Of a stretch of DNA of 64,000 nucleotides, positions 1-64,000 are shown piece by piece. The notes under the pieces were generated by a model that saw only the letters and a list, made by a program, of their open reading frames with translations, searched no databases and was not told the DNA's origin. Position numbers and translations under genes: made by a program. Each line of letters opens with the position of its first letter. The first letter of the stretch is position 1. The DNA is from Desulfuromonadales bacterium (lineage in GTDB: Bacteria > Desulfobacterota > Desulfuromonadia > Desulfuromonadales > BM103), in assembly GCA_030145205.1 (NCBI GenBank), contig JAQYVZ010000005.1, forward strand, positions 1-64,000. The letters are read 5' to 3'.

Positions 1-683
1 CGGCTGCTGCCGTCCTTGATGTTGGTCAGTTCGATCTGGGTCACACCGCTGTTGTCACCGGTCACCGCGGTGACGCTGCTGTCCCAGACCGGCTCAATCT
101 TCTCGTTAGCAAAGATGCGGTCCTGCAACACCTTGGTGGCGCGCAGCTCGTCGCGACGATGCACCATGTAAACCTTGCTGGCAAAGCGGCACAAGAAGAG
201 CGCTTCCTCGGCTGCAGTATCGCCGCCGCCGATGATCGCCACCGGCACATCGCGGAAGAAAGCACCGTCGCAGGTGGCACAGTAGGAGACGCCACGGCCG
301 ACAAACTTCGCTTCGCCGGGGATGTCCAGCTTCTTCGGTTCGGCGCCGGTGGTGATAATCACGGCCCGAGCCCGCACCTGTTTGCCGTCGACAGTGACGA
401 CTTTGACATCGCCCTCATCGACCAGGCCTTCAACTTCGCCGGTGGTCACCTCCAGGCCGAACTCCTGGCAATGCTCCTGGAACTTGATCATCAGGTCGGG
501 ACCGTCGATCCCACCAGGGAAACCGGGGTAGTTTTCCACCTTGGTGGTGGTCATCACCTGACCGCCCAGAATCATCCGTTCAACCAGCAGGGTCTTCAAC
601 TTGGCGCGCGAGGTGTACAGCCCGGCCGTCAGCCCGGCGGGGCCGCCACCCACGATCAATACATCATATAACGTGTCTGTCAT
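1..683 (-). CDS. trxB: Thioredoxin reductase (C-terminal part cut off by window edge)
   Basis: NADPH-dependent FAD enzyme that reduces thioredoxin in the cytoplasm. Translating the minus strand from the ATG at 683 gives MTDTLYDVLIVGGGPAGLTA, with the FAD-binding GGGPAG dinucleotide motif at the N terminus. The redox-active pair is visible as CATC (SYCATCDGAFF), followed by the second nucleotide-binding motif GGGDTAAEEA. About 227 codons are present and the reading frame runs off the left end, so the C-terminal third is missing. A GGAGG about 12 bases upstream of the ATG supports the start. The next gene is divergent, so trxB is probably first in its transcript. Family assignment is firm from the CxxC position between two Rossmann motifs. 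Confidence 0.95.
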   Translation of the reverse strand, partial: MTDTLYDVLIVGGGPAGLTAGLYTSRAKLKTLLVERMILGGQVMTTTKVENYPGFPGGIDGPDLMIKFQEHCQEFGLEVTTGEVEGLVDEGDVKVVTVDGKQVRARAVIITTGAEPKKLDIPGEAKFVGRGVSYCATCDGAFFRDVPVAIIGGGDTAAEEALFLCRFASKVYMVHRRDELRATKVLQDRIFANEKIEPVWDSSVTAVTGDNSGVTQIELTNIKDGSS

Positions 684-875
684 TGTTGTTTTTATACCTC
701 CATGAGAAATCGCCAAGAAAGATAACACAGCCCACGGCAAAAGAAAATGGAAATAGATCGTTGTATATGAATTTCCAATGCTTGATTTCGTCGGCGCCTG
801 CTTCTACAATACAGCAACGGCCATTCTCATTTGACCAAGTCCGTTTGGTTGTTCTTCTGTCCGGGGTAGACACAC

Positions 876-1265
876 ATGCGTCGTCTCTTCAAACCACTCT
901 TCTGGTGTCTGGTGTTTCTGCTGCTGCTGGTCGCACTCGACCAGGTCATGGTGCGTGTACCGCCGGTCCATCCGGCCCATGCCGCCCTCACCGATTTCTA
1001 TCGGGACTTTCGGCAGCGACTTTTCTCCCTCATTGAGATCGTGCCATCGGACAAGCCGCAAACCATCGAGGCTGTGATCGACCAGAAACGCAAGGCCAAA
1101 CCTTCGGCCATACCAGCAGCGCAGCCCAAAGCTGCGACCCAGCCGTCACCCGCCAAGCCAACCCGCTACGTCTATGCGGATCAGAACGGGACGCTGCAGT
1201 TCGCTGACAACCTGGATGACGTCCCGGCCGTCTACCGCGCCAGCGCCGAACCGCTTGAGGATTAA
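876..1265 (+). CDS. Small membrane-anchored or exported protein with DUF4124-like C terminus
   Basis: A 129-residue protein of unknown function. Residues 5-25 form a hydrophobic segment (CLVFLLLLVALDQVMV) that acts as a signal anchor or uncleaved signal. The middle (about residues 65-95) is rich in Ala, Pro, Lys and Gln and looks like a flexible linker. The last 35 residues (YVYADQNGTLQFADNLDDVP...YR) resemble the DUF4124 pattern, in which a Tyr/Trp-x-Asp-x-x-Gly-x-x-x-Phe-x-Asp stretch is followed by Pro and Tyr-Arg. It is divergent from trxB and convergent with the amidase gene, so it probably stands alone. The ribosome site (GGGG about 16 bases upstream) is weak. Envelope location is inferred; no function should be assumed. 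Confidence 0.7.
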   Translation: MRRLFKPLFWCLVFLLLLVALDQVMVRVPPVHPAHAALTDFYRDFRQRLFSLIEIVPSDKPQTIEAVIDQKRKAKPSAIPAAQPKAATQPSPAKPTRYVYADQNGTLQFADNLDDVPAVYRASAEPLED

Positions 1266-1299
1266 GACCTCAGGGCGCACAGGTTTCACGCTCGCCGGA

Positions 1300-2097
1300 T
1301 TACCCGCTCTTCAGACTGCCGTAGATATCGCTGCGCCGTTCCTGGTAGACCGGGATCTGGGCACGGTAGTCCTGCATCTCCGCAAAATCGAAGTCGGCCA
1401 CCAGTTCCGTTGCGCTCTCCCCCCCCTCGGCGAGGATTTCACCACGCGGGGCAATCAACAGGCTCATGCCGAAAAAGTCGAGCTTCCCCTGACGCCCGCA
1501 ACAGTTGGCCGCCGCCACGAATAGCTGGTTCTCAATCGCCCGGGCTCGCAGCAGGGTCCGCCAGTGCAGTTGCCGCGGCGCCGGCCACTCGGCCGGAATG
1601 CAGAGAATTTCGGCGCCTTCGAGACCGAGTCGGCGGAACAGCTCCGGGAAACGCAGATCGTAGCAAATGGCCACACCCAGCTTGCCGACCGAGGTCGGCA
1701 CCACCAGGCAGCTGTCACCGGCGCCGAGAAACTGATCTTCGCGCATTACCGAGAAGAGGTGCATCTTGCGATACTGACCAACCACCGCGCCACCATCCAC
1801 GACAAATGCCGTGTTGTAGACCCGGCCATCCGCCTCCTCCGGCAGACTGCCGACAATCACCAGACCCAGTTCCTGTGACCAGGCGCAGATCTGTTCAAGA
1901 ACGCGGGGGGTCTCCGCCGCCAACTCCGGCAGCTTGCGATAGGCGTAACCGCCGCTCCACATCTCGGGCAACACCGCCAACCGAACGCCCTGCTCAGCGA
2001 CCCGCTGCAACGCCTTTCCCGCCTTGGCCAGGTTGCGGTCGACCTCCGCCAGGGTGATATTGAACTGGATGCACGAAGTTTTGACAATCGACTCCAT
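1300..2097 (-). CDS. Carbon-nitrogen hydrolase, omega-amidase/nitrilase family
   Basis: A 265-residue nitrilase-superfamily amidohydrolase. The Glu-Lys-Cys catalytic triad is visible: Glu in VLPEMWSGG, Lys in QYRKMHLF and Cys in AICYDLRFPELFR. Length and the YRKMHLF/CYDLRFPE signatures match the Nit2/YafV branch, which hydrolyses omega-amides such as alpha-ketoglutaramate and alpha-ketosuccinamate. The substrate is inferred from that resemblance only. The minus-strand start is preceded by GGAGGGCCT directly before ATG. It is convergent with the preceding DUF4124-like gene and divergent from nhaD, so it is likely transcribed alone. Confidence 0.88.
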   Translation of the reverse strand: MESIVKTSCIQFNITLAEVDRNLAKAGKALQRVAEQGVRLAVLPEMWSGGYAYRKLPELAAETPRVLEQICAWSQELGLVIVGSLPEEADGRVYNTAFVVDGGAVVGQYRKMHLFSVMREDQFLGAGDSCLVVPTSVGKLGVAICYDLRFPELFRRLGLEGAEILCIPAEWPAPRQLHWRTLLRARAIENQLFVAAANCCGRQGKLDFFGMSLLIAPRGEILAEGGESATELVADFDFAEMQDYRAQIPVYQERRSDIYGSLKSG

Positions 2098-2222
2098 AGG
2101 CCCTCCAATAAAAAATCAAACGAGGTTTTATTTTTTATTCAAAAGTGTTAATGTTACGCAAAGGGCTTGTTGTTATCGCCCTATCAAGCAGAAATCTGGC
2201 CTCTTAAATCCACCGAGTTTGC

Positions 2223-2250
2223 TTGACATGGCCAAGTCGTGAGTGATAAA
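2223..2250 (+). promoter_or_regulatory. Possible sigma70 promoter for nhaD
   Basis: TTGACA at 2223-2228 is followed after 16 bases by GATAAA (2245-2250). It lies about 130 bases before the nhaD start, so it would give a long leader. The -35 is perfect but the -10 is only fair. The 285-base gap between the amidase and nhaD (2098-2382) holds nothing else that I recognise. Confidence 0.35.
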
Positions 2251-2382
2251 AGACATAGCGTTTTACTCAGTTACATCGCCCTTGCGGCAACGTGATTCGT
2301 CTTGTGAACACCCTGGAGTCTGTATATCATAGCTCAGCCTGCGACGCGATTTTTTTAACCTTTTCATGCATAGGGGTTTCTC

Positions 2383-3861
2383 GTGAAAACATTGTTCCTG
2401 ACCCTGCTCCTCTCTTTGACAGCTGCTTTACCGGCCATCGCCAGTAGCGGTGGTGGTGGCGGTGAATACCTCGACCTGACCCGCACCGCCACGGGCATTC
2501 TAGCGCTGGTCCTGTTCGTGGCCGCCTACACTCTGGTGATCTTCGAAGAGCAGCTGCATATGCGCAAGAGCAAGCCAGTGCTGCTAGCGGCCGGCATTAT
2601 CTGGGTGCTGGTAGCGATCACCTATGCTGGCATGGGCGACACCCACACGCCACATGATGCGATCAAACACAACCTGATCGAGTATGCCGAGCTGTTCCTG
2701 TTTCTGCTGGCAGCGATGACTTATATCAACGCCATGGATGAGCGTAACGTCTTTCAGGCGCTGCGCTCCTGGCTGGTCAGCCGTGGCTTCACCCTGCGGG
2801 TGGTCTTCTGGGTGACCGGTGCGCTGTCCTTCGTGATCTCGCCATTGGCCGACAACCTGACCACCGCCCTGCTGATGGGCGCCGTGGTGATGGCGGTGGG
2901 TGGCACCAACCGCAAGTTCGTGATCGTCGCCTGCATCAACGTGGTGGTCGGCGCCAATGCGGGCGGCGCCTTCTCTCCCTTCGGCGACATCACCACCCTG
3001 ATGGTCTGGCAGAAGGGCAAGGTTGAGTTCATTGAATTCTTTGCCATCTTCCTGCCGTCACTGATCAACTGGATCATCCCGGCGGCGATCATGAGTTTCG
3101 CGGTCAGCAAGGAACGCCCGGCGGCAATGGAAGAAACCATCCGCATGAAGGTTGGTGCCAAGCGCATTGTCTTTCTGTTCATGCTGACCATCACCACAGC
3201 GGTCTCCTTCCACAACTTCCTGCACCTGCCGCCGGCGACCGGCATGATGCTCGGCCTCGGCTACCTTGGGTTCTTCTCCTACTACCTGAAGCGCCTTGAG
3301 GGCCGCCTGCTGGTCGGCACTGGCGACCAGCCGCTGGACATTATCGGCCACAACCCGGACGAGCATGAATCCCAGGCCCCGGGTGAAGCCCATGGCCACG
3401 GTCATGCCCACGCGCCCGGCTTCGACCTGTTCCGCAAGATCGCCCGCGCCGAGTGGGATACCCTGCTTTTTTTCTACGGCGTCATCCTTTGTGTCGGTGG
3501 CCTGGGGCAGTTCGGCTACCTGGCGATGACCTCTGCCTACATGTATTTGGATCTTGGTCCCACCACGGCCAACGTGCTGGTCGGCATCCTCTCGGCGATC
3601 GTCGACAACATCCCGGTGATGTTCGCGGTACTGACCATGGACCCGCACATGTCGCACGGCCAGTGGCTGCTGGTCACTCTGACCGCCGGCGTCGGCGGCA
3701 GTATGCTGTCGATCGGCTCGGCCGCCGGCGTGGCGCTGATGGGCACGGCCCGTGGCGTCTACACCTTTGGCAACCACCTCAAATGGACCTGGGCCATTGC
3801 ACTCGGTTATGCGGCCAGCATCGTGGTACATCTCTGGATCAACGCCAAATATTTCCACTGA
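2383..3861 (+). CDS. nhaD: Na+/H+ antiporter, NhaD type
   Basis: Inner-membrane sodium/proton antiporter of the ion-transporter superfamily; 492 residues with a signal-like first segment and about 12 hydrophobic segments. Family marks are SPLADNLTTALLMGAVVMA near residue 150, GGAFSPFGDITTLMVW near residue 195, and a second conserved Asp-Asn in IVDNIPVMFAVLTMD near residue 410; such Asp-containing repeats are typical of NhaD. A His-rich loop (GEAHGHGHAHAPG, about residue 335) sits between membrane segments and could bind metal or sense pH. The gene starts with GTG at 2383; the ATG just upstream is out of frame. A strong hairpin terminator directly follows, so it is monocistronic. It may work alongside a sodium-related energy metabolism (see atpE). 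Confidence 0.93.
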   Translation: MKTLFLTLLLSLTAALPAIASSGGGGGEYLDLTRTATGILALVLFVAAYTLVIFEEQLHMRKSKPVLLAAGIIWVLVAITYAGMGDTHTPHDAIKHNLIEYAELFLFLLAAMTYINAMDERNVFQALRSWLVSRGFTLRVVFWVTGALSFVISPLADNLTTALLMGAVVMAVGGTNRKFVIVACINVVVGANAGGAFSPFGDITTLMVWQKGKVEFIEFFAIFLPSLINWIIPAAIMSFAVSKERPAAMEETIRMKVGAKRIVFLFMLTITTAVSFHNFLHLPPATGMMLGLGYLGFFSYYLKRLEGRLLVGTGDQPLDIIGHNPDEHESQAPGEAHGHGHAHAPGFDLFRKIARAEWDTLLFFYGVILCVGGLGQFGYLAMTSAYMYLDLGPTTANVLVGILSAIVDNIPVMFAVLTMDPHMSHGQWLLVTLTAGVGGSMLSIGSAAGVALMGTARGVYTFGNHLKWTWAIALGYAASIVVHLWINAKYFH

Positions 3862-3886
3862 GGCCGGCCTGAGCTTCGATTGATTC

Positions 3887-3915
3887 AAGGCGGGGAGGCA
3901 ACTCCCCGCCTTTCG
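3887..3915 (+). terminator. Intrinsic terminator of nhaD
   Basis: An 11-bp GC-rich stem (AAGGCGGGGAG/CTCCCCGCCTT) with a GCAA loop is followed by TTTCGTTATTTT. It ends only about a dozen bases before the hemW start codon, so hemW must either start on a very short leader or depend on readthrough. Confidence 0.88.
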
Positions 3916-3926
3916 TTATTTTGACT

Positions 3927-5060
3927 ATGCTGAGCATCTATCTGCACATCCCGTTCTGCCAGAGCAAGTGCGACTACTGCGATTTCTTCTCCGTAGCCGT
4001 CCCGCACCCCCGGTTTGCCAACTATCCCGCACTGCTGCATCAACACCTGGAGTTGGCCGCCCGACAACCGGAATGGCAGGGCCCGGTCCACTCGGTCTAC
4101 TTCGGCGGCGGCACACCCTCGCTGCTGACCGCCAGCGATATTGCTGCATTGCTGAACAGCATCGACAACGGTTTCGGCCTGGCCACCGACGTCGAGATCT
4201 CCCTGGAAGCCAACCCCGGCACTCTTTCTCTGGCGCAACTGCAGGGCTACCGTGCTGCCGGCGTTAACCGCCTCTCCCTCGGCGTGCAGACGTTCGACAA
4301 CCAGCTGCTGCAGCAGCTGGGGCGCCGACATGATGCACAGGACAGCCGACAGGCGGTCATGCTGGCCCGGCAGGCCGGCTTTGCCAATCTGTCGCTCGAC
4401 CTGATGTTTGCCTTGCCCGGACAAACTCTGCCTGCGTTACGAGAAGAGATCCGCAACTACCTCGAGCTGGCCCCGCAGCACTTCTCCTGCTACGGCTTGA
4501 CGGCGGAGCCAGACACCCCGCTGGGAGCCGCAGTCCGCAACAGCCACACAACCCTGCCGGACGAAGAGCTGTACGCCGATGCCTTCCTGACTCTGCACGA
4601 CGCCCTGGAGTCTGCCGGTTACAGGCATTATGAAATCGCCAACTACGCTCAGGCCGACTTTGCCTGCCGCCACAACCTTGTCTATTGGCAACGTCAACCC
4701 TACATGGGCCTAGGCGCGGGCGCGCACTCTTTCTGTGACATCGACTGGGGGCAGCGTCGTGCCACCGCCAATGACCTCGACGCGTATCACGCCGCTCTGC
4801 AGACAAACACCGATCCGGCAGAGACCCTGGAAACCTTCAATCGGCAGACGGCCATGGCGGAAGCCCTTTACCTTGGCCTGCGTACCCGGCAGGGCGTCAG
4901 TGAGGAGGCTTTCCGCACCCGATTCGGCACCGGGGTCGCCAGCGCCTTCCCCTCCGCGCTGACTGAGCTGGCAAACCGACTGGAACTGCAAGACGGTTAC
5001 TGGCGTTTCAGACCGCACGACTGGCTGCTGTTCGACCGCTTGATCCAGGCGTTTTTCTAA
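3927..5060 (+). CDS. hemW: HemW, radical-SAM heme chaperone (CPO-like)
   Basis: Radical SAM protein of the HemN/HemW group. The N terminus holds the 4Fe-4S cluster motif CQSKCDYCDF (CxxxCxxC plus the extra C/F that marks this group), followed by YFGGGTPSLL, the SAM-binding GGGTP motif, and NRLSLGVQTF. At about 377 residues it matches HemW, which binds haem and inserts it into respiratory enzymes, rather than true HemN. The ATG at 3927 gives MLSIYLHIPFCQ, the usual HemW start; a TTG two codons earlier is possible. It lies between two terminators/promoters, so it is a single-gene unit. A haem chaperone fits a cytochrome-rich organism. Confidence 0.9.
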   Translation: MLSIYLHIPFCQSKCDYCDFFSVAVPHPRFANYPALLHQHLELAARQPEWQGPVHSVYFGGGTPSLLTASDIAALLNSIDNGFGLATDVEISLEANPGTLSLAQLQGYRAAGVNRLSLGVQTFDNQLLQQLGRRHDAQDSRQAVMLARQAGFANLSLDLMFALPGQTLPALREEIRNYLELAPQHFSCYGLTAEPDTPLGAAVRNSHTTLPDEELYADAFLTLHDALESAGYRHYEIANYAQADFACRHNLVYWQRQPYMGLGAGAHSFCDIDWGQRRATANDLDAYHAALQTNTDPAETLETFNRQTAMAEALYLGLRTRQGVSEEAFRTRFGTGVASAFPSALTELANRLELQDGYWRFRPHDWLLFDRLIQAFF

Positions 5061-5142
5061 GTCAGCTTCCCGGTGTCGCAACACGCCGAAAAACACCTTT
5101 TTCCCCTTGTAAATTCCTGTCAATAAATCGTTTCTGCCGCCC

Positions 5143-5171
5143 TTGACAAAGGGGTAGGCCGTTGTTATGTT
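5143..5171 (+). promoter_or_regulatory. Sigma70 promoter of the hrcA-grpE-dnaK-dnaJ operon
   Basis: TTGACA (5143-5148), 17-base spacer, TATGTT (5166-5171). The predicted start of transcription falls on the CIRCE element immediately downstream, the classic arrangement for HrcA repression. Confidence 0.85.
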
Positions 5172-5181
5172 GATTTCGCCG

Positions 5182-5208
5182 TTAGCACTCAGACCCTCAG
5201 AGTGCTAA
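5182..5208. promoter_or_regulatory. CIRCE operator (HrcA binding site)
   Basis: Perfect inverted repeat TTAGCACTC-N9-GAGTGCTAA, with spacer AGACCCTCA. This is the canonical CIRCE sequence bound by HrcA. It sits about ten bases after the -10 box, so HrcA would block the operon that encodes it; autoregulation is established for the family. Confidence 0.98.
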
Positions 5209-5222
5209 CCCCTTAGAAGCGG

Positions 5223-5249
5223 GCCGGGTTACCCGGCTTTCAGTTTTTT
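5223..5249 (+). terminator. Terminator-like hairpin in the hrcA leader
   Basis: GCCGGG-TTA-CCCGGC (5223-5237) is followed by TTTCAGTTTTTT. It lies between CIRCE and the hrcA start, within the leader of its own operon, so it may act as an attenuator. The stem is short (6 bp) but all G/C. No gene upstream on this strand needs termination here other than hemW. Confidence 0.5.
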
Positions 5250-5263
5250 GTGCGGAGCACTTC

Positions 5264-6304
5264 ATGGCGGACATGTTGAACGAACGCAGCCAGCAGATTC
5301 TCGAGGCGATTATCGAGGAGCATATTGCCACGGCACAACCGGTTGGCTCCCGGGCGATCACCACGCGCCTGCCCACCCGGCTGTCACCGGCGACCGTTCG
5401 GAATGTCATGGCCGATCTGGAAGAGCAGGGTTTCCTCTGCTCACCGCACACCTCGGCGGGACGGATCCCCACCGAACTGGGATATCGCTTTTACGTCGAT
5501 ACTCTGCTGCAGGTGGTCCGTCTCGGCCAACAGCAGCAGGATCGGATTCAGGCGGAGTACCATTGGCAGGGGCTGCAGATGTCCGAGCTGCTGCACACGG
5601 CCAGCAAGACCTTGTCCAGCGCCTCCAGCTACACCGGCCTGGTAATGATGCCCCGTCTGCAAAAGACGATTTTTCGGCATATTGAATTTGTTAAATTGTC
5701 GAGCCGCCAGATTCTGGCCGTGTTCGTGACCCAGTCCGGGCTGGTGCAGAACAAGCTGATTGAACTCGATGAAGAGCTGACCGCCTCCGACCTTGAACAG
5801 ATTTCCAATTATCTCAACCAGGAGATGGCCGGCCTCAGCATCAAGGAAATGCAGAACCGCCTGCTGGCGGAGATGGCCAAGGAGAAGGCTCTTTACGACC
5901 ACTTGCTGCAACGCGCGCTGCGGCTCTCCGAAGCAGCCCTCGACACAGACAGCGATGGCGACATCATCATTGAGGGTACCAGCTGTTTTCTGGAGCAGCC
6001 CGAGTTCGGCGACCTTGAGCGGATGAAGCGAGTGTTTCGTGCTTTTGAGCGCAAAAGCGTACTGTTCGCTCTGCTCGACCGGGGCCTGCAGAACGAGGGG
6101 GTCCAGATCCTCATCGGCAGCGAAACCGAATACAGCGAGATCGCCGGCTGCAGCCTGATCACGGCTGCCTATTCGGGCAAGCGCGGCACCCTGGGGACAC
6201 TCGGCATCATCGGCCCCAGCCGGATGCCTTATTCGAAAGTCATTCCGATCGTCGGCTACACCGCCAGCCTGGTCAGCCGACTGCTGGATCAAGAATCAGA
6301 TTAG
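5264..6304 (+). CDS. hrcA: Heat-inducible transcription repressor HrcA
   Basis: Repressor of class I heat-shock genes, 346 residues. The N-terminal winged helix covers about residues 5-75 (RSQQILEAIIEEHI, ATVRNVMADLEEQGFL, HTSAGRIPTELGYRFYVD, the last being the HrcA signature). The remainder is the GAF-like/dimerisation region, ending with GIIGPSRMPYSKVIPIVGY, typical of the family C terminus. It is first in the hrcA-grpE-dnaK-dnaJ operon behind a CIRCE element and should repress it until misfolded protein occupies the chaperones. A GGAG lies about 8 bases before ATG. Confidence 0.97.
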   Translation: MADMLNERSQQILEAIIEEHIATAQPVGSRAITTRLPTRLSPATVRNVMADLEEQGFLCSPHTSAGRIPTELGYRFYVDTLLQVVRLGQQQQDRIQAEYHWQGLQMSELLHTASKTLSSASSYTGLVMMPRLQKTIFRHIEFVKLSSRQILAVFVTQSGLVQNKLIELDEELTASDLEQISNYLNQEMAGLSIKEMQNRLLAEMAKEKALYDHLLQRALRLSEAALDTDSDGDIIIEGTSCFLEQPEFGDLERMKRVFRAFERKSVLFALLDRGLQNEGVQILIGSETEYSEIAGCSLITAAYSGKRGTLGTLGIIGPSRMPYSKVIPIVGYTASLVSRLLDQESD

Positions 6305-6317
6305 GAGAAGAATTACT

Positions 6318-6956
6318 GTGGCAAAAAAGTTAAAAAAACAGAAAAAACAGGAGACACCCGCCGATCCGGAGGTCGTCGAAGAGACGGCTTCCGACGAGGC
6401 AGAGACCCCGGTTGAGGTTGAGGTCGAGGAGCAGACGGAAGCGGTTGAAGCCGGACCGGAGCAGCTCCTCGCTGACGCCCGTATCGAAGCAAGCAAGAAC
6501 TGGGACCTTTACCTGCGCGAACGCGCCGATCTGGAGAATTTCCGCAAGCGCTCGCAGCGCGAGAAAGAGGACGCGATCCGCTTTGCCAACGATCGCCTGC
6601 TCAAGGAGATGATCCCGGTACTCGATAACCTTGAGCGTGCCATTGAACACGCCGCCGAGGGAAGCGAGGGTGACAGCCTGTTGGAAGGGGTCAACATGAC
6701 CGTGGAGATGTTCCGCAAAACCCTGGAAGGGTTTGGCGTCAAACCAATTGATGCCGTCGGCACCCCGTTCGATCCCAACCTGCACCAGGCGATGGGTCAG
6801 GTTGAAACTGAGGAGTATTCACCGAATACCGTCGCGACAGAATTTCAGAAGGGCTATCTGCTGCATGACCGCCTGCTGCGTCCCTCACTGGTGATGGTGG
6901 CTAAGACGCCGGCAGCACCGCCTGCGAACGAAGTCGATGACGCAGATCAGGACTAA
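6318..6956 (+). CDS. grpE: Nucleotide exchange factor GrpE
   Basis: Releases ADP from DnaK. It has 212 residues: a Lys-rich start, a very acidic tail (about residues 10-55), a long coiled coil (RERADLENFRKRSQREKEDAIRF region) and the C-terminal beta domain ending in DRLLRPSLVMVAK, the GrpE signature. It starts with GTG at 6318, preceded by AGGAGAAG. It is 13 bases after hrcA and 97 bases before dnaK, second in the operon. Confidence 0.96.
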   Translation: MAKKLKKQKKQETPADPEVVEETASDEAETPVEVEVEEQTEAVEAGPEQLLADARIEASKNWDLYLRERADLENFRKRSQREKEDAIRFANDRLLKEMIPVLDNLERAIEHAAEGSEGDSLLEGVNMTVEMFRKTLEGFGVKPIDAVGTPFDPNLHQAMGQVETEEYSPNTVATEFQKGYLLHDRLLRPSLVMVAKTPAAPPANEVDDADQD

Positions 6957-7053
6957 ACACAAGAACATCGCGGGCCAGGACGACACACGCCGCCTGCCCT
7001 GTGTAACAATCACACACATTTCAAAAAAGTGAAAACAAGGAGGACGACTTAAA

Positions 7054-8964
7054 ATGGGAAAAGTTATCGGTATCGACCTGGGGACCACCAACTCCTGCGT
7101 CGCCGTTATGGAAGGCGGAGAGCCTGTTGTCATTGCCAACGCCGAAGGAACTCGCACGACCCCTTCGATTGTAGCCTTCACAGAGAGCGGTGAGCGCCTG
7201 GTCGGTCAGCAGGCCAAACGGCAGGCAGTCACCAACCCGGAAAACACCCTGTTTGCCATCAAGCGACTGATCGGCCGCAAGTTTGATTCGGACGCCGTCA
7301 AAAAGGATATCTCGCTGGTTCCTTTCAAGATCGTCAAGGCGGACAACGGCGATGCCTGGGTTGAGGCCCGCGACAAGAAGTACAGTGCTCCGGAGATCTC
7401 CGCCATGGTCCTGCAGAAAATGAAGCAGACCGCGGAAGACTACCTGGGTGAAGAAGTGACCGATGCGGTTGTTACCGTGCCTGCCTACTTCAACGATTCC
7501 CAGCGTCAGGCCACCAAAGACGCCGGCAAGATCTCCGGTCTGAACGTGCTGCGCATCATCAACGAGCCGACCGCAGCTGCCCTGGCCTACGGTCTGGAGA
7601 AGAAGGAAGAGCGCAAGATTGCCGTCTTCGACCTGGGCGGAGGCACCTTCGACATCTCTATTCTGGAACTGGGTGACGGCGTGTTCGAGGTCAAGTCGAC
7701 CAACGGCGACACCTTCCTCGGCGGGGAAGACTTCGACCAGCGCATTATCGATTACGTCGCTGACGAATTCAAAAAAGACCAGGGGATCGACCTGCGCGGC
7801 GACAAGATGGCCCTGCAGCGCCTCAAGGAAGCTTCTGAAAAAGCGAAGTGCGAGCTCTCCTCGTCGATGGAGACCGACATCAACCTGCCGTTCATCACGG
7901 CGGACCAGTCGGGCCCGAAGCACCTCAACCTGAAGATGTCACGCTCCAAGCTGGAGAGCCTCTGCGGCGATCTGCTGAGCAATTTGGTCGGGCCCTGCAA
8001 CACGGCCTTGAAAGATGCTGGGCTGAGCGCCTCCGAAGTTGACGAGGTGATCCTGGTCGGCGGCATGACCCGCATGCCGGCGGTGCAGACGAAGGTTCAG
8101 GAAATCTTCGGCCAGGTGCCAGGCAAAGGGGTTAACCCCGACGAGGTGGTCGCCATCGGCGCCGCTATCCAGGGCGGCGTCCTCAAAGGGGACGTCAAAG
8201 ACGTCCTGCTGCTCGACGTTACCCCGCTCTCCCTCGGCATCGAGACCCTCGGCAGCGTGATGACCAAGCTGATCGAGAAGAACACCACCATCCCCTGCAA
8301 GAAGAGCCAGATCTTCTCCACGGCGGCCGACAACCAGCCGGCCGTGTCGGTGCACGTCCTGCAGGGCGAACGGGAGATGGCCGGCGACAACAAAACCATC
8401 GGCCGCTTCGAGCTGGTCGGTATCCCCCCCGCACCACGCGGCGTGCCGCAGGTTGAAGTGACCTTCGACATCGACGCCAACGGTATCCTCAATGTCGGCG
8501 CCAAGGACCTCGGTACCGGCAAGGAGCAGTCGATCCGCATTACCGCTTCGTCCGGTCTGTCTGATGAGGAAATCGAGCAGATGGTCAAAGACGCCGAAGC
8601 GCATGAGTCGGAAGACAAGCAGAAGCGTGAGCTGATCGAAGCGCGCAATCAGGCCGACGGTCTGGTCTACACCACCGAAAAGGCGGTCAGCGAACATGGC
8701 GACAAGGTCGACGAAGAGACCAAGAAGGCGATCGAAACAGCCCTCGAAGAACTGAAGCAGGCGATGGAGGGTGACGACGCCGAAGCGATCAAGAGTAAGA
8801 CCGAAGCGCTCGCAACGGCCTCGCACAAGCTGGCCGAAGTCATGTACCAGCAGGCCCAGGACTCGGCAGAAGCTGCCGGTGAAGGCCCCGCAGCGGACAG
8901 CCCGCAGGAGGATGATGTCGTCGACGCCGAGTTTGAAGAGGTCGACGACAAGAAGAAGGACTAA
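7054..8964 (+). CDS. dnaK: Chaperone DnaK (Hsp70)
   Basis: Cytoplasmic Hsp70 of 636 residues. Visible signatures are [17 protein letters not shown] at the N terminus, [15 protein letters not shown] near residue 195, and [13 protein letters not shown] near residue 335. The substrate-binding domain begins near residue 390 ([13 protein letters not shown]), and the C terminus ends in an acidic EEVDDKKKD tail. AAGGAGG sits about 10 bases before the ATG. Its start codon is followed by a standard operon order toward dnaJ, although two hairpins separate the two genes. Confidence 0.99.
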
Positions 8965-8980
8965 GCGACACGGTCAAAGC

Positions 8981-9050
8981 AGCCTGTTGACAGGCTGATG
9001 CCTTTTTCCGTTCGACAATGACAGGGGTCGGCGCAGGCCGACCCCTTTTC
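8981..9050 (+). terminator. Two tandem hairpins between dnaK and dnaJ
   Basis: The first hairpin is AGCCTG-TTGA-CAGGCT (8981-8996), followed by GATGCCTTTTT. The second is stronger, GGGGTCGGC-GCAG-GCCGACCCC (9024-9045), followed by TTTTCTCTT. Together they look like a partial terminator inside the operon, which would lower dnaJ relative to dnaK, or an RNA-processing/stability site. Confidence 0.7.
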
Positions 9051-9067
9051 TCTTGGCAGGGGTGGAT

Positions 9068-10177
9068 GTGAGTAAACGTGATTATTATGAGGTCCTTGAG
9101 GTCAATCGCAACGCCAGCGAGACCGAGATCAAAAAGGCCTACCGGAAGCTGGCGCTGAAGTGCCACCCCGACAAAAATCCGGGCGACCAGCAAGCCGAAG
9201 AGCGTTTCAAGGAGCTTTCCGAGGCGTACGCGGTTCTGTCCGATTCCCAGAAACGGGCGCTCTACGATCAGTACGGCCATGCCGGCCTTGATCAGGGCGG
9301 TGGCTTCTCCTCCGGCGGCTTCGGCGGCACACCGTTTGAAGACCTGTTCGGCGACATCTTCGGTGATATCTTTGGCGGCGGTGGTGGTCGGCGCGGCGGC
9401 GGCCGACGTGGCGACGACCTGCGCTACAACCTAACCATTGAATTTAATGAAGCGGCATTCGGCCTTGAAACCAAGATCCAGATCCCGCGCCATCAGGCCT
9501 GCGATACCTGCAAGGGTTCGGGCGCCCGCCCCGGCACCGCGCCGCAAACCTGTCAGACCTGCTCCGGCCATGGCCAGGTGCGTTTCCAGCAGGGGTTCTT
9601 TTCACTGACCCGACCCTGCCCTGATTGCGGCGGGGAAGGCAAGCGAATCACCGACCCTTGTTCGGAATGTCACGGCAGCGGCCTGACCCGCAGCCAGAAG
9701 ACCCTGTCGCTTAAAATTCCGGCCGGGGTTGAATCAGGCAACCGGCTGAAGCTGAACAGCGAAGGCGAGCCTGGTGTACAGGGAGCCCCCCCCGGCGACC
9801 TTTACGTCGTCATTACGGTCAAAGACCACCCGATCTTCGAACGCGAAGGCCAGGATATCGTCTGTGAGATTCCGATCTCCTTCGCGCAGGCCACCCTGGG
9901 ATGTGAACTGGAAGCCCCCACCCTGGAGGGCAAGGTCAACCTGAAGATCCCGGCCGGCACGCAGAGCGGCAAGACCTTCAAACTCTCCGGCAAAGGCATC
10001 CCCTCCCTGCAAGGCTACGGCCGCGGTGACGAACTGGTCGTGGTGCGAGTCGAAACGCCGACCAAGCTGACGGCACGCCAGAAAGAGCTCCTTGAGGAGT
10101 TCTCCCGCGAGGGCGGGGAAGAAGTTCACCCCATGGGCACCAGTTTTTTTGACAAGGTCAAGGAGCTGTTCGGCTGA
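9068..10177 (+). CDS. dnaJ: Chaperone protein DnaJ (Hsp40)
   Basis: Class A J-protein, about 369 residues. The J domain (residues 1-70) contains HPDKNPGD, the HPD loop that stimulates DnaK ATPase. A Gly/Phe-rich linker follows ([12 protein letters not shown]), then the zinc domain with four CxxCxGxG-type repeats ([32 protein letters not shown]), then two C-terminal substrate domains. I chose the GTG at 9068 because it gives [10 protein letters not shown], the usual DnaJ start. A TTG at 9053 would add five residues. The stop codon overlaps the next start (TGATG). Confidence 0.97.
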
Positions 10178-12054
10178 TGTGCTGTTCACGGTTTTTCGGT
10201 TTTCTGATTGTCGCCAGTTTCCTGCTGCTGGCCACGGCAACGGCTTTTGCCGCACCACTCAATCCGCTTGAGGTGCGGGCGCAAACGGCTTACGATCGCG
10301 CCATCACTCACTACCAGGACGGTCGCCTGGGCGAAGCCGCCGGCCTGCTGCGCGGGTTCCTCGTCAGCCATCCGGAATCTCCCCTGGTGACCGACGCCTA
10401 CCGCACCCTGGCGGCCATTCACACCTCCCGTGACGAAGCAAACCTGGCACTGGGCTACCTTGACAAGATTCCCGCCGGTCAGCAACAACCGACGGACATC
10501 CTGCTGGAAGGACGTTTGCGCATCCGCGCCGGCACAGTGACCGATGGCGTGGCCCTGTTGCGGACCCTGCCGACGGACGAGCTGACCCTGGCGGAGCACC
10601 AGCAACGAGCGCTGCTGCTAGCGGCAGGCCTGGCGGAGCTGAATCAGCCCCAATCGGCACTTTACTTTCTGAACCAGTCATTGCTGGTGGAGGGGGCCTT
10701 GACCCCCGATGAAATTCTGGCCCGCATGCATGTCCTGATGGACGCTCAGTTTTCGTCGACGGACCTGGCCGAAGCGGCCTTCATGTATCCGAATACGCCG
10801 ATCGCCTTGCTGGCGCAACTGAAGCTCGGCTGGCAGGCCCTGGCATTCGACCAGAAGGAAACGGCGCGACAGATGGTCGACCTCGTCCTGGAAGGAGGCT
10901 CCGGCTTCCTCTACCGGGACGAAGCCTTGACGCTGCTGTCCCAGCTGTCAGACAGCAACCAACTGCAACGGGCAATTGGCGTTCTGCTGCCGCTGTCCGG
11001 CCGCTACGCCGCGTTCGGCAAGCTGGTCCAACGCGGCATGGAGCAGGCCCGAGCCGATTTCAGACCAACCGTTCCGGTCCGTTTCATTTATCGTGACACC
11101 GCCGGCGACGCAGCCGTATCACAACGCCAGGTCGCGGACCTGGCCATCAGCGAGCGGGTGCTGGCGATTGCCGGCCCCTTGGTCGGCAGCGTGGCCACAA
11201 CCGCGGCGGAGGATGCTGCTCGCCAGAATATCCCGCTACTGACCCTGTCACAGAAAGAAGGACTGCCCGCCTCTTCTCCCTATGTGTTTCGCAATTCACT
11301 GACCGCCCAGCTACAGGTGGACGCTCTGGTGACCCATGCGATGAACGAACTGGGCATGATCCAGTTCGGCATCCTGCACCCGGAAACCCGCCAGGGGCAG
11401 ATGATGGCCGACCTGTTTGCCAACGCAGTTGAAATGCGTGGCGGGATCATTGTCGCCCGCGAAAGCTATCTGACGGAGCAAACCGATTTCCGCCGTCAAG
11501 TGCGCCTGCTGCAAGGGCTTGACCCGAACGCCCCCGATGAAGAGGAACCCGATGCCGACGCGGTAAAAAAAGAAGAAGAGCCGCCCCCCTTCGAGGCCCT
11601 GTTCCTGCCTGACTATGCCGATCGGATCAGCCTGGTCGCTCCCCAGCTGCCCTTCTATGGCCTGGAAGATGTACAACTGCTCGGGACCAACGGCTGGAAC
11701 GACCCCATGCTGCTGAAAACCGCCGGCAAGTTCGTCGAGGGCGCCCTGTTTGTCGATGGCTTCTTTCGCCACAGCCCCTACCCGTTTGTCCAGGACTTTG
11801 CCGAGAATTATTTTGCAGCCTACGGCGAGGACCCGACCATTCTGGAAGCCCAGGGCTACGATGCGGCTGGCATCCTGCTGACCCTGTTGAATGACCCGCG
11901 CACCAACAGCCGGGCAGGGCTGCGCTGGGCTCTGGCGCAGATGCCCTTCTTCCCCGGCGTCACCGGCGCCACCCGCTTCGATTTCCAGGGAGAGGCGATC
12001 AAGACTCTCTATCTGCTGCAAATCAAAGACGGGGTCATGACCCAGATTAACTGA
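10177..12054 (+). CDS. LpoA-like penicillin-binding-protein activator (TPR + periplasmic binding fold)
   Basis: A 625-residue exported protein. A signal peptide covers residues 1-25 (hydrophobic FLIVASFLLLATATAFA|A). TPR-like helical repeats follow (about 30-260: YDRAITHYQDGRLGEAAGLL and similar). From about residue 265 there is a type 1 periplasmic binding fold (IGVLLPLSGRYAAFGKLVQRG, then VLAIAGPLVGSVATTAAEDA). This two-part layout is that of LpoA/YraM, which activates PBP1A at the outer membrane. No lipobox cysteine is evident after the signal, unlike Escherichia coli LpoA. An acidic insert (DEEEPDADAVKKEEE, about residue 455) lies inside the binding fold. Translation is coupled to dnaJ by a one-base stop/start overlap. 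Family placement is firm; the PBP partner is inferred. Confidence 0.82.
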   Translation: MCCSRFFGFLIVASFLLLATATAFAAPLNPLEVRAQTAYDRAITHYQDGRLGEAAGLLRGFLVSHPESPLVTDAYRTLAAIHTSRDEANLALGYLDKIPAGQQQPTDILLEGRLRIRAGTVTDGVALLRTLPTDELTLAEHQQRALLLAAGLAELNQPQSALYFLNQSLLVEGALTPDEILARMHVLMDAQFSSTDLAEAAFMYPNTPIALLAQLKLGWQALAFDQKETARQMVDLVLEGGSGFLYRDEALTLLSQLSDSNQLQRAIGVLLPLSGRYAAFGKLVQRGMEQARADFRPTVPVRFIYRDTAGDAAVSQRQVADLAISERVLAIAGPLVGSVATTAAEDAARQNIPLLTLSQKEGLPASSPYVFRNSLTAQLQVDALVTHAMNELGMIQFGILHPETRQGQMMADLFANAVEMRGGIIVARESYLTEQTDFRRQVRLLQGLDPNAPDEEEPDADAVKKEEEPPPFEALFLPDYADRISLVAPQLPFYGLEDVQLLGTNGWNDPMLLKTAGKFVEGALFVDGFFRHSPYPFVQDFAENYFAAYGEDPTILEAQGYDAAGILLTLLNDPRTNSRAGLRWALAQMPFFPGVTGATRFDFQGEAIKTLYLLQIKDGVMTQIN

Positions 12055-12098
12055 AAAGCTTCTGACTCAAGTTTAAACAAAAAACCACTGTTTTAAAA

Positions 12099-12137
12099 AC
12101 GGCTCCGGAGAAATACTTCTGGAGCCGTATCTTTTTT
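12099..12137 (+). terminator. Terminator of the heat-shock operon
   Basis: ACGGCTCC and GGAGCCGT arms enclose a 14-base loop that can pair further (GGAG/CTTC), followed by ATCTTTTTT. It ends the hrcA to LpoA-like transcript. Confidence 0.88.
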
Positions 12138-12168
12138 CACAACACCCTATTTCTTTACAAAAATATCA

Positions 12169-12197
12169 TTGAAAATCATATAACCTTGTTTTATTAT
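12169..12197 (+). promoter_or_regulatory. Sigma70 promoter of the giant adhesin gene
   Basis: TTGAAA (12169-12174), 17-base spacer, TATTAT (12192-12197). It leaves a leader of roughly 260-300 bases before the start codon. The leader holds a small hairpin (GCCGG-N6-CCGGC near 12384) followed by a T-run near 12411, possibly regulatory; I recognise no known riboswitch in it. This and the preceding terminator account for the 410-base gap. Confidence 0.65.
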
Positions 12198-12504
12198 AAA
12201 AACCTGTTGCCTGGCACGCGACACAACATGTAATTTTCTGCAGGGCAATTTAGCCTAACCTCTCGATATCACGTAAGAATCTCGCCTTCGATGTGCAGCT
12301 TAATCCACCGGGGCGACCTCGTTGATTATACTCACCTGACTTGCAAATACATGCATTTCAGGGAGTACTTGTACGTGGCTTTGCCGGATTTGACCGGCGG
12401 CGTGTGTCTTTTTTTACCCTTAATATAAAACTTAATTGATCTGGTTCTAACTGGGAGGTGCGTCAATGTTGCGCAAGTATGGACAAAACCGTAAGGAGGA
12501 TTCA

Positions 12505-15500
12505 ATGATCAACGGGAACGGGAAACAGTTACGCCGTCTGCTGAAGGAACTGCCGGTCCTGGCCAAGGACATGGTAGTGTTTCTGTTGATCTTCGGTCTG
12601 ATTCTCCTGCCGGTGCCGATGACAGCGTCTGCAGCTCCGATGAAAAAATGGGGGCCGCATGTCGACCTCACCGGCAAACTTGGCAATGAACGCTCCCTCG
12701 GCGACGCCGACCTGTTCATCCCGGTTTTGCAGGGACCTGACTCACTCTTTTTCCTCGACCTTAGGTTCCAGCGCGACGACAATGACGTCAAGGAAGGCAA
12801 CTACGGTCTCGGCTTCCGGAAGATGCTGGATGAGTGGATTGTCGGCGGCTACGGCTTCTATGATGTGCGCGACACCCAGTATGACAACACCTTCCAACAA
12901 TGGACCTTGGGCGTAGAAGCCCTCTCGGAAAACTACGACGCCCGCCTCAATGTCTACTTTGCAGATGAGGACGAAGAAGAAATCGGCGGCCTGGCCGGCG
13001 TCGACCGGTTTGAATATGCCGGTAACTACCTGCTCTACGGCGGAAGCTACGAAACCTCTATGAGCGGGGTAGATGCCGAAATCGGCGGCAAGCTGCCCGG
13101 CTTGGCATATCCTGAAATCCGTGGCTACGTCGGCGGCTACTACTTTGACACCGACGGCACCAACGAAGTTTCCGGCCCGAAAGGCCGTCTCGAAGTCCGC
13201 TTCCCCGACCTGTTCGGCTGGGACGGCTCCCTGTTTGAAGTTGGGGGCGAAATCCGCCATGACAGCGTGCGCGATACCGATTATTTCTTCACAGCCCGCC
13301 TGCGCATCCCCTTCGGCAGCGGCACCATCTCCCAGCCGGTCTCATCGCTGACACCGCTTGAAAAAAGGATGACCGAACGGGTCATGCGCGACCCTGATAT
13401 TGTCACCGTTCGAGTTGGCTCTAACACCACCCAGCCTTTGACTCTTGGTGAAGAACCGATCGACATCACCCACGTTAATGATGACGGCGCCGGCGGTAGC
13501 GGCACCGTGGAAGATCCCTTCGGCACCCTGAATGACGCTGCGGGAGCAACCACTGAAATCGTCCTGATCCATGCCGACAGCGCGCTGGACGGCGATGGCT
13601 ACGCCATGGCTGACGACCAGCGCCTGCTCGGCGAGTCGGACGAAGTCGACCACCTGATTGAAACCGATCAGTTTGGAGTCATCACTTTGCCGCGCGTCAC
13701 AGAAGGTACCGAGGTGCCGGTGATCAGTAACGCCGAGGTGGGCATCACGGCGGGCAACAATACGGAGATCTCCGGCCTGATCGTTGATGCCGGCGGCTAC
13801 AACACCGGGATTCTGCTCGAAGATCTGACCGGCCCCGTGGACATCAACCGGGTTGATCTGATCAGCGGCGCGACCCCGCTGGCCGTCTACAACTCCAGCA
13901 GCTCCGTTGTCATGGATGACGTCTCGATTACTGACGGACTTTACACCAACCTGTACGTCTCCGGCGGCAGCGCTGACCTGACCATTACCAACAGCGCTCT
14001 CCTGCAAACTGCCGGGACCGGCGGTACGTTGATGGATGTTGATGGCGGACATACCGGCACCATCACCCTGGCGGACAGCACCAGCCTGACTTCGGAAGAA
14101 GGAGCCACCTGGAAAGGCCTGAACTTCTACAACGCCGACGGCACCTACAACATCCAGGGCCCGGTCACCTACCTGGGCGACGACAACGGCATCATGGTGC
14201 AGAGCGACTCCGAAGGCACCATCGTCTTCTCCGGCCCGGTCACCATCGACAACGCTGGTGAATTCGGCATCAACATGAGTGACAGCCCCGGCACGCTCGC
14301 CTTCACCGGCGATGCTCCGCTGACGGTTGACAACGCCGCCGGCGACGGCATCTATGTCAACAACAGCGGCGCACTGATCGTGCAGGGTGCGGGCAACAGC
14401 GTTGCCGCTACCGGCGGGCCGGCACTGAACGTGCTCGACAGCGCCACCGATATGACCTTCGATTCCCTGGCTTCGACCAACAGTGACGAATCCGGAGTTC
14501 TCCTCTATAACGTCGCCGGTGTTGGTATCGACGGCAATGCCTTGACGGTGACCGGCAACACGGTCGTCATGGGAGCCACCGTCAATGGCATCGATGTCAT
14601 CGAATCGCGAACCGGTAGTGCCGTGACCTTTAATGGCGTCACGATCGGCGACAGCGGCGTCAGCGGTATTTACCTGGAGGCCAACGCCGGCTCCACCACA
14701 GTGAACGGACCGGCCACTATTTATAACAGCAGCACCGGTTCCGGACTCGAGGTCGTCGGCAACAGCGGCGCGGTCCGTTTCAACGACAGCCTCGAAATCA
14801 CCGACAGTGCTCAATACGGTGCGCTTATCGTCTCGAATTCCGGGCCTGTTGCGGCTGGCAGCTCGACCACGATCGGCAACAGCACTCTCGACGGCATGTA
14901 TATTGCCGGCAACTCAGCACCGGTCTCTGCCGGTGCCACCACAATTTACAACAGCGGCGCCTTTGGTCTGTTTGCCGCCGGCAACTTGGAGTCTGTCAGC
15001 ATCAATGGCCTGCTTGACGTTGACGACAGCACCCTGGGCGGCATCATGGTATCGGGGAATCCCGGCGCGTTTACAGTGACAGGCCCCACCACGGTTGACA
15101 ACAGCGGCCTGGCCGGAGTGTTCGTGGTTGGCAACGGCTACAATTCCGTAGCCTTCAACAGTACCCTCGATGTCTCCAACAGCGGTTCCGACGGTGTCCT
15201 GATCGGCAGCAATACCGGCTCCGTTACGGTCGCCGGCGCCACCTCCATTTACAACAGCGCCGGCAGCGGTCTCTACATTGCAGACAACGAGCAAGCGGTC
15301 AGCTTCAATGACCAGCTCGATATCGAAGATAGCAGCATATACGGCGCACTGGTCGCAGGCAATACAGGCCCTGTGACTGTCGGTGGGGCAACCACCATCC
15401 AAAACAGTAGCGTTTTTGGCGCCTACGTTGTGGCCAATGAAGAGAGTGTCTCTTTCAACAGCTCACTGGACATCACCGACACCGAACTGGTGGACGGCAT

Positions 15501-18500
15501 GTACATCGCCGGCAACCTGGCCCCCGTTACCATCGAAGGGGCAACCACCATCTACAACAGCGGCGGCAGCGGCCTGTTCGTTGCCGGCAACCAGGACGCG
15601 GTCAGCTTCGGCAACAGCCTTGACGTCGACGACAGCGGCATGATGGGCGTCATCGTGACCGGCAACACCGGCGCATTCACAGTAGAAGGTCCGACGACGG
15701 TTGATAACAGCGGTCTGGTCGGTGTGTACATTACTGGCAACGGCTACAACGCCGTCACCTTCAACGACACTTTGGACGTCGCAAATAGTGTTTCAGACGG
15801 TGTCCTGATCGGTGGCAACACCGGTTCCGTTACGGTTGCCGGCGCCACCACCATTTACAACAGTGGCGGCAGCGGTCTCTATGTTGACAGCAACCAGCAG
15901 GCGGTCAGCTTCAACGACACCCTGGAAATCGATGACAGCGTTGTTTATGGCATGGCGGTCACCAATAACGACGGTGACGTCACCGTCGCAGATGCAATCA
16001 ACGTCGACAACAGTGGCAACCACGGCATCCTGCTGAGCATGAACGACGGTGAATTCTCCGCCGGCGACACGACCGTAACCAATACCGGCGGCGCCGGCAT
16101 TCGGGTCGACACCAACTACTGCAGCGCCACTTTTGGCGACATTTACGTTGAAGATACCGGCAACCAGGGGATCTACATCAGCGCCACGACCGGCGACTTC
16201 ACTGCTCCGACGACAACCGTCTACAACAGTGCAGCCGGATACGCCGGGGTTGAGGTCGGTGAAACCCAGGCGGCGATCGATTTCGGTATCGTCGACATCC
16301 TGACCGACGAGCAAGAATCGACAGGTCTGTTGACCTACAACATGGCCACCTTGAACATTGACGGCGGCACCATCGTGGCGAACGACGCCACGGCAATCGC
16401 CATGTACAACACCACGGTCGCGCCCGGCAGCGTCATCCTGTCGAGCGCAACCTCGAACAGTGCCGATGCCGAAGGTATCATCATGTATGATGTCGACGGC
16501 GGTCCGGTGCAGATCGGCTCGGTGATCGTCACCGACAGCGGCACCGAAGGCGTCGCCATCTACAATTCGGACTCGGATGTTGAGTTGACTTCGGTCAACG
16601 TCACCACCACCGGCGGAACAGGCGTCTTGCTGAACAGCAACACTGGCGCCTACAATTCAACCACGATCAATGTCACCGATGCGGGCCTTGCCGGCGTCAC
16701 CGTTTATAATACGGCTGGCGGTGTTGATCTCGGTCAGGTGACCGTCACCAACACCGGCTTAACGGGTAGCGGCACGAGCTACGGCGTCTGGATTGCCGAG
16801 AATGACGGCACCGTTGCCGCTGGCGACACCACCATCTACAACAGTGTTGATGCCGGCGTCTACGTGGACACCAACAACGCAGCGGTCGCCTTTGGCGGCG
16901 ACCTGTCGGTTTACAACAGCGGTGCGATCGGCGTGCGGATTCTGGATAACGCCGACGCAGTTTCTGTCGCCGGCGCCACCACCATTTACAACAGCGCCGA
17001 CCACGGCATGATCGTGCGCAATAACGCCGGTCCGGTCTCGTTCTACAATGCCGTAAGCGTCACCGACACGGGCGACGGTATCGGTCCGTTTGAAGACGGC
17101 ATTCGCATTTCTCAGAATGGCGGCCCGATTACTTTCTACAACTCCGTCCACATTGATGACAGCATTGGCAGCGGCCTGGACATCAGCGGCAACGCCAACA
17201 CTGTGACCATCGCCGGACCCACAACGATCTATAACAGTGGCGGAATCGGCCTCTTCGCCGAGAACAACCAGGGTAGCGTGGTCCTCGAGGATACTCTTGA
17301 AATCAGGAACAGCCTCCACGGCATGGTCTTGTATCGTAACGATGGTCCTGTCACTGTGGATGGTGCAATCGATATCTACAACAGCGCCTCGGTTGGTTTT
17401 GCGGCCGACAGCAATACAGCGCCCGTCACTTTCAACGACACATTGAATGTCGATCGCAGCGGCGACATCGGTATGTACGTCGACAACAACAGCGGGCCAG
17501 TCTCCTTCTACAACACAGTCACCGTCGACAACAGCGGCGACGGTGCCCTCTTATTCCCGTTGGCTGAGGAGAACGGCATCCAGGTCAGCAACAATAGCGG
17601 GGCCGTCACCTTCTATAATGCTGTAAGTGTCGACAACACCGAAGAGGACGGTCTGTTTGTCTTCAGAAACAGCGGGGCCGTTGCCTTCAACGACACGATC
17701 GCTATCGACAATAGTGGCAGTGATGGCATGCGCCTGGTCCGGAACGACGGACCGATCACCATTGAGGGCGCCACCACTATTTATAACAGTACGGACATCG
17801 GGCTGGGCATCCGCAACAACACTAATGCGATCACCTTCAACGATGATGTTACCGTCAGAAATACTGAGCTGAACGACGGCATCCAGATTGCCAACAACAG
17901 CGGCCCGGTCGACGTCAACGGCACGGTCAGCGTCTACAATGCTGGTCTGGTCGGCGTTGAAGTCCGGACCTCTGATGGCAACGTAACCTTCGACGACCTG
18001 GTCGTGAAGGAAACCGACGCACAAGGTGTCTTGCTGGACACCAACAACGGCGACTTCGTTGTCAACAACACCACCACGGTCTACAACAGCGCGGCCGGCT
18101 ATGCCGCCGTCGAGGTTGGCGAAACGACCGGCACCGTTGATCTGGGCACGGTCGACATCAGCACGGTGGCTCCCGAAGCAACCGGCCTGCTGACCTACAA
18201 CGTGGCAGCCCTGACGATCGATGGCGGCACTATCGCGGTGACCGACGCCACAGCCATCGACATGTATAACACCACCGTGCTGGGCGGTGTCACCCTGACC
18301 AGCGCCACGTCGGACGGTGCGGCTGCAGAAGGTATCGTCCTTGACGATGTTGACGGCGGCCCGGTCTCCATCGACACAGTCACAGTCACCAACAGCGGCA
18401 CGGAAGGCGTTGCCATTTACAACACGGCGTCTGCGGTCGAGATCACCGACCTTGACGTCACCACCGCTGGCGGCCACGGCCTCCTGCTCGACGGCAACAC

Positions 18501-21500
18501 CGGCAGCTACAACTCCGCCACCACCGACATCGTCGGCGTGGGCGGCAACGGCATCATGGTCGTCGACAACACCATGACGGCCGACTTCGGCGTCACCACC
18601 GTCACAGACATGGACGGTACGCCGAGCAACGGCGTGGTGATTAACAACAGCACCGGCACCTACACCTTCGATGGTCTGGATATCACCACCTACGACGGCT
18701 CCGGCCTGGTGGTTGACAACAGTGGCGTCGTGGAAGTGTTCGGCAGCGATAATGACATCCTCGCCTACGGCGGCAGCTCCGCCGGCGGTGCGGCTCTGGA
18801 TATTTACAACTCGGCGGTTGACCTGACCTTCGACACCCTGTCGTCCTACAACAGTGCTGTAGAAGGTGTGAGCATTGACAGTACCAGCGGCTCACTGACG
18901 GTCACCGGTGCCACCACGGTTCACAACAGCGCTAGCATCGGCGTCGCCATTTACAACAGCCCGGGCCTCACCTCAACGGTGGATGTCGATCTGAATACCG
19001 TGACGATCGACGGTGCTGAAGGAACCGCCGGCATGTTCCTGTACGGGAATGACGGTAGCTTTGTTGCCGACGCCACCACCATTAGCAACAGCGCGGGCTT
19101 AGGGTTGGCAATCGTAGGTAACTCAGGAAGCGTGACCTTCCTTGACACCGTAGACGTTACAGAGAGCGGCAGTTACGGTGTCGGCATTGCCGGCAACACC
19201 GGCGACGTTGCCATTTACAATACCGTCGCCATCGCCGATAGCGGTATGGACGGCTTCATCGCCCTTGGGAATGATGGCGACATCACCCTCTACAACGCCC
19301 TGACAGTCTCCGGCAGCGTTTATAACGGGGTCCATCTGACCATGAACGATGGTGAGTTCAGCGCCGGCGATACCACCATCACCGACAGCGGCACCAACGG
19401 ACTGCTGATCGACACCAACTACTGCAGCGCCACTTTTGGCAACCTCGTGGTACAGGATACCGGCAACCGTGGGATCTACATCATCGACACCACGGGCGAT
19501 TTCACCGCCCCGACCACGACGGTCTACAACAGCGCGGCCGGCTATGCCGCCGTAGAGATCGGCGAGACCCAGGCCGCGATCGACCTCGGCATCGTCGACA
19601 TTCAGACCGACAAGACCGAAGCAACCGGTCTGTTGACCTACAACATGGCAACCCTGAACATCGACGGCGGCACCATCGTGACGACCGATGCCACGGCTGT
19701 CGACATGTACAACACCACGATCTTCCCCGGCAGCGTGACTCTGTACAACGTCACTTCGATCGGCGCTGACAACGAAGGCATCGTCCTCGAGGATGTTGAC
19801 GGCGGCTCGTTCACAGTCGGCCAGGCAATCATCACCAATACCGGCACCGATGGCATTGCCATTTACAACACGACTTCGGCAGTCGAGATCACCGACGTTG
19901 ACGTCACCACCGCCGGCGGGCACGGCCTCCTGCTCGACGGCAACACAACAACCTACAACTCCGCGACCACCGATATCGTCGGTGTGGGCGGCGACGGCAT
20001 CATGATCGTCGACAACACCATGACAGCCGACTTCGGCATCACCAACGTCACCGATATGGACGGCACGCCGAGCGACGGCGTGGTGGTCTATAACAGCGCC
20101 GGCACTTATACCTTCGACGCTCTGAACGTGACCACCTACGACGGCTCCGGCCTGGTGGCTTACAACAGCGGTGTCGTGGAAGTGTTCGGCAGCGACAACG
20201 ACATCCTCGCTTACGGTGGCAGCTCCTCCGGCGGCGCGGCTCTGGATATTTACAACTCTGCGGTCGATTTGACCTTCGACACGCTCTCCTCTTACAACAG
20301 CGCCATTGACGGTGTGGTGCTCGACAGCGCCAGCGGCTCGCTGACGGTAACCGGCGCAACGATTGTCAACAACAGTGCCGGTATAGGCGTCGCCATCTAC
20401 AACAGCCCAGGCTTCACGTCGACAGTGGATGTTGACCTCAATACGGTCAATATTGACAATACTGAGGGCCCTGTTGCTATGTACCTGTCAGGCAATGAAG
20501 GGAGCTTCGCTGCTGATGCCACTACAATTGACAACAGCTTGGGCGATGGTCTGTATGTTCACGAAAACTACAACAGCGTAACCTTCAACGAAACCCTGAC
20601 CGTTTCCAACAGCGGCGCCATGACTGGTAGCGTTGTGATTGCCTCAAACAACGATACGGTTACGGTGGAAGGGGCAACGAACATCTACAACAGCAGCGGC
20701 ATGGTGGGCCTACTGGTTATGGGCAATGAGGCCGATGTCATCTTCAATGACCTTGTGGACGTTGAGCAGACCGCAGGTATAGGCCTTTATGTCTTCGACA
20801 ATGGCTACAATGCGGTGACCTTTAACGACACCGTAGATGTTACCGACAGTGGTACGGGTGGCCTCTATATCACAGCGAACGACGGCGCCGTCACCGTTGC
20901 CGGCGCAACCACCATATACAACAGTGGGGCCGTTGGTTTGGCTATTACTAACAACACAGACGCGGTGACCTTCCTCGACACGGTAAGCGTGACGGAAAGC
21001 GACCAAGTCGGGATCGGCGTCGGCTCCAACTCTGGCGATGTCACGATTTACAACACTGTCGAAGTGACCGACAGCGGCATAGATGGCTTCTTCGTTATAA
21101 ACAATGATGGCGATGTCAGCCTGAACAAGGACCTGACGGTAACCGACAGTCTTTACAACGGTGTCCATCTGAGCGTGAACAATGGAGAATTCAGCGTGGC
21201 CGGAGCAACATCCATCTACAACAGCGGTACGACCGGCCTGCTGATCGACACCAACTACAATAGCGCCACCTTCGCCAGTCTCGAGGTCGGCGACACCGGC
21301 AGCCAGGGAATCTACATCACCGATACCACGGGTGATGTCACCTCCGGCAGCACCACGGTCTATAACGGCGCGGCCAATTTCGCTGCGGTTGAGATCGACA
21401 CCACCCTCGCCGCCATCGATCTCGGCAGCGTGGATATTACCACTACCGCCTACAATGCGATCGGCCTGCTCACCAACGAGGTCGACAACCTCACCATTCG

Positions 21501-24405
21501 CGGCGGCAGCATCAGCACCCAGAACGCTACAGCGATCGATATGTACAACACCGTGATCGGCGTAGACGGCATCACCCTGGATAGCGTCAGTGCTCGGGAA
21601 GCAGTCAACCCGGATGGCTCCGGCGTGATCCTCGAAGGGGTTTCCGGCGGCGACTTCGTGGCCACCAACGTGACCATCTACAACACCACATGGGGCGGCT
21701 TCGAGATGATCAACACCTCGGCCAATGTCGCCATCCTCGGCACTCTTGACGTTGACCTTGCCGGCACGGAAGGTCTGCTGATCGAAGAATCCTCGGGTGA
21801 CTTTACAGCTGATACAACCTTGATCACCCGCACCGGTGGCTCAGGTGTTGTGGTCTACAACAGCTCTGGAACGGTTGATTTGGGTGCGAACCTGGTGATC
21901 AATGAAACAGGTAATCATGGCATCGCCTTGTACAATTCAGCAGATTTCGCCCTGACGGGCGGAACCATTGACAACACGACAAACTCCGGCGTCTACGTTG
22001 TGGACACCAGCCTTTCCCTGGATGGCACACAGATCGGCGTCAGTGGTCCGATTGGTGCCGCTGGTGTTGCCGTTTCATCGGTCGACGCAGATGACATCAG
22101 TGTTGCACTCGATAACCTGACACTTTCCAATATCGGCACAACCGGTATTCTCCTCGACGGTTCGGCGGCAGGCAGCGGCACGCTGTATGTCACCAGCTTC
22201 GACAGCAATACGGTGACTGATGCAGGCTGGAAAGGCGTTGAGATCAATGCTGCGACGTTTGATGCTGATCCTCTCACCGCGGGCATTCAATCTGTCGTTG
22301 GCGGCACCACTACGATCGGCGACTCCGGGGATACCACGCAGATCAACCTTGCCGGCATGGTTCTTTACAACGTTGCCGGCTCCATTGGCTTTGACGAGCT
22401 GAATATTTACAACGATGGTGGCACCGGTCTCTACATCCGTGATGCTGGCGGCAAGACCGGTGATTTCGCTTTCTCGACGGCTGACGGCGAGGTCATTACC
22501 ACCAACGGAACTGCGATCGACATTGACCCGGTGGCACTTGATATGACTCTGTCCAACGTATCGAGCAGTGATGCAGGCAGCGCCGGCATCATCATGGACA
22601 CGGTCTCCGGCACGGTCAACATCGGTACCGTGGATATTTACAATAGCGGAACCGTAGGTGTGGCGATCAGCAACTCGACAGCTGACGTCTCGATCGGCAG
22701 TTTGGCCATCGATCGAACCGGCACAGAAGGCCTGCTGCTCGACAGCAATGACGGCAGCTTCACGGTCACCGGTGAAACGACCATCGACAACACCACCGGG
22801 GCCGGGGTAGCAGTCTACAACTCGGCAAGCAACGGCAGTGTCAGCTTCGCTGGCAATGTCACCATAAACGACAGCGCTGCGGAAGGAATTGCGCTGGTTG
22901 ACAATGCTGGCAATTTCGAGATCCTCGGCACGACAACCGTCGATAACGCCAGCGCCGCGAGTGTTGCGATCTACAACACTGTGGGGAATGAGTACATCGG
23001 TGATGTCGATCTCGGCATCGTCAATATTACGGATCGTCAGGCCACCGGCCTGTATATCTTCGGCACCAATGCCGCGATCAATGTCAACGACATCTCCATC
23101 GACGGCAATGATCCCACGGCCGGGATCTCCATTGAAGACACCGGCGCACTTGGCAGTGTGAGTATCACCAGCGCTTCTGTTTCCAACAGTGGTGCCGAAG
23201 GGATTGCCCTTTATGATAATGAGGGCGACGTGAGTGTTCTGGGCGGAACCATCAGCGCTGCCTCCGGAACCGCTTTCCTCGTGGACGGCGGCTCATCAGC
23301 AGTGGTTTACAATGGTTCCATTGTAAACAATTCGGTTGGTTACTCGGTCGAGATTGCCAATGTGACCGGAGGCTCGGTCAGCCTGGATGGTGACATCATC
23401 GACACGGGTCAGGGGATTTCCATTCATGACAACAGCGGTGGTGACATCAACTTCACCGGAACCACGCTCTCTCTGACCCCGGTGGTGCCGACCACAACGC
23501 CACTGAATGTTGTTGATAACAGTGGCAGCGTCATCACCTTCGACAATGACACCTTTACCCTGGTGTCCTCACTTGCCACAGCCCTGAATGCGACAGGTGG
23601 CGGCACACTGAACATTCTTGGCCCCGATAACGAGATTATCGCGCAAACCGGCCAAGCGGTGAATATCAGTGATATGGAGATTGATATTACCTTGAACACG
23701 ATTTTCTCGACTTCATCGTTGAGCGGAGTCGGTGTCTCCATTTACAATACCGCTGCCGGCAGTTCCTTTACCGTCCTTGGCGATGGCGCGATCCCGTCAC
23801 AGATTCTGGGCAGCCTTGGTGATGGCATCGTGATCGAAGACTCTGAAGGCACTTTCGTCTTCAACGATGTTGCGATTACCACGCCTATGTACAATGGTGT
23901 GGTTCTGACCAACAACGACGCCGATATCACCTTCAACGACCTGACGGTGATCGGATCGGCAACAAGTTCCGCTGGAGTCGCAGCAACGAACTCCAGCGTC
24001 ACGCTCAATAGCGCAACTCTGAGCAACACCTCATTCGCAGGTGTTTATGCAGAGGCGGATGACGGTGGAATTTACAATGTGGCGGTGCTTGATAGCACGA
24101 TCGGCACACCGATGGGTGGCATTATCGTCGGTTCGTACAACAGCAGCACCATCAATAGCGTGATCCAAGGGAACACCATCAGTTCGACAATTGATGATGT
24201 GGTCCTGCTCGGCGATGCTGATCTCAACCTCGGTGCATACCCAGCGACCCTGGTGGGCTATGGCTACAAACCGGAACCTTACGATGCGACGAGCAACGCA
24301 GAGCTCTTCAATGTGCTCTCAACCGAGAATACTTTGAGTGGGACAGTCTACAACTCCAGCACCCTGAACGTTGACTTGTACAATGCCGCCAGCCTGGGGT
24401 TCTGA
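12505..24405 (+). CDS. Giant inverse autotransporter with beta-helix passenger, about 3970 residues
   Basis: Outer-membrane adhesin-like protein of the inverse autotransporter (intimin/invasin-type) group. After a signal peptide (hydrophobic MVVFLLIFGLILLPVPM, cleavage near TASAA) comes the barrel, about 12640-13390: VDLTGKLGNERSLGDADLFI, GNYGLGFRKMLDEWIVGGYG and repeated strand pairs. A linker near 13480 (DDGAGGSGTVEDPFGTLNDA) leads into about 3500 residues of beta-helix. That passenger is made of 25-residue coils such as TGSVTVAGATTIYNSGGSGL plus five residues; two coil types alternate (VTVxGATTIYNSG and VSFNDTLDVDDS). No C-terminal lectin or Ig domain is seen; the protein ends SLGF. The start at 12505 has a perfect TAAGGAGGA five bases away; an in-frame ATG at 12466, also with a good GGGAGG, would add 13 residues. 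The gene has its own promoter and terminator. Adhesion is inferred from architecture. Confidence 0.88.
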   Translation: MINGNGKQLRRLLKELPVLAKDMVVFLLIFGLILLPVPMTASAAPMKKWGPHVDLTGKLGNERSLGDADLFIPVLQGPDSLFFLDLRFQRDDNDVKEGNYGLGFRKMLDEWIVGGYGFYDVRDTQYDNTFQQWTLGVEALSENYDARLNVYFADEDEEEIGGLAGVDRFEYAGNYLLYGGSYETSMSGVDAEIGGKLPGLAYPEIRGYVGGYYFDTDGTNEVSGPKGRLEVRFPDLFGWDGSLFEVGGEIRHDSVRDTDYFFTARLRIPFGSGTISQPVSSLTPLEKRMTERVMRDPDIVTVRVGSNTTQPLTLGEEPIDITHVNDDGAGGSGTVEDPFGTLNDAAGATTEIVLIHADSALDGDGYAMADDQRLLGESDEVDHLIETDQFGVITLPRVTEGTEVPVISNAEVGITAGNNTEISGLIVDAGGYNTGILLEDLTGPVDINRVDLISGATPLAVYNSSSSVVMDDVSITDGLYTNLYVSGGSADLTITNSALLQTAGTGGTLMDVDGGHTGTITLADSTSLTSEEGATWKGLNFYNADGTYNIQGPVTYLGDDNGIMVQSDSEGTIVFSGPVTIDNAGEFGINMSDSPGTLAFTGDAPLTVDNAAGDGIYVNNSGALIVQGAGNSVAATGGPALNVLDSATDMTFDSLASTNSDESGVLLYNVAGVGIDGNALTVTGNTVVMGATVNGIDVIESRTGSAVTFNGVTIGDSGVSGIYLEANAGSTTVNGPATIYNSSTGSGLEVVGNSGAVRFNDSLEITDSAQYGALIVSNSGPVAAGSSTTIGNSTLDGMYIAGNSAPVSAGATTIYNSGAFGLFAAGNLESVSINGLLDVDDSTLGGIMVSGNPGAFTVTGPTTVDNSGLAGVFVVGNGYNSVAFNSTLDVSNSGSDGVLIGSNTGSVTVAGATSIYNSAGSGLYIADNEQAVSFNDQLDIEDSSIYGALVAGNTGPVTVGGATTIQNSSVFGAYVVANEESVSFNSSLDITDTELVDGMYIAGNLAPVTIEGATTIYNSGGSGLFVAGNQDAVSFGNSLDVDDSGMMGVIVTGNTGAFTVEGPTTVDNSGLVGVYITGNGYNAVTFNDTLDVANSVSDGVLIGGNTGSVTVAGATTIYNSGGSGLYVDSNQQAVSFNDTLEIDDSVVYGMAVTNNDGDVTVADAINVDNSGNHGILLSMNDGEFSAGDTTVTNTGGAGIRVDTNYCSATFGDIYVEDTGNQGIYISATTGDFTAPTTTVYNSAAGYAGVEVGETQAAIDFGIVDILTDEQESTGLLTYNMATLNIDGGTIVANDATAIAMYNTTVAPGSVILSSATSNSADAEGIIMYDVDGGPVQIGSVIVTDSGTEGVAIYNSDSDVELTSVNVTTTGGTGVLLNSNTGAYNSTTINVTDAGLAGVTVYNTAGGVDLGQVTVTNTGLTGSGTSYGVWIAENDGTVAAGDTTIYNSVDAGVYVDTNNAAVAFGGDLSVYNSGAIGVRILDNADAVSVAGATTIYNSADHGMIVRNNAGPVSFYNAVSVTDTGDGIGPFEDGIRISQNGGPITFYNSVHIDDSIGSGLDISGNANTVTIAGPTTIYNSGGIGLFAENNQGSVVLEDTLEIRNSLHGMVLYRNDGPVTVDGAIDIYNSASVGFAADSNTAPVTFNDTLNVDRSGDIGMYVDNNSGPVSFYNTVTVDNSGDGALLFPLAEENGIQVSNNSGAVTFYNAVSVDNTEEDGLFVFRNSGAVAFNDTIAIDNSGSDGMRLVRNDGPITIEGATTIYNSTDIGLGIRNNTNAITFNDDVTVRNTELNDGIQIANNSGPVDVNGTVSVYNAGLVGVEVRTSDGNVTFDDLVVKETDAQGVLLDTNNGDFVVNNTTTVYNSAAGYAAVEVGETTGTVDLGTVDISTVAPEATGLLTYNVAALTIDGGTIAVTDATAIDMYNTTVLGGVTLTSATSDGAAAEGIVLDDVDGGPVSIDTVTVTNSGTEGVAIYNTASAVEITDLDVTTAGGHGLLLDGNTGSYNSATTDIVGVGGNGIMVVDNTMTADFGVTTVTDMDGTPSNGVVINNSTGTYTFDGLDITTYDGSGLVVDNSGVVEVFGSDNDILAYGGSSAGGAALDIYNSAVDLTFDTLSSYNSAVEGVSIDSTSGSLTVTGATTVHNSASIGVAIYNSPGLTSTVDVDLNTVTIDGAEGTAGMFLYGNDGSFVADATTISNSAGLGLAIVGNSGSVTFLDTVDVTESGSYGVGIAGNTGDVAIYNTVAIADSGMDGFIALGNDGDITLYNALTVSGSVYNGVHLTMNDGEFSAGDTTITDSGTNGLLIDTNYCSATFGNLVVQDTGNRGIYIIDTTGDFTAPTTTVYNSAAGYAAVEIGETQAAIDLGIVDIQTDKTEATGLLTYNMATLNIDGGTIVTTDATAVDMYNTTIFPGSVTLYNVTSIGADNEGIVLEDVDGGSFTVGQAIITNTGTDGIAIYNTTSAVEITDVDVTTAGGHGLLLDGNTTTYNSATTDIVGVGGDGIMIVDNTMTADFGITNVTDMDGTPSDGVVVYNSAGTYTFDALNVTTYDGSGLVAYNSGVVEVFGSDNDILAYGGSSSGGAALDIYNSAVDLTFDTLSSYNSAIDGVVLDSASGSLTVTGATIVNNSAGIGVAIYNSPGFTSTVDVDLNTVNIDNTEGPVAMYLSGNEGSFAADATTIDNSLGDGLYVHENYNSVTFNETLTVSNSGAMTGSVVIASNNDTVTVEGATNIYNSSGMVGLLVMGNEADVIFNDLVDVEQTAGIGLYVFDNGYNAVTFNDTVDVTDSGTGGLYITANDGAVTVAGATTIYNSGAVGLAITNNTDAVTFLDTVSVTESDQVGIGVGSNSGDVTIYNTVEVTDSGIDGFFVINNDGDVSLNKDLTVTDSLYNGVHLSVNNGEFSVAGATSIYNSGTTGLLIDTNYNSATFASLEVGDTGSQGIYITDTTGDVTSGSTTVYNGAANFAAVEIDTTLAAIDLGSVDITTTAYNAIGLLTNEVDNLTIRGGSISTQNATAIDMYNTVIGVDGITLDSVSAREAVNPDGSGVILEGVSGGDFVATNVTIYNTTWGGFEMINTSANVAILGTLDVDLAGTEGLLIEESSGDFTADTTLITRTGGSGVVVYNSSGTVDLGANLVINETGNHGIALYNSADFALTGGTIDNTTNSGVYVVDTSLSLDGTQIGVSGPIGAAGVAVSSVDADDISVALDNLTLSNIGTTGILLDGSAAGSGTLYVTSFDSNTVTDAGWKGVEINAATFDADPLTAGIQSVVGGTTTIGDSGDTTQINLAGMVLYNVAGSIGFDELNIYNDGGTGLYIRDAGGKTGDFAFSTADGEVITTNGTAIDIDPVALDMTLSNVSSSDAGSAGIIMDTVSGTVNIGTVDIYNSGTVGVAISNSTADVSIGSLAIDRTGTEGLLLDSNDGSFTVTGETTIDNTTGAGVAVYNSASNGSVSFAGNVTINDSAAEGIALVDNAGNFEILGTTTVDNASAASVAIYNTVGNEYIGDVDLGIVNITDRQATGLYIFGTNAAINVNDISIDGNDPTAGISIEDTGALGSVSITSASVSNSGAEGIALYDNEGDVSVLGGTISAASGTAFLVDGGSSAVVYNGSIVNNSVGYSVEIANVTGGSVSLDGDIIDTGQGISIHDNSGGDINFTGTTLSLTPVVPTTTPLNVVDNSGSVITFDNDTFTLVSSLATALNATGGGTLNILGPDNEIIAQTGQAVNISDMEIDITLNTIFSTSSLSGVGVSIYNTAAGSSFTVLGDGAIPSQILGSLGDGIVIEDSEGTFVFNDVAITTPMYNGVVLTNNDADITFNDLTVIGSATSSAGVAATNSSVTLNSATLSNTSFAGVYAEADDGGIYNVAVLDSTIGTPMGGIIVGSYNSSTINSVIQGNTISSTIDDVVLLGDADLNLGAYPATLVGYGYKPEPYDATSNAELFNVLSTENTLSGTVYNSSTLNVDLYNAASLGF
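18081..19020 (+). repeat. Long internal duplication in the adhesin, copy 1
   Basis: This 0.94-kb segment is closely similar to 19524-20466. It begins TVYNSAAGYAAVEV and ends STVDVDLNTVTID. Landmarks such as VVEVFGSDNDILAYGGSS occur at the same relative place in both copies, shifted by 1443 then 1446 bases (one extra codon in copy 2). Earlier and later partial copies of its first section start near 16221 and 21360. Confidence 0.85.
19524..20466 (+). repeat. Long internal duplication in the adhesin, copy 2
   Basis: Second copy of 18081-19020. Differences include DNS in copy 1 (LVVDNSGVVEV) becoming YNS in copy 2 (LVAYNSGVVEV), which shows the Asp-to-Tyr switch at the coil corner directly. Long near-identical tracts make loss or gain of a 1.44-kb in-frame block by recombination plausible. 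Confidence 0.85.
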
Positions 24406-24437
24406 TGAACTGACGAAGATTTGAATTGAATGGAATC

Positions 24438-24466
24438 GGCCCGGGAGAAATCCCGGGCCTTTTTTT
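24438..24466 (+). terminator. Terminator of the giant adhesin gene
   Basis: GGCCCGGGA-GAAA-TCCCGGGCC with a seven-T tail (24460-24466): a 9-bp GC-rich stem with a GNRA-type loop. Confidence 0.95.
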
Positions 24467-24509
24467 GTGAAACGGTTCAAGAACAAGAACCCGTCCCATC
24501 TGACTTGCC

Positions 24510-24530
24510 CCTCTCCCTTGACGGGAGAGG
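24510..24530. repeat. Short palindromic intergenic element
   Basis: CCTCTCCC-TTGAC-GGGAGAGG forms a perfect 8-bp stem. No T-run follows on either strand, so it is not an intrinsic terminator. It resembles the short dispersed palindromes found between genes in many proteobacterial genomes, but only one copy is in this window. The rest of the 24467-24696 gap shows no gene that I can support. Confidence 0.4.
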
Positions 24531-24696
24531 AAGCACCAGAGGTAATGACCCCGCCACCGCGCGGCAACAGGGCTCCGTAGCAAAAACCAAGAGCTCCGGA
24601 ACCGACGATAGCAATTTCATCTCGCCCGAAAGTTCAGCACAAAGTCACGTTTCTGGTGAGCCTTTTCGCATATATTATGAATTTATAAGGGTTTTG

Positions 24697-24725
24697 TTGA
24701 CCGGATTTTTTTGATGTGATAGAGT
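24697..24725 (+). promoter_or_regulatory. Putative promoter of carD
   Basis: TTGACC (24697-24702), 17-base spacer, TAGAGT (24720-24725), followed 28 bases later by the carD start. Confidence 0.55.
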
Positions 24726-24752
24726 TGATCTTTCATGGGAGAGAATCTAATT

Positions 24753-25238
24753 ATGTTTAAGGTTGGTGATCGCGCTGTTTATCCGGCGCAGGGCGTCGGA
24801 GTCGTAGAGTCCATAGAAGCCCGGGAGTTCTCCGGGCAAAAACACAAGTTCTATATCCTGCGCATCCTTGACAACGACATGACCATCATGGTCCCGGTGA
24901 CGAACGCCACTCACGTCGGCATGCGCACCCTGATCAGTAAAGACAAGGTCGATTCAATATACAGCGTCCTTGGCGAAAAGCAAGCCGGCAACATGGCGAT
25001 CGCCTCCTGGAGCCGCCGTCAGCGTGAGTATAACGATAAGATCAAGACGGGCGACCCGAAAGAGGTAGCCGAAGTCTTGCGGGAACTCTACCTGATCAGG
25101 GAAGCGAAAGAGCTCTCCTACGGCGAAAAAAAGGTGTTGGAACTCGCCCGCCGTCTGCTGGTCCTCGAACTTTCACTGGCAGAGGGCGTCACGGAAAACA
25201 ACGTGGAGCAACGGCTCGAAAACATGGTCATCAACTGA
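24753..25238 (+). CDS. carD: CarD family transcriptional regulator
   Basis: RNA-polymerase-binding regulator of about 161 residues. The N-terminal RID/Tudor-like domain is evident from MFKVGDRAVYPAQGVGVVES, and the C terminus is helical (LRELYLIREAKELSYGEKKVLELARRLL), as in CarD proteins that stabilise open complexes at rRNA and other promoters. I chose the ATG at 24753 because it gives the conserved FKVGDxAVYPxHG-type start and has GGAGAG nine bases upstream; the earlier in-frame ATG at 24735 lacks a ribosome site. It is followed by two hairpins before ispD, so linkage with ispD is probably positional. Confidence 0.92.
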   Translation: MFKVGDRAVYPAQGVGVVESIEAREFSGQKHKFYILRILDNDMTIMVPVTNATHVGMRTLISKDKVDSIYSVLGEKQAGNMAIASWSRRQREYNDKIKTGDPKEVAEVLRELYLIREAKELSYGEKKVLELARRLLVLELSLAEGVTENNVEQRLENMVIN

Positions 25239-25261
25239 CCTTAACCGAGTTCCGCATCAGG

Positions 25262-25290
25262 CCAGGTGTTCGCAAACACCTGGTTTTTTT
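25262..25290 (+). terminator. Terminator after carD
   Basis: CCAGGTGTT-CGCA-AACACCTGG followed by seven T. Confidence 0.94.
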
Positions 25291-25381
25291 GTGCGTGCCG
25301 CCCCCGCGCGGACGAAACGACACCGGTTCGGCACAACACGCAACAAAAGTTATTCTCAATTCCCGGCAAATAGGGTAAAAG

Positions 25382-25411
25382 AAAGGACGGTACACAAACC
25401 GTCCTTTTTCT
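25382..25411 (+). terminator. Second hairpin, before ispD
   Basis: AAAGGACGGT-ACACAA-ACCGTCCTTTTT is an A/T-flanked intrinsic terminator shape ending only about 20 bases before the ispD start. It could be a backup terminator for carD or an attenuator in the ispD leader. Confidence 0.7.
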
Positions 25412-25430
25412 GTTTCAAGAGTGCGTTTTT

Positions 25431-26132
25431 ATGAAGGTTCATGCCATCGTCCCGGCCGCTGGCGCTGGGCGGCGTTTCGGCGCTGACATCAAAAAACAAT
25501 ACTTGACGCTGGGAGACCGGCCACTACTCGCCGTGACCCTGGAACGGCTGGCCAGCCACCCGCAGGTGGCCTCTATTTACGTCGTCGCGCCTGCTGACGA
25601 GCTGGGCTATTGCCGGCACGAGGTGATTGAACGTTACGGCATTGCCAAGATTGCCGGCCTGGTTGAAGGCGGCGTAGAGCGGCAGGATTCTGTCCGCAAC
25701 GGCCTGCTGGCCTGCACAGCGGCCGACGACGACATAATCCTGATCCACGATGGCGTGCGACCCTTGTTGCCTTTGGCGGCGCTGGATAACTTGATCGCCA
25801 AGGCCACGCTTGAGGGAGGCAGTCTACTGGCAATCCCCGCTCGCGACACCATCAAGGAAGCTGACAATGGCAAGGTGGTCCGGACCCTTGACCGCAGCCA
25901 CCTGTGGCAGGCTCAAACCCCCCAGGCCTTCCGCTACGAACGAATTCTCGATGCCCACCGTCGGGCTCAGCGCGCTGGCTACCTGGGGACGGATGATGCG
26001 TCCCTGCTGGAGTGGTGCGGTTGGCCGGTTGCAGTCGTTGAGGGCAGTACCTATAATCTCAAAGTGACCACGCCGGACGACCTGGCTCTGGCCAAGGCCT
26101 TGCTGGCGGCCGAAGAGGAGAAAACGCGATGA
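25431..26132 (+). CDS. ispD: 2-C-methyl-D-erythritol 4-phosphate cytidylyltransferase
   Basis: Third step of the non-mevalonate isoprenoid pathway: CTP plus methylerythritol phosphate to CDP-methylerythritol. It has 233 residues. The nucleotide-binding start [20 protein letters not shown] contains the Gly-rich loop with the catalytic Arg and Lys. Further marks are [13 protein letters not shown] and [11 protein letters not shown], both characteristic of IspD. It overlaps ispF by four bases (ATGA), so the two are translationally coupled and act two steps apart in the same pathway. Confidence 0.97.
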
Positions 26133-26605
26133 TGCGCATCGGACATGGTTTCGACGTCCACCGCCTGGTAGAGGATCGACCGCTGATTCTGGGTGGTGTC
26201 ACCATCCCTTACGCCCTGGGTTTGCTCGGACACTCCGATGCCGACGTGCTGCTGCACGCCGTTTGCGATGCCATTCTGGGCGCGCTTGGTCTGGGCGATA
26301 TCGGCCGTTACTTCCCCGACAGCGATCCGGGCTATCGCGGCATCGACAGCATGAAGCTGCTTGATCATGTCATCGGCCTGGCTCACAACCGCGATTACCA
26401 GATCAGCAATCTGGATGTGACCGTGATTGCCCAGCGCCCGAAACTGGCGCCCCATGTCGACCAGATGATCACCAACCTGGCGCGCACCTGCCGGGTCACT
26501 GCCGACCGGATCAATATCAAAGCAACCACCACAGAAGAACTCGGCTATACCGGACGGGGCGAAGGAATTTCCGCCCACGCCGTTGTCTTGATGACCAAGG
26601 TCTAG
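26129..26605 (+). CDS. ispF: 2-C-methyl-D-erythritol 2,4-cyclodiphosphate synthase
   Basis: Converts CDP-methylerythritol 2-phosphate to the cyclodiphosphate, releasing CMP. It has 158 residues, the usual size of this trimeric enzyme. Metal ligands are visible in GHGFDVHRL (Asp-x-His) and in [27 protein letters not shown]; the C-terminal [21 protein letters not shown] is the family signature. Coupled to ispD by overlap; glnS follows after 15 bases. Confidence 0.98.
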
Positions 26606-26620
26606 GAGGACCCCATTTTC

Positions 26621-28300
<1,680 letters not shown>

Positions 28301-28313
28301 ACGACAGAGGGAC

Positions 28314-30179
28314 ATGTCACGACATAACCTGCAGATTCTCATTTTTGACAATGGCATGGAGCTTTGCCACGACCTGGGCAGCTGGCTGAAAAAAGACGGG
28401 CATGCTGTAACCTGCCTTGCCGCCAAGGACTTCTGGACGACAGATTTTTCAGAGGTCCAGCCAAACTTGATCATTTACGAGCTCCTTACAGGCTCCGGCG
28501 ACGAATTGTCGCTTTACCGACGCGTCAGGTCACGCAAAGCCTTTCGGCAGTTGCCGGTCATTGTCGTCAGTGAAAACAGCGGCCTCGAATACGAGATGCT
28601 TGACATCTTAGATTTCCAGACCCGCCCTTTCGATCGAGCGCGATTTCTCAACACCATCAAACGCATCGACCTGGAGGTGGGAGCAAAACAACTATGCCCC
28701 TTGACGCCAGCGCAGCTCCAGCCCTTTAAAGCATTCCTGCTCACGCACAGTGGGTTGCACTTCAGCCAACATAACCTGCGTATGCTCGAGCGCGGTTTGT
28801 TGCGGCGCATGCAGACTTTACAAATCACCCGCCCTGATGACTATTTTGGCTATCTCGAATCGACCGCCAATAATTATGATGAGCTCAACAAACTTCTGGG
28901 ATTGCTTACCGTTGGCGAAACCTGCTTCTTTCGATATCGGGCCCACCGTGAGGCCCTTCTGCATTTTGTCCTCCCCCAAATTATCACCCACAATCAGAAA
29001 CAGAAGAAGCTGAGGATCTGGTCTGCAGGGTGTTCTACAGGAGAAGAGCCTTACTCTCTGGCCATTCTGTTGCAGGAACACTTTCCGGAACTCGCCGATT
29101 GGGATGTTCAGATTATTGCCACAGACATTAACAAACGTGCCTTGCGTCAAGCCAGAGAAGGTGTTTACGGACCACGCTCGCTACGTCTGGTCGAAGACTC
29201 TTTGCGTCGGCGTTATTTTCGGCAGGCTGGAGGCTACTACCAGCTGCAGCCACGCATTCGCAAGCTGGTGCACTTTAGCTACCTCAACCTGCAGACAGTA
29301 GACTCTTTTCCTGCCCCATCGGACGCTACAGACAATCTTGATCTGCTGCTCTGTCGAAATGTCCTGATCTATTTCGAGCTTGGCACGATTCGCCGCATTG
29401 TCGAACAATTCAGTGCGAATTTGAAACCATCCGGATTTCTGTTCATGGGACATGCGGAAACCATGCAGAACGTTTCCGACCGATTTAAACGTCTTGATCA
29501 CCATGGTTCATTTTTTTACCAGCTGAAGCCTCCCGAACCAGCTCTGGTCGAGGCCTTGGCACAGAGAAAACCTCAAGCGGCAGCAGTCTCGCCTCCCAAG
29601 GCCCCTGCAACAACCAGGTCGGCGAAAGCAACGGCACCGGCCTCGCCCGGCCTCAACAAAGTTCAAGACCAAGCAGACCGACTCTACACGGCCGCCATGA
29701 GTGCCTTTGAGCATGAATTTTTCGAGAAGGCGAACCAACTTTTCGACGAGGCGTTAAACAGCCACCCAAAACACCCCCCCTCTCTGGTTGGCAAAGGTCT
29801 CCTGATGGCCAATCAAGGAGACTACGCTGCGGCCAACAAATATTGCGCCCAGGCAATCGCCCAGAATGACCTCCTGCCGGAAGCTTACATGCTGCGGGGT
29901 TTGGTTCTGGATATGCAGGGTCACCTGGAGCGCGCATTGGTCGAGTTTCAAAAGGTTCTGTGGCTGGACGGACACTTCATCATGGCACATTACCTGATGG
30001 CCAAGATACATGGCCGCCTTGACCGACCCGCCCAGGCATCCCGATCTCTGCGCAATACCATTTCCAGTCTGGAGCGACTGCCCGGTCAAGAGATCATTCC
30101 ATTCTCGGGAGGTCTTTCCCGAAGCGTTTTCCTGGAAATTGCGCATCGCGAATTTGCCGAAAAAGCGACCAACCCTTGA
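28314..30179 (+). CDS. cheR: CheR-type methyltransferase with pseudo-receiver and TPR domains
   Basis: A 621-residue, three-part chemoreceptor methyltransferase. Residues 1-125 fold like a receiver (ILIFDNGMELCHDLGSWL...) but the phospho-acceptor position reads LIIYELL, without Asp, so it is a pseudo-receiver. Residues 130-400 are CheR: GETCFFR, the SAM-binding WSAGCSTGEEPYSLAILL, and LLCRNVLIYF. The C terminus (about 440-600) has TPR repeats (AMSAFEHEFFEKANQLFDEA). CheR-TPR fusions are known from FrzF-like proteins. The ATG at 28314, after AGAGGG, is the supported start; the frame is open further upstream within glnS. It opens the chemosensory cluster. It would methylate the MCP at 30978. 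Confidence 0.92.
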   Translation: MSRHNLQILIFDNGMELCHDLGSWLKKDGHAVTCLAAKDFWTTDFSEVQPNLIIYELLTGSGDELSLYRRVRSRKAFRQLPVIVVSENSGLEYEMLDILDFQTRPFDRARFLNTIKRIDLEVGAKQLCPLTPAQLQPFKAFLLTHSGLHFSQHNLRMLERGLLRRMQTLQITRPDDYFGYLESTANNYDELNKLLGLLTVGETCFFRYRAHREALLHFVLPQIITHNQKQKKLRIWSAGCSTGEEPYSLAILLQEHFPELADWDVQIIATDINKRALRQAREGVYGPRSLRLVEDSLRRRYFRQAGGYYQLQPRIRKLVHFSYLNLQTVDSFPAPSDATDNLDLLLCRNVLIYFELGTIRRIVEQFSANLKPSGFLFMGHAETMQNVSDRFKRLDHHGSFFYQLKPPEPALVEALAQRKPQAAAVSPPKAPATTRSAKATAPASPGLNKVQDQADRLYTAAMSAFEHEFFEKANQLFDEALNSHPKHPPSLVGKGLLMANQGDYAAANKYCAQAIAQNDLLPEAYMLRGLVLDMQGHLERALVEFQKVLWLDGHFIMAHYLMAKIHGRLDRPAQASRSLRNTISSLERLPGQEIIPFSGGLSRSVFLEIAHREFAEKATNP

Positions 30180-30271
30180 TTTCCCCGGTTAGCCAAATTC
30201 TCTCCACAACATTTTTCTTTTAAGATGACCCTCTCTCCCTGAAAAATTCGTACATATTAGCATTGTAGAGT

Positions 30272-30300
30272 TTGACAATAATAAAACATCGTTATATTGT
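30272..30300 (+). promoter_or_regulatory. Sigma70 promoter of the cheW-mcp-cheA-cheB operon
   Basis: TTGACA (30272-30277), 17-base spacer, TATTGT (30295-30300), lying in the AT-rich gap between cheR and cheW. Confidence 0.8.
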
Positions 30301-30358
30301 CTATGACAAGAGACAAGTGCATTCAATAAGAAGCTGTTAAATACGAGTGAAACCGTGT

Positions 30359-30925
30359 ATGAAAGATGCCTCCATGAGCCGCTCTACCAACTATGACTTC
30401 GACAAGGTTTTGCAGGAGATGCAAGCGGATTACTGGCACAACCTTGAGAAGTCAGAAGACGAAAGCACAACGTCTGGAGACGACTACCTGGTTGTCCTGT
30501 CCGGCCAAAAGTCCTTTGCCTTGAAGGCTGGCCTATGCAAAGAAATTCTCAAGCTGCCTCCGGTGGTGAAGGTTCCCCGCCTTCCCAGACATATACGAGG
30601 CATTTTCAACCTGCGGGGAGAAATTGTCGCCGTAACGGATGTCTCCGCACTGCTTGGCGGCGCTGCCACAGAAACCAAGCCACGCAGTCGGCTGGTTATC
30701 GTCGAGCATGGTCCGATGAAAACCGCTCTGCTCGTCGATGGAGTCGAAGGGCTGCGTCGAGTTGACGACGAACAGGTCGAGGCTCTTGCCGCAGGCACTG
30801 CGGCTGGAAAACGAGAGCTATTCAAAGGCAAGGTCATGGAGGAGCAAGGCCCCCTGGTTCTGCTTGATATGGAACGATTCCTGGCACAACCGGACCTTCT
30901 GGTCGATCAGCAAAGGGAAACATAG
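30359..30925 (+). CDS. cheW: CheW-like coupling protein
   Basis: Scaffold protein linking receptor and CheA, about 188 residues, longer than typical CheW because of a 40-residue charged N-terminal extension. The CheW fold is seen in [15 protein letters not shown], then [32 protein letters not shown], with the conserved G-x-x-N-L-R-G-x-x-x-P/A motif, and [10 protein letters not shown]. The start is uncertain: GTG 30347, ATG 30359 or ATG 30374; none has a strong ribosome site. MCP follows after 52 bases. Confidence 0.9.
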
Positions 30926-30977
30926 TGCGCTGCTGACAACGCAGCCCCATAACGAGATAACGGTTTGGAGGCACATA

Positions 30978-33239
30978 ATGTTCAAGCGGATCAACGTAAA
31001 GATCGTAGCGGCTTTGATTGCCGTACTAACAGTGATCATGGTTTTATCAACCTGGCTGATCGTCCAGCAGCGCGCCGACGTTTTGCGTAAGGAGCTACTG
31101 GTCAAAGCCAGCGCCCTCGCCAAGGTTGGTGCCAAAGCAATGGAGGGAATCCTCGAAGAAGCCACGGCGACGAAGCAATTTACGGTTGAGCAGCTGCTCG
31201 ATACCAACTACCAGGAGATTACAGAAGGCCCGCTGGCCAAGGCCGGTATTCCCAAATACAAAACCGCTTATGATCGTTATCTCGACATACGCATCAAAGC
31301 CTTTCAGGATACCTTTCTGTCCTCAGATGACATGGTCGTGTTTGCTGTTCTGGTTGACCGCAACGGGTACCTGCCTACCCACAACAGCAAATACTCGAAA
31401 CCTTTGACCGGCAATGCCGAGCAAGACAAGGTCGGCAACCGGACCAAGCGGATTTTCAACGACAAGGTCGGTCTCGCCGCAGCCCGTTACGACAACGCAG
31501 ACGGCAAAGGCTATCTGCAGCAGGTGTATCAGCGCGACACCGGCGAAACCATGTGGGATGTCTCTGCACCAGTGTTCGTGCGTGACCAGCATTGGGGAGG
31601 GTTCCGGATCGGATTTTCTATGCAGCAAACCGATGCGGCAATTATCGACCTGCGCAACGAAATTGTCTTCCATATGGGGCTAGTGCTGCTGTTTGCGTCG
31701 ATCACCTGTTTCTTCGTGGTTGCTCGCTTTATGCAGCCACTGAAATCTTTGACCCGAGCCGCCGAGCGGATTACCGAGGGTAGCCTGGAAGAACAGATCC
31801 AGGTTCAGTCGGACGATGAGATCGGCCAATTGGGCAAAGCGTTCAACAAGATGACCCAAGTGATCGTCAAGAACCTCCAGGGGGAGATCGATAAAAGCAA
31901 TCGGATGGTGGTAAGTGTCAAGGAGGCGATCCAACAGCTGTCAACCAGCGCAAATGAATTAATGGCCATTTCCGTTCAACAGGCCTCCGGCGCCACCCAG
32001 CAGGCGGCCGCAGTGCAGGAGGCCACGACAACATCGGAAGAGATCGCAGCAACGGCCCGGCAAGTCACGGAAAACTCAGCCAGAGTTGAAAGTCTGGCCG
32101 GCAACGCAGCAGGATCCAGCACTGAGGGCCAGGTTGCCGTAACCGACGCTGTCGAAGGCATGACGGTTCTGAAAGGGCAGGTCCAATCGATTGCCGAAGC
32201 GATGCTGGAATTAGGGGACAATTCGCAAAAAATCGGCGGAATCATCGACATCATCGACGAAATTTCCGACCAGACCAACCTGCTGTCCTTAAATGCTGCT
32301 ATCGAAGCTGCAGGCGCCGGAGAAGCCGGCAAACGGTTTTCCGTTGTCGCTAACGAAGTCCGTCGTTTGGCCGACAGAACTGCTGACGCAACGGATCAGG
32401 TCAAGGTGTTGATCGAGCACATTCAACAGGCGACAAACAGTACGATCATGTTGACCGAGGAAGGGGCCAAGGGAGTGGATTCTGCCAGCGCCCTGGTGAC
32501 AAACATCTCGGAAGCACTTCAGAAAATCCATGTAGCGGTGGATGAAACAACGATGGCTGCCAGTGAGATCAAGCTCATGACTCAGCAGCAGACAACCGCC
32601 AGTGAGCAGATGGCCGAAACGATCGTCGAGGTTCGTGATGTCGCCAACCAGGTAGCAACCAGTTCTCAGGAGACAACCCAGTCAATCACCGAGCTGACAG
32701 CGCTGGCAGACCGTCTCCAGGACATGGTGAATGAGGATCTGCGCTCACAAGGGGAAGCTGCGGCAGCATCCGGTGCTCGGGAAATGGAAAATCTTCTGAA
32801 TCGCGCCCTGGGAAAAGGGGACCTCTCCAGAGATGATCTGTTCGATGAAAATTACCAACCGATCCCGAACACGAATCCACAGAAGTATCACACAAAATAT
32901 GATGCTTACCTTGATAAAGCCATCCAGACATACCAGGATAGTCTTCTGGAGAACAATATGGTTGCCTTCGCAGTCCTGGTTGACCGCAACGGGTATCTGC
33001 CGACTCACAACACCAAGTTCAGTCAGCCACTGACGGGCGACTACGACACAGACCTGCAGAACAATCGAACCAAGCGGATTTTTAATCATGATGTCGGCAT
33101 CAAGGCCGCCCAGAACCAAAATGGGCCGTTGGTTCAACCTTATGAGCGTGATACCGGTGAAAAAATGCTTGATATCAGTATGCCGGTGTTCGTAAAAGGC
33201 AAACACTGGGGTGCGTTCCGAATTGGCTACTGGTTGTAA
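30978..33239 (+). CDS. Methyl-accepting chemotaxis protein with duplicated sensor domain
   Basis: A 753-residue chemoreceptor. Residues 8-30 form TM1, about 35-220 a periplasmic Cache-like sensor, about 224-250 TM2, then HAMP ([15 protein letters not shown]...[13 protein letters not shown]) and a methyl-accepting domain with the tip [27 protein letters not shown]. Unusually, after the signalling domain a second copy of the sensor module follows (about 602-753). [17 protein letters not shown] of the first copy appears again as [17 protein letters not shown], and [11 protein letters not shown] again as [11 protein letters not shown]. No membrane segment separates it from the signalling domain, so the second copy should be cytoplasmic. 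GGAGG lies 6 bases before the ATG at 30978. Neighbours are cheW and cheA. The ligand is unknown. Confidence 0.93.
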
Positions 33240-33272
33240 TGACCTTACACAGCAGAAAGACAGCCTGTCGCC

Positions 33273-35372
33273 ATGAACAAAAACAAGTACGTTGAAATAT
33301 TCATCCGTGAAGCGGAAGAACACCTGCAGGGGTTACGGCAGGGGTTGCTTGCTCTAGAAAAAGAAGGTTTCACGGAGGAGAGGCTCCACGACCTGTTGAG
33401 ACGTGCCCACACGCTCAAAGGGTCAGCCAAAATGGTCGACCTGCTTGAACTGTCCGGGGTTGCGCATCGGCTTGAAGATCAGCTCAAGGCTCTGCAGAAT
33501 GGCGAGAAAGAGCTGTCCTCCGATTTGATTGACGTTCTGCTGGTGGCCAGTGATGCCATCGAGGCATTAATCGCCCAGGCCAACGCTGGTGGCAGCATCA
33601 GTGTCAACGTTGATCCTGTGGTCGAGGCCCTTGAGACAGGCAGCGTTGCAGAAGACTCCCCCGGAAAACAAGACCAGGTCGCTTACCAGGGAACAGAGCG
33701 ACGCAAATCCGTGCGCGCCAGCGTTGAACGGCTGGATCAGCTGGTTAACCGGGCTGGCGAAATTCTTCTGCACCATCAGATCCTGGACCAGCGCGGACAG
33801 CAATTAAAACAGCTACTGAAAGGCTTTGACCAACTTTTGGGCCGTTTCGTTAACGCTAAAGACTATCAGAACATGACCTCGTTACGGGATGAGTTCCAGA
33901 GCCTCCTTGAGGCTTTCGAACAGGACCGCGTACAACTTGGCTACCAGACGGAAGATGTCTACCAGCGCGCCATGGAGCTGCGGTTGCTGCCGCTGGCAAC
34001 CATTACCGATGATTTCGAACATTCCCTACGTGGCCTGGCGCGCAATCTAAAAAAAGAGATTCGCTTCACCGTACAAGGACAAGAGGTAGAACTCGACCGC
34101 AACATGCTGGATGCCGTCAAGCCAATTTTACTGCATATCCTCAACAATGCCGTGGACCATGCAATTGAAGACCCGGAAACCCGGGTTCGGCTCGGCAAGC
34201 CCAAAGCCGGTCAGATTCATCTGGACGCCCAGTATGAAGGCAGTTTTGTGCAAATTTCAGTGCGCGATGATGGGCAGGGTATGGACCCTGAAAAGATCCG
34301 GGCCGTCGCCGTGAAGCGTAATCTGCTTTCCGCAGATGAGGCCGCAGCCCTCTCTGATGAAGCGACCCTGTACCTGGTTCTCGAACCAGGCTTCACAACC
34401 CGGGAGTTTATTACCGATGTGTCCGGTCGAGGCGTTGGCCTTGATGTGGTCAAAGCCAATCTGGAGCAGGTCAAAGGGGATCTGGCGCTGCATTCGGTCG
34501 TCGGCGAGGGCACTGAGCTGGTTCTGCGGCTGCCTTTGAGTCTTGCCGTGTTTGCCGGACTCCTGTTTGCGTGTGGCGAAGAGTTTTATGTCCTGCCCCA
34601 ACACTATGTGACAGAAATCCTGCGGTTGACTCCTCACGACATCCACGAGGAAATGGATCGTGAGGTCGTCATCTACCGTGATCGAGCAATCCCCCTCCAC
34701 AGCCTTTCGCAGATCCTCGGAACCGAAAGTTCTGATCGAATTGGCAACCGGCTGACCGTTCTTATCCTGAAGTTTCGCGAACAGGAAATGGCCTTACTGG
34801 TCCAGAAAACCCTCGGCTTGCAGGATGTCGTCGTTAAAGACCTGGGGTGCCAGCTGAAGAGCCTGGATTTCTTCTCTGGTGCCACGATGATGACCAACGG
34901 TATCCCGGCGTTGATTCTTTCCACTGCCGACCTGTTCGCTGCACGCCAGACGCAAGAAGGTCTCCAGCTGCGGGAGAAGTTCGCCCGACAAGAAGCACAA
35001 CGGCGCAAGGGGCGCATTCTGGTCGTCGATGATTCAATTACGACCCGAACCATGGAAAAAAACATTCTTGAAACGCACGGCTACGAGGTGACCATCGCCA
35101 TTTCCGGCTTTGACGCTTTGGAGAAACTCGACAAAAGCCGGTTTGACTTGATGGTCAGCGATGTTGAAATGCCGGGCATGACCGGTTTTGAGTTGACCCG
35201 TCAGGTGCGACAACGGGAGGATACCACGGCAATGCCGGTTATTATTGTCACATCACTTGCCTCTGACGATCACCGTCGACAGGGGATCGAGGTTGGGGCT
35301 CAAGCTTATCTCGTCAAAGGAAACTTTGAACAGGGAGCCCTGCTGGAGACAGTCGAGACCCTGGTTTCCTGA
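33273..35372 (+). CDS. cheA: CheA histidine kinase fused to a receiver domain
   Basis: Hybrid chemotaxis kinase of 699 residues. Order: Hpt domain (phospho-His in LLRRAHTLKGSAKM, about residue 46), a linker/dimerisation region, HATPase (HILNNAVDHAIEDPETR and DDGQGMDPEKI, then GRGVGLDVVKANLEQ), a CheW-like domain (about 420-560), and a C-terminal receiver (GRILVVDDSITTRTMEKNIL, with phospho-Asp in MVSDVEMPGMTGF). A separate P2 CheY-binding domain is not evident. The CheA-receiver fusion is the FrzE layout, used in alternative or surface-motility pathways rather than simple flagellar taxis. It is followed 10 bases later by cheB. Confidence 0.94.
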   Translation: MNKNKYVEIFIREAEEHLQGLRQGLLALEKEGFTEERLHDLLRRAHTLKGSAKMVDLLELSGVAHRLEDQLKALQNGEKELSSDLIDVLLVASDAIEALIAQANAGGSISVNVDPVVEALETGSVAEDSPGKQDQVAYQGTERRKSVRASVERLDQLVNRAGEILLHHQILDQRGQQLKQLLKGFDQLLGRFVNAKDYQNMTSLRDEFQSLLEAFEQDRVQLGYQTEDVYQRAMELRLLPLATITDDFEHSLRGLARNLKKEIRFTVQGQEVELDRNMLDAVKPILLHILNNAVDHAIEDPETRVRLGKPKAGQIHLDAQYEGSFVQISVRDDGQGMDPEKIRAVAVKRNLLSADEAAALSDEATLYLVLEPGFTTREFITDVSGRGVGLDVVKANLEQVKGDLALHSVVGEGTELVLRLPLSLAVFAGLLFACGEEFYVLPQHYVTEILRLTPHDIHEEMDREVVIYRDRAIPLHSLSQILGTESSDRIGNRLTVLILKFREQEMALLVQKTLGLQDVVVKDLGCQLKSLDFFSGATMMTNGIPALILSTADLFAARQTQEGLQLREKFARQEAQRRKGRILVVDDSITTRTMEKNILETHGYEVTIAISGFDALEKLDKSRFDLMVSDVEMPGMTGFELTRQVRQREDTTAMPVIIVTSLASDDHRRQGIEVGAQAYLVKGNFEQGALLETVETLVS

Positions 35373-35382
35373 GCAGAAATTT

Positions 35383-36411
35383 ATGATCAATGTTCTGATT
35401 GCCGATGATTCCGAGTTGATGCGCACCGTTTTGCGTGACCTGTTGGCGCGTGATGACGAAATCCAAATTGTGGCCGAAGCCAGGGATGGGCAGACCGCTG
35501 TCGACCTGGTGAAACGACTGCAACCGGACCTGGTCATCATGGATGTTTTGATGCCGATCATGAACGGTCTGGATGCAACCTGCGAGATCATGGCGGACTG
35601 CCCCACCCCGATCTTGATCCTTTCAGCAAACACCGACAGCGGCGACAACCTCTGTGCTTTTTCGGCGATCCGGCTTGGCGCATTGGATGTCATGGAAAAA
35701 CCCGCAGGCCTTGTCACCGAAGCCTTTTCTGAGATTGCGGAGCAACTCATCCGGAAGGTCAAGAGCCTGTGTCGAATCAAGGTCATTCATCATTTTCGAA
35801 CATCTAAACGACCTGCAGCCGTCAACCTTATCACGACTGTTCATCCGCGTCGGCTTCTGGCAATCGGAGCTTCCACTGGTGGACCACAGGCGGTTCTGCA
35901 CCTGTTGCGGGAACTGCCGCAGCACCTTCCGGCCAGCGTGCTGCTGGTTCAGCATATCGCCAGAGGGTTTGCCTCGGGTTTTGCTGGCTGGCTGAACCGA
36001 GAAACTCCTTTGCGCGTGCAATTGGCCCGAGATGGTGACACTTTGCTGCCAGGGCGGGTTCTGGTTGCACCGAACGATCTTCACTTGGCGATTGTCGGGC
36101 AGAAGGTTGTTTTAACGGAAACCCCTCCTGTACATAATTGCCGCCCGGCAGTGGATGTGTTGTTTCAGAGCCTGGCTGATGACGGGCTGGCAAAAGACAC
36201 TGTGGCCCTGTTGTTGACCGGGATGGGACAGGATGGTGCCAAAGGGCTGGGACAATTACGTCGGAAGGGGGCACTGACACTCGCCCAGGATGAAGAATCC
36301 TCCGCCATCTTTGGAATGCCAAGAGTCGCCATCGACCAGGGGGCTGTCAGCCAGGTTGTTTCTCTTGCAGACCTTCCGGCGGTCGTCAAGGCCCAATTCG
36401 AGAAGCAATAA
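35383..36411 (+). CDS. cheB: Chemotaxis response regulator protein-glutamate methylesterase CheB
   Basis: Removes methyl groups from the receptor and so opposes CheR. It has 342 residues. The receiver is at 1-120 (NVLIADDSELMRTVLRDLL, phospho-Asp in LVIMDVLMPIMNG). The esterase domain starts near residue 160; its triad is Ser in IGASTGGPQA, His in LLVQHIARGF and Asp in TGMGQDGAKG. The ATG at 35383 gives the canonical CheB start; the ribosome site is weak, so coupling to cheA is likely. It closes the operon. Confidence 0.95.
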   Translation: MINVLIADDSELMRTVLRDLLARDDEIQIVAEARDGQTAVDLVKRLQPDLVIMDVLMPIMNGLDATCEIMADCPTPILILSANTDSGDNLCAFSAIRLGALDVMEKPAGLVTEAFSEIAEQLIRKVKSLCRIKVIHHFRTSKRPAAVNLITTVHPRRLLAIGASTGGPQAVLHLLRELPQHLPASVLLVQHIARGFASGFAGWLNRETPLRVQLARDGDTLLPGRVLVAPNDLHLAIVGQKVVLTETPPVHNCRPAVDVLFQSLADDGLAKDTVALLLTGMGQDGAKGLGQLRRKGALTLAQDEESSAIFGMPRVAIDQGAVSQVVSLADLPAVVKAQFEKQ

Positions 36412-36505
36412 CAAGACTTTGCAAGTGACGCGTTCTGTGATATGACATGCAGGATGCGGCCCGGGAGAACCACGGCCGAGCCGACACTTGAGGAGAAAAC
36501 ATATT

Positions 36506-37951
36506 ATGTCACTTCGCGTTTACAACACCCTCCATGGAAAGAAAGAAGATTTCAAGCCACTTGTCCCCGGCAAGGTCGGCATGTATGTCTGTGGAGTCAC
36601 TGTCTACGATTACTGTCATATTGGCCATGCCCGCGCCAATATTGTCTTCGACATCATTTATCGCTACTTGCAGTACAGCAACTATGAGGTCACCTACGTT
36701 CGCAATTACACCGATGTGGATGACAAGATCATCAACCGGGCCAACGAACGCGGCATCTCCAGTAAAGAACTGTCGGAAGAATTCATCCGGGCCTTTGACG
36801 AAGACATGGAAGCCCTGGGCCTGCACAAGCCAACCCATGAGCCGAAAGCGACCGCGTACATTGCCGAGATTGTGACCATCGTCAACACCCTGATCGACAA
36901 GGGGATGGCGTACGAGGCGGATGGTGACGTCTATTACAGCGTCGGCGCCTTCCCCGACTATCTCAAGCTGTCCAAGCGCAACATGGAAGAGATGCAGGCG
37001 GGCGCACGTATCGCGCCGGGGGAACAGAAGCGCAACCCGATGGATTTCGCGCTCTGGAAAGCCGCTAAACCGGGCGAGCCATCTTGGGAATCCCCCTGGG
37101 GCCCTGGCCGACCCGGCTGGCACATCGAATGCTCGGCAATGAGTTCTTCCTTGCTCGGCGAGACCTTCGACATCCACGGCGGTGGCCGTGACCTAATCTT
37201 CCCGCACCATGAAAACGAGATCGCCCAATCGGAAGGCGCGAGCGGCAAACCGTTCGTCAACTACTGGCTGCACAACGGCTTCGTCAACGTCGACCAGGAG
37301 AAGATGAGCAAGTCGCTCGGCAATTTCTTCACCATCCGTGACATCCTCAAAACTTACGATGCCGAGGTGGTGCGCTTCTTCATCCTGACCGCCCACTACC
37401 GCTCGCCGATTGACTTCTCCGACCAGAATCTCAAGGATGCCCAGGCCGGGCTGTCTCGCTTCTACGAGGCCCTGCAGGTGGCGCACGATGCCGTGGCCGG
37501 CTGCTCGGAAGAAGGAACGCCGGGGGAGGAAGCCTCACAGCTGGAAGAGCAGTTCCAGGCAGCCATGAACGATGATTTTAATTCCGCCCAGGCGATTGGC
37601 CACCTGTTTGAAGGGGCGCGCGCCATCAACCGCCTGGCGGCAGAGAAGAAGTTCCGTAAGAAGGCGGATAAGGTCGCCACAGTCAGACAACTGTCCCGGA
37701 CCATCCTCGCCCTGGGGGATGTGCTCGGCCTGTTTGGCTCCGAACCGGCCGAGTGGCTGCACCGCCAGAATCTACGTGGTCTTGCAGCATTGAGTCTGAC
37801 CGAACCAGAGATCGACACGCTGATTGCACAACGTCTGCAGGCACGAACAGACAGGGAATTTGCCAGAGCCGACCAAATTCGTGATGAACTGGCGGCCAAA
37901 GGGGTGGAGTTACTCGATTCTCCGACTGGGACAACGTGGAAAATCAAATGA
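36506..37951 (+). CDS. cysS: Cysteine--tRNA ligase
   Basis: Class I synthetase, 481 residues. [24 protein letters not shown] carries the first zinc Cys and the HIGH motif. Further zinc ligands lie in WHIECSAM and the His-rich [16 protein letters not shown], and KMSKS is exact in [11 protein letters not shown]. The ATG at 36506 (MSLRVYNTL), with GAGGAGAAA about 8 bases upstream, is preferred over an in-frame ATG at 36488. It comes after cheB and is followed by a receiver gene. Confidence 0.98.
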
Positions 37952-37975
37952 TGATGTGATCACAGGGAGAGTGCC

Positions 37976-38344
37976 ATGGCAAAAACAATTCTGATTATCG
38001 ATGATTCCCCCTCGGTGTTGGCTATTCTGGAAGATATGTTAACCGACTTGGGATATGCCGTACAGACGGCTGAGAATGGCCAACAAGCCCTACAGTTGGT
38101 TGAGCAGAACAAATTCAACCTGATTATCACTGATCTGAGCATGCCTGTAATGGACGGTATCGCTTTTGTCCAGCTCGCCAAAAAATCGGAAAACTGTAAA
38201 TTCGTCCCGATCGTGATGCTCTCTTCGGAAGAGGATACAGCCAAAATCGCTGAGGCCAAGCAAGTTGGTATTTCGACCTTCCTGCGGAAACCCATTAAGG
38301 AAAAACAACTGCAGATGATTCTTCAAGTTGTTCTCGGAGCCTGA
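37976..38344 (+). CDS. CheY-like single-domain response regulator
   Basis: A 122-residue stand-alone receiver: acidic pocket IIDDSPSVL, phospho-acceptor Asp in LIITDLSMPVMDG, switch Ser in IVMLSSEED and Lys in FLRKPIKEKQ. With no output domain it should act by protein-protein contact, as CheY does. It lies 24 bases after cysS and ends at a terminator. It could take phosphate from the nearby CheA, but the intervening cysS makes that only an inference. Confidence 0.92.
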   Translation: MAKTILIIDDSPSVLAILEDMLTDLGYAVQTAENGQQALQLVEQNKFNLIITDLSMPVMDGIAFVQLAKKSENCKFVPIVMLSSEEDTAKIAEAKQVGISTFLRKPIKEKQLQMILQVVLGA

Positions 38345-38365
38345 AGACGGTCTTTACCGAATCAG

Positions 38366-38425
38366 CAACGCAGTGGCCAGAAAAAGGTGGAACCAACACC
38401 ATATGGCCTCTGCGTTGTTTTGTTT
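38366..38425 (+). terminator. Long hairpin terminator after the receiver gene
   Basis: CAACGCAGTGGCC (38366-38378) pairs with GGCCTCTGCGTTG (38405-38417), 12 of 13 positions. An inner GGTG-N7-CACC hairpin gives a branched or extended stem, and TTTTGTTT follows. Confidence 0.75.
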
Positions 38426-38465
38426 GGGCTGGAGCTGTTACAATGAGCGTCTGTAACGAGATTCT

Positions 38466-40466
38466 ATGGCCAAATTTGTCCTGAAATCCGATTATGTGCC
38501 GCGCGGTGACCAGCCACAGGCAATCACCGAACTGTGCGAAGGAATCCAGCGCGGCGACGGCCACCAGGTGCTGCTCGGGGTCACCGGCTCGGGCAAGACC
38601 TTTACGGTGGCCAACGTGGTCAATCAGCTGCAACGGCCGACCCTGGTGCTGGCGCCGAACAAGACTCTGGCGGGCCAGCTCTACGGTGAGTTTAAGGAGC
38701 TCTTCCCGGACAACGCCGTCGAGTATTTCGTCTCCTACTACGATTACTACCAGCCGGAAGCCTACGTCCCGACCACCGACACCTATATCGAAAAAGATTC
38801 GTCGATCAATGACGAGATCGACAAGCTGCGCCACAGTGCTACCCGCAGCCTGCTGAGCCGGCGGGATGTGCTGATTGTCGCCTCGGTTTCCTGTATCTAC
38901 GGCCTCGGTTCGCCGGAAGCCTACTACGGCATGCTGGTCCGACTCGAGCAGGGGCAGGAGATGGACCGCAACCAGCTGCTGCGCAACCTGGTTGAGATCC
39001 AGTACAGCCGCAACGATATCGACTTTCACCGCGGGACCTTTAGGGTGCGCGGCGATACGGTTGAGGTGTTCCCCGCCTACGAGGAGGACCGCGCCCTGCG
39101 CATCGAGTTTTTCGGCGACGAGATCGATGCGATCCGCGAGATCGACCCGCTGCGTGGCCAGGTGATCGACACCCTGCCCGCCACGACCATCTTCCCGGCC
39201 AGCCATTACGTCGCCACCCGCCCGACCCTCGACCGCGCCATCCGCCAGATCCAGGATGAACTGCAGGAGCAGATTCAGTACTTCCGCGGGCAGAATCAGC
39301 TGGTCGAGGCGCAGCGGATCGAGCAGCGCACCCTGTTCGACATCGAGATGATGGAAGAGATGGGCTTCTGCCAGGGGATCGAGAATTATTCTCGCTACCT
39401 CGATGGCCGCCAGGCAGGGCAGCCGCCGGCCACCCTGTTCGACTACTTTCCGGATGATGCCCTGGTCTTCATTGACGAAAGCCATGTCACCGTATCGCAG
39501 CTTGGTGCCATGTACCGCGGTGATCGCAGCCGCAAGAGCACCCTGGTCAGCTACGGCTTCCGCCTGCCTTCCGCGCTTGACAACCGCCCGCTGACTTACG
39601 ATGAGTTTGCCGCCAAGCAGATTCAGACGGTGTATGTCTCAGCCACCCCAGCTGACTTTGAGCTCGGCCTGGCCGACGGCGTGGTCGTCGAACAGATCGT
39701 CCGCCCGACCGGTCTGATTGACCCGCTGATCGAGATCCGGCCGGCCACCTCCCAGGTGGATGACCTGCTGGAGGAGATCCGCACCACCATCGCTCAAAGC
39801 TACCGGGTGCTGGTGACCACCCTGACCAAACGCATGTCCGAAGACCTGTCCGGCTATCTGGCGGATGTCGGTATCCGGGTACGGTACCTCCACTCCGATA
39901 TCGACACCCTTGAGCGGATGCGTATTCTGCACGGGCTGCGCCGTGGCGATTTTGATGTACTGGTCGGCATTAACCTGTTGCGCGAGGGACTTGACCTGCC
40001 GGAGGTCGCCCTGGTAGCGGTGCTGGACGCCGACAAGGAAGGTTTCCTGCGCAGTACCCGCTCGCTGATCCAGACCTGTGGCCGGGCAGCCCGCAACGTC
40101 GATGGCCGGGTACTGCTGTATGCTGATCGCACCACAAAGTCGATGCAAGCCTGTATTGATGAGACGTCGCGCCGCCGCGAGGTACAGCTCGCCTACAACC
40201 TGGAGCATGGCATCACCCCTGAGACGATCCGCAAATCGATGCGCAGCATTCTCGATGATGTTGCCTCGCAGGATTACGCCGACCTGCCGCTTGCCGCCGA
40301 AGAGCTGGCCGAGTACCAGACTTGCGCCGAGCTGCAGGTCGAGATCGTCCGCACCCGCGAAGCCATGCTGGCAGCCGCAGCCGAGCTCGACTTCGAGCGG
40401 GCCGCCGAACTTCGCGACACCATGCATCAGCTCGAAAAACGAGAACTGGCCATGCGCGGCCAATAA
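38466..40466 (+). CDS. uvrB: Excinuclease ABC subunit B
   Basis: Damage-verifying helicase-like subunit of nucleotide excision repair, 666 residues. Walker A is [14 protein letters not shown]; the beta-hairpin segment [21 protein letters not shown] and the DEAH-like FIDESHVT are clear. C-terminal helicase motifs include [31 protein letters not shown] and QTCGRAARN. The UVR domain closes the protein ([11 protein letters not shown]-like [18 protein letters not shown]), which contacts UvrC. Single-gene unit between a terminator and the ubiD-type gene. Confidence 0.99.
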
Positions 40467-40585
40467 AACGCGCACCCCAGCCTCCCTGCCTTAAATTCAC
40501 CTCAGCAACACATATCCCGAGTTGGTTGTCAGCAACGCCGGTTTAGGGTATATAAGTGCATGCTGCGCGAAGCGAAGGGTGTCTT

Positions 40586-42424
40586 ATGAGCTATCTGAAT
40601 CTGACTCAGGCCGTTGCCGACCTGGAACAAACCGGACAGTTGATCCGCATCTCGGAGAAAGTCGATGCACGTCTCGAGATCGGCGTGATTCAACGCCGGG
40701 TCTACGAACGGGGCGGTCCGGCTTTACTCTTCACCCAGGTCAAGGGCTCCGACTTCCCGATGCTCGGCAACCTGTTCGGCACCATGGAGCGGGCACGCTA
40801 CCTGTTCCGCGACGCCCTGCCGCGCATCGAACGCCTGGTGGCGCTCAAGACCGACCCGTCGCAGGCACTGAAACAGCTCTTGCCGACACTCGGTCTGAGC
40901 CGCACTCTGCCGCACCTGCTGCCGCGCCGGACCTCCAACGGACCCCTGCTTTCCCATACGACCTCTCTGGCCGGACTGCCGCAACTGGTCTCCTGGCCGG
41001 ATGACGGCGGCGCCTTCATCACCCTGCCTCAGGTTTACAGTGAAGACCCGAACCGTCCCGGCTGGCGTGGCTCCAATCTCGGCATGTACCGGGTGCAGAT
41101 CTCCGGCAATGACTATGCCGCCGATGAAGCCGGCCTGCACTACCAGATTCATCGCGGTCTCGGTGTCCATCACGCCGCGGCTATCGCGAAGGGCAAACCG
41201 CTGCCGGTCAACGTCTTCGTCGGCGGGCCACCCAGCCTGACCATGGCGGCGGTGATGCCGCTGCCGGAGGGTATGCCTGAGCTCGCCTTCGCCGGTCTGC
41301 TCGGCGGACGTCAATTGCGCATGGTACGCACCCCCAATGGCCTGCTCGCCCCGGCAGAGGCCGACTTCTGCCTGGTCGGCCAGATCGACCCGCAGCGCAC
41401 CCTGCCGGAAGGGCCGTTCGGCGACCATCTTGGCTACTACAGCCTGGCCCACCCCTTTCCCGTGATGAAGGTCGATAAAGTCTACCATCGCCCCGGCGCC
41501 ATCTGGCCCTTTACCTCGGTCGGTCGGCCTCCCCAGGAGGACACCACCTTCGGTGACCTGATCCACGCCATGACCGGTCCGCTGGTACCCGACCTGGTGC
41601 CGGGCGTGCAAGCCGTGCAGGCCGTAGATGCCGCTGGCGTCCACCCGTTGCTGCTGGCGATCGGCAGTGAACGCTACACCCCCTACGCCGCGAACACGGG
41701 CCCACAGGAATTGCTGACTCAGGCGAACGCCCTGCTCGGTCAGGGGCAGTTGTCGCTGGCCAAGTACCTGTTGATCATTTCTGCAGACGATCAACCGATC
41801 CCTGACATTCACGACGGCCGCGCGTTTTTGACGCACCTGCTCGAGCGGATCGACTTCCGCCGGGACCTGCACTTTCAGACCACAACAACTATCGACACCC
41901 TCGACTACTCCGGCAGCGGCCTGAACCGTGGTTCTAAAGTGGTCATGGCCGCCGTCGGTCCGGCCAAGCGTTCCCTTGCTACAGAACTGCCGACTGACCT
42001 GTCCCTACCGGACGGCTTCAGCGTCCCGCAAGTGGCCGGCCCCGGCATCCTCACCCTCCAGGGCCCGGCATGGAGCGGCTCCCGCGGAGAAGCAGCAGCC
42101 GACCTTGACCGTTTCTGCCACGACCTCTCGCAATCCGATTCGTTGACCGGTTTCCCACTGATCGTGATTGTTGACGACAGCGAATTTACCGCCAGGACTC
42201 TTAATAATTTCCTTTGGGTGACCTTCACCCGCTCAGATCCGGCAAGTGACATCGGAGGCCTTGATGCTTTCACCCGGGCCAAGCACTGGGGCTGCAACGG
42301 CAGCTTGGTGATCGACGCTCGGATCAAGTCACACCACGCACCACCACTTATTGAAGACCCCGCCGTCGAACGTCGCGTTGACGCCCTCGGGGCTCCGGGA
42401 GGACCTTTGCATGGCCTTGTGTAA
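40586..42424 (+). CDS. UbiD family decarboxylase
   Basis: About 612 residues, the long form of the UbiD family that uses prenylated FMN for reversible decarboxylation of aromatic or unsaturated acids. Motifs include RGSNLGMYRVQISG, IHRGLGVHHAAA, VFVGGPPSLTMAAVMPLPEG and PEGPFGDHLGYYS, which holds the conserved Glu region; DDSEFTARTLNNFLWVTF near the C terminus is typical of the roughly 600-residue menaquinone-biosynthesis type. Menaquinone synthesis is the most likely role in an anaerobe, but the substrate cannot be read from sequence. MSYLNLTQ at 40586, after GAAGGG, is the chosen start. The 3' end overlaps the cysteine synthase by 14 bases. Confidence 0.88.
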   Translation: MSYLNLTQAVADLEQTGQLIRISEKVDARLEIGVIQRRVYERGGPALLFTQVKGSDFPMLGNLFGTMERARYLFRDALPRIERLVALKTDPSQALKQLLPTLGLSRTLPHLLPRRTSNGPLLSHTTSLAGLPQLVSWPDDGGAFITLPQVYSEDPNRPGWRGSNLGMYRVQISGNDYAADEAGLHYQIHRGLGVHHAAAIAKGKPLPVNVFVGGPPSLTMAAVMPLPEGMPELAFAGLLGGRQLRMVRTPNGLLAPAEADFCLVGQIDPQRTLPEGPFGDHLGYYSLAHPFPVMKVDKVYHRPGAIWPFTSVGRPPQEDTTFGDLIHAMTGPLVPDLVPGVQAVQAVDAAGVHPLLLAIGSERYTPYAANTGPQELLTQANALLGQGQLSLAKYLLIISADDQPIPDIHDGRAFLTHLLERIDFRRDLHFQTTTTIDTLDYSGSGLNRGSKVVMAAVGPAKRSLATELPTDLSLPDGFSVPQVAGPGILTLQGPAWSGSRGEAAADLDRFCHDLSQSDSLTGFPLIVIVDDSEFTARTLNNFLWVTFTRSDPASDIGGLDAFTRAKHWGCNGSLVIDARIKSHHAPPLIEDPAVERRVDALGAPGGPLHGLV

Positions 42425-43379
42425 ACCCGCAGAGCAGGCACCGTCTGTGACTGAACCTTCAACAAATGACTACAGTCTCCCCGCTGCCATCGGCAACACA
42501 CCCTTGGTGGCGTTGACCAATCTCAACCCGAATCCGGCAGTTCAATTACTGGCCAAACTGGAAGGCAACAACCCGGGCGGCTCGGTCAAGGACCGCACCG
42601 CCTGGTGGATGATTCGCCATGGCGAGCAAACCGGGCAGTTGACACACGACAAGGTAATTCTGGAGCCAACCTCTGGCAATACCGGAATCGCCCTGGCAAT
42701 GCTTGCGGCCTCACGAGGTTATCGGATCAAGCTGGTGATGCCCGCCTGTGTCAGCATGGAACGGCGCGCGATTCTCGAGGCCTATGGTGCGGAGTTGGTG
42801 CTGTCCCCGGCCGGAGAAGCCACTGATGGTGCCATTCGCCTGGCACACCGCATTCTGGAGGACAACCCGAATTGCTACTTCATGCCGAACCAGTACGCCA
42901 ACACGGCCAACCCGCAGGTTCATTACGAGACCACTGGTCCGGAGATTTATCGTCAGACCTGCGGCGCGGTGGATGTGTTTGTGGCCGGCCTCGGCACCTC
43001 TGGCACCCTGATGGGCATCGGTCGCTACTTGCACGAGCAGAAACCGGGTGTGCAGATCGTCGCCGTCGAACCGGTGGTCGGTCATGCCATTCAGGGGCTG
43101 AAAAACATGCAGGAAGCGATCGTACCCGACATCTACAACGAAGCCGAATTGGATCGTAAAATTGTCATCAATGATGAAGAGGCTTTTGAAATGTCGCGCA
43201 ACTTGGCCGCGCGCGAAGGAATTTTTGCCGGTATGTCGAGTGGCGCCGCAGTCGTCGGAGCATGCCAGATAGCACGCGAGATGAGCAGTGGAACCATCGT
43301 AGTTCTCTTGCCTGATCGCGGCGACCGCTACCTGAGCACAACCCTGTTCCGCTCTGTCTGTGCTCGTTGCCGGCCGTAG
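42411..43379 (+). CDS. cysM: Cysteine synthase (CysM type)
   Basis: PLP-dependent O-acetylserine sulfhydrylase, 322 residues. The PLP Lys is in GNNPGGSVKDRTA, the substrate loop is EPTSGNTGIALAM, and the phosphate-binding Gly loop is GLGTSGTLMGIG. The SVKDR and CVSMERRAILEAYGAE patterns agree with the CysK/CysM family; assignment to CysM rather than CysK is by overall similarity (about 0.7 sure). GGGAGGA lies 7 bases before the ATG, inside the end of the UbiD-type gene, so expression is coupled. The 15 N-terminal residues before the fold are variable. Confidence 0.92.
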   Translation: MALCKPAEQAPSVTEPSTNDYSLPAAIGNTPLVALTNLNPNPAVQLLAKLEGNNPGGSVKDRTAWWMIRHGEQTGQLTHDKVILEPTSGNTGIALAMLAASRGYRIKLVMPACVSMERRAILEAYGAELVLSPAGEATDGAIRLAHRILEDNPNCYFMPNQYANTANPQVHYETTGPEIYRQTCGAVDVFVAGLGTSGTLMGIGRYLHEQKPGVQIVAVEPVVGHAIQGLKNMQEAIVPDIYNEAELDRKIVINDEEAFEMSRNLAAREGIFAGMSSGAAVVGACQIAREMSSGTIVVLLPDRGDRYLSTTLFRSVCARCRP

Positions 43380-43395
43380 TACGTCGAGGTAAATC

Positions 43396-43740
43396 GTGAT
43401 TCCTGAGTTAATTAAACGCCGCGTCGAAGGACAGCTGGAGACTTTCTGTCTCCAGCATCGCGACAGGCTGGTTTGCCCTCATGTCGATCTGCAGACCTTC
43501 TGGGAGAAGGACGCCGTGACCCTGGAGGCCCGCGATGGCTGCAACCCGCCGCAGCCGATCGCCCGCTTCAGGTACAGCACTGACCTTGGACAGTGGTCAC
43601 TGTTCGCACCACACGACGCACCCGCGTGGCGACTCTGTCTCGATGTGCAGCCGTCTCTGAACCTGGAACGGCTGCTCACCTACCTGGAGAAGGACCCGCT
43701 GAACGTCTTCTGGCCTCCATCGTTTACCTGCTTTTCCTGA
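43396..43740 (+). CDS. DUF3024 family protein
   Basis: A 114-residue protein of unknown function. The pattern IARFRYSTDLGQWSLF followed by LNLERLLTYLEKDPLNVFWPP matches the DUF3024 layout (Pro-x-Ala-Arg-Phe-Arg-Tyr, Trp-x-Leu, then Leu-x-x-x-Asp-Pro-x-x-x-Phe-Trp). It starts with GTG at 43396 behind GAGGT, 16 bases after cysM, and probably shares its transcript. It converges with the ImcH-like cytochrome gene. Confidence 0.72.
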   Translation: MIPELIKRRVEGQLETFCLQHRDRLVCPHVDLQTFWEKDAVTLEARDGCNPPQPIARFRYSTDLGQWSLFAPHDAPAWRLCLDVQPSLNLERLLTYLEKDPLNVFWPPSFTCFS

Positions 43741-43841
43741 ATCGCCGAAGCAATTCAGGAAAAGCACTGCGTTCTGCTCAAGGAGCGCTGAGTCATGAGG
43801 CCGATTGTCACAGCACCACATTGCTCCGCCCCAACGTTTAT

Positions 43842-45284
43842 TTATTCCGTCTGCAAAACTTTAAGGATCTCTGGATCCTCTTCACCTTCGGCCAGCAGGG
43901 TATGGCAGAGATTGCAATCACCCGAGATGACGTTGCCATCCTCGTCTGCATGCATATCATCGTGACAGCGGAAGCAGCCGATATCGAAATCCTCGCCATG
44001 CCCGACGTGGTTGACGTAGGCGTCCCAACCAACCTTCATCAACGGGAAGACATTCTCCCGGTAAGCCTCCTGCGTACCCGTGATTGCCTTGGTCACCAGG
44101 TCTGACTGCACGTCGGGATAATGCTCCCGGTACCAATTGGTCAGCTCTGCGGCAATTGCTTCCCGTGCCTCATCCAGGCTGGCATAGTCAGCTGATACAG
44201 CCGCCAGGGCCTGCCGCTTGATATACGGCAGCGCCTGGGGAATCTTGCCCTCAACCATTTTCTGATCCAGGGCCTTGTCGGCCGGGACAAAGATGTGCGA
44301 CGGCCGATTGTGGCAGTCGATACAATCCATTTGGCGGGCTTCCGCACTCACTCCGGCCAATTGCTCATCAGCTTCCTCACTGCGGAAGACCGTCTCGCTG
44401 CCATCCTGCCGGGTTAGCCGCACTTCTGGAATAACCATGCGGCTGTGGTCGGTGGCGAGATACGTAATCTTGTTCTCGGCGGCCACATGCCAGTGAATAC
44501 CGTGCGACTGCTTGGCGCTGTCGCCGGCACTCCCGATCTTCATCAGCATGACGTCATGGACCCGGGTGTTGTCTTCATCCGGCATGAATCGGTTGACCAC
44601 ATTCAGGGTGTCGCCATGGAAAAGCTCTGGCCGGTGGCACTTTTCACAGGTGTCCCTCGCCGGGCGCAGTCCATGGACCGGCGTTTCAATCGGGGTCGGG
44701 TAGGTATTGGCGACCACCGCCACCAACTGCCGCGCCCCTGAGATCTTCGACTTAACGAACCAGTCGGCACCTGGTCCGATATGGCATTCGACGCAACCGA
44801 CCCGGGAGTGAGGCGAATTCTGGAAGGCGGTAAACTCCGGCTCCATCACCGTATGGCAGAACTGTCCACAAAATGCCGTCGACTCCATGTAGTGATACGC
44901 CCGATAAAGAAACAGACTGAACACCACGAAATTGATCGATGTCAGCAACACGATCAGGTAGACGTTCTTGCGCATCCGGTTGAACATCCCCGGCTCGGTA
45001 AAATACTTCGAAAGATAGCTCAGAGTGAACAAGTGCGTCTCATGCTTACCGCGAAAGAAGAATGCGCCGATAAAGATGAGGGCCAGACCAAACAGAAAAG
45101 CCGGTCCGAGCAACAGATAGACCGCCGCCCCGAAGTAAGGGTTGGCAATATGCAGCAGGGTGTCAGCGATCATGTAGCCAAGCAGAAAGGGAGCCGACAT
45201 AGTGCAGATCAGGGCACCAAACATGGAGACCCGGCTGCGGCCCATCCCCAGGAAAAAGTCCTTGACCATCTCAAATTGTCCCAT
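43842..45284 (-). CDS. ImcH-like inner-membrane NapC/NirT-family multihaem cytochrome c
   Basis: About 480 residues. Three N-terminal membrane segments are visible (FGALICTMSAPFLLGYMI, AVYLLLGPAFLFGLALIF, VYLIVLLTSINFVVFSLFL), then a periplasmic haem domain. Haem sites are CGQFCH (spacing CxxxCH), CVECH, CEKCH, CIDCH, CFRCH and CNLCH: six in all. Three membrane helices plus a NapC/NirT domain is the layout described for Geobacter ImcH, a quinol oxidase used with high-potential acceptors; ImcH is reported with seven haems, so equivalence is tentative. The ATG at 45284 has AAGGAGG five bases upstream. A CCTCAC/GTGAGG hairpin lies in the leader. Independent of the next cytochrome, which has its own terminator. 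Confidence 0.85.
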   Translation of the reverse strand: MGQFEMVKDFFLGMGRSRVSMFGALICTMSAPFLLGYMIADTLLHIANPYFGAAVYLLLGPAFLFGLALIFIGAFFFRGKHETHLFTLSYLSKYFTEPGMFNRMRKNVYLIVLLTSINFVVFSLFLYRAYHYMESTAFCGQFCHTVMEPEFTAFQNSPHSRVGCVECHIGPGADWFVKSKISGARQLVAVVANTYPTPIETPVHGLRPARDTCEKCHRPELFHGDTLNVVNRFMPDEDNTRVHDVMLMKIGSAGDSAKQSHGIHWHVAAENKITYLATDHSRMVIPEVRLTRQDGSETVFRSEEADEQLAGVSAEARQMDCIDCHNRPSHIFVPADKALDQKMVEGKIPQALPYIKRQALAAVSADYASLDEAREAIAAELTNWYREHYPDVQSDLVTKAITGTQEAYRENVFPLMKVGWDAYVNHVGHGEDFDIGCFRCHDDMHADEDGNVISGDCNLCHTLLAEGEEDPEILKVLQTE

Positions 45285-45301
45285 TTTTACCTCCTTCAAA
45301 G

Positions 45302-45379
45302 CCTCACTTGTGTGAGGAACCCAAAAGATTAATGCAGATTAGATTATTTTTTAATCTTTAGTACCAAGAATTTAATCTT
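45302..45379 (-). promoter_or_regulatory. Leader hairpin and repeated AAGATTAA sites upstream of the ImcH-like gene
   Basis: CCTCAC-TTGT-GTGAGG (45302-45317) forms a hairpin just before the ribosome site. Beyond it AAAGATTAA (45324-45332) and TTAATCTTT (45351-45359) form a 9-bp inverted repeat 18 bases apart, and TTAATCTT recurs at 45372-45379. Three copies in 60 bases suggest a regulator-binding region; the AT-rich context weakens this. Confidence 0.4.
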
Positions 45380-45448
45380 CACTTTACATAAAATAAACAA
45401 CAACTTACAACATTAATTATTTTTTATAAACAAATTTTAACTTTTACG

Positions 45449-45477
45449 TTGACATAAAAACTTTCTAATGTTAAGGT
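45449..45477 (+). promoter_or_regulatory. Putative promoter of the small membrane protein gene
   Basis: TTGACA (45449-45454), 17-base spacer, TAAGGT (45472-45477), 70 bases before the ATG at 45547. Confidence 0.45.
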
Positions 45478-45546
45478 TTAGTCAACTTAAACGGAAAGTA
45501 AACACCACATTTTAATATTTGCAGCATTCACGCAAAGGAGATCACC

Positions 45547-45693
45547 ATGAAAACTCAAACGACCATGATGGATACCATCAAAACCAGTTACCTCGCCGTC
45601 ATCCTGGGCATCCTCGGCGTGTTCGCAGTGATTTCCGCAATTCTGATCGCGTGGCCGGCCTTGGCCTACATGGCAGCCAAGCTGTTCAATTGA
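45547..45693 (+). CDS. 48-residue single-span membrane protein
   Basis: Short open frame MKTQTTMMDTIKTSYLAVIL..., ending AAKLFN. Residues 15-43 form one hydrophobic span (LAVILGILGVFAVISAILIAW). AAAGGAG lies 5-6 bases before the ATG, a promoter-like sequence lies upstream and a strong terminator follows 25 bases after the stop, so a dedicated transcript is well supported. It lies divergently between two inner-membrane cytochrome genes. I do not recognise a family; a role as a small accessory subunit or stabiliser of a cytochrome complex is inference. Confidence 0.75.
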   Translation: MKTQTTMMDTIKTSYLAVILGILGVFAVISAILIAWPALAYMAAKLFN

Positions 45694-45716
45694 TCCTGCG
45701 AATTACCTGTAGTCAC

Positions 45717-45755
45717 AAAAGGCCGCATCCCTGGTGGATGCGGCCTTTTCTTTTT
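45717..45755 (+). terminator. Terminator of the small membrane protein gene
   Basis: AAAAGGCCGCATCC-CTGGT-GGATGCGGCCTTTTC followed by TTTTT; a stem of about 14 bp. Confidence 0.95.
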
Positions 45756-45775
45756 CAGGGTGCTCACAGCATAAC

Positions 45776-45806
45776 AAAAAAGCGGGCCCTCGGATAGAAG
45801 GCCCGC
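45776..45806 (-). terminator. Terminator of the eight-haem cytochrome gene
   Basis: On the minus strand GCGGGCC-N11-GGCCCGC is followed by a run of T (the A-run at 45776-45781). Confidence 0.88.
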
Positions 45807-45835
45807 CCGGTTTAAGAAACATTGCGCATGCGCGA

Positions 45836-46996
45836 CTACCAGACTTTGTCCAGCTGAACCATCGTCAGCTCAAAATCCTTTTTCACGGCATCAAGCACTT
45901 CAACCGCATACTCGTAATTGTGGACGCTGTTGGTGCCGTCATTACGGATAAACTTCAAGTTAAAAACAGCTCGTTCGTAAATCTTCCAGGCCTCTGCCGT
46001 ATTGCGTTTGGCAATATCGGCCTCAGTCAGAGCTTCTTCAACCTCGATGCGAATCTTCTTGAGTTCATGGACTGCAAGCTCGGTTTCGTCGCCCCACTCG
46101 TTAAAGACATCAACATAGCTCGCATCATCATGACAGTCAGCGCAGGAGGACGCCGAGGGTCGATACAGGCCGCGATCGATACCAGTATGGCAATCGAGGC
46201 AGGTCATATCAGCCTCATCTCCATACATCATGCTGGGAATGCTATCGACACCAATAGCACCTTCGCCGCTGTTCATCTCATACTGCGACTGGTGGCAGGT
46301 GTCACAGTCAGACATCTGCGGGGCTTCATCCGGGTACTCTGCATGGCAGGCCAGGCAGAAATTCATCCGGTCCGTTTTGGTTCCCGGGTTGTGAACAACC
46401 CCGAAGTGGCAATCGTTGCACGCCAACTCGAACCCTTCGATATGCATGGCATGATCAAACTGGGTTCCACCAACATTGGTCTCCATCATGATATCCGGCA
46501 GGCCTTTGTGCTCTCGGAACTCCGGGTTAACCACATCGTCGAGCATCCGCATATGGATCAGCTTCATCGGTCCGACAGTATTCTCGCGCACAGTCTGGTT
46601 GCCTTCGTCAGAGTGGCAGAACAGACACTGCCAGTCGGGCACCAGGTCGTGCGGATTCTGCAGAATCTCCAGCTTTTCCTCCCGAGAGATGGTGAACTGC
46701 ATGTAAGTGTCTTTCAAGCCACCCATCTTCGCTTTTACGTAGCCAAACACTCCAGGCCGACCGTGGCAGTCAAGACAGGTGACACCTGCTTCACCATGGG
46801 CGGAATGCTCCCAGGAATCAACTTCTGCTAGCGGGCCAAAACCTTTGGCAGGATGACAAAGGTGACAGAATTCAGGTTCGGAGGTCAGGTGCAGGATCTG
46901 CACGTTGATGAAACCGAAGAACACGATAAAGGCAACTGCAAAAAGCGTAAACAGGACCAAGTGTCTTTTACACCAATCGAGTATTCTCTTCAGCAT
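45836..46996 (-). CDS. NapC/NrfH-like membrane-anchored eight-haem cytochrome c
   Basis: About 386 residues. One N-terminal membrane anchor (LVLFTLFAVAFIVFFGFINV) is followed by a periplasmic domain with eight CxxCH sites: CHLCH, CLDCH, CLFCH, CNDCH, CLACH, CDTCH, CLDCH and CADCH. The first section (SEPEFCHLCHPAKG...SAHGEAGVTCLDCHGRPG) resembles NapC/NrfH quinol-oxidising cytochromes. The last 90 residues have no haem sites and are predicted helical and charged (VHELKKIRIEVEEALTEADIAKRNTAEAW), like cytochromes with a C-terminal helical bundle. The ATG at 46996 (MLKRILDWCK) has AGGGAG upstream; the frame is open further upstream. A quinol-to-periplasm electron carrier role is inferred. Confidence 0.88.
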   Translation of the reverse strand: MLKRILDWCKRHLVLFTLFAVAFIVFFGFINVQILHLTSEPEFCHLCHPAKGFGPLAEVDSWEHSAHGEAGVTCLDCHGRPGVFGYVKAKMGGLKDTYMQFTISREEKLEILQNPHDLVPDWQCLFCHSDEGNQTVRENTVGPMKLIHMRMLDDVVNPEFREHKGLPDIMMETNVGGTQFDHAMHIEGFELACNDCHFGVVHNPGTKTDRMNFCLACHAEYPDEAPQMSDCDTCHQSQYEMNSGEGAIGVDSIPSMMYGDEADMTCLDCHTGIDRGLYRPSASSCADCHDDASYVDVFNEWGDETELAVHELKKIRIEVEEALTEADIAKRNTAEAWKIYERAVFNLKFIRNDGTNSVHNYEYAVEVLDAVKKDFELTMVQLDKVW

Positions 46997-47180
46997 AATC
47001 TCCCTCTGGCAGCAGGCACAGGAAGCCAAGTGTCTTCCTGTGAGTTCTTGGGATTATTTACTAGCAAACCGGTGTATATTAACCTACGGTCAACCCTGAT
47101 GCAACAAAAACCATATATATTAAACTGTTAAACTATATTAATTCACGTCAGCTAAGTCACGACACCCCCCATTAAACCAC

Positions 47181-47216
47181 AAAAAAAGAGGGCTGCCAGG
47201 ATGGCAGCCCTCTTTC
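47181..47216 (-). terminator. Terminator of the cbcL-like gene
   Basis: AAAGAGGGCTGCC-AGGAT-GGCAGCCCTCTTT, a 13-bp perfect stem with a T-run on the minus strand from the A-run at 47181-47187. It works in either direction in principle. Confidence 0.95.
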
Positions 47217-47240
47217 AGGTTTATTTCATGGACGCAGCGA

Positions 47241-49100
47241 CTAGTGCCCGCCGCCCGCCATGAAGGCAAAGATCATCAGGAACAGACAACCGATACCGGT
47301 AAACACGGCAATATAGCCGAAGGTTTTGAAGCAGAAGTCGTAGAGAGCGCCGCTGGTTTTCTTGCAGACAAACTCTTCGGTGATGCCCTCTTCTTCGTAG
47401 CGCCGCCACTGATCGCCGCGCTCTTCGATGAACTCTTCTTTCGGCAACTGGCCGTTGAAGATAACAAAGTCCATCGGGAACTTCTCCGGCCGTCCATGGG
47501 TATTGAAGAAATGGACAGTGAAGATGAAGCCGGTCGCCAGCAGCGCCTCGTCCGAGTGGACGATCGTGGCCACGTTGAACGCCCAGCCCGGCAGGAAGTA
47601 GCCGAAGAACTCCGGGAACCAGAGCATCAGACCGGAGCCGCCGATGGCAAACATACCCCAGAAGACGGCGAGGAAGTCGAATTTCTCCCAGTAAGTCCAG
47701 CGCTCGAAGGTCGGCTTCGGCCCCATGAACAGGAACCAGCGGACCATGTCAGTCACGTCCTGAATATCACGCAGGTTCGGGCAGAGAGAGTCAGGACCGA
47801 ACAGGCGCTTCAACCAGTTACCCCGCGGCTTCTTGTTCACGAACAGGAAGTCGAAGCTGAGGATCAAAGCCGACAGGAAGTAGTAGAAGGTCAGGACAGC
47901 ACAACCACGGTGGATCAGACCGGCGTAGTAGGTCCCACCGAAGAAGTCCATCATGACTTGAGCCCAGTGCTGACTGCTGAATTTGAGCGGCAGACCGGTC
48001 AGGGTCAGGCCAAGGAAGCTGATGATCACCGTCAGGTGCAGGAAGATGTGCCGATTAGTGAAGCGCACGTACTGCTTGTGCGGCTCAGTAATATGGTGCT
48101 CTTCATCGCTGCGGTGCATCGTTGCCACTTTTTCACGGTTTTCGATGAAGCCACGGATCATCCAGAGCAGGGTATGGATCCAGAAGACGGCAAAGGTCCC
48201 GAGCAGCAGACCGGTCATACCCCACAGGGTATAGAACTGGATCGGGTAGTTCTCGCTGTCATGCGGATCGCCGTGGGAATCGAACCGGGCAAACAGGGAC
48301 GTGGCGTTTTCATGACACTGGGCGCAGGTTCCGACAAGGTTATCCTCATGCACACTCGAGCTGGGATCATCCTGCGGCAGAGCCATGTGCGAGGTATGGC
48401 AGTCTGCACAACCAGCAGCCTTTTCCGGGAAGCCGAGCCGGTAGTTCTTGCCATGGTAGCTGGCCATATAGGTCTCAACCGCGACGTTGAAGACGCCGTT
48501 GCGCTCCATCATCTCCTTGTCGGCATGACAGGTCAGGCAGACGCGGGTGTGGAATTCACGGTTGATATGACTGTTGGGGTCACCAAGCTCCTCAACCTTG
48601 TGCAGGCCGTGGCAGTCGTGGCAGGCCGCCGAGTCCTGGTTGCCGGCATAAACCGCTTTACCGTGTGAGGACTCGAGGTAGTCTTCATGATCATCGTGAC
48701 AGGTCGTACAGGTTGTGATCGCCTTGGTCTTGTCACCATCCCAGGAGGTGTGGGCATGAATCTCGCTATGGCAGTCGGTACAGCCCACTTCGTTCAGCAT
48801 GTGGACGCCGGAGAAGTGCTCGCTGGCAACCTGCTTGTGGCAGATGACGCAGTTCGGCTCCTCGGGCATGACGTCGCCCTCCATGTGGGCGTCAAGCGAG
48901 GTGATGCCGGTGTGACAACTGGTGCAGGCGTTCTGGCCATGTACTGAGGCACCATACTCGACCGGGGAGACCACGTCATCGTGGCATTCAAGGCATGTTT
49001 CGGCGGCATAGGCCATGCCATTTTCCGCCAGTGCGGGCAAGCTCGTAGCCACAAGCATGGCCAGAGCCAGAAGCACCAGAGCGAGACTTCTGCGGATCAT
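47241..49100 (-). CDS. cbcL: CbcL-type cytochrome: nine c-haems plus diheme cytochrome b domain
   Basis: A 619-residue fusion. Signal peptide (LALVLLALAMLVATSLPALA), then nine CxxCH sites (CLECH, CTSCH, CVICH, CTDCH, CTTCH, CHDCH, CLTCH, CADCH, CAQCH) in the first 285 residues. The rest is a FdnI/HydC-like cytochrome b domain with about five membrane spans (YTLWGMTGLLLGTFAVFWIH, HIFLHLTVIISFLGLTLTG, GCAVLTFYYFLSALILSF and others) carrying His ligands. Nine c-haems plus a HydC/FdnI domain is exactly the description of Geobacter CbcL, an inner-membrane quinol oxidase needed for low-potential electron acceptors. GGAGG lies just upstream of the ATG. Its promoter region carries a clear inverted repeat. 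Confidence 0.9.
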   Translation of the reverse strand: MIRRSLALVLLALAMLVATSLPALAENGMAYAAETCLECHDDVVSPVEYGASVHGQNACTSCHTGITSLDAHMEGDVMPEEPNCVICHKQVASEHFSGVHMLNEVGCTDCHSEIHAHTSWDGDKTKAITTCTTCHDDHEDYLESSHGKAVYAGNQDSAACHDCHGLHKVEELGDPNSHINREFHTRVCLTCHADKEMMERNGVFNVAVETYMASYHGKNYRLGFPEKAAGCADCHTSHMALPQDDPSSSVHEDNLVGTCAQCHENATSLFARFDSHGDPHDSENYPIQFYTLWGMTGLLLGTFAVFWIHTLLWMIRGFIENREKVATMHRSDEEHHITEPHKQYVRFTNRHIFLHLTVIISFLGLTLTGLPLKFSSQHWAQVMMDFFGGTYYAGLIHRGCAVLTFYYFLSALILSFDFLFVNKKPRGNWLKRLFGPDSLCPNLRDIQDVTDMVRWFLFMGPKPTFERWTYWEKFDFLAVFWGMFAIGGSGLMLWFPEFFGYFLPGWAFNVATIVHSDEALLATGFIFTVHFFNTHGRPEKFPMDFVIFNGQLPKEEFIEERGDQWRRYEEEGITEEFVCKKTSGALYDFCFKTFGYIAVFTGIGCLFLMIFAFMAGGGH

Positions 49101-49213
49101 TAGACAACCTCCTGTTGATGGCAGATACAGGTTCGTGCGTTACACAGCACCAGACCAAATTCGTAAAATACCGTTATAAATGTAAATTTCCCAACGAAAT
49201 TAGAGACTTCTAA

Positions 49214-49236
49214 GGTGTATAAAATTAGTATACACC
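49214..49236. promoter_or_regulatory. Operator-like inverted repeat upstream of cbcL
   Basis: GGTGTATA-AAATTAG-TATACACC, perfect 8-bp arms. It lies 114 bases before the cbcL start and just downstream of a -35/-10 pair. The half-site GGTGTATA occurs again at 47071-47078, upstream of the eight-haem cytochrome gene, which suggests a shared regulator. Confidence 0.6.
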
Positions 49237-49249
49237 ACAAGACTAAGTG

Positions 49250-49278
49250 GATTTAGCATAGGCCTGCACAAAAGTCAA
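49250..49278 (-). promoter_or_regulatory. Putative promoter of cbcL
   Basis: On the minus strand TTGACT (49278-49273), 17-base spacer, TAAATC (49255-49250). The inverted repeat at 49214-49236 begins about 14 bases further on, so a bound repressor could block it. Confidence 0.45.
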
Positions 49279-49409
49279 TTACGAAAGCAGTCCCATTTTC
49301 ACGATAAAACGTATTAAAACAGGCCTCTGGACGCGGCAAATGGGTTGTACAATGCACGGTAAGACGTTACGATGCCCTTGGTTTTGACGCAAGATTTTTG
49401 GAGGAATTG

Positions 49410-49640
49410 ATGACAAAAAAAGCTTGGGGAGGTTGGGTTCTCGCCACCATTGCGCTCAGCGCTTTCGTAATTGGCGGCATCAGCGTCATGGCTGGTCTGA
49501 TTATGGTCGGCTTTATGGGCGCCCGTGATATCTGGGGATGGGGCGAGGCCCGCTCCATCGGCTACCTCTTTTTTCTAGTCGGCGCCTGCCTGAGTGTGTT
49601 CGGTGTACTCGCGATGCGAATCATGCGCAATCGATATTAA
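49410..49640 (+). CDS. 76-residue membrane protein, two spans
   Basis: MTKKAWGGWVLATIALSAFV... has two hydrophobic segments (about residues 8-33 and 45-68) with a short charged loop between (GARDIWGWGEARS) and ends MRIMRNRY. GGAGG sits five bases before the ATG at 49410; a start at 49398 would add MEEL, encoded by that ribosome site. It is divergent from cbcL and convergent with the Fo operon. No family recognised. Confidence 0.7.
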   Translation: MTKKAWGGWVLATIALSAFVIGGISVMAGLIMVGFMGARDIWGWGEARSIGYLFFLVGACLSVFGVLAMRIMRNRY

Positions 49641-49682
49641 TCCGTAAAAACAAACCGCCGGAACAACAGGGCGACTGACAAT

Positions 49683-49720
49683 AAAAAAAAGGGTGCGGCC
49701 ATCTCGGTCGCACCCTTTTT
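49683..49720. terminator. Bidirectional terminator between the small membrane protein and atpE
   Basis: GGGTGCGGCC-ATCTC-GGTCGCACCC has A-run on the left and T-run on the right, so it can end both convergent transcripts. Confidence 0.92.
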
Positions 49721-49740
49721 TACTTACTGCAAAACTGATC

Positions 49741-50007
49741 TTACTTAGCGATCAGCTCGACAACCTGTGCAGTGAACGGGTTGGCGAAGAGGATGATCAT
49801 GGCCACAACGAACACGTAGATAGCCAGGGACTCGATCATCGCCAGACCGATCAGCATGATCGTCATGATCTTGCCGCTTGCGCCAGGATTACGGGCAACG
49901 CCTTCAACTGCTTTTTGGATAGCCAGACCCTGGCCAATACCGGTACCGAAGGAACCGAGACCCATGCCGATGCCGGCAGCCATTACACACCAAGCAAAAA
50001 ACTCCAT
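49741..50007 (-). CDS. atpE: ATP synthase Fo subunit c
   Basis: Proteolipid ring subunit, 88 residues, two membrane helices. The first has the Gly repeat ([16 protein letters not shown]), and the polar loop is ARNPGAS. The ion-carrying carboxylate is Glu in [11 protein letters not shown]. The Gln in GIGQG and the Glu-Ser pair match three positions used by sodium-binding c subunits, while the Thr that follows in those proteins is Leu here. Last gene of the Fo operon, with terminator downstream. A good GGAGT ribosome site precedes the ATG. Confidence 0.97.
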
Positions 50008-50075
50008 TGTTCTACTCCTTTGTTACGTCTTGTTTATTCCTATACGCTATAGGACCGTAGACCCGCTTATCGGGT

Positions 50076-50750
50076 TTAGTGAGCTTCTTCGAGCGAACCG
50101 GCAATGTAGATCATTGCCAGCAGCATAAATACGAACGTCTGGATAAATGCGACCAGCACACCCATCAGCATCATCGGCAGAGGCAGCATGAAGGGGACCA
50201 GCGCAAAGAAAATCATCAGCACAATCTCGTGGCCGTACATGTTCCCGAACAGACGCAGTGTCAGGGAAAGGGGCCGCGCCAGGTGACCAACGATTTCAAT
50301 CGGGAAAATCAGCGGAGCCAGCCAGATCACCGGACCGCAGAAATGTTTAAGATAACCGATGCCATGCTCCTTGATGCCGATGATGTGCGTCATGGCAAAC
50401 ACCGTCAGGGCCATGGCCGCGTTGGTGTTCAAGTTCGCCGTCGGCGGGTAGAAGCCGGGGATCAGGGCGATCAGGTTCGACACCAGAATAAAGAAGGCGA
50501 TGGTTGCGATCAGCGGGAAGTAGGCCTTACCTTTCGGGCCCATGGTTTCCTCGATCATACCTTCGATACCGGCGACCACAGGCTCAAGCAGATTCTGCAG
50601 CCCGCTCGGAACAGTCTGGATATTGCGCTTGACCAGAACCGCGACCAGGATCAGCAGAATCATCACCAACCAGGTGTACATGACGTGCTCGCCGATGTGG
50701 ATGTGAAGTTTTTGTTCCAACCACTGCAAAAATAGAAACGGATGTACCAT
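50076..50750 (-). CDS. atpB: ATP synthase Fo subunit a
   Basis: Stator channel subunit, 224 residues, five to six membrane segments. The essential Arg is in [13 protein letters not shown], and the C-terminal helix [13 protein letters not shown] is typical. It forms the ion half-channels with the c ring. GAGGGTCTC precedes the ATG. It lies 18 bases after the atpI-like gene and 68 before atpE. Confidence 0.97.
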
Positions 50751-50768
50751 GAGACCCTCGACCTGCTC

Positions 50769-51137
50769 CTAATGCGACAGGAGCTGTTGAATCATTATCC
50801 AGAAAAGATTGATTATCGTAACCGACAACCCGATTACCAGGCCGACGGGATTGACCTTAACAACGGCTACCAACACTGCCAGCAAAATCGCCAGCGCCAA
50901 CAAACGCACCAGATAGCCGAACTGGTAACGAGCCTTGGAGCCCGTACCCACCTCTTCCAACAGTTGGCGCAATGCCCGCCGCAGCCAGAGGAAGCCACCG
51001 ATCGACACCAGCCCGCCACATAAAACACCCAGCGTGATGGCCGTGTCGCGAAACAACAGGCTGGCAACCAGTAAGAGACCCAGAATCAGCCAACTGCGGC
51101 GATGCAGTCTGGCCGGCAGAGCTTCAATGGGGTCCAT
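50769..51137 (-). CDS. ATP synthase subunit I-like protein
   Basis: A 122-residue protein with four hydrophobic segments (WLILGLLLVASLLF, AITLGVLCGGLVSIGGFLWL, RLLALAILLAVLVAVVKV, GLVIGLSVTIINLFWIM). This, the size and the position between atpZ and atpB agree with the ATP_synt_I family, which helps to assemble the c ring. AGGAGAACA precedes the ATG. It overlaps the atpZ-type gene by 14 bases, indicating coupled translation. Confidence 0.82.
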   Translation of the reverse strand: MDPIEALPARLHRRSWLILGLLLVASLLFRDTAITLGVLCGGLVSIGGFLWLRRALRQLLEEVGTGSKARYQFGYLVRLLALAILLAVLVAVVKVNPVGLVIGLSVTIINLFWIMIQQLLSH

Positions 51138-51408
51138 TGTTCTCCTGGTCCTGATCTTGTTCCTGTTCGCGCAAGGCTCGCCGGGTCAGGATAAAAATAT
51201 TACGAAACCCGGAGGCGATACCGATAAACAACCAGAACAGGGTCATCCAGGGGGAAGTCCCCAGCCATTTGTCCAAGTAGTAGCCGATGAACAGGCCGAT
51301 AACCGATGACGCCACCATGGAGATGCCGATGCTCGACAGAAAACCGAGCGAGCGCATCATCTGGCGATTTTCATTCGTCACCAATTTTCGTTTCTTGTCC
51401 CTGGACAT
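51124..51408 (-). CDS. AtpZ/AtpI-type F1Fo assembly protein
   Basis: About 94 residues. Charged N terminus (MSRDKKRKLVTNENRQ), then two membrane hairpin segments (SIGISMVASSVIGLFIGYYLDKWLG and WMTLFWLFIGIASGFRNIF). The GYYLDKWLGTSPWMTL pattern followed by GIxxGFRNIF is the AtpZ/AtpI signature; such proteins are linked to Mg2+ supply and c-ring assembly. The ATG at 51408 is used; the in-frame ATG at 51429 is also possible. First gene of the Fo operon. Confidence 0.85.
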   Translation of the reverse strand: MSRDKKRKLVTNENRQMMRSLGFLSSIGISMVASSVIGLFIGYYLDKWLGTSPWMTLFWLFIGIASGFRNIFILTRRALREQEQDQDQENNGPH

Positions 51409-51419
51409 AAAAACAACCT

Positions 51420-51449
51420 TAAATAGCACACGGGTTTAGAAGCTGTCAA
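51420..51449 (-). promoter_or_regulatory. Promoter of the Fo (atp) operon
   Basis: Minus strand TTGACA (51449-51444) followed after 17-18 bases by CTATTT/TATTTA. It lies in the gap between the Gfo/Idh gene and the first atp gene. The leader would be very short. Confidence 0.6.
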
Positions 51450-51545
51450 CAGGATTTTTGCCGCAGAAACCCCTGCTTGCCCTATCTCGATCGGGCAGGC
51501 GCAACGGAAGCTTTTTTTTCAGAGAAGCGTGTCGCTGACCGATGA

Positions 51546-52493
51546 TTAAAGCGCGGCAAACAGCAGACGGTGGATCACCTCGGACAGATCTTTGTTGTCG
51601 GTCTTCTGCTGAAACATTTCCGTCAGGTTGCCGAAGACGCCGCAATAGTGATTGACCAGCCGGGGCTTGTCCGTCGCCAGATTGAACACCAGCTCTTCAT
51701 GTCCCTGCATGCGCAGACGCCCGTACTCTTTGGCATGATCGAGCTCAATCACCCCGTTTTCATACCAGAGACGGGTCGCCTTGTAATTCTTGCCGAGAGT
51801 CCAGTTGGTGTCGACCATGCCATAGCCGGTCCGGCCATCCACCAGGAAGCGATAAATGCCCAACCCCTGGACCTGAGCACAATTCAGACTCTGGATAGAA
51901 GTCATCCGGCCATCCACCAGGCTCATGCTCTCAATGTCGAGCAGTCGCGACAGAATACTCAGGCTGCTGGCGCCGCTGTCAATCCAGGAGCCGGCCTTAC
52001 CGACCGCGCCGAGCGTCAGTTTGCCGTCAATGCAATAGGGATCGGAGAAACAGGATTCGAAGCCGATCAGCTTGCCCAGTTCGAAGTTCTCTTGATCCCG
52101 CTGCTCACGCCACCAATCCACCTCACGACCATAGGAAGGATGGAAGGCCGTGTATAGCGGCAGCTTGCGGGTCCGCGCTTCCGTCATCAGCGCCTCGACC
52201 TGCTGCAGGTTAGCCGCCAGAGGCTTCTCGACAATCGCCACCCGGTTCGCCTCAATCACCTTCATGGCGACTTCAAAGTGGGTGTGAGTCGGCGTGGACA
52301 CCAAAAATGCGTCTGCCTCGGAGCGCTGCAGCATCTTGTCCAGGTTGTCGTAGAAGGTGACGCTGCCGGGGAGCTCTTCAGAACGCAGAGGGTCCAGGTC
52401 GTGAGCATCAACCAACTGGATATCTTTGGTGTGGGAAATGGCCTGCATCTGGTAGTTCGCGATTTTGCCGATGCCAATCAGTGCGATGCGCAT
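51546..52493 (-). CDS. Gfo/Idh/MocA family oxidoreductase
   Basis: NAD(P)-dependent sugar- or polyol-type dehydrogenase, 315 residues. Rossmann start MRIALIGIGKIANYQMQAI, then FLVSTPTHTHFEVAMKVIEA and the family motif VEKPLAANLQQVEAL (Glu-Lys-Pro). The C-terminal alpha/beta domain contains GSWIDSGASSLSIL, which supplies catalytic residues in related enzymes. The substrate cannot be told. It follows the aminotransferase gene on the same strand with a 186-base gap; that pairing is seen in amino-sugar pathways, but no other such gene is here. Confidence 0.88.
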   Translation of the reverse strand: MRIALIGIGKIANYQMQAISHTKDIQLVDAHDLDPLRSEELPGSVTFYDNLDKMLQRSEADAFLVSTPTHTHFEVAMKVIEANRVAIVEKPLAANLQQVEALMTEARTRKLPLYTAFHPSYGREVDWWREQRDQENFELGKLIGFESCFSDPYCIDGKLTLGAVGKAGSWIDSGASSLSILSRLLDIESMSLVDGRMTSIQSLNCAQVQGLGIYRFLVDGRTGYGMVDTNWTLGKNYKATRLWYENGVIELDHAKEYGRLRMQGHEELVFNLATDKPRLVNHYCGVFGNLTEMFQQKTDNKDLSEVIHRLLFAAL

Positions 52494-52679
52494 AAGGAGT
52501 CTCCGCTAGAGCTGGGGTTGTGGTCAATCGTTGCCGCTACAGCCTGTGAGGCCGAGGCAAAAAGGGGCCCGGCCGTTCCCGTCAATAAAAGGCGAGTTTT
52601 CGGTGATTGTCAAGCAGAGAAATCGCGAGGGACATGCCCCCGAAACCTCTCCCTATACGCAGAAGACCCGACAAAGGAG

Positions 52680-53849
52680 CTAGACCGGCACTGCCCGCAA
52701 CGCGGCCACCGCAGCGGGGATCTCAGCTGCGGGAAGATTGCCGAGAGCCAGCCGCAGAAAACTCTCAAGCCCGGGGCCGAATGCCGCACCCGGCAGACAG
52801 AGAATGTCATGTTCGCAGACCAGCCGCCGGGCAGCCTCCCGACTCGACAGAGCGGGCCAGGGGTGCCTGACCCAGGCAAAGAAGCTGCCGCTGGCGGTCA
52901 GGGCAAACGGATTGTCCTCTGGCGTAAACAGGTCACAGAACAGGCGCTGACGTTCTGCCATCATCTGGGTATTGGCCGCGACCCAGACGTCGAGCTGTTC
53001 GCAGCCGTAGCGAACCGCCTGCTGGGTGATGCACGGCTGACAGACCGCCATTGTGTCCTGCACCTTGAGAGCCTGGACAACCACCGCTGGTCCGGCAACC
53101 AGGGCTCCGGCGCGGTAGCCGGTCAAGGCAAAGGTCTTGCCGAAAGAGGCGAGCTGGATGAAATGGTCCTGCCACTCCGGCTCGGCGAAGAGTGCGTGCG
53201 GGGACTGCCCGACGGGCAAGAAAGCGTTGTAGGTTTCATCGAGGACCAGACAGATGTTGCGTCGGCGAGCCAGCTCGAACAACTGTTGCAAAACTTCGGG
53301 CGGTGTCACGGCGCCGGTTGGATTGCTTGGCGAAACCAGCAGAATCGCCCGAGTCCGGGGCGTAACCAAGGCGGCAATCGCGTCGACATCCGGCAGCCCC
53401 TGCGTCTCCTCCCGAAAAGGCGCCCAGACACAGCGCACCCCCAACGCCTGCAGAGCCATCGGGTGGTCGAAGTAGGCCGGCAGCTGAACGATCACCTCAT
53501 CACCCGCTTGGCAAAGGGTCAGCATGGCCAGCCAGAACGCCTGACTGGCGCCGATGGTCATGCAGATCTCATCTGCCGCGGGAGCGGCGCCATAGCGCCG
53601 CTGATACCAGTCGCTGACCGCCTGGCGCACCTCAGGAAGACCTTCGTCCGGGCTATAACGCGCTGTTTCCGGCAGATCGAGTAATGTCTTCAGATGAGCT
53701 ACCAGTTGCGATGCCGGGGCGTAATCGGGAACGGCCTGGCAGAGATCAATCAGCGGCCGCCCGGGGACAACACCCCGTTGCGACAGCCAGGACTTCACTT
53801 CGGCAATCGGCGGAGGCTGTACATTAACAATGTCATTCGAAATTTTCAT
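52680..53849 (-). CDS. Class I/II PLP-dependent aminotransferase
   Basis: About 389 residues, fold type I. PLP-contact motifs are GASQAFWLAML, SPSNPTGAVTPPE (Asn that holds PLP), LVLDETYNAF (Asp) and the Schiff-base Lys in LASFGKTFALTGYRAGAL, with the final Arg region FLRLALGNLP. It resembles aspartate-type aminotransferases; the amino donor is not evident. I prefer the ATG at 53849 (MKISNDIVNV); an upstream in-frame GTG at 53891 would add 14 residues. Neither has a good ribosome site. Divergent from the cold-shock gene. Confidence 0.85.
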   Translation of the reverse strand: MKISNDIVNVQPPPIAEVKSWLSQRGVVPGRPLIDLCQAVPDYAPASQLVAHLKTLLDLPETARYSPDEGLPEVRQAVSDWYQRRYGAAPAADEICMTIGASQAFWLAMLTLCQAGDEVIVQLPAYFDHPMALQALGVRCVWAPFREETQGLPDVDAIAALVTPRTRAILLVSPSNPTGAVTPPEVLQQLFELARRRNICLVLDETYNAFLPVGQSPHALFAEPEWQDHFIQLASFGKTFALTGYRAGALVAGPAVVVQALKVQDTMAVCQPCITQQAVRYGCEQLDVWVAANTQMMAERQRLFCDLFTPEDNPFALTASGSFFAWVRHPWPALSSREAARRLVCEHDILCLPGAAFGPGLESFLRLALGNLPAAEIPAAVAALRAVPV

Positions 53850-54107
53850 GGCCACATGGCGAAACTGTTCAGGGGGGAAACCGCTCTTCACTTCCAGCGG
53901 CCTGCCCGGCAGAGATCGTGATTAACTACTATCGTATGGGACCGGACATGTCAAACGCCCCGGCAATCGGCTCGGCAGAAACTGCAAACGCATGAAATTC
54001 AAGATAAAGCTTGCATTGCTACTCAAGCTTATGTTAGTTTGCGCCAAAGTTAAATGTTTGTGCAGCAGTTTGCCAGGCACGATTATCAGGTTAATCAAGT
54101 CAGGAAG

Positions 54108-54143
54108 AACCACACAGACCTTGTTGGCTGATGTGGTTTTTTT
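54108..54143 (+). terminator. Terminator-like hairpin upstream of the cold-shock gene
   Basis: AACCACA (54108-54114) pairs with TGTGGTT (54132-54138), with inner CAG/CTG pairing, and runs into TTTTTTTGTTTT. No gene precedes it on this strand, so transcription stopping here must begin within about 150 bases upstream. The rest of the 53850-54210 gap shows a weak TTGCAT -35-like sequence at 54011 and no gene I can support. Confidence 0.7.
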
Positions 54144-54210
54144 GTTTTCAACAGCAGGCCAGAGTTGCACACAAAACAGTGTGTTCGAAAGATCACCAAG
54201 GAGATTCACA

Positions 54211-54411
54211 ATGGCAGAAGGTACAGTAAAATGGTTTAACGACGCGAAAGGTTTCGGTTTTATCGAGCAGGACAACGGCCCCGATGTCTTCGTCCACTTT
54301 TCGCAAATCCAGGGTGACGGTTTCAAAACTCTGGCCGAAGGCGACCGCGTGAGCTTTGATGTCACCGAAGGCGCCAAAGGCCCGCAGTCCTCGAATGTGC
54401 AGAAGATTTAA
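54211..54411 (+). CDS. Cold shock-like protein (CspA family)
   Basis: Small single-strand nucleic-acid-binding protein of 66 residues. RNP1 is GKGFGFI-like ([10 protein letters not shown]), RNP2 is DVFVHFSQI, and the start [10 protein letters not shown] is canonical. It acts as RNA chaperone or antiterminator. AAGGAGA lies seven bases before the ATG. The open frame continues upstream without a stop as far as 53992, but the conserved start and the ribosome site fix the true beginning. A terminator-like hairpin lies in its leader region. Confidence 0.97.
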
Positions 54412-54440
54412 TCATCTGACCATTTCAAGTTAAACAGAAT

Positions 54441-54470
54441 AGCCCCACGGATATTCCGTGGGGCTTTTTT
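54441..54470 (+). terminator. Terminator of the cold-shock gene
   Basis: AGCCCCACGG-ATATT-CCGTGGGGCT with six T. Confidence 0.95.
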
Positions 54471-54521
54471 GTTGCCGAAGGCCGGTCAACGGGAACAGAT
54501 CAACGACATTAAGGAGATTAC

Positions 54522-54659
54522 ATGGGACGCAAACCAAATTACAGCTTCGAAAAACGCCAGAAGGAACTTGCGCGCAAAGCTAAGAAAGAAGAGAAAAAAA
54601 AGCGCAAAACCGACACGGACCAGGAAGACACCGAAAGCACTGAGGAACAGGCGGAGTAA
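54522..54659 (+). CDS. Small conserved basic protein, 45 residues
   Basis: MGRKPNYSFEKRQKELARKA is followed by a Lys/Glu-rich stretch and an acidic tail (DTDQEDTESTEEQAE). The RKPNYSFEKRQKELARKAKKEEK opening is one I recognise from small uncharacterised proteins in several proteobacteria. AAGGAGATTAC precedes the ATG. Strongly charged, probably helical or disordered; likely cytoplasmic, possibly nucleic-acid or ribosome associated, which is inference. Too short to show an obvious domain. Confidence 0.75.
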   Translation: MGRKPNYSFEKRQKELARKAKKEEKKKRKTDTDQEDTESTEEQAE

Positions 54660-54675
54660 ACAACCTGCGCCCTCG

Positions 54676-55458
54676 TCACACCTGCCAGAACTGCCGGGTC
54701 AACACATCACAACAGGTCAGTCGACCACCTTTGAGGTAAACCCCGGTATCGAGATTGATCCGTTTCGGTTTCATCTCCGGCCCATCCAGCCGAATCGTAT
54801 GACCATGCACCACGGTCCAGGGGGACGTCTTGCCAGGCTCGGCAAAACCGCGATGATTCATCAGCACCAGAGGGTGTTGCTGTTGCGGTAGCTGCGTGAC
54901 ATCCGTCCCGGCATGCACGAACAGAAACCGCCGGTCGCTCCACGGATCACTCTCCTCTGTGTTCAACCATTCCTCGTGAAAAATTTTAGTTTTCTTGAGA
55001 AACGCTCGCTGTACCGGGCGGACATTTTCAAGGGAGCCGTCAAAGCTGGCGATCGTCTCCAGCCCCCCTTCTCGTCGCCAGATCCGGTCAAGGTCAGACA
55101 GTCGCAAGCCGAAAAAATCAGCCCTGCTCTGCAATTCAGCAAGCACCGTCTGCCAGCCTTCAGCTGGCACATCCTTACGGGCCTGCAGCTGCTCAACCTC
55201 CCGCCAGTCGAGCGCGTCCATAAACATCTGCTCGTGGTTACCGCGCAAAAAAACAGTCTGCGGAAAGCACTCTCCGAACCAGTTCAGCTCATTGAGCACC
55301 CCCTGGCTGTCTGGACCACGGTCGACATAGTCGCCGAGAAAAATCACCTTGTCGGCAGTCGTTGGCTGCACCAAATCAAGCAGCTGCCTCAATTCATCGA
55401 GGTAGCCGTGGATATCGCCGATGGCGAGCAGGCGTTGCGGCGGGGTTGGTGTGGTCAT
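54676..55458 (-). CDS. Metallophosphoesterase, PPP-type (Ser/Thr phosphatase or Ap4A-hydrolase-like)
   Basis: A 260-residue calcineurin-like phosphoesterase with the three metal motifs of the PPP branch: GDIHGYLDEL, GDYVDRGPDS and RGNHEQMFM, plus late His ligands FVHAG and VVHGHT. This is the layout of bacterial PrpA/PrpE-like protein phosphatases and symmetrical Ap4A hydrolases. Which substrate it uses cannot be told. Convergent with the small basic protein gene and separated from the flavodoxin gene by 29 bases on the same strand. Confidence 0.88.
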   Translation of the reverse strand: MTTPTPPQRLLAIGDIHGYLDELRQLLDLVQPTTADKVIFLGDYVDRGPDSQGVLNELNWFGECFPQTVFLRGNHEQMFMDALDWREVEQLQARKDVPAEGWQTVLAELQSRADFFGLRLSDLDRIWRREGGLETIASFDGSLENVRPVQRAFLKKTKIFHEEWLNTEESDPWSDRRFLFVHAGTDVTQLPQQQHPLVLMNHRGFAEPGKTSPWTVVHGHTIRLDGPEMKPKRINLDTGVYLKGGRLTCCDVLTRQFWQV

Positions 55459-55487
55459 AATTTAAAAATTCACAAAGAGCACCCTTT

Positions 55488-56087
55488 TCATCCCTTCGGA
55501 TAATCGGTCTCGCTGGTTGTTACGGCCTGGCCAAGCCAGTCAATGGCTTTGCCAAGATGACGCATATTTGCCAGCCCCTCTGCATCATCCTTGACGTCCT
55601 CTTTGTCGCGGCCCACCCCTATGTTCCAGTAGGTTGACCCTGGAATGATCATTCTTGACATCTGGAACATGTGGTTAATGGTATCATAGGCGTGGGTTGC
55701 ACCACCTCTTCTGACGGCCACAACGGCGGCACCGATCTTTCCGGAGAACGCGTGATCATTGGCATAGGCAACAAAACCCGCTTTTTCCAGCAACGCTTTC
55801 AAATCTGCAGAAACCGCCGCAAAATAGGTCGGAGAACCAAGAATTACAGCATCGGCCTTGAGCATCTTGGTAAAAATCTCGTTGAAGCCATCCGTTTTAA
55901 TGATGCATTCGTTATCTTTGTGCTCGAAGCATTTGTAACAGGCGAGGCATCCGCGAATCGCGGTTCCACCCACTTTGACCAGCTCGGTTTCCCAACCGCT
56001 GCCATCTAATTGACTGAGTACTTCTTTCAACAGCAATTCTGTGTTGCCACCATTCCGGGGGCTACCATTGACCGCTAAGGCATACAT
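55488..56087 (-). CDS. Flavodoxin/NADPH-dependent FMN reductase family protein
   Basis: About 199 residues. FMN-binding P-loop NGSPRNGGNTELLLKEV and ILGSPTYFAAVSADLKALLE are typical. A Cys cluster CLACYKCFEHKDNEC follows residue 45, as in iron-sulfur flavoprotein-like members, so it may hold an Fe-S cluster or redox disulfide. Start at 56087 (MYALAVNGSP), after AAGGAGATC. It is the last gene of the arsR-arsC-nitroreductase run (77 bases after it) and may pass electrons in detoxification. Confidence 0.85.
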   Translation of the reverse strand: MYALAVNGSPRNGGNTELLLKEVLSQLDGSGWETELVKVGGTAIRGCLACYKCFEHKDNECIIKTDGFNEIFTKMLKADAVILGSPTYFAAVSADLKALLEKAGFVAYANDHAFSGKIGAAVVAVRRGGATHAYDTINHMFQMSRMIIPGSTYWNIGVGRDKEDVKDDAEGLANMRHLGKAIDWLGQAVTTSETDYPKG

Positions 56088-56164
56088 AATGATCTCCTTC
56101 TTTCTGGAGGTGATCTCGTCCCTTGCCGACCGAACAACTCTACTATGTTTTCCTGTTTTTCGCT

Positions 56165-56992
56165 CTAAGCGATAAAGCGCACCACCTTCGCCGGACCACA
56201 CTCAATGGTGCACCGGTACTGAACAGCTGGCCTGCCGAATGCCATTACGTAGCCGACCAGGTGATCTTCCGGGATGCCAAGCCGCAGCTTCAACTCCGGC
56301 ACCAGTTCGTCGATGGCCCACTTGGCCAAACCGTTCCAGACTGTTCCCACATCCAGGCTCTGGGCGAAGAGTTCGAAGTAGGAAAGTGCGATCAGGCAGT
56401 CTTCCCGTGGCGTGGGACAGGAACGCGATGCCGTGGCCACCAGCAGGTGCGGCGCGCCGCGGAACAGGATATCGACACCCTTTTCCTGCCAGAGCTTCAC
56501 AAAGTCTGCGAATATGGCCCGGTTCGCCGACAGTTGACCCGCCTCGATCAGCCTGGCCAGGCCGTCATAGGTCGCACCTCTGAAAGTGGCCAGAGCCTGT
56601 TTATCGTCAATCACATGGAACTGTACTCCCCGCATGTTGACTCCGGTCGGGGCGTGCCAGGCGACATCGAGCAGACGCTGTAGCAGCTCCGGCTCCAGGT
56701 TCTCGTCCCGATACTGCCGCACCGAGCGTCGTCCCTTGATCAGAGTTTCCAGCTGATCCGGGTCGGGGAAATTCCCTTTTAAAAGCTGACTGTCTTCCGG
56801 TTGCCGGTCGAGAATCGACAGCGCCGCCGTCGGACAAATAGCCAGGCAGTGCTGGCATTTGATGCAATCGGCAGCCTTCTCTGCGGTCATTCCTGGATAG
56901 CCCTCATCCATGTTGATCACCAGGACAGGGCAATCTCTGGCACAGAGACCACATTGCGTACATTTCTCTTTGGCTATTTTAAATTGCAGCAT
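56165..56992 (-). CDS. Nitroreductase family protein with N-terminal 2x[4Fe-4S] ferredoxin domain
   Basis: A 275-residue fusion. Residues 1-60 are a ferredoxin (CTQCGLCARDCPVLVI and CIKCQHCLAICPTAALS, eight Cys). From about residue 85 comes a nitroreductase FMN domain (IKGRRSVRQYRDENLEPE, HAPTGVNMRGVQFHVI, then CLIALSYFELFAQSLDVGTVWNG). Such fusions reduce organic or inorganic substrates with ferredoxin-derived electrons. It sits 9 bases after arsC, so it is in the ars operon; direct involvement in arsenic chemistry is not shown. Confidence 0.9.
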   Translation of the reverse strand: MLQFKIAKEKCTQCGLCARDCPVLVINMDEGYPGMTAEKAADCIKCQHCLAICPTAALSILDRQPEDSQLLKGNFPDPDQLETLIKGRRSVRQYRDENLEPELLQRLLDVAWHAPTGVNMRGVQFHVIDDKQALATFRGATYDGLARLIEAGQLSANRAIFADFVKLWQEKGVDILFRGAPHLLVATASRSCPTPREDCLIALSYFELFAQSLDVGTVWNGLAKWAIDELVPELKLRLGIPEDHLVGYVMAFGRPAVQYRCTIECGPAKVVRFIA

Positions 56993-57001
56993 GATCTCTC
57001 C

Positions 57002-57430
57002 TCAAACGTTAGCTGGCCCCAATTCCTGCTTGAAAAAATCGTTCATCTGGTCGCGAATTTCATCGCGCACCCGGCGATAGACCGCCAGCACCTCTTCGTC
57101 ACTGCCCGTTACCCGGGGCGGATCGTCAAAAGGCATGTGCAGTCTCTTGACCCCACCGAAGAACGTCGGACATTTTTCGTCAGCATCTCCACAAAGCGAG
57201 ATCACATAATCAAAAGGCCGTCCTTCATAGCAGCTCAAATGATCCGAGCTGTTGCCCGAGATATCAATGCCGATCTCGTGCATTACCTGCACAGCACGGG
57301 GGTTGAGTCCGTGCGGCTCGGTCCCTGCCGAAGCCGCTTGAATGCGTCCGGCAAAATCGTTATTGACGATACCGTCAGCCATCTGACTGCGGCAGGAGTT
57401 ACCGGTGCACAAGAAAAGAACACGTTTCAT
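57002..57430 (-). CDS. arsC: Thioredoxin-coupled arsenate reductase
   Basis: About 142 residues of the low-molecular-weight phosphatase fold. The P-loop is LCTGNSCRSQMADG (nucleophile Cys, Cx5R-type with the second Cys), and the redox pair lies in SLCGDADEKCPTF, i.e. the three Cys (about 10, 82, 89) of Staphylococcus-type ArsC that cycles with thioredoxin. It converts arsenate to arsenite. Start ATG at 57430; a GTG at 57451 is possible. Between arsR and the nitroreductase. No arsenite exporter gene lies in the visible cluster. Confidence 0.95.
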   Translation of the reverse strand: MKRVLFLCTGNSCRSQMADGIVNNDFAGRIQAASAGTEPHGLNPRAVQVMHEIGIDISGNSSDHLSCYEGRPFDYVISLCGDADEKCPTFFGGVKRLHMPFDDPPRVTGSDEEVLAVYRRVRDEIRDQMNDFFKQELGPANV

Positions 57431-57486
57431 CTCAGCCACAATCAACCTCACTGCATCCGCCGACGCGAATGTCTGTTTGAAAAAAA

Positions 57487-57831
57487 TCAGGCCCTTTTTC
57501 GCAGGTGCTCACGCCGGAAGATTTCGAGTCGGCTTAACGCCTCGACAACCTCAGGGTTATTCGCGAGGGTCTCTTGCAGAAGCTCGCTCAACAGGCTGCG
57601 CAGTTTGTCATCGTCCCGCTCTAGGCGATAATACATCCAGATGCCTTGCTTGCGATCTTCAACCCAGCCGGCCTTTTTCAAGTACGCCAGATGCCGGGAG
57701 ATGGTCGATTGAGGCAGTTCGAGTGCAGCAACAATCTCACAGACACACAATTCGCCGCCCAGCAGTAGCATCAGGATACGTAGCCTGGTTTCATCGGACA
57801 GGGCCTTGAATGTTTTCGCTTCCGATTTCAT
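57487..57831 (-). CDS. arsR: ArsR family metalloregulator
   Basis: About 114 residues. Winged helix with ETRLRILMLLLGGELCVCEIVAAL and the recognition helix QSTISRHLAYLKKAGWVEDR. The ELCVCEI Cys pair is the ArsR arsenite-binding site. Should repress its own operon until As(III) binds. Start ATG at 57831; the weak ribosome site and an open upstream frame leave some doubt. A dyad lies directly before the start. Confidence 0.93.
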   Translation of the reverse strand: MKSEAKTFKALSDETRLRILMLLLGGELCVCEIVAALELPQSTISRHLAYLKKAGWVEDRKQGIWMYYRLERDDDKLRSLLSELLQETLANNPEVVEALSRLEIFRREHLRKRA

Positions 57832-57842
57832 AGGTAAAACAT

Positions 57843-57867
57843 ATCCGCCTTGACGGATGTAGTCAAG
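57843..57867. promoter_or_regulatory. Putative ArsR operator
   Basis: Two overlapping dyads: ATCCG-N6-CGGAT (57843-57858) and CTTGAC-N7-GTCAAG (57849-57867), 12 bases before the arsR start. Position fits autorepression; which dyad is bound is unknown. Confidence 0.5.
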
Positions 57868-57908
57868 CGGTCGAGATGAAAACAAAGCCACGGCGCTTTC
57901 TGCCCAAC

Positions 57909-57946
57909 AAAAAGACAGCGGCCACCCAAAATGGATGACCGCTGTC
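57909..57946 (-). terminator. Terminator between the dehydrogenase and arsR
   Basis: GACAGCGG (57914-57921) pairs with CCGCTGTC (57939-57946), inner CCC/GGG region, with T-run on the minus strand from the A-run at 57909-57913. It ends the dehydrogenase transcript. Confidence 0.85.
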
Positions 57947-57970
57947 AACTGTGTGTGTCAGCTTTACAGG

Positions 57971-59035
57971 TTAGGGCTTAATGATGATCTTGCCGAAGAG
58001 CCCTTTGCCGGAGAGAAATTGATCATAGGCTTCCGCCGCCTGATCGAATCTGTACTCGGCGCCGATGGCGGACTTGATCTTGCCCTGGCCCATCCAGTAA
58101 AGACCCTGCTCAAGCTCAGCCTTGGTGCCCTGGGTCGACCCAAGGATATTGGTGCCCTTGAAGAAGACATGGCGCAGATCGATTGTGGCGTCAAAGCCGG
58201 TGGTGGCGCCGCAGCTGACCAGGGTGCCGCCGTATTTCAGCAGGGTCAGTTGGTCGTTGAAATGAGTTTCGCCGATGTGGTCGAAAGAGACGTCGATTCC
58301 CGGAACACCGCCGGTCTGTTTAGCAATCTCCTTGCAGAGTCCACGAACCTCCTTCGCCCATTTCTCATCCCGGTGATTAACCACGTAGTCAGCACCCAGC
58401 TCCTTGCACAATTCGGCGTTCTCCGGGCTGGCAGTGGCGATCACGGTGCAGTTGTAGAGCTTGGCAATCTGGATTCCCAGGTGGCCGACACCGGAGCGCC
58501 CGCCCATAATCAGCACGACCTGGCCCGGCTTGATCTGGGCCCGCCCGACCAGCATATGCCAGGCGGTAAGCAGGTTCATCGCGGCAGCGGCAGCCTGCTC
58601 ATAGCTGACAGTATCAGGAATTTTGACCACGTTGACTTCCGGCAAGCAGACCTGCTCAGCGTGGCTGCCGTTTGCAGTCTGGAAGCCCCAGACCATACGC
58701 TTGGCGCAGTCATATTCCCGGCCGCTGGTACAGGCCTCGCAAACCCGACAGGACATATTGGCGTGAACTGCAACCCGGTCACCAACCTTGATGCTGGTCA
58801 CTTCACTGCCGACAGCCAGGACGTCACCAGCGGCATCGGAACCTGAGATGTGCGGGAGTTCAACCGGAATCGGGATACCGCGCATTCCCCAGACATCGTT
58901 GTAGTTCAAGGCCGAGGCCTTAACCTGGATCAAGACTTCGTTCGGTTTAGGCTCAGGAGTCGGGACATCCTCCACACTCAAGATGTCTGCAAAGTTATCA
59001 TCAGGCGCATACGAATTGTAGACCAGTGCTTTCAT
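57971..59035 (-). CDS. Zinc-binding medium-chain alcohol dehydrogenase/quinone-reductase family
   Basis: A 354-residue MDR protein. Catalytic-domain marks are SALNYNDVWGMRG and HISGSDAAGDVLAVG; the structural zinc loop has four Cys (SCRVCEACTSGREYDC). The coenzyme domain has VLIMGGRSGVGHLGIQIAKL, an NADP(H)-type GxxxGxG variant. The Cys-to-Asn at the usual catalytic-zinc position (YNDVW in place of a metal-binding His/Cys site) suggests a reductase acting on enone- or acyl-CoA-like substrates rather than a classic alcohol dehydrogenase; this is inference. Divergent from the FadR-like regulator with a shared palindrome between. Confidence 0.87.
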   Translation of the reverse strand: MKALVYNSYAPDDNFADILSVEDVPTPEPKPNEVLIQVKASALNYNDVWGMRGIPIPVELPHISGSDAAGDVLAVGSEVTSIKVGDRVAVHANMSCRVCEACTSGREYDCAKRMVWGFQTANGSHAEQVCLPEVNVVKIPDTVSYEQAAAAAMNLLTAWHMLVGRAQIKPGQVVLIMGGRSGVGHLGIQIAKLYNCTVIATASPENAELCKELGADYVVNHRDEKWAKEVRGLCKEIAKQTGGVPGIDVSFDHIGETHFNDQLTLLKYGGTLVSCGATTGFDATIDLRHVFFKGTNILGSTQGTKAELEQGLYWMGQGKIKSAIGAEYRFDQAAEAYDQFLSGKGLFGKIIIKP

Positions 59036-59130
59036 TGCGTGATCCTTTCCGGTTGGTTAGGGTTCTTTTTGAAAATAGCGTTTTGGAGAAATCCGCTCTT
59101 TAATGTTTACGTTGTTTTGCTACCCTAGCC

Positions 59131-59167
59131 AGCATTTATATATTTGTCAAACAAATATATAAATGCT
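59131..59167. promoter_or_regulatory. Perfect 17-bp inverted repeat, likely FadR-type operator
   Basis: AGCATTTATATATTTGT-CAA-ACAAATATATAAATGCT. The core TTTGTCAAACAAA contains the tGTxxxACa pattern of FadR-subfamily GntR operators. It lies between the divergent dehydrogenase and GntR genes. A related weaker dyad ATTTG-TG-CAAAT is at 59174-59185. Confidence 0.75.
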
Positions 59168-59268
59168 TTCCATATTTGTGCAAATGAGTTATCTTGAGGC
59201 GTAACCTTTTCAGACTAAAAATAATAGTATCACTTGTATCCGGAGTAGACAGGGAGTGCTCAGAAAAA

Positions 59269-60018
59269 ATGGCGATTAATTTTCAACCACTTGTGGCAGA
59301 AAGCCTGGCCAAGCAGATCGCAGAAAACATTCGCAGCTCCATTTTGGATGGAAGTCTCAAGGTGGATGACCAGCTGCCGACCGAAGAAGTTTTAGCAGAG
59401 AAATTCAACGTGTCTCGTCCTACGATTCGCGAGGCTTTGAAGCGACTTGCAGCACAGAACCTGATCCGCAGCCGCCGCGGTCCGACCGGTGGCACCTTTG
59501 TCAATCGGCCCAGCCAAGAGGATCTTCGGTCATCGCTGACCGGGGCAGCCATGCTCATGGTCAGCATGGGCGAATTCAGCCTGTCTGAAATTGCCGAAGC
59601 ACGCCGTGAACTGGAATTGACCTGCTGCCGACTTGCCGCGAAGCGTCGGGAAGAAGACCATCTGTTGACCATGGCGGAAGAAATTAAACGGCAAAAAAAT
59701 CCAGCGACAACGGATGAAGAGTTCTGCGCCTCAGACGTCCGCTTCCACCGGGCCCTGGTCGATGCAACCCGGAATCCGGTCCTGCAGTTTGTCATGTTTG
59801 CCGTCATTGAAGCGTTGCAGCCCGCGACCAACCTGGTTATTTTCCGGTTCAGAGAACGTGAAAAAATTCTGGCCCAGCATGAGCGCATTTATGAATCGAT
59901 TAAAGCCCGGAATGCTGATGTTGCGGAAGAGGCCCTTGCCGAACAAATGAACTACCTGTGTGAACAGTACGCCCAGGCCCAGGAGTGGCGTCGTGAACGT
60001 GATGAGGACCCCTCGTGA
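59269..60018 (+). CDS. GntR/FadR family transcriptional regulator
   Basis: About 249 residues. Winged helix at 10-75 (LAKQIAENIRSSILDGSL, LPTEEVLAEKFNVSRPTIREALKRL, GGTFVNRP), then an all-helical FCD effector domain with metal-ligand pattern (EARRELELTCC, DVRFHRALVDATRNPVL, HERIYESIKARNADVAEEAL). FCD regulators often sense carboxylates or acyl-CoA. Start ATG at 59269 with GGGAG about 12 bases upstream; the frame is open to 59194. It overlaps acuI by four bases (GTGA), so they are coupled, and it should bind the palindrome at 59131. Confidence 0.93.
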   Translation: MAINFQPLVAESLAKQIAENIRSSILDGSLKVDDQLPTEEVLAEKFNVSRPTIREALKRLAAQNLIRSRRGPTGGTFVNRPSQEDLRSSLTGAAMLMVSMGEFSLSEIAEARRELELTCCRLAAKRREEDHLLTMAEEIKRQKNPATTDEEFCASDVRFHRALVDATRNPVLQFVMFAVIEALQPATNLVIFRFREREKILAQHERIYESIKARNADVAEEALAEQMNYLCEQYAQAQEWRRERDEDPS

Positions 60019-61007
60019 CTGAGCTATTCAAAGCACTGCTCCTGACTCAGAAGGACGGGAAGACCGAGCATCAGATCCATCATCTCACGGTTGACGATTT
60101 GCCCGAGGGCGACGTCCTGGTCGCCGTGAACTACTCCAGCCTCAACTATAAAGACTGCCTAGCGGTGGCCGGCCGGGGCAAGATCGTTCGCCAATACCCA
60201 ATGGTCCCCGGTGTCGATTTGACGGGTAAGGTTTTATCCTCAGATTCACCGGACTTTCAGCCTGGTGATGAGGTGTTGCTGACCGGCTGGGGCGTTGGGG
60301 AACGCTACTGGGGAGGCTTTACGCAACAAGCACGACTGAGATCAGAATGGCTGATTCCTCTGCCCGGAGGACTGGCAGAACTCAAAGCCATGGCCATCGG
60401 CTCTGCCGGTCTCACCGCCATGTTGTGTGTCATGGCACTGGAAGAGCAGGGCGTGACCCCTGAACAGGGAACGATTCTGGTCACCGGCGCCAGTGGCGGA
60501 GTCGGCGGGGTCGCAGTCGCTCTGCTCGCCAAACGAGGCTACTCTGTCGCTGCAGTGACCGGCAACAGAGCCCATGACGACTACCTTTACCAACTCGGCG
60601 CCAAAGAAATTGTGAGCCGGGCCGAGCTTGAACGGCCAGCCAGCCCCCTCGAAAAACAGCGCTGGGCAGGAGCAATCGATACTGTCGGCGGGCAGGTTCT
60701 AGCCCGCCTGCTGGCCGAAATGAACTATGGCGGCACGGTCGCCGCGACCGGCCTGACCGGAGGTTCTGATCTGAACACAACCGTCATGCCTTTCATTTTG
60801 CGGGCGATCAAAATGGTCGGAGTGGAAGTAACAACCTGCCCGATCCCCCTGCGGCAAACCGCATGGGCGCGTCTGGCAAAAGAACTCCCTGACGATCTTC
60901 TGGAACAGATTTATAAGGTCATTTCTCTGGAAGAAGTTCCACAATTTGCGGAGGACCTTTTAGCCGGGCGTATCAACGGCCGGGTGGTTGTTGACCTCAG
61001 GCTTTGA
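60015..61007 (+). CDS. acuI: Acrylyl-CoA reductase AcuI/YhdH family
   Basis: A 330-residue MDR-superfamily NADPH-dependent enoyl/acrylyl-CoA reductase without zinc sites. Marks include VNYSSLNYKDCLAVAG, VPGVDLTGKV, RYWGGFTQQARL and the nucleotide loop VTGASGGVGGVAVALLAKRGYSV, closing GRVVVDLR. AcuI reduces acrylyl-CoA to propionyl-CoA in DMSP or 3-hydroxypropionate metabolism. It starts with GTG inside the regulator stop. Followed by a hairpin terminator. Confidence 0.9.
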   Translation: MTELFKALLLTQKDGKTEHQIHHLTVDDLPEGDVLVAVNYSSLNYKDCLAVAGRGKIVRQYPMVPGVDLTGKVLSSDSPDFQPGDEVLLTGWGVGERYWGGFTQQARLRSEWLIPLPGGLAELKAMAIGSAGLTAMLCVMALEEQGVTPEQGTILVTGASGGVGGVAVALLAKRGYSVAAVTGNRAHDDYLYQLGAKEIVSRAELERPASPLEKQRWAGAIDTVGGQVLARLLAEMNYGGTVAATGLTGGSDLNTTVMPFILRAIKMVGVEVTTCPIPLRQTAWARLAKELPDDLLEQIYKVISLEEVPQFAEDLLAGRINGRVVVDLRL

Positions 61008-61034
61008 TGTCTCCATAAAACACGCGCAAAAGAA

Positions 61035-61070
61035 AAGGGAGTTAGCGTAACGCTAACTCCCTTAGTATTT
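61035..61070. terminator. Bidirectional hairpin between acuI and tRNA-Asn
   Basis: AAGGGAGTTAGCG-TAA-CGCTAACTCCCTT is a perfect 13-bp stem. On the minus strand it is followed by TTTTCTTTT, a good tail for the tRNA transcript; on the plus strand the tail is AGTATTT, weaker. Confidence 0.85.
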
Positions 61071-61071
61071 A

Positions 61072-61147
61072 TGGCTCCCCGAGTTGGACTCGAACCAACG
61101 ACAAGCGGATTAACAGTCCGCTGCTCTACCAACTGAGCTATCGGGGA
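61072..61147 (-). tRNA. tRNA-Asn (GTT anticodon)
   Basis: Minus strand TCCCCGATAGCTCAGTTGG begins a 76-base cloverleaf. The acceptor stem TCCCCGA pairs with TCGGGGA, the anticodon loop is CTGTTAA (GTT), the T loop is GGTTCGAGTCC, and CCA is encoded. Anticodon GTT reads Asn codons. Confidence 0.98.
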
Positions 61148-61215
61148 TCAATGGTGTAACGGAGGAGGACTATACGCAATTCCCCCGTGACTGTCAAGCG
61201 TTTTTCAGGCCGTTT

Positions 61216-61812
61216 TTACGGGCCTCCGGCCCCTTTCTTGAGTTCCAACAGAATCTCTTTGGCGACCGCCTTGAGGGTTTCGAAAACGCCTTCACCAGTT
61301 GTGGCGCAGGCCTCGAATTCGGGGACGCCCCAGGGGTTGAGCAACTCGTTGAGCTCCTCCATGCTGGTGACGTTCGGCAGGTCACGTTTGTTGTACTGGA
61401 TCACGAAGGGCAGCTTCTCCAGTTCGTAGCCCTGCTCTTCAAGATTAACCTTGAGGTTTTCCAGACTCTCGATGTTGGCGTCGAAACGCTCCTCCTGAGA
61501 ATCTGCCACGAACACCACACCATCGACCCCTTTCAGGATCAGTTTGCGTGAGGCATCGTAGAACACTTGGCCCGGTACGGTATAGAGGTGGAAGCGCGTC
61601 TTGAAGCCGCGGATTTCACCCAAGGCGAGTGGCAAGAAATCGAAGAACAGGGTGCGCTCGGTCTCGGTAGCCAGGGAGATCATCTTGCCCTTGGCCTCGG
61701 GAGCCGTCTTCTGGTAAACGAACTGCAGATTGGTCGTTTTACCGCACAACCCAGGTCCATAATAGACAATCTTGCAGTTGATTTCGCGCGAGGCGTAATT
61801 GATAAAAGACAT
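61216..61812 (-). CDS. mglA: MglA-type small GTPase
   Basis: Ras-like polarity GTPase, 198 residues. P-loop is [15 protein letters not shown]; the switch region [18 protein letters not shown] and [16 protein letters not shown] (Walker B variant without the Ras DxxG Asp) are MglA features, as is the NKRD specificity motif in QYNKRDLPN. In Myxococcus MglA controls front-rear polarity and type IV pili. It follows mglB by 12 bases. Confidence 0.95.
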
Positions 61813-61824
61813 GCGCCAGAGACC

Positions 61825-62325
61825 TCAGCTGAAGAGATTATCGATATCGTCGTCGGTGATTTCGGCGAAGGGACTGTCAGCATTCCCTCCCTGTTCCATT
61901 ACCTCTGCCTTCTTGGAGAGGTCGTCGAAAATGGTGCCGAGTTCGTCACTGGCTTTTTTAACCCGCAGGCGCACAAGACCGAGTGAGCTGCGCTGGTCAA
62001 AAATCACGACCAGGATCACGCGCTGTCCAATGATCGAGATATGGATGTTGTCCTTTTCCCCTTCATGAAAGAGGATGGAAAACTCCTTCTCGCCGATCAA
62101 CTTGGCCAGCCCCCCGGTGGCCGCGATATTGCCGGCGGTCAAAGACGCCAGACTCGTGGTATCCAGATGCTCTGTTTCGCCGCAACCGGCGATCAACTGC
62201 CCGTTTTTGTCGACAAGGAAGATGACTTTGGAATTGGACTCACGCAACAGCTTGTCAATGACTTCGCTGATCCGTTTAAATTCCTCGTCGTACATGACAA
62301 AAGATGTCTGATGTGGAGCGAGCAT
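61825..62325 (-). CDS. mglB: MglB-type Roadblock/LC7 GTPase-activating protein
   Basis: Partner of MglA, 166 residues. Roadblock/LC7 core FKRISEVIDKLLRESNSKVIFLVD and LDTTSLASLTAGNIAATGGLAKLIGEKEF, then a charged tail. MglB dimers stimulate the GTPase and set the lagging pole. AAAGGAG lies about 9 bases before the ATG at 62325. Operon mglB-mglA. Confidence 0.94.
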   Translation of the reverse strand: MLAPHQTSFVMYDEEFKRISEVIDKLLRESNSKVIFLVDKNGQLIAGCGETEHLDTTSLASLTAGNIAATGGLAKLIGEKEFSILFHEGEKDNIHISIIGQRVILVVIFDQRSSLGLVRLRVKKASDELGTIFDDLSKKAEVMEQGGNADSPFAEITDDDIDNLFS

Positions 62326-62488
62326 GCAGTTGAACTCCTTTAACAGGATTTGTGTACCAACGCATTATATAGCATTCAAAGCGGTTTGTTATCAAGGGAT
62401 TTGCGCCAAAAGCAGCACCGAGTTCCGGACAATGCACGTTACGTCATAAAAACCTGATTTTTCTGAGCAAGATCGCCCGCGTTCTTGC

Positions 62489-62526
62489 AAAAAAAAAAAG
62501 CTCCCGACCCATCCGGGCCGGGAGCT
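62489..62526 (-). terminator. Terminator of the pyruvate:ferredoxin oxidoreductase gene
   Basis: AGCTCCCG (62499-62506) pairs with CGGGAGCT (62519-62526), inner CCC/GGG, with a long T-run on the minus strand from the A-run at 62489-62499. Confidence 0.93.
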
Positions 62527-62550
62527 GATCACATGCTTACATAATTTGAC

Positions 62551-64000
<1,450 letters not shown>

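Follow-up and report, generated by a model that had tools for sequence, protein, structure and literature searches.

Why would one chemoreceptor carry sensor modules of the same family on both sides of the membrane, and where does the inner one come from? These questions are raised by a methyl-accepting chemoreceptor (MCP) encoded in a 64,000-nucleotide stretch of DNA from a Desulfuromonadales bacterium (positions 1 to 64,000 of contig JAQYVZ010000005.1, assembly GCA_030145205.1), hereinafter the window.

The receptor and its che operon

The receptor, of 753 amino acids, is encoded by a single open frame (30978..33239, on the forward strand like all window features given here), with a ggagg ribosome site 7 bases upstream of its ATG. 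From the N-terminus it displays a first transmembrane (TM) helix at about residues 9-28 (31002..31061; Kyte-Doolittle peak 2.62); a Cache-like module at residues 34-213 (31077..31616), delimited by module alignment and predicted to be periplasmic from its location between two TM segments; a second TM helix at about residues 229-248 (31662..31721; peak 2.38); a HAMP domain at residues 247-294 (31716..31859; PF00672, E 7.1e-14); an MCP signalling domain at residues 381-554 (32118..32639; PF00015, E 1.7e-36); and a second Cache-like module at residues 582-751 (32721..33230), predicted to be cytoplasmic and recognized by alignment, an AlphaFold2 model and comparison with Cache folds in the PDB. 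These two are termed the N and C modules below. The HAMP and signalling domains pass their curated cut-offs (52.3 bits vs 25 and 126.1 bits vs 34.6, respectively). TM segments were called where the 19-residue Kyte-Doolittle mean exceeds 1.6, a hydropathy threshold rather than a topology program; after residue 260 no membrane segment was found by this measure (highest 19-residue mean 0.87). Hydropathy hence bears out the claim of a first-pass annotation that no membrane segment separates the signalling domain from the C module, and the predicted topology places one module outside and one inside.

Local alignment of the two modules yields 88 identical residues of 170 (52%) and a BLOSUM62 score of 423, against a mean of 31.6 and a maximum of 56 in 500 shuffles. 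They are therefore related, and the shared runs seen in the first pass are readily located: NGYLPTHN at 129 and 671, NRTKRIFN at 154 and 696, RDTGE at 186 and 724, and HWG at 205 and 743. The modules had been placed from about residues 65 and 602; both are present, but the similarity starts at 34 and 582 and takes in the long first helix. Fifteen marker residues are identical in the two window modules: Y78/Y626, D99/D642, Y131/Y673, H135/H677, R155/R697, K157/K699, R158/R700, R186/R724, T188/T726, G189/G727, D194/D732, P198/P736, H205/H743, W206/W744 and R210/R748.

The gene lies between cheW (30347..30925; PF01584, E 1.3e-26) and a cheA with a C-terminal receiver domain (33273..35372; Hpt, HATPase_c, CheW and Response_reg), with a TPR-containing cheR (28218..30179; PF01739, E 5.9e-56) and cheB (35245..36411; PF01339, E 2.2e-58) nearby, the start codons of the latter two being unchecked. 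This gene neighbourhood suggests that the receptor may work with a che pathway. The operon cheR-cheW-MCP-cheA-cheB recurs in six further genomes (L003-L008), preceded by glnS and followed by cysS where the loci extend far enough; in each of them the slot between cheW and cheA is taken by a double receptor, i.e. one with both modules, and an assembly artefact is thereby excluded. In the window's own genome the MCP signalling domain gives 14 matches and flagellin two, while the module was found in this gene only, twice. A CheR with TPR repeats together with a CheA with a receiver domain also fits chemosensory systems of alternative function, so the output of this operon need not be flagellar. 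Upstream of the operon the window encodes a giant surface protein of 3979 residues (12466-24405) with an inverse autotransporter beta-domain (PF11924), a right-handed beta-helix (PF13229) and many YNSG/IYNS-like repeats.

Fold, family and distribution of the module

Pfam and NCBIfam scans recovered no model over its cut-off for the window modules and showed none for the module in ten other proteins scanned. In the full window receptor no Cache model rises over its curated cut-off, and the PocR sensory domain (PF10114) scores 18.5 bits against a cut-off of 23.9. Across 100 related modules (alignment A1, with twelve invariant columns), the lowest Pfam E-value for any family is 0.0018 (DUF4464); the best Cache model, sCache_3_2, matches 14 of the 100 weakly (best E 0.002) and scores the window C module at 13.5 bits, its cut-off being 28.4. 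Sequence searches with a single module recovered no solved structure, and a module profile gave only two amidase sequences (E 0.76-0.77).

The AlphaFold2 model of the C module (pLDDT 95.3) shows a predicted single Cache (PDC) fold with a long N-terminal helix (9-36 of the model), consistent with the Cache-like character ascribed to this region in the first pass. Foldseek retrieved three chains at E 0.001 or better with this model, all of WalK or CitA, the TM-scores by query length being below 0.5 among the matches listed. Re-comparison of Foldseek's list by VIA-align (50 PDB matches) gave Z-scores of 9.7-12.5 among the matches listed, led by WalK (Z 12.5, rmsd 2.7, 127 aligned residues), DcuS (11.7, 2.6, 119), CitA (11.6, 2.6, 119; and 11.2) and DctB (11.4, 2.8, 127). 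Since the Cache fold emerges from structure comparison and no Pfam or NCBIfam model in the scans exceeds its cut-off, the module looks like a single Cache domain of an unnamed family. Two more specific assignments were rejected. A ligand could not be taken over from DcuS, where the YSHP histidine lies near the equivalent of the PTHN histidine, because the hhalign probability of the module profile against DcuS (7%) is too weak; and a heme c sensor is incompatible with the lack of CXXCH, there being no cysteine in either window module.

The module was found in 214 of 277 genomes of the window's class (E 1e-10), 20 of 297 in a draw of its phylum (some genomes being shared with the class set) and 87 of 398 in a Pseudomonadota-centred draw (E 1e-8), with further occurrences in draws centred on Chloroflexota (9 of 201), Spirochaetota (25 of 149) and Bacillota (13 of 199). 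We classified 231 distinct module ORFs, taking best matches first and then hand-picked places, so that the counts do not describe a random sample; ORFs sharing their last 150 residues entered once, and end-cut ORFs were excluded for loci numbered L083 and upward, with no such tracking in L003-L082. The module precedes the MCP domain in 57, both precedes and follows it in 18 (19 with an L168 copy truncated at the edge of the fetched stretch) and only follows it in 66. Among those with no MCP match, a category that includes the histidine kinase of L222, it lies between two TM segments in 49 and is alone or anchored in 41. The 66 MCPs with only a C-terminal module come from four phyla: 37 have one or two close TM segments, seven have another inter-TM stretch of at least 60 residues, four are polytopic and 18 have no TM segment over the threshold, some of them being apparently soluble. 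Two of these 18 fall just under the threshold (L125 at 1.58, L147 at 1.57) and are probably membrane proteins, two others (L211, L221) start very close to the signalling domain and may be cut, and the 66 include a fragment of a broken double (L166). Within Pseudomonadota the module is C-terminal in 29 of 29 best-match loci (L124-L152) and in 12 of 12 chosen lower-scoring ORFs; those Bacillota loci that have an MCP domain carry it N-terminally. Judged by these predicted layouts, the internal version of the module is common in bacteria, and a module profile would annotate a sensor on MCPs where Pfam shows only the signalling domain.

Receptors with both modules are more restricted. At least 19 were found, all in one class (the window, L003-L009, L153, L155-L159, L164, L167, two in L168, and L169), and among the class genomes searched the layout occurs in seven family codes (f1, f5, f9, f14, f20, f23 and f24). 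Outside the class no two-module frame was found in the match tables of the Pseudomonadota, Chloroflexota, phylum, Spirochaetota and Bacillota draws at the places scored (at most nine per genome in the Pseudomonadota draw, for example, and 13 in the class, whose match table was also incomplete, so that second modules may be missed), split matches of a single Chloroflexota module being set aside. In L166 (1232-3600) a double is represented by two overlapping frames, either broken or a sequencing error, and its C module is very near that of L164. The second receptor of L168 has a stretch within its C module just over the TM threshold (1.66).

The module also appears in several other architectural contexts. 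An MCP of L206 (2941-5031) combines a periplasmic Mcp40H-20 sensor (CNACH) with a C-terminal module, i.e. a heme-type sensor outside and a Cache inside, and L205 has the same layout by hydropathy. In L216 (1078-3564) Pfam identifies a PilZ domain between the signalling domain and the C-terminal module; a PilZ-like stretch is seen by eye in L213 (1811-3556), where Pfam gave no match. The L222 protein (3187-5757) uses the module as the periplasmic sensor of a HAMP-PAS-PAS histidine kinase. Adjacent pairs of module genes in which no output domain was found occur among L037-L080 (e.g. L060:5878-7465 and L041:5878-7412), coding for an anchored or secreted protein of about 200 residues and a TM-module-TM protein of about 300 residues; in L060 the latter ends in a HAMP domain by Pfam, and in L041 a histidine kinase lies upstream. 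Spirochaetota-centred loci (L230-L235) encode TM-module-TM proteins of 249-264 residues without an MCP domain, that of L230 having zero Pfam matches.

Origin of the cytoplasmic module

The first-pass annotation took the C module for a second copy of the receptor's own sensor. This does not hold. In a tree of 62 hand-chosen modules, from which three long or broken rows, Pseudomonadota and some others were left out, 18 N modules, the window's among them, form a supported set (100/99), and eight C modules, again including the window's, form another (98/95), the other members being from related receptors. Making the window N and C modules one clade lowers the log-likelihood by 77.6 (AU p 5.5e-9), so that a sister relationship is rejected; a constraint uniting the N with the C modules across the seven operon doubles costs 51.4 log units (p 0.02). 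A single clade for 23 C modules of the class has an AU p of 0.43, and one origin for the class C modules is neither shown nor rejected. In a quick tree of 110 modules, 23 C modules, each from a Pseudomonadota-centred locus, make up a separate set (SH-aLRT 100) distinct from those of the class, and no supported set in that tree contains the window C module.

These results bear on the simplest explanation, namely a recent tandem duplication within the gene or an error of assembly. The identity of the two modules over more than half of their aligned residues would be compatible with such an event, as would the placement of the two modules of L009 as weakly supported sisters (89/45). Against it stand the AU test, the recurrence of the layout at six other loci of the operon and at additional loci, and the codons themselves: positions 1, 2 and 3 are identical in 105, 120 and only 69 of the 170 aligned codons, which argues for an old divergence rather than a fresh or assembly duplication. 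For the window protein we hence reject this explanation, which retains a negligible probability.

A second route to the double layout is a crossover of neighbouring MCP genes in tandem, of which one carried the outer module and the other the inner. Arrangements of the requisite kind do exist: at the operon place L010 carries a tandem pair of MCPs, a C module accompanied by sCache_3_3 being found on one and an N module on the other, and L168 has two doubles in tandem. Nevertheless, when the signalling region is divided into seven segments, the window sequence at no point switches between the two L010 genes, and a signalling-region tree (23 hand-chosen rows) places it with its operon relatives. 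A crossover inside the signalling domain thus finds no support in the seven segments, and we regard the crossover route in general as unlikely. The L168 pair (2-4522) lies directly before cheA.

The MCP at the same operon place in L011-L026 and L033 has an N module only. Since the N and C modules group separately and the signalling region follows the operon relatives, it is likely that an operon receptor of this N-module type gained its C module from a pool of C modules already in existence and not from its own sensor, addition being the direction that we infer from the trees.

Probable sensing in two compartments, and known chemoreceptors

Is the C module still a sensor? Over the 19 double receptors (L154 being the same gene as L009 and left out), all 15 marker residues are kept by the C copy in 18, by the N copy in 16 and by both in 15. 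For three close pairs dN/dS is 0.115, 0.074 and 0.102 in the C copy, 0.074, 0.072 and 0.196 in the N copy and 0.030, 0.028 and 0.062 in the signalling domain; most comparisons with the window protein itself were saturated and yielded no dS. By these ratios the C copy is under constraint comparable to that on the N copy, both being looser than the signalling domain. The retention of the markers, together with this constraint, favours a working sensor in both positions. It is in keeping with the first-pass suggestion that the two modules may sense the same kind of ligand, the 15 markers being the same in both. A cluster of His, Arg and Lys among the conserved residues would fit a small anionic metabolite and suggests such a ligand; the same residues may instead serve the fold.

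We consider it probable that the protein is a receptor for two compartments, with an internal sensor that signals in reverse along the C-terminal helix. The periplasmic module would read an outside ligand and pass the signal through the second TM helix to HAMP by the usual route, a periplasmic Cache having been argued to hand its signal from its C-terminal end to the membrane helix (PMC4822843, in extract). The cytoplasmic module of the same family appears to be joined without a linker to the end of the signalling hairpin, such that its first helix would prolong the C-terminal signalling helix; as nothing follows this module, it must act via that first helix. Being fused directly to the hairpin, it would transmit inside ligand occupancy backwards through its N-terminal helix to the membrane-proximal base of the signalling bundle, so that an inside ligand would act on this base from the other end and the outer and inner inputs would converge on one bundle for adaptation and kinase control. 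Ligand binding by both modules and the direction of signalling are what we infer from this arrangement. The junction is consistent with it: eight N-only relatives (A2) end about four residues past the signalling helix, whereas the doubles continue into the module. A model of residues 246-753 predicts a helix over 281-613, but it is weak (pLDDT 76, pTM 0.44, the hairpin turn not formed), so that helix continuity depends mainly on the sequence junction.

The C module might alternatively be a structural tail that has lost sensing, and that dimerizes or stabilizes the base of the bundle or docks CheR or CheB. It occupies the site at which some receptors carry a CheR-tethering pentapeptide (PMC2577667, in extract), and the window protein itself ends at GYWL without one. 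However, the His, Arg, Lys and Trp residues that suggest a pocket are equally conserved in the cytoplasmic and periplasmic copies, and their conservation extends to the C-terminal modules of Pseudomonadota, rendering a mere tail quite improbable.

A stronger competitor holds that the modules are paralogs with different ligands, the receptor integrating an outside cue with an unrelated, metabolic, inside cue. The separate ancestry of the N and C modules would agree with this, as would the N copies of L157, L167 and L169, which have altered marker residues where their C copies are unaltered. Moreover, the C module is joined elsewhere to quite different periplasmic sensors, such as sCache_3_3 (L010, L161), a Cache_2-type domain (L027) and Mcp40H-20 (L206), and it need not, therefore, match the outer sensor. 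The identity of all markers between the two modules of the window and of most doubles speaks against it, and we give this reading a substantial probability, if short of even. A bolder version of the two-compartment receptor, in which the two modules share one small anionic ligand and the receptor signals that its concentrations outside and inside differ or coincide, is put forward tentatively and with less confidence than the reading of differing ligands. If true, such a comparator would tell the cell whether a nutrient in its surroundings is actually being taken up. The double receptor offers a natural system for asking whether a chemoreceptor can compare one signal between outside and inside, and by what means a tail-end sensor on the signalling helix controls the kinase.

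The first-pass annotation knew of no standard MCP class with this layout. This is right insofar as no Pfam or NCBIfam model in the scans covers the module over its cut-off and open-licence papers yielded no description of the module, of a cytoplasmic Cache chemoreceptor or of the double layout (with nothing on the module in extracts of PMC8396549 and PMC11940527); but the C-terminal module is widespread in MCPs and the double layout spans several family codes. As the search was limited to open-licence papers, their silence proves little.

Among known systems, sensors of the sCache_3 type (CitA, DcuS) share the predicted fold class of the module (Z 11-12), but the sCache_3_2 and hhalign scores given above place it outside them by sequence; it is also longer than the DcuS chain (about 170 vs 133 residues) and occurs on both sides of the membrane. 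The sCache_heme sensors (DUF3365/Tll0287; GSU0582/GSU0935), some of them on Geobacter MCPs (PMC12889525, in extract), differ from the window modules in having CXXCH. Cache domains have been called the largest extracellular sensor superfamily in prokaryotes, and two families of the Cache clan, YkuI_C and Diacid_rec, principally intracellular; Diacid_rec has 30 entries in what is apparently the MCP column of a table, so an intracellular Cache on MCPs is not unheard of (PMC4822843, in extract). Neither family matched in the module scans, and, unlike them, the family described here occurs on either side and, in one receptor, on both. A solved precedent for a sensor at the cytoplasmic C terminus that acts on the signalling bundle is presented by soluble receptors like TlpD of Helicobacter pylori, with a CZB domain likewise at the end of the signalling helix (PMC12871147, in extract); this domain binds zinc, whereas the window receptor has a predicted Cache fold there and carries another module of that family in the periplasm. 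Bacillus subtilis McpB provides an example of one receptor sensing outside and inside, as is proposed here: most attractants act at its extracellular domain and ethanol between the helices of its cytoplasmic signalling domain, with no second sensor domain described in the extract (PMC7542364). The parts of the window receptor are thus of known kinds, MCP and Cache, and the intracellular Cache is already in print (YkuI_C and Diacid_rec; PMC4822843, in extract); what is new, as far as our searches show, is an unnamed Cache-like family on both sides of the membrane and a receptor with both at once.
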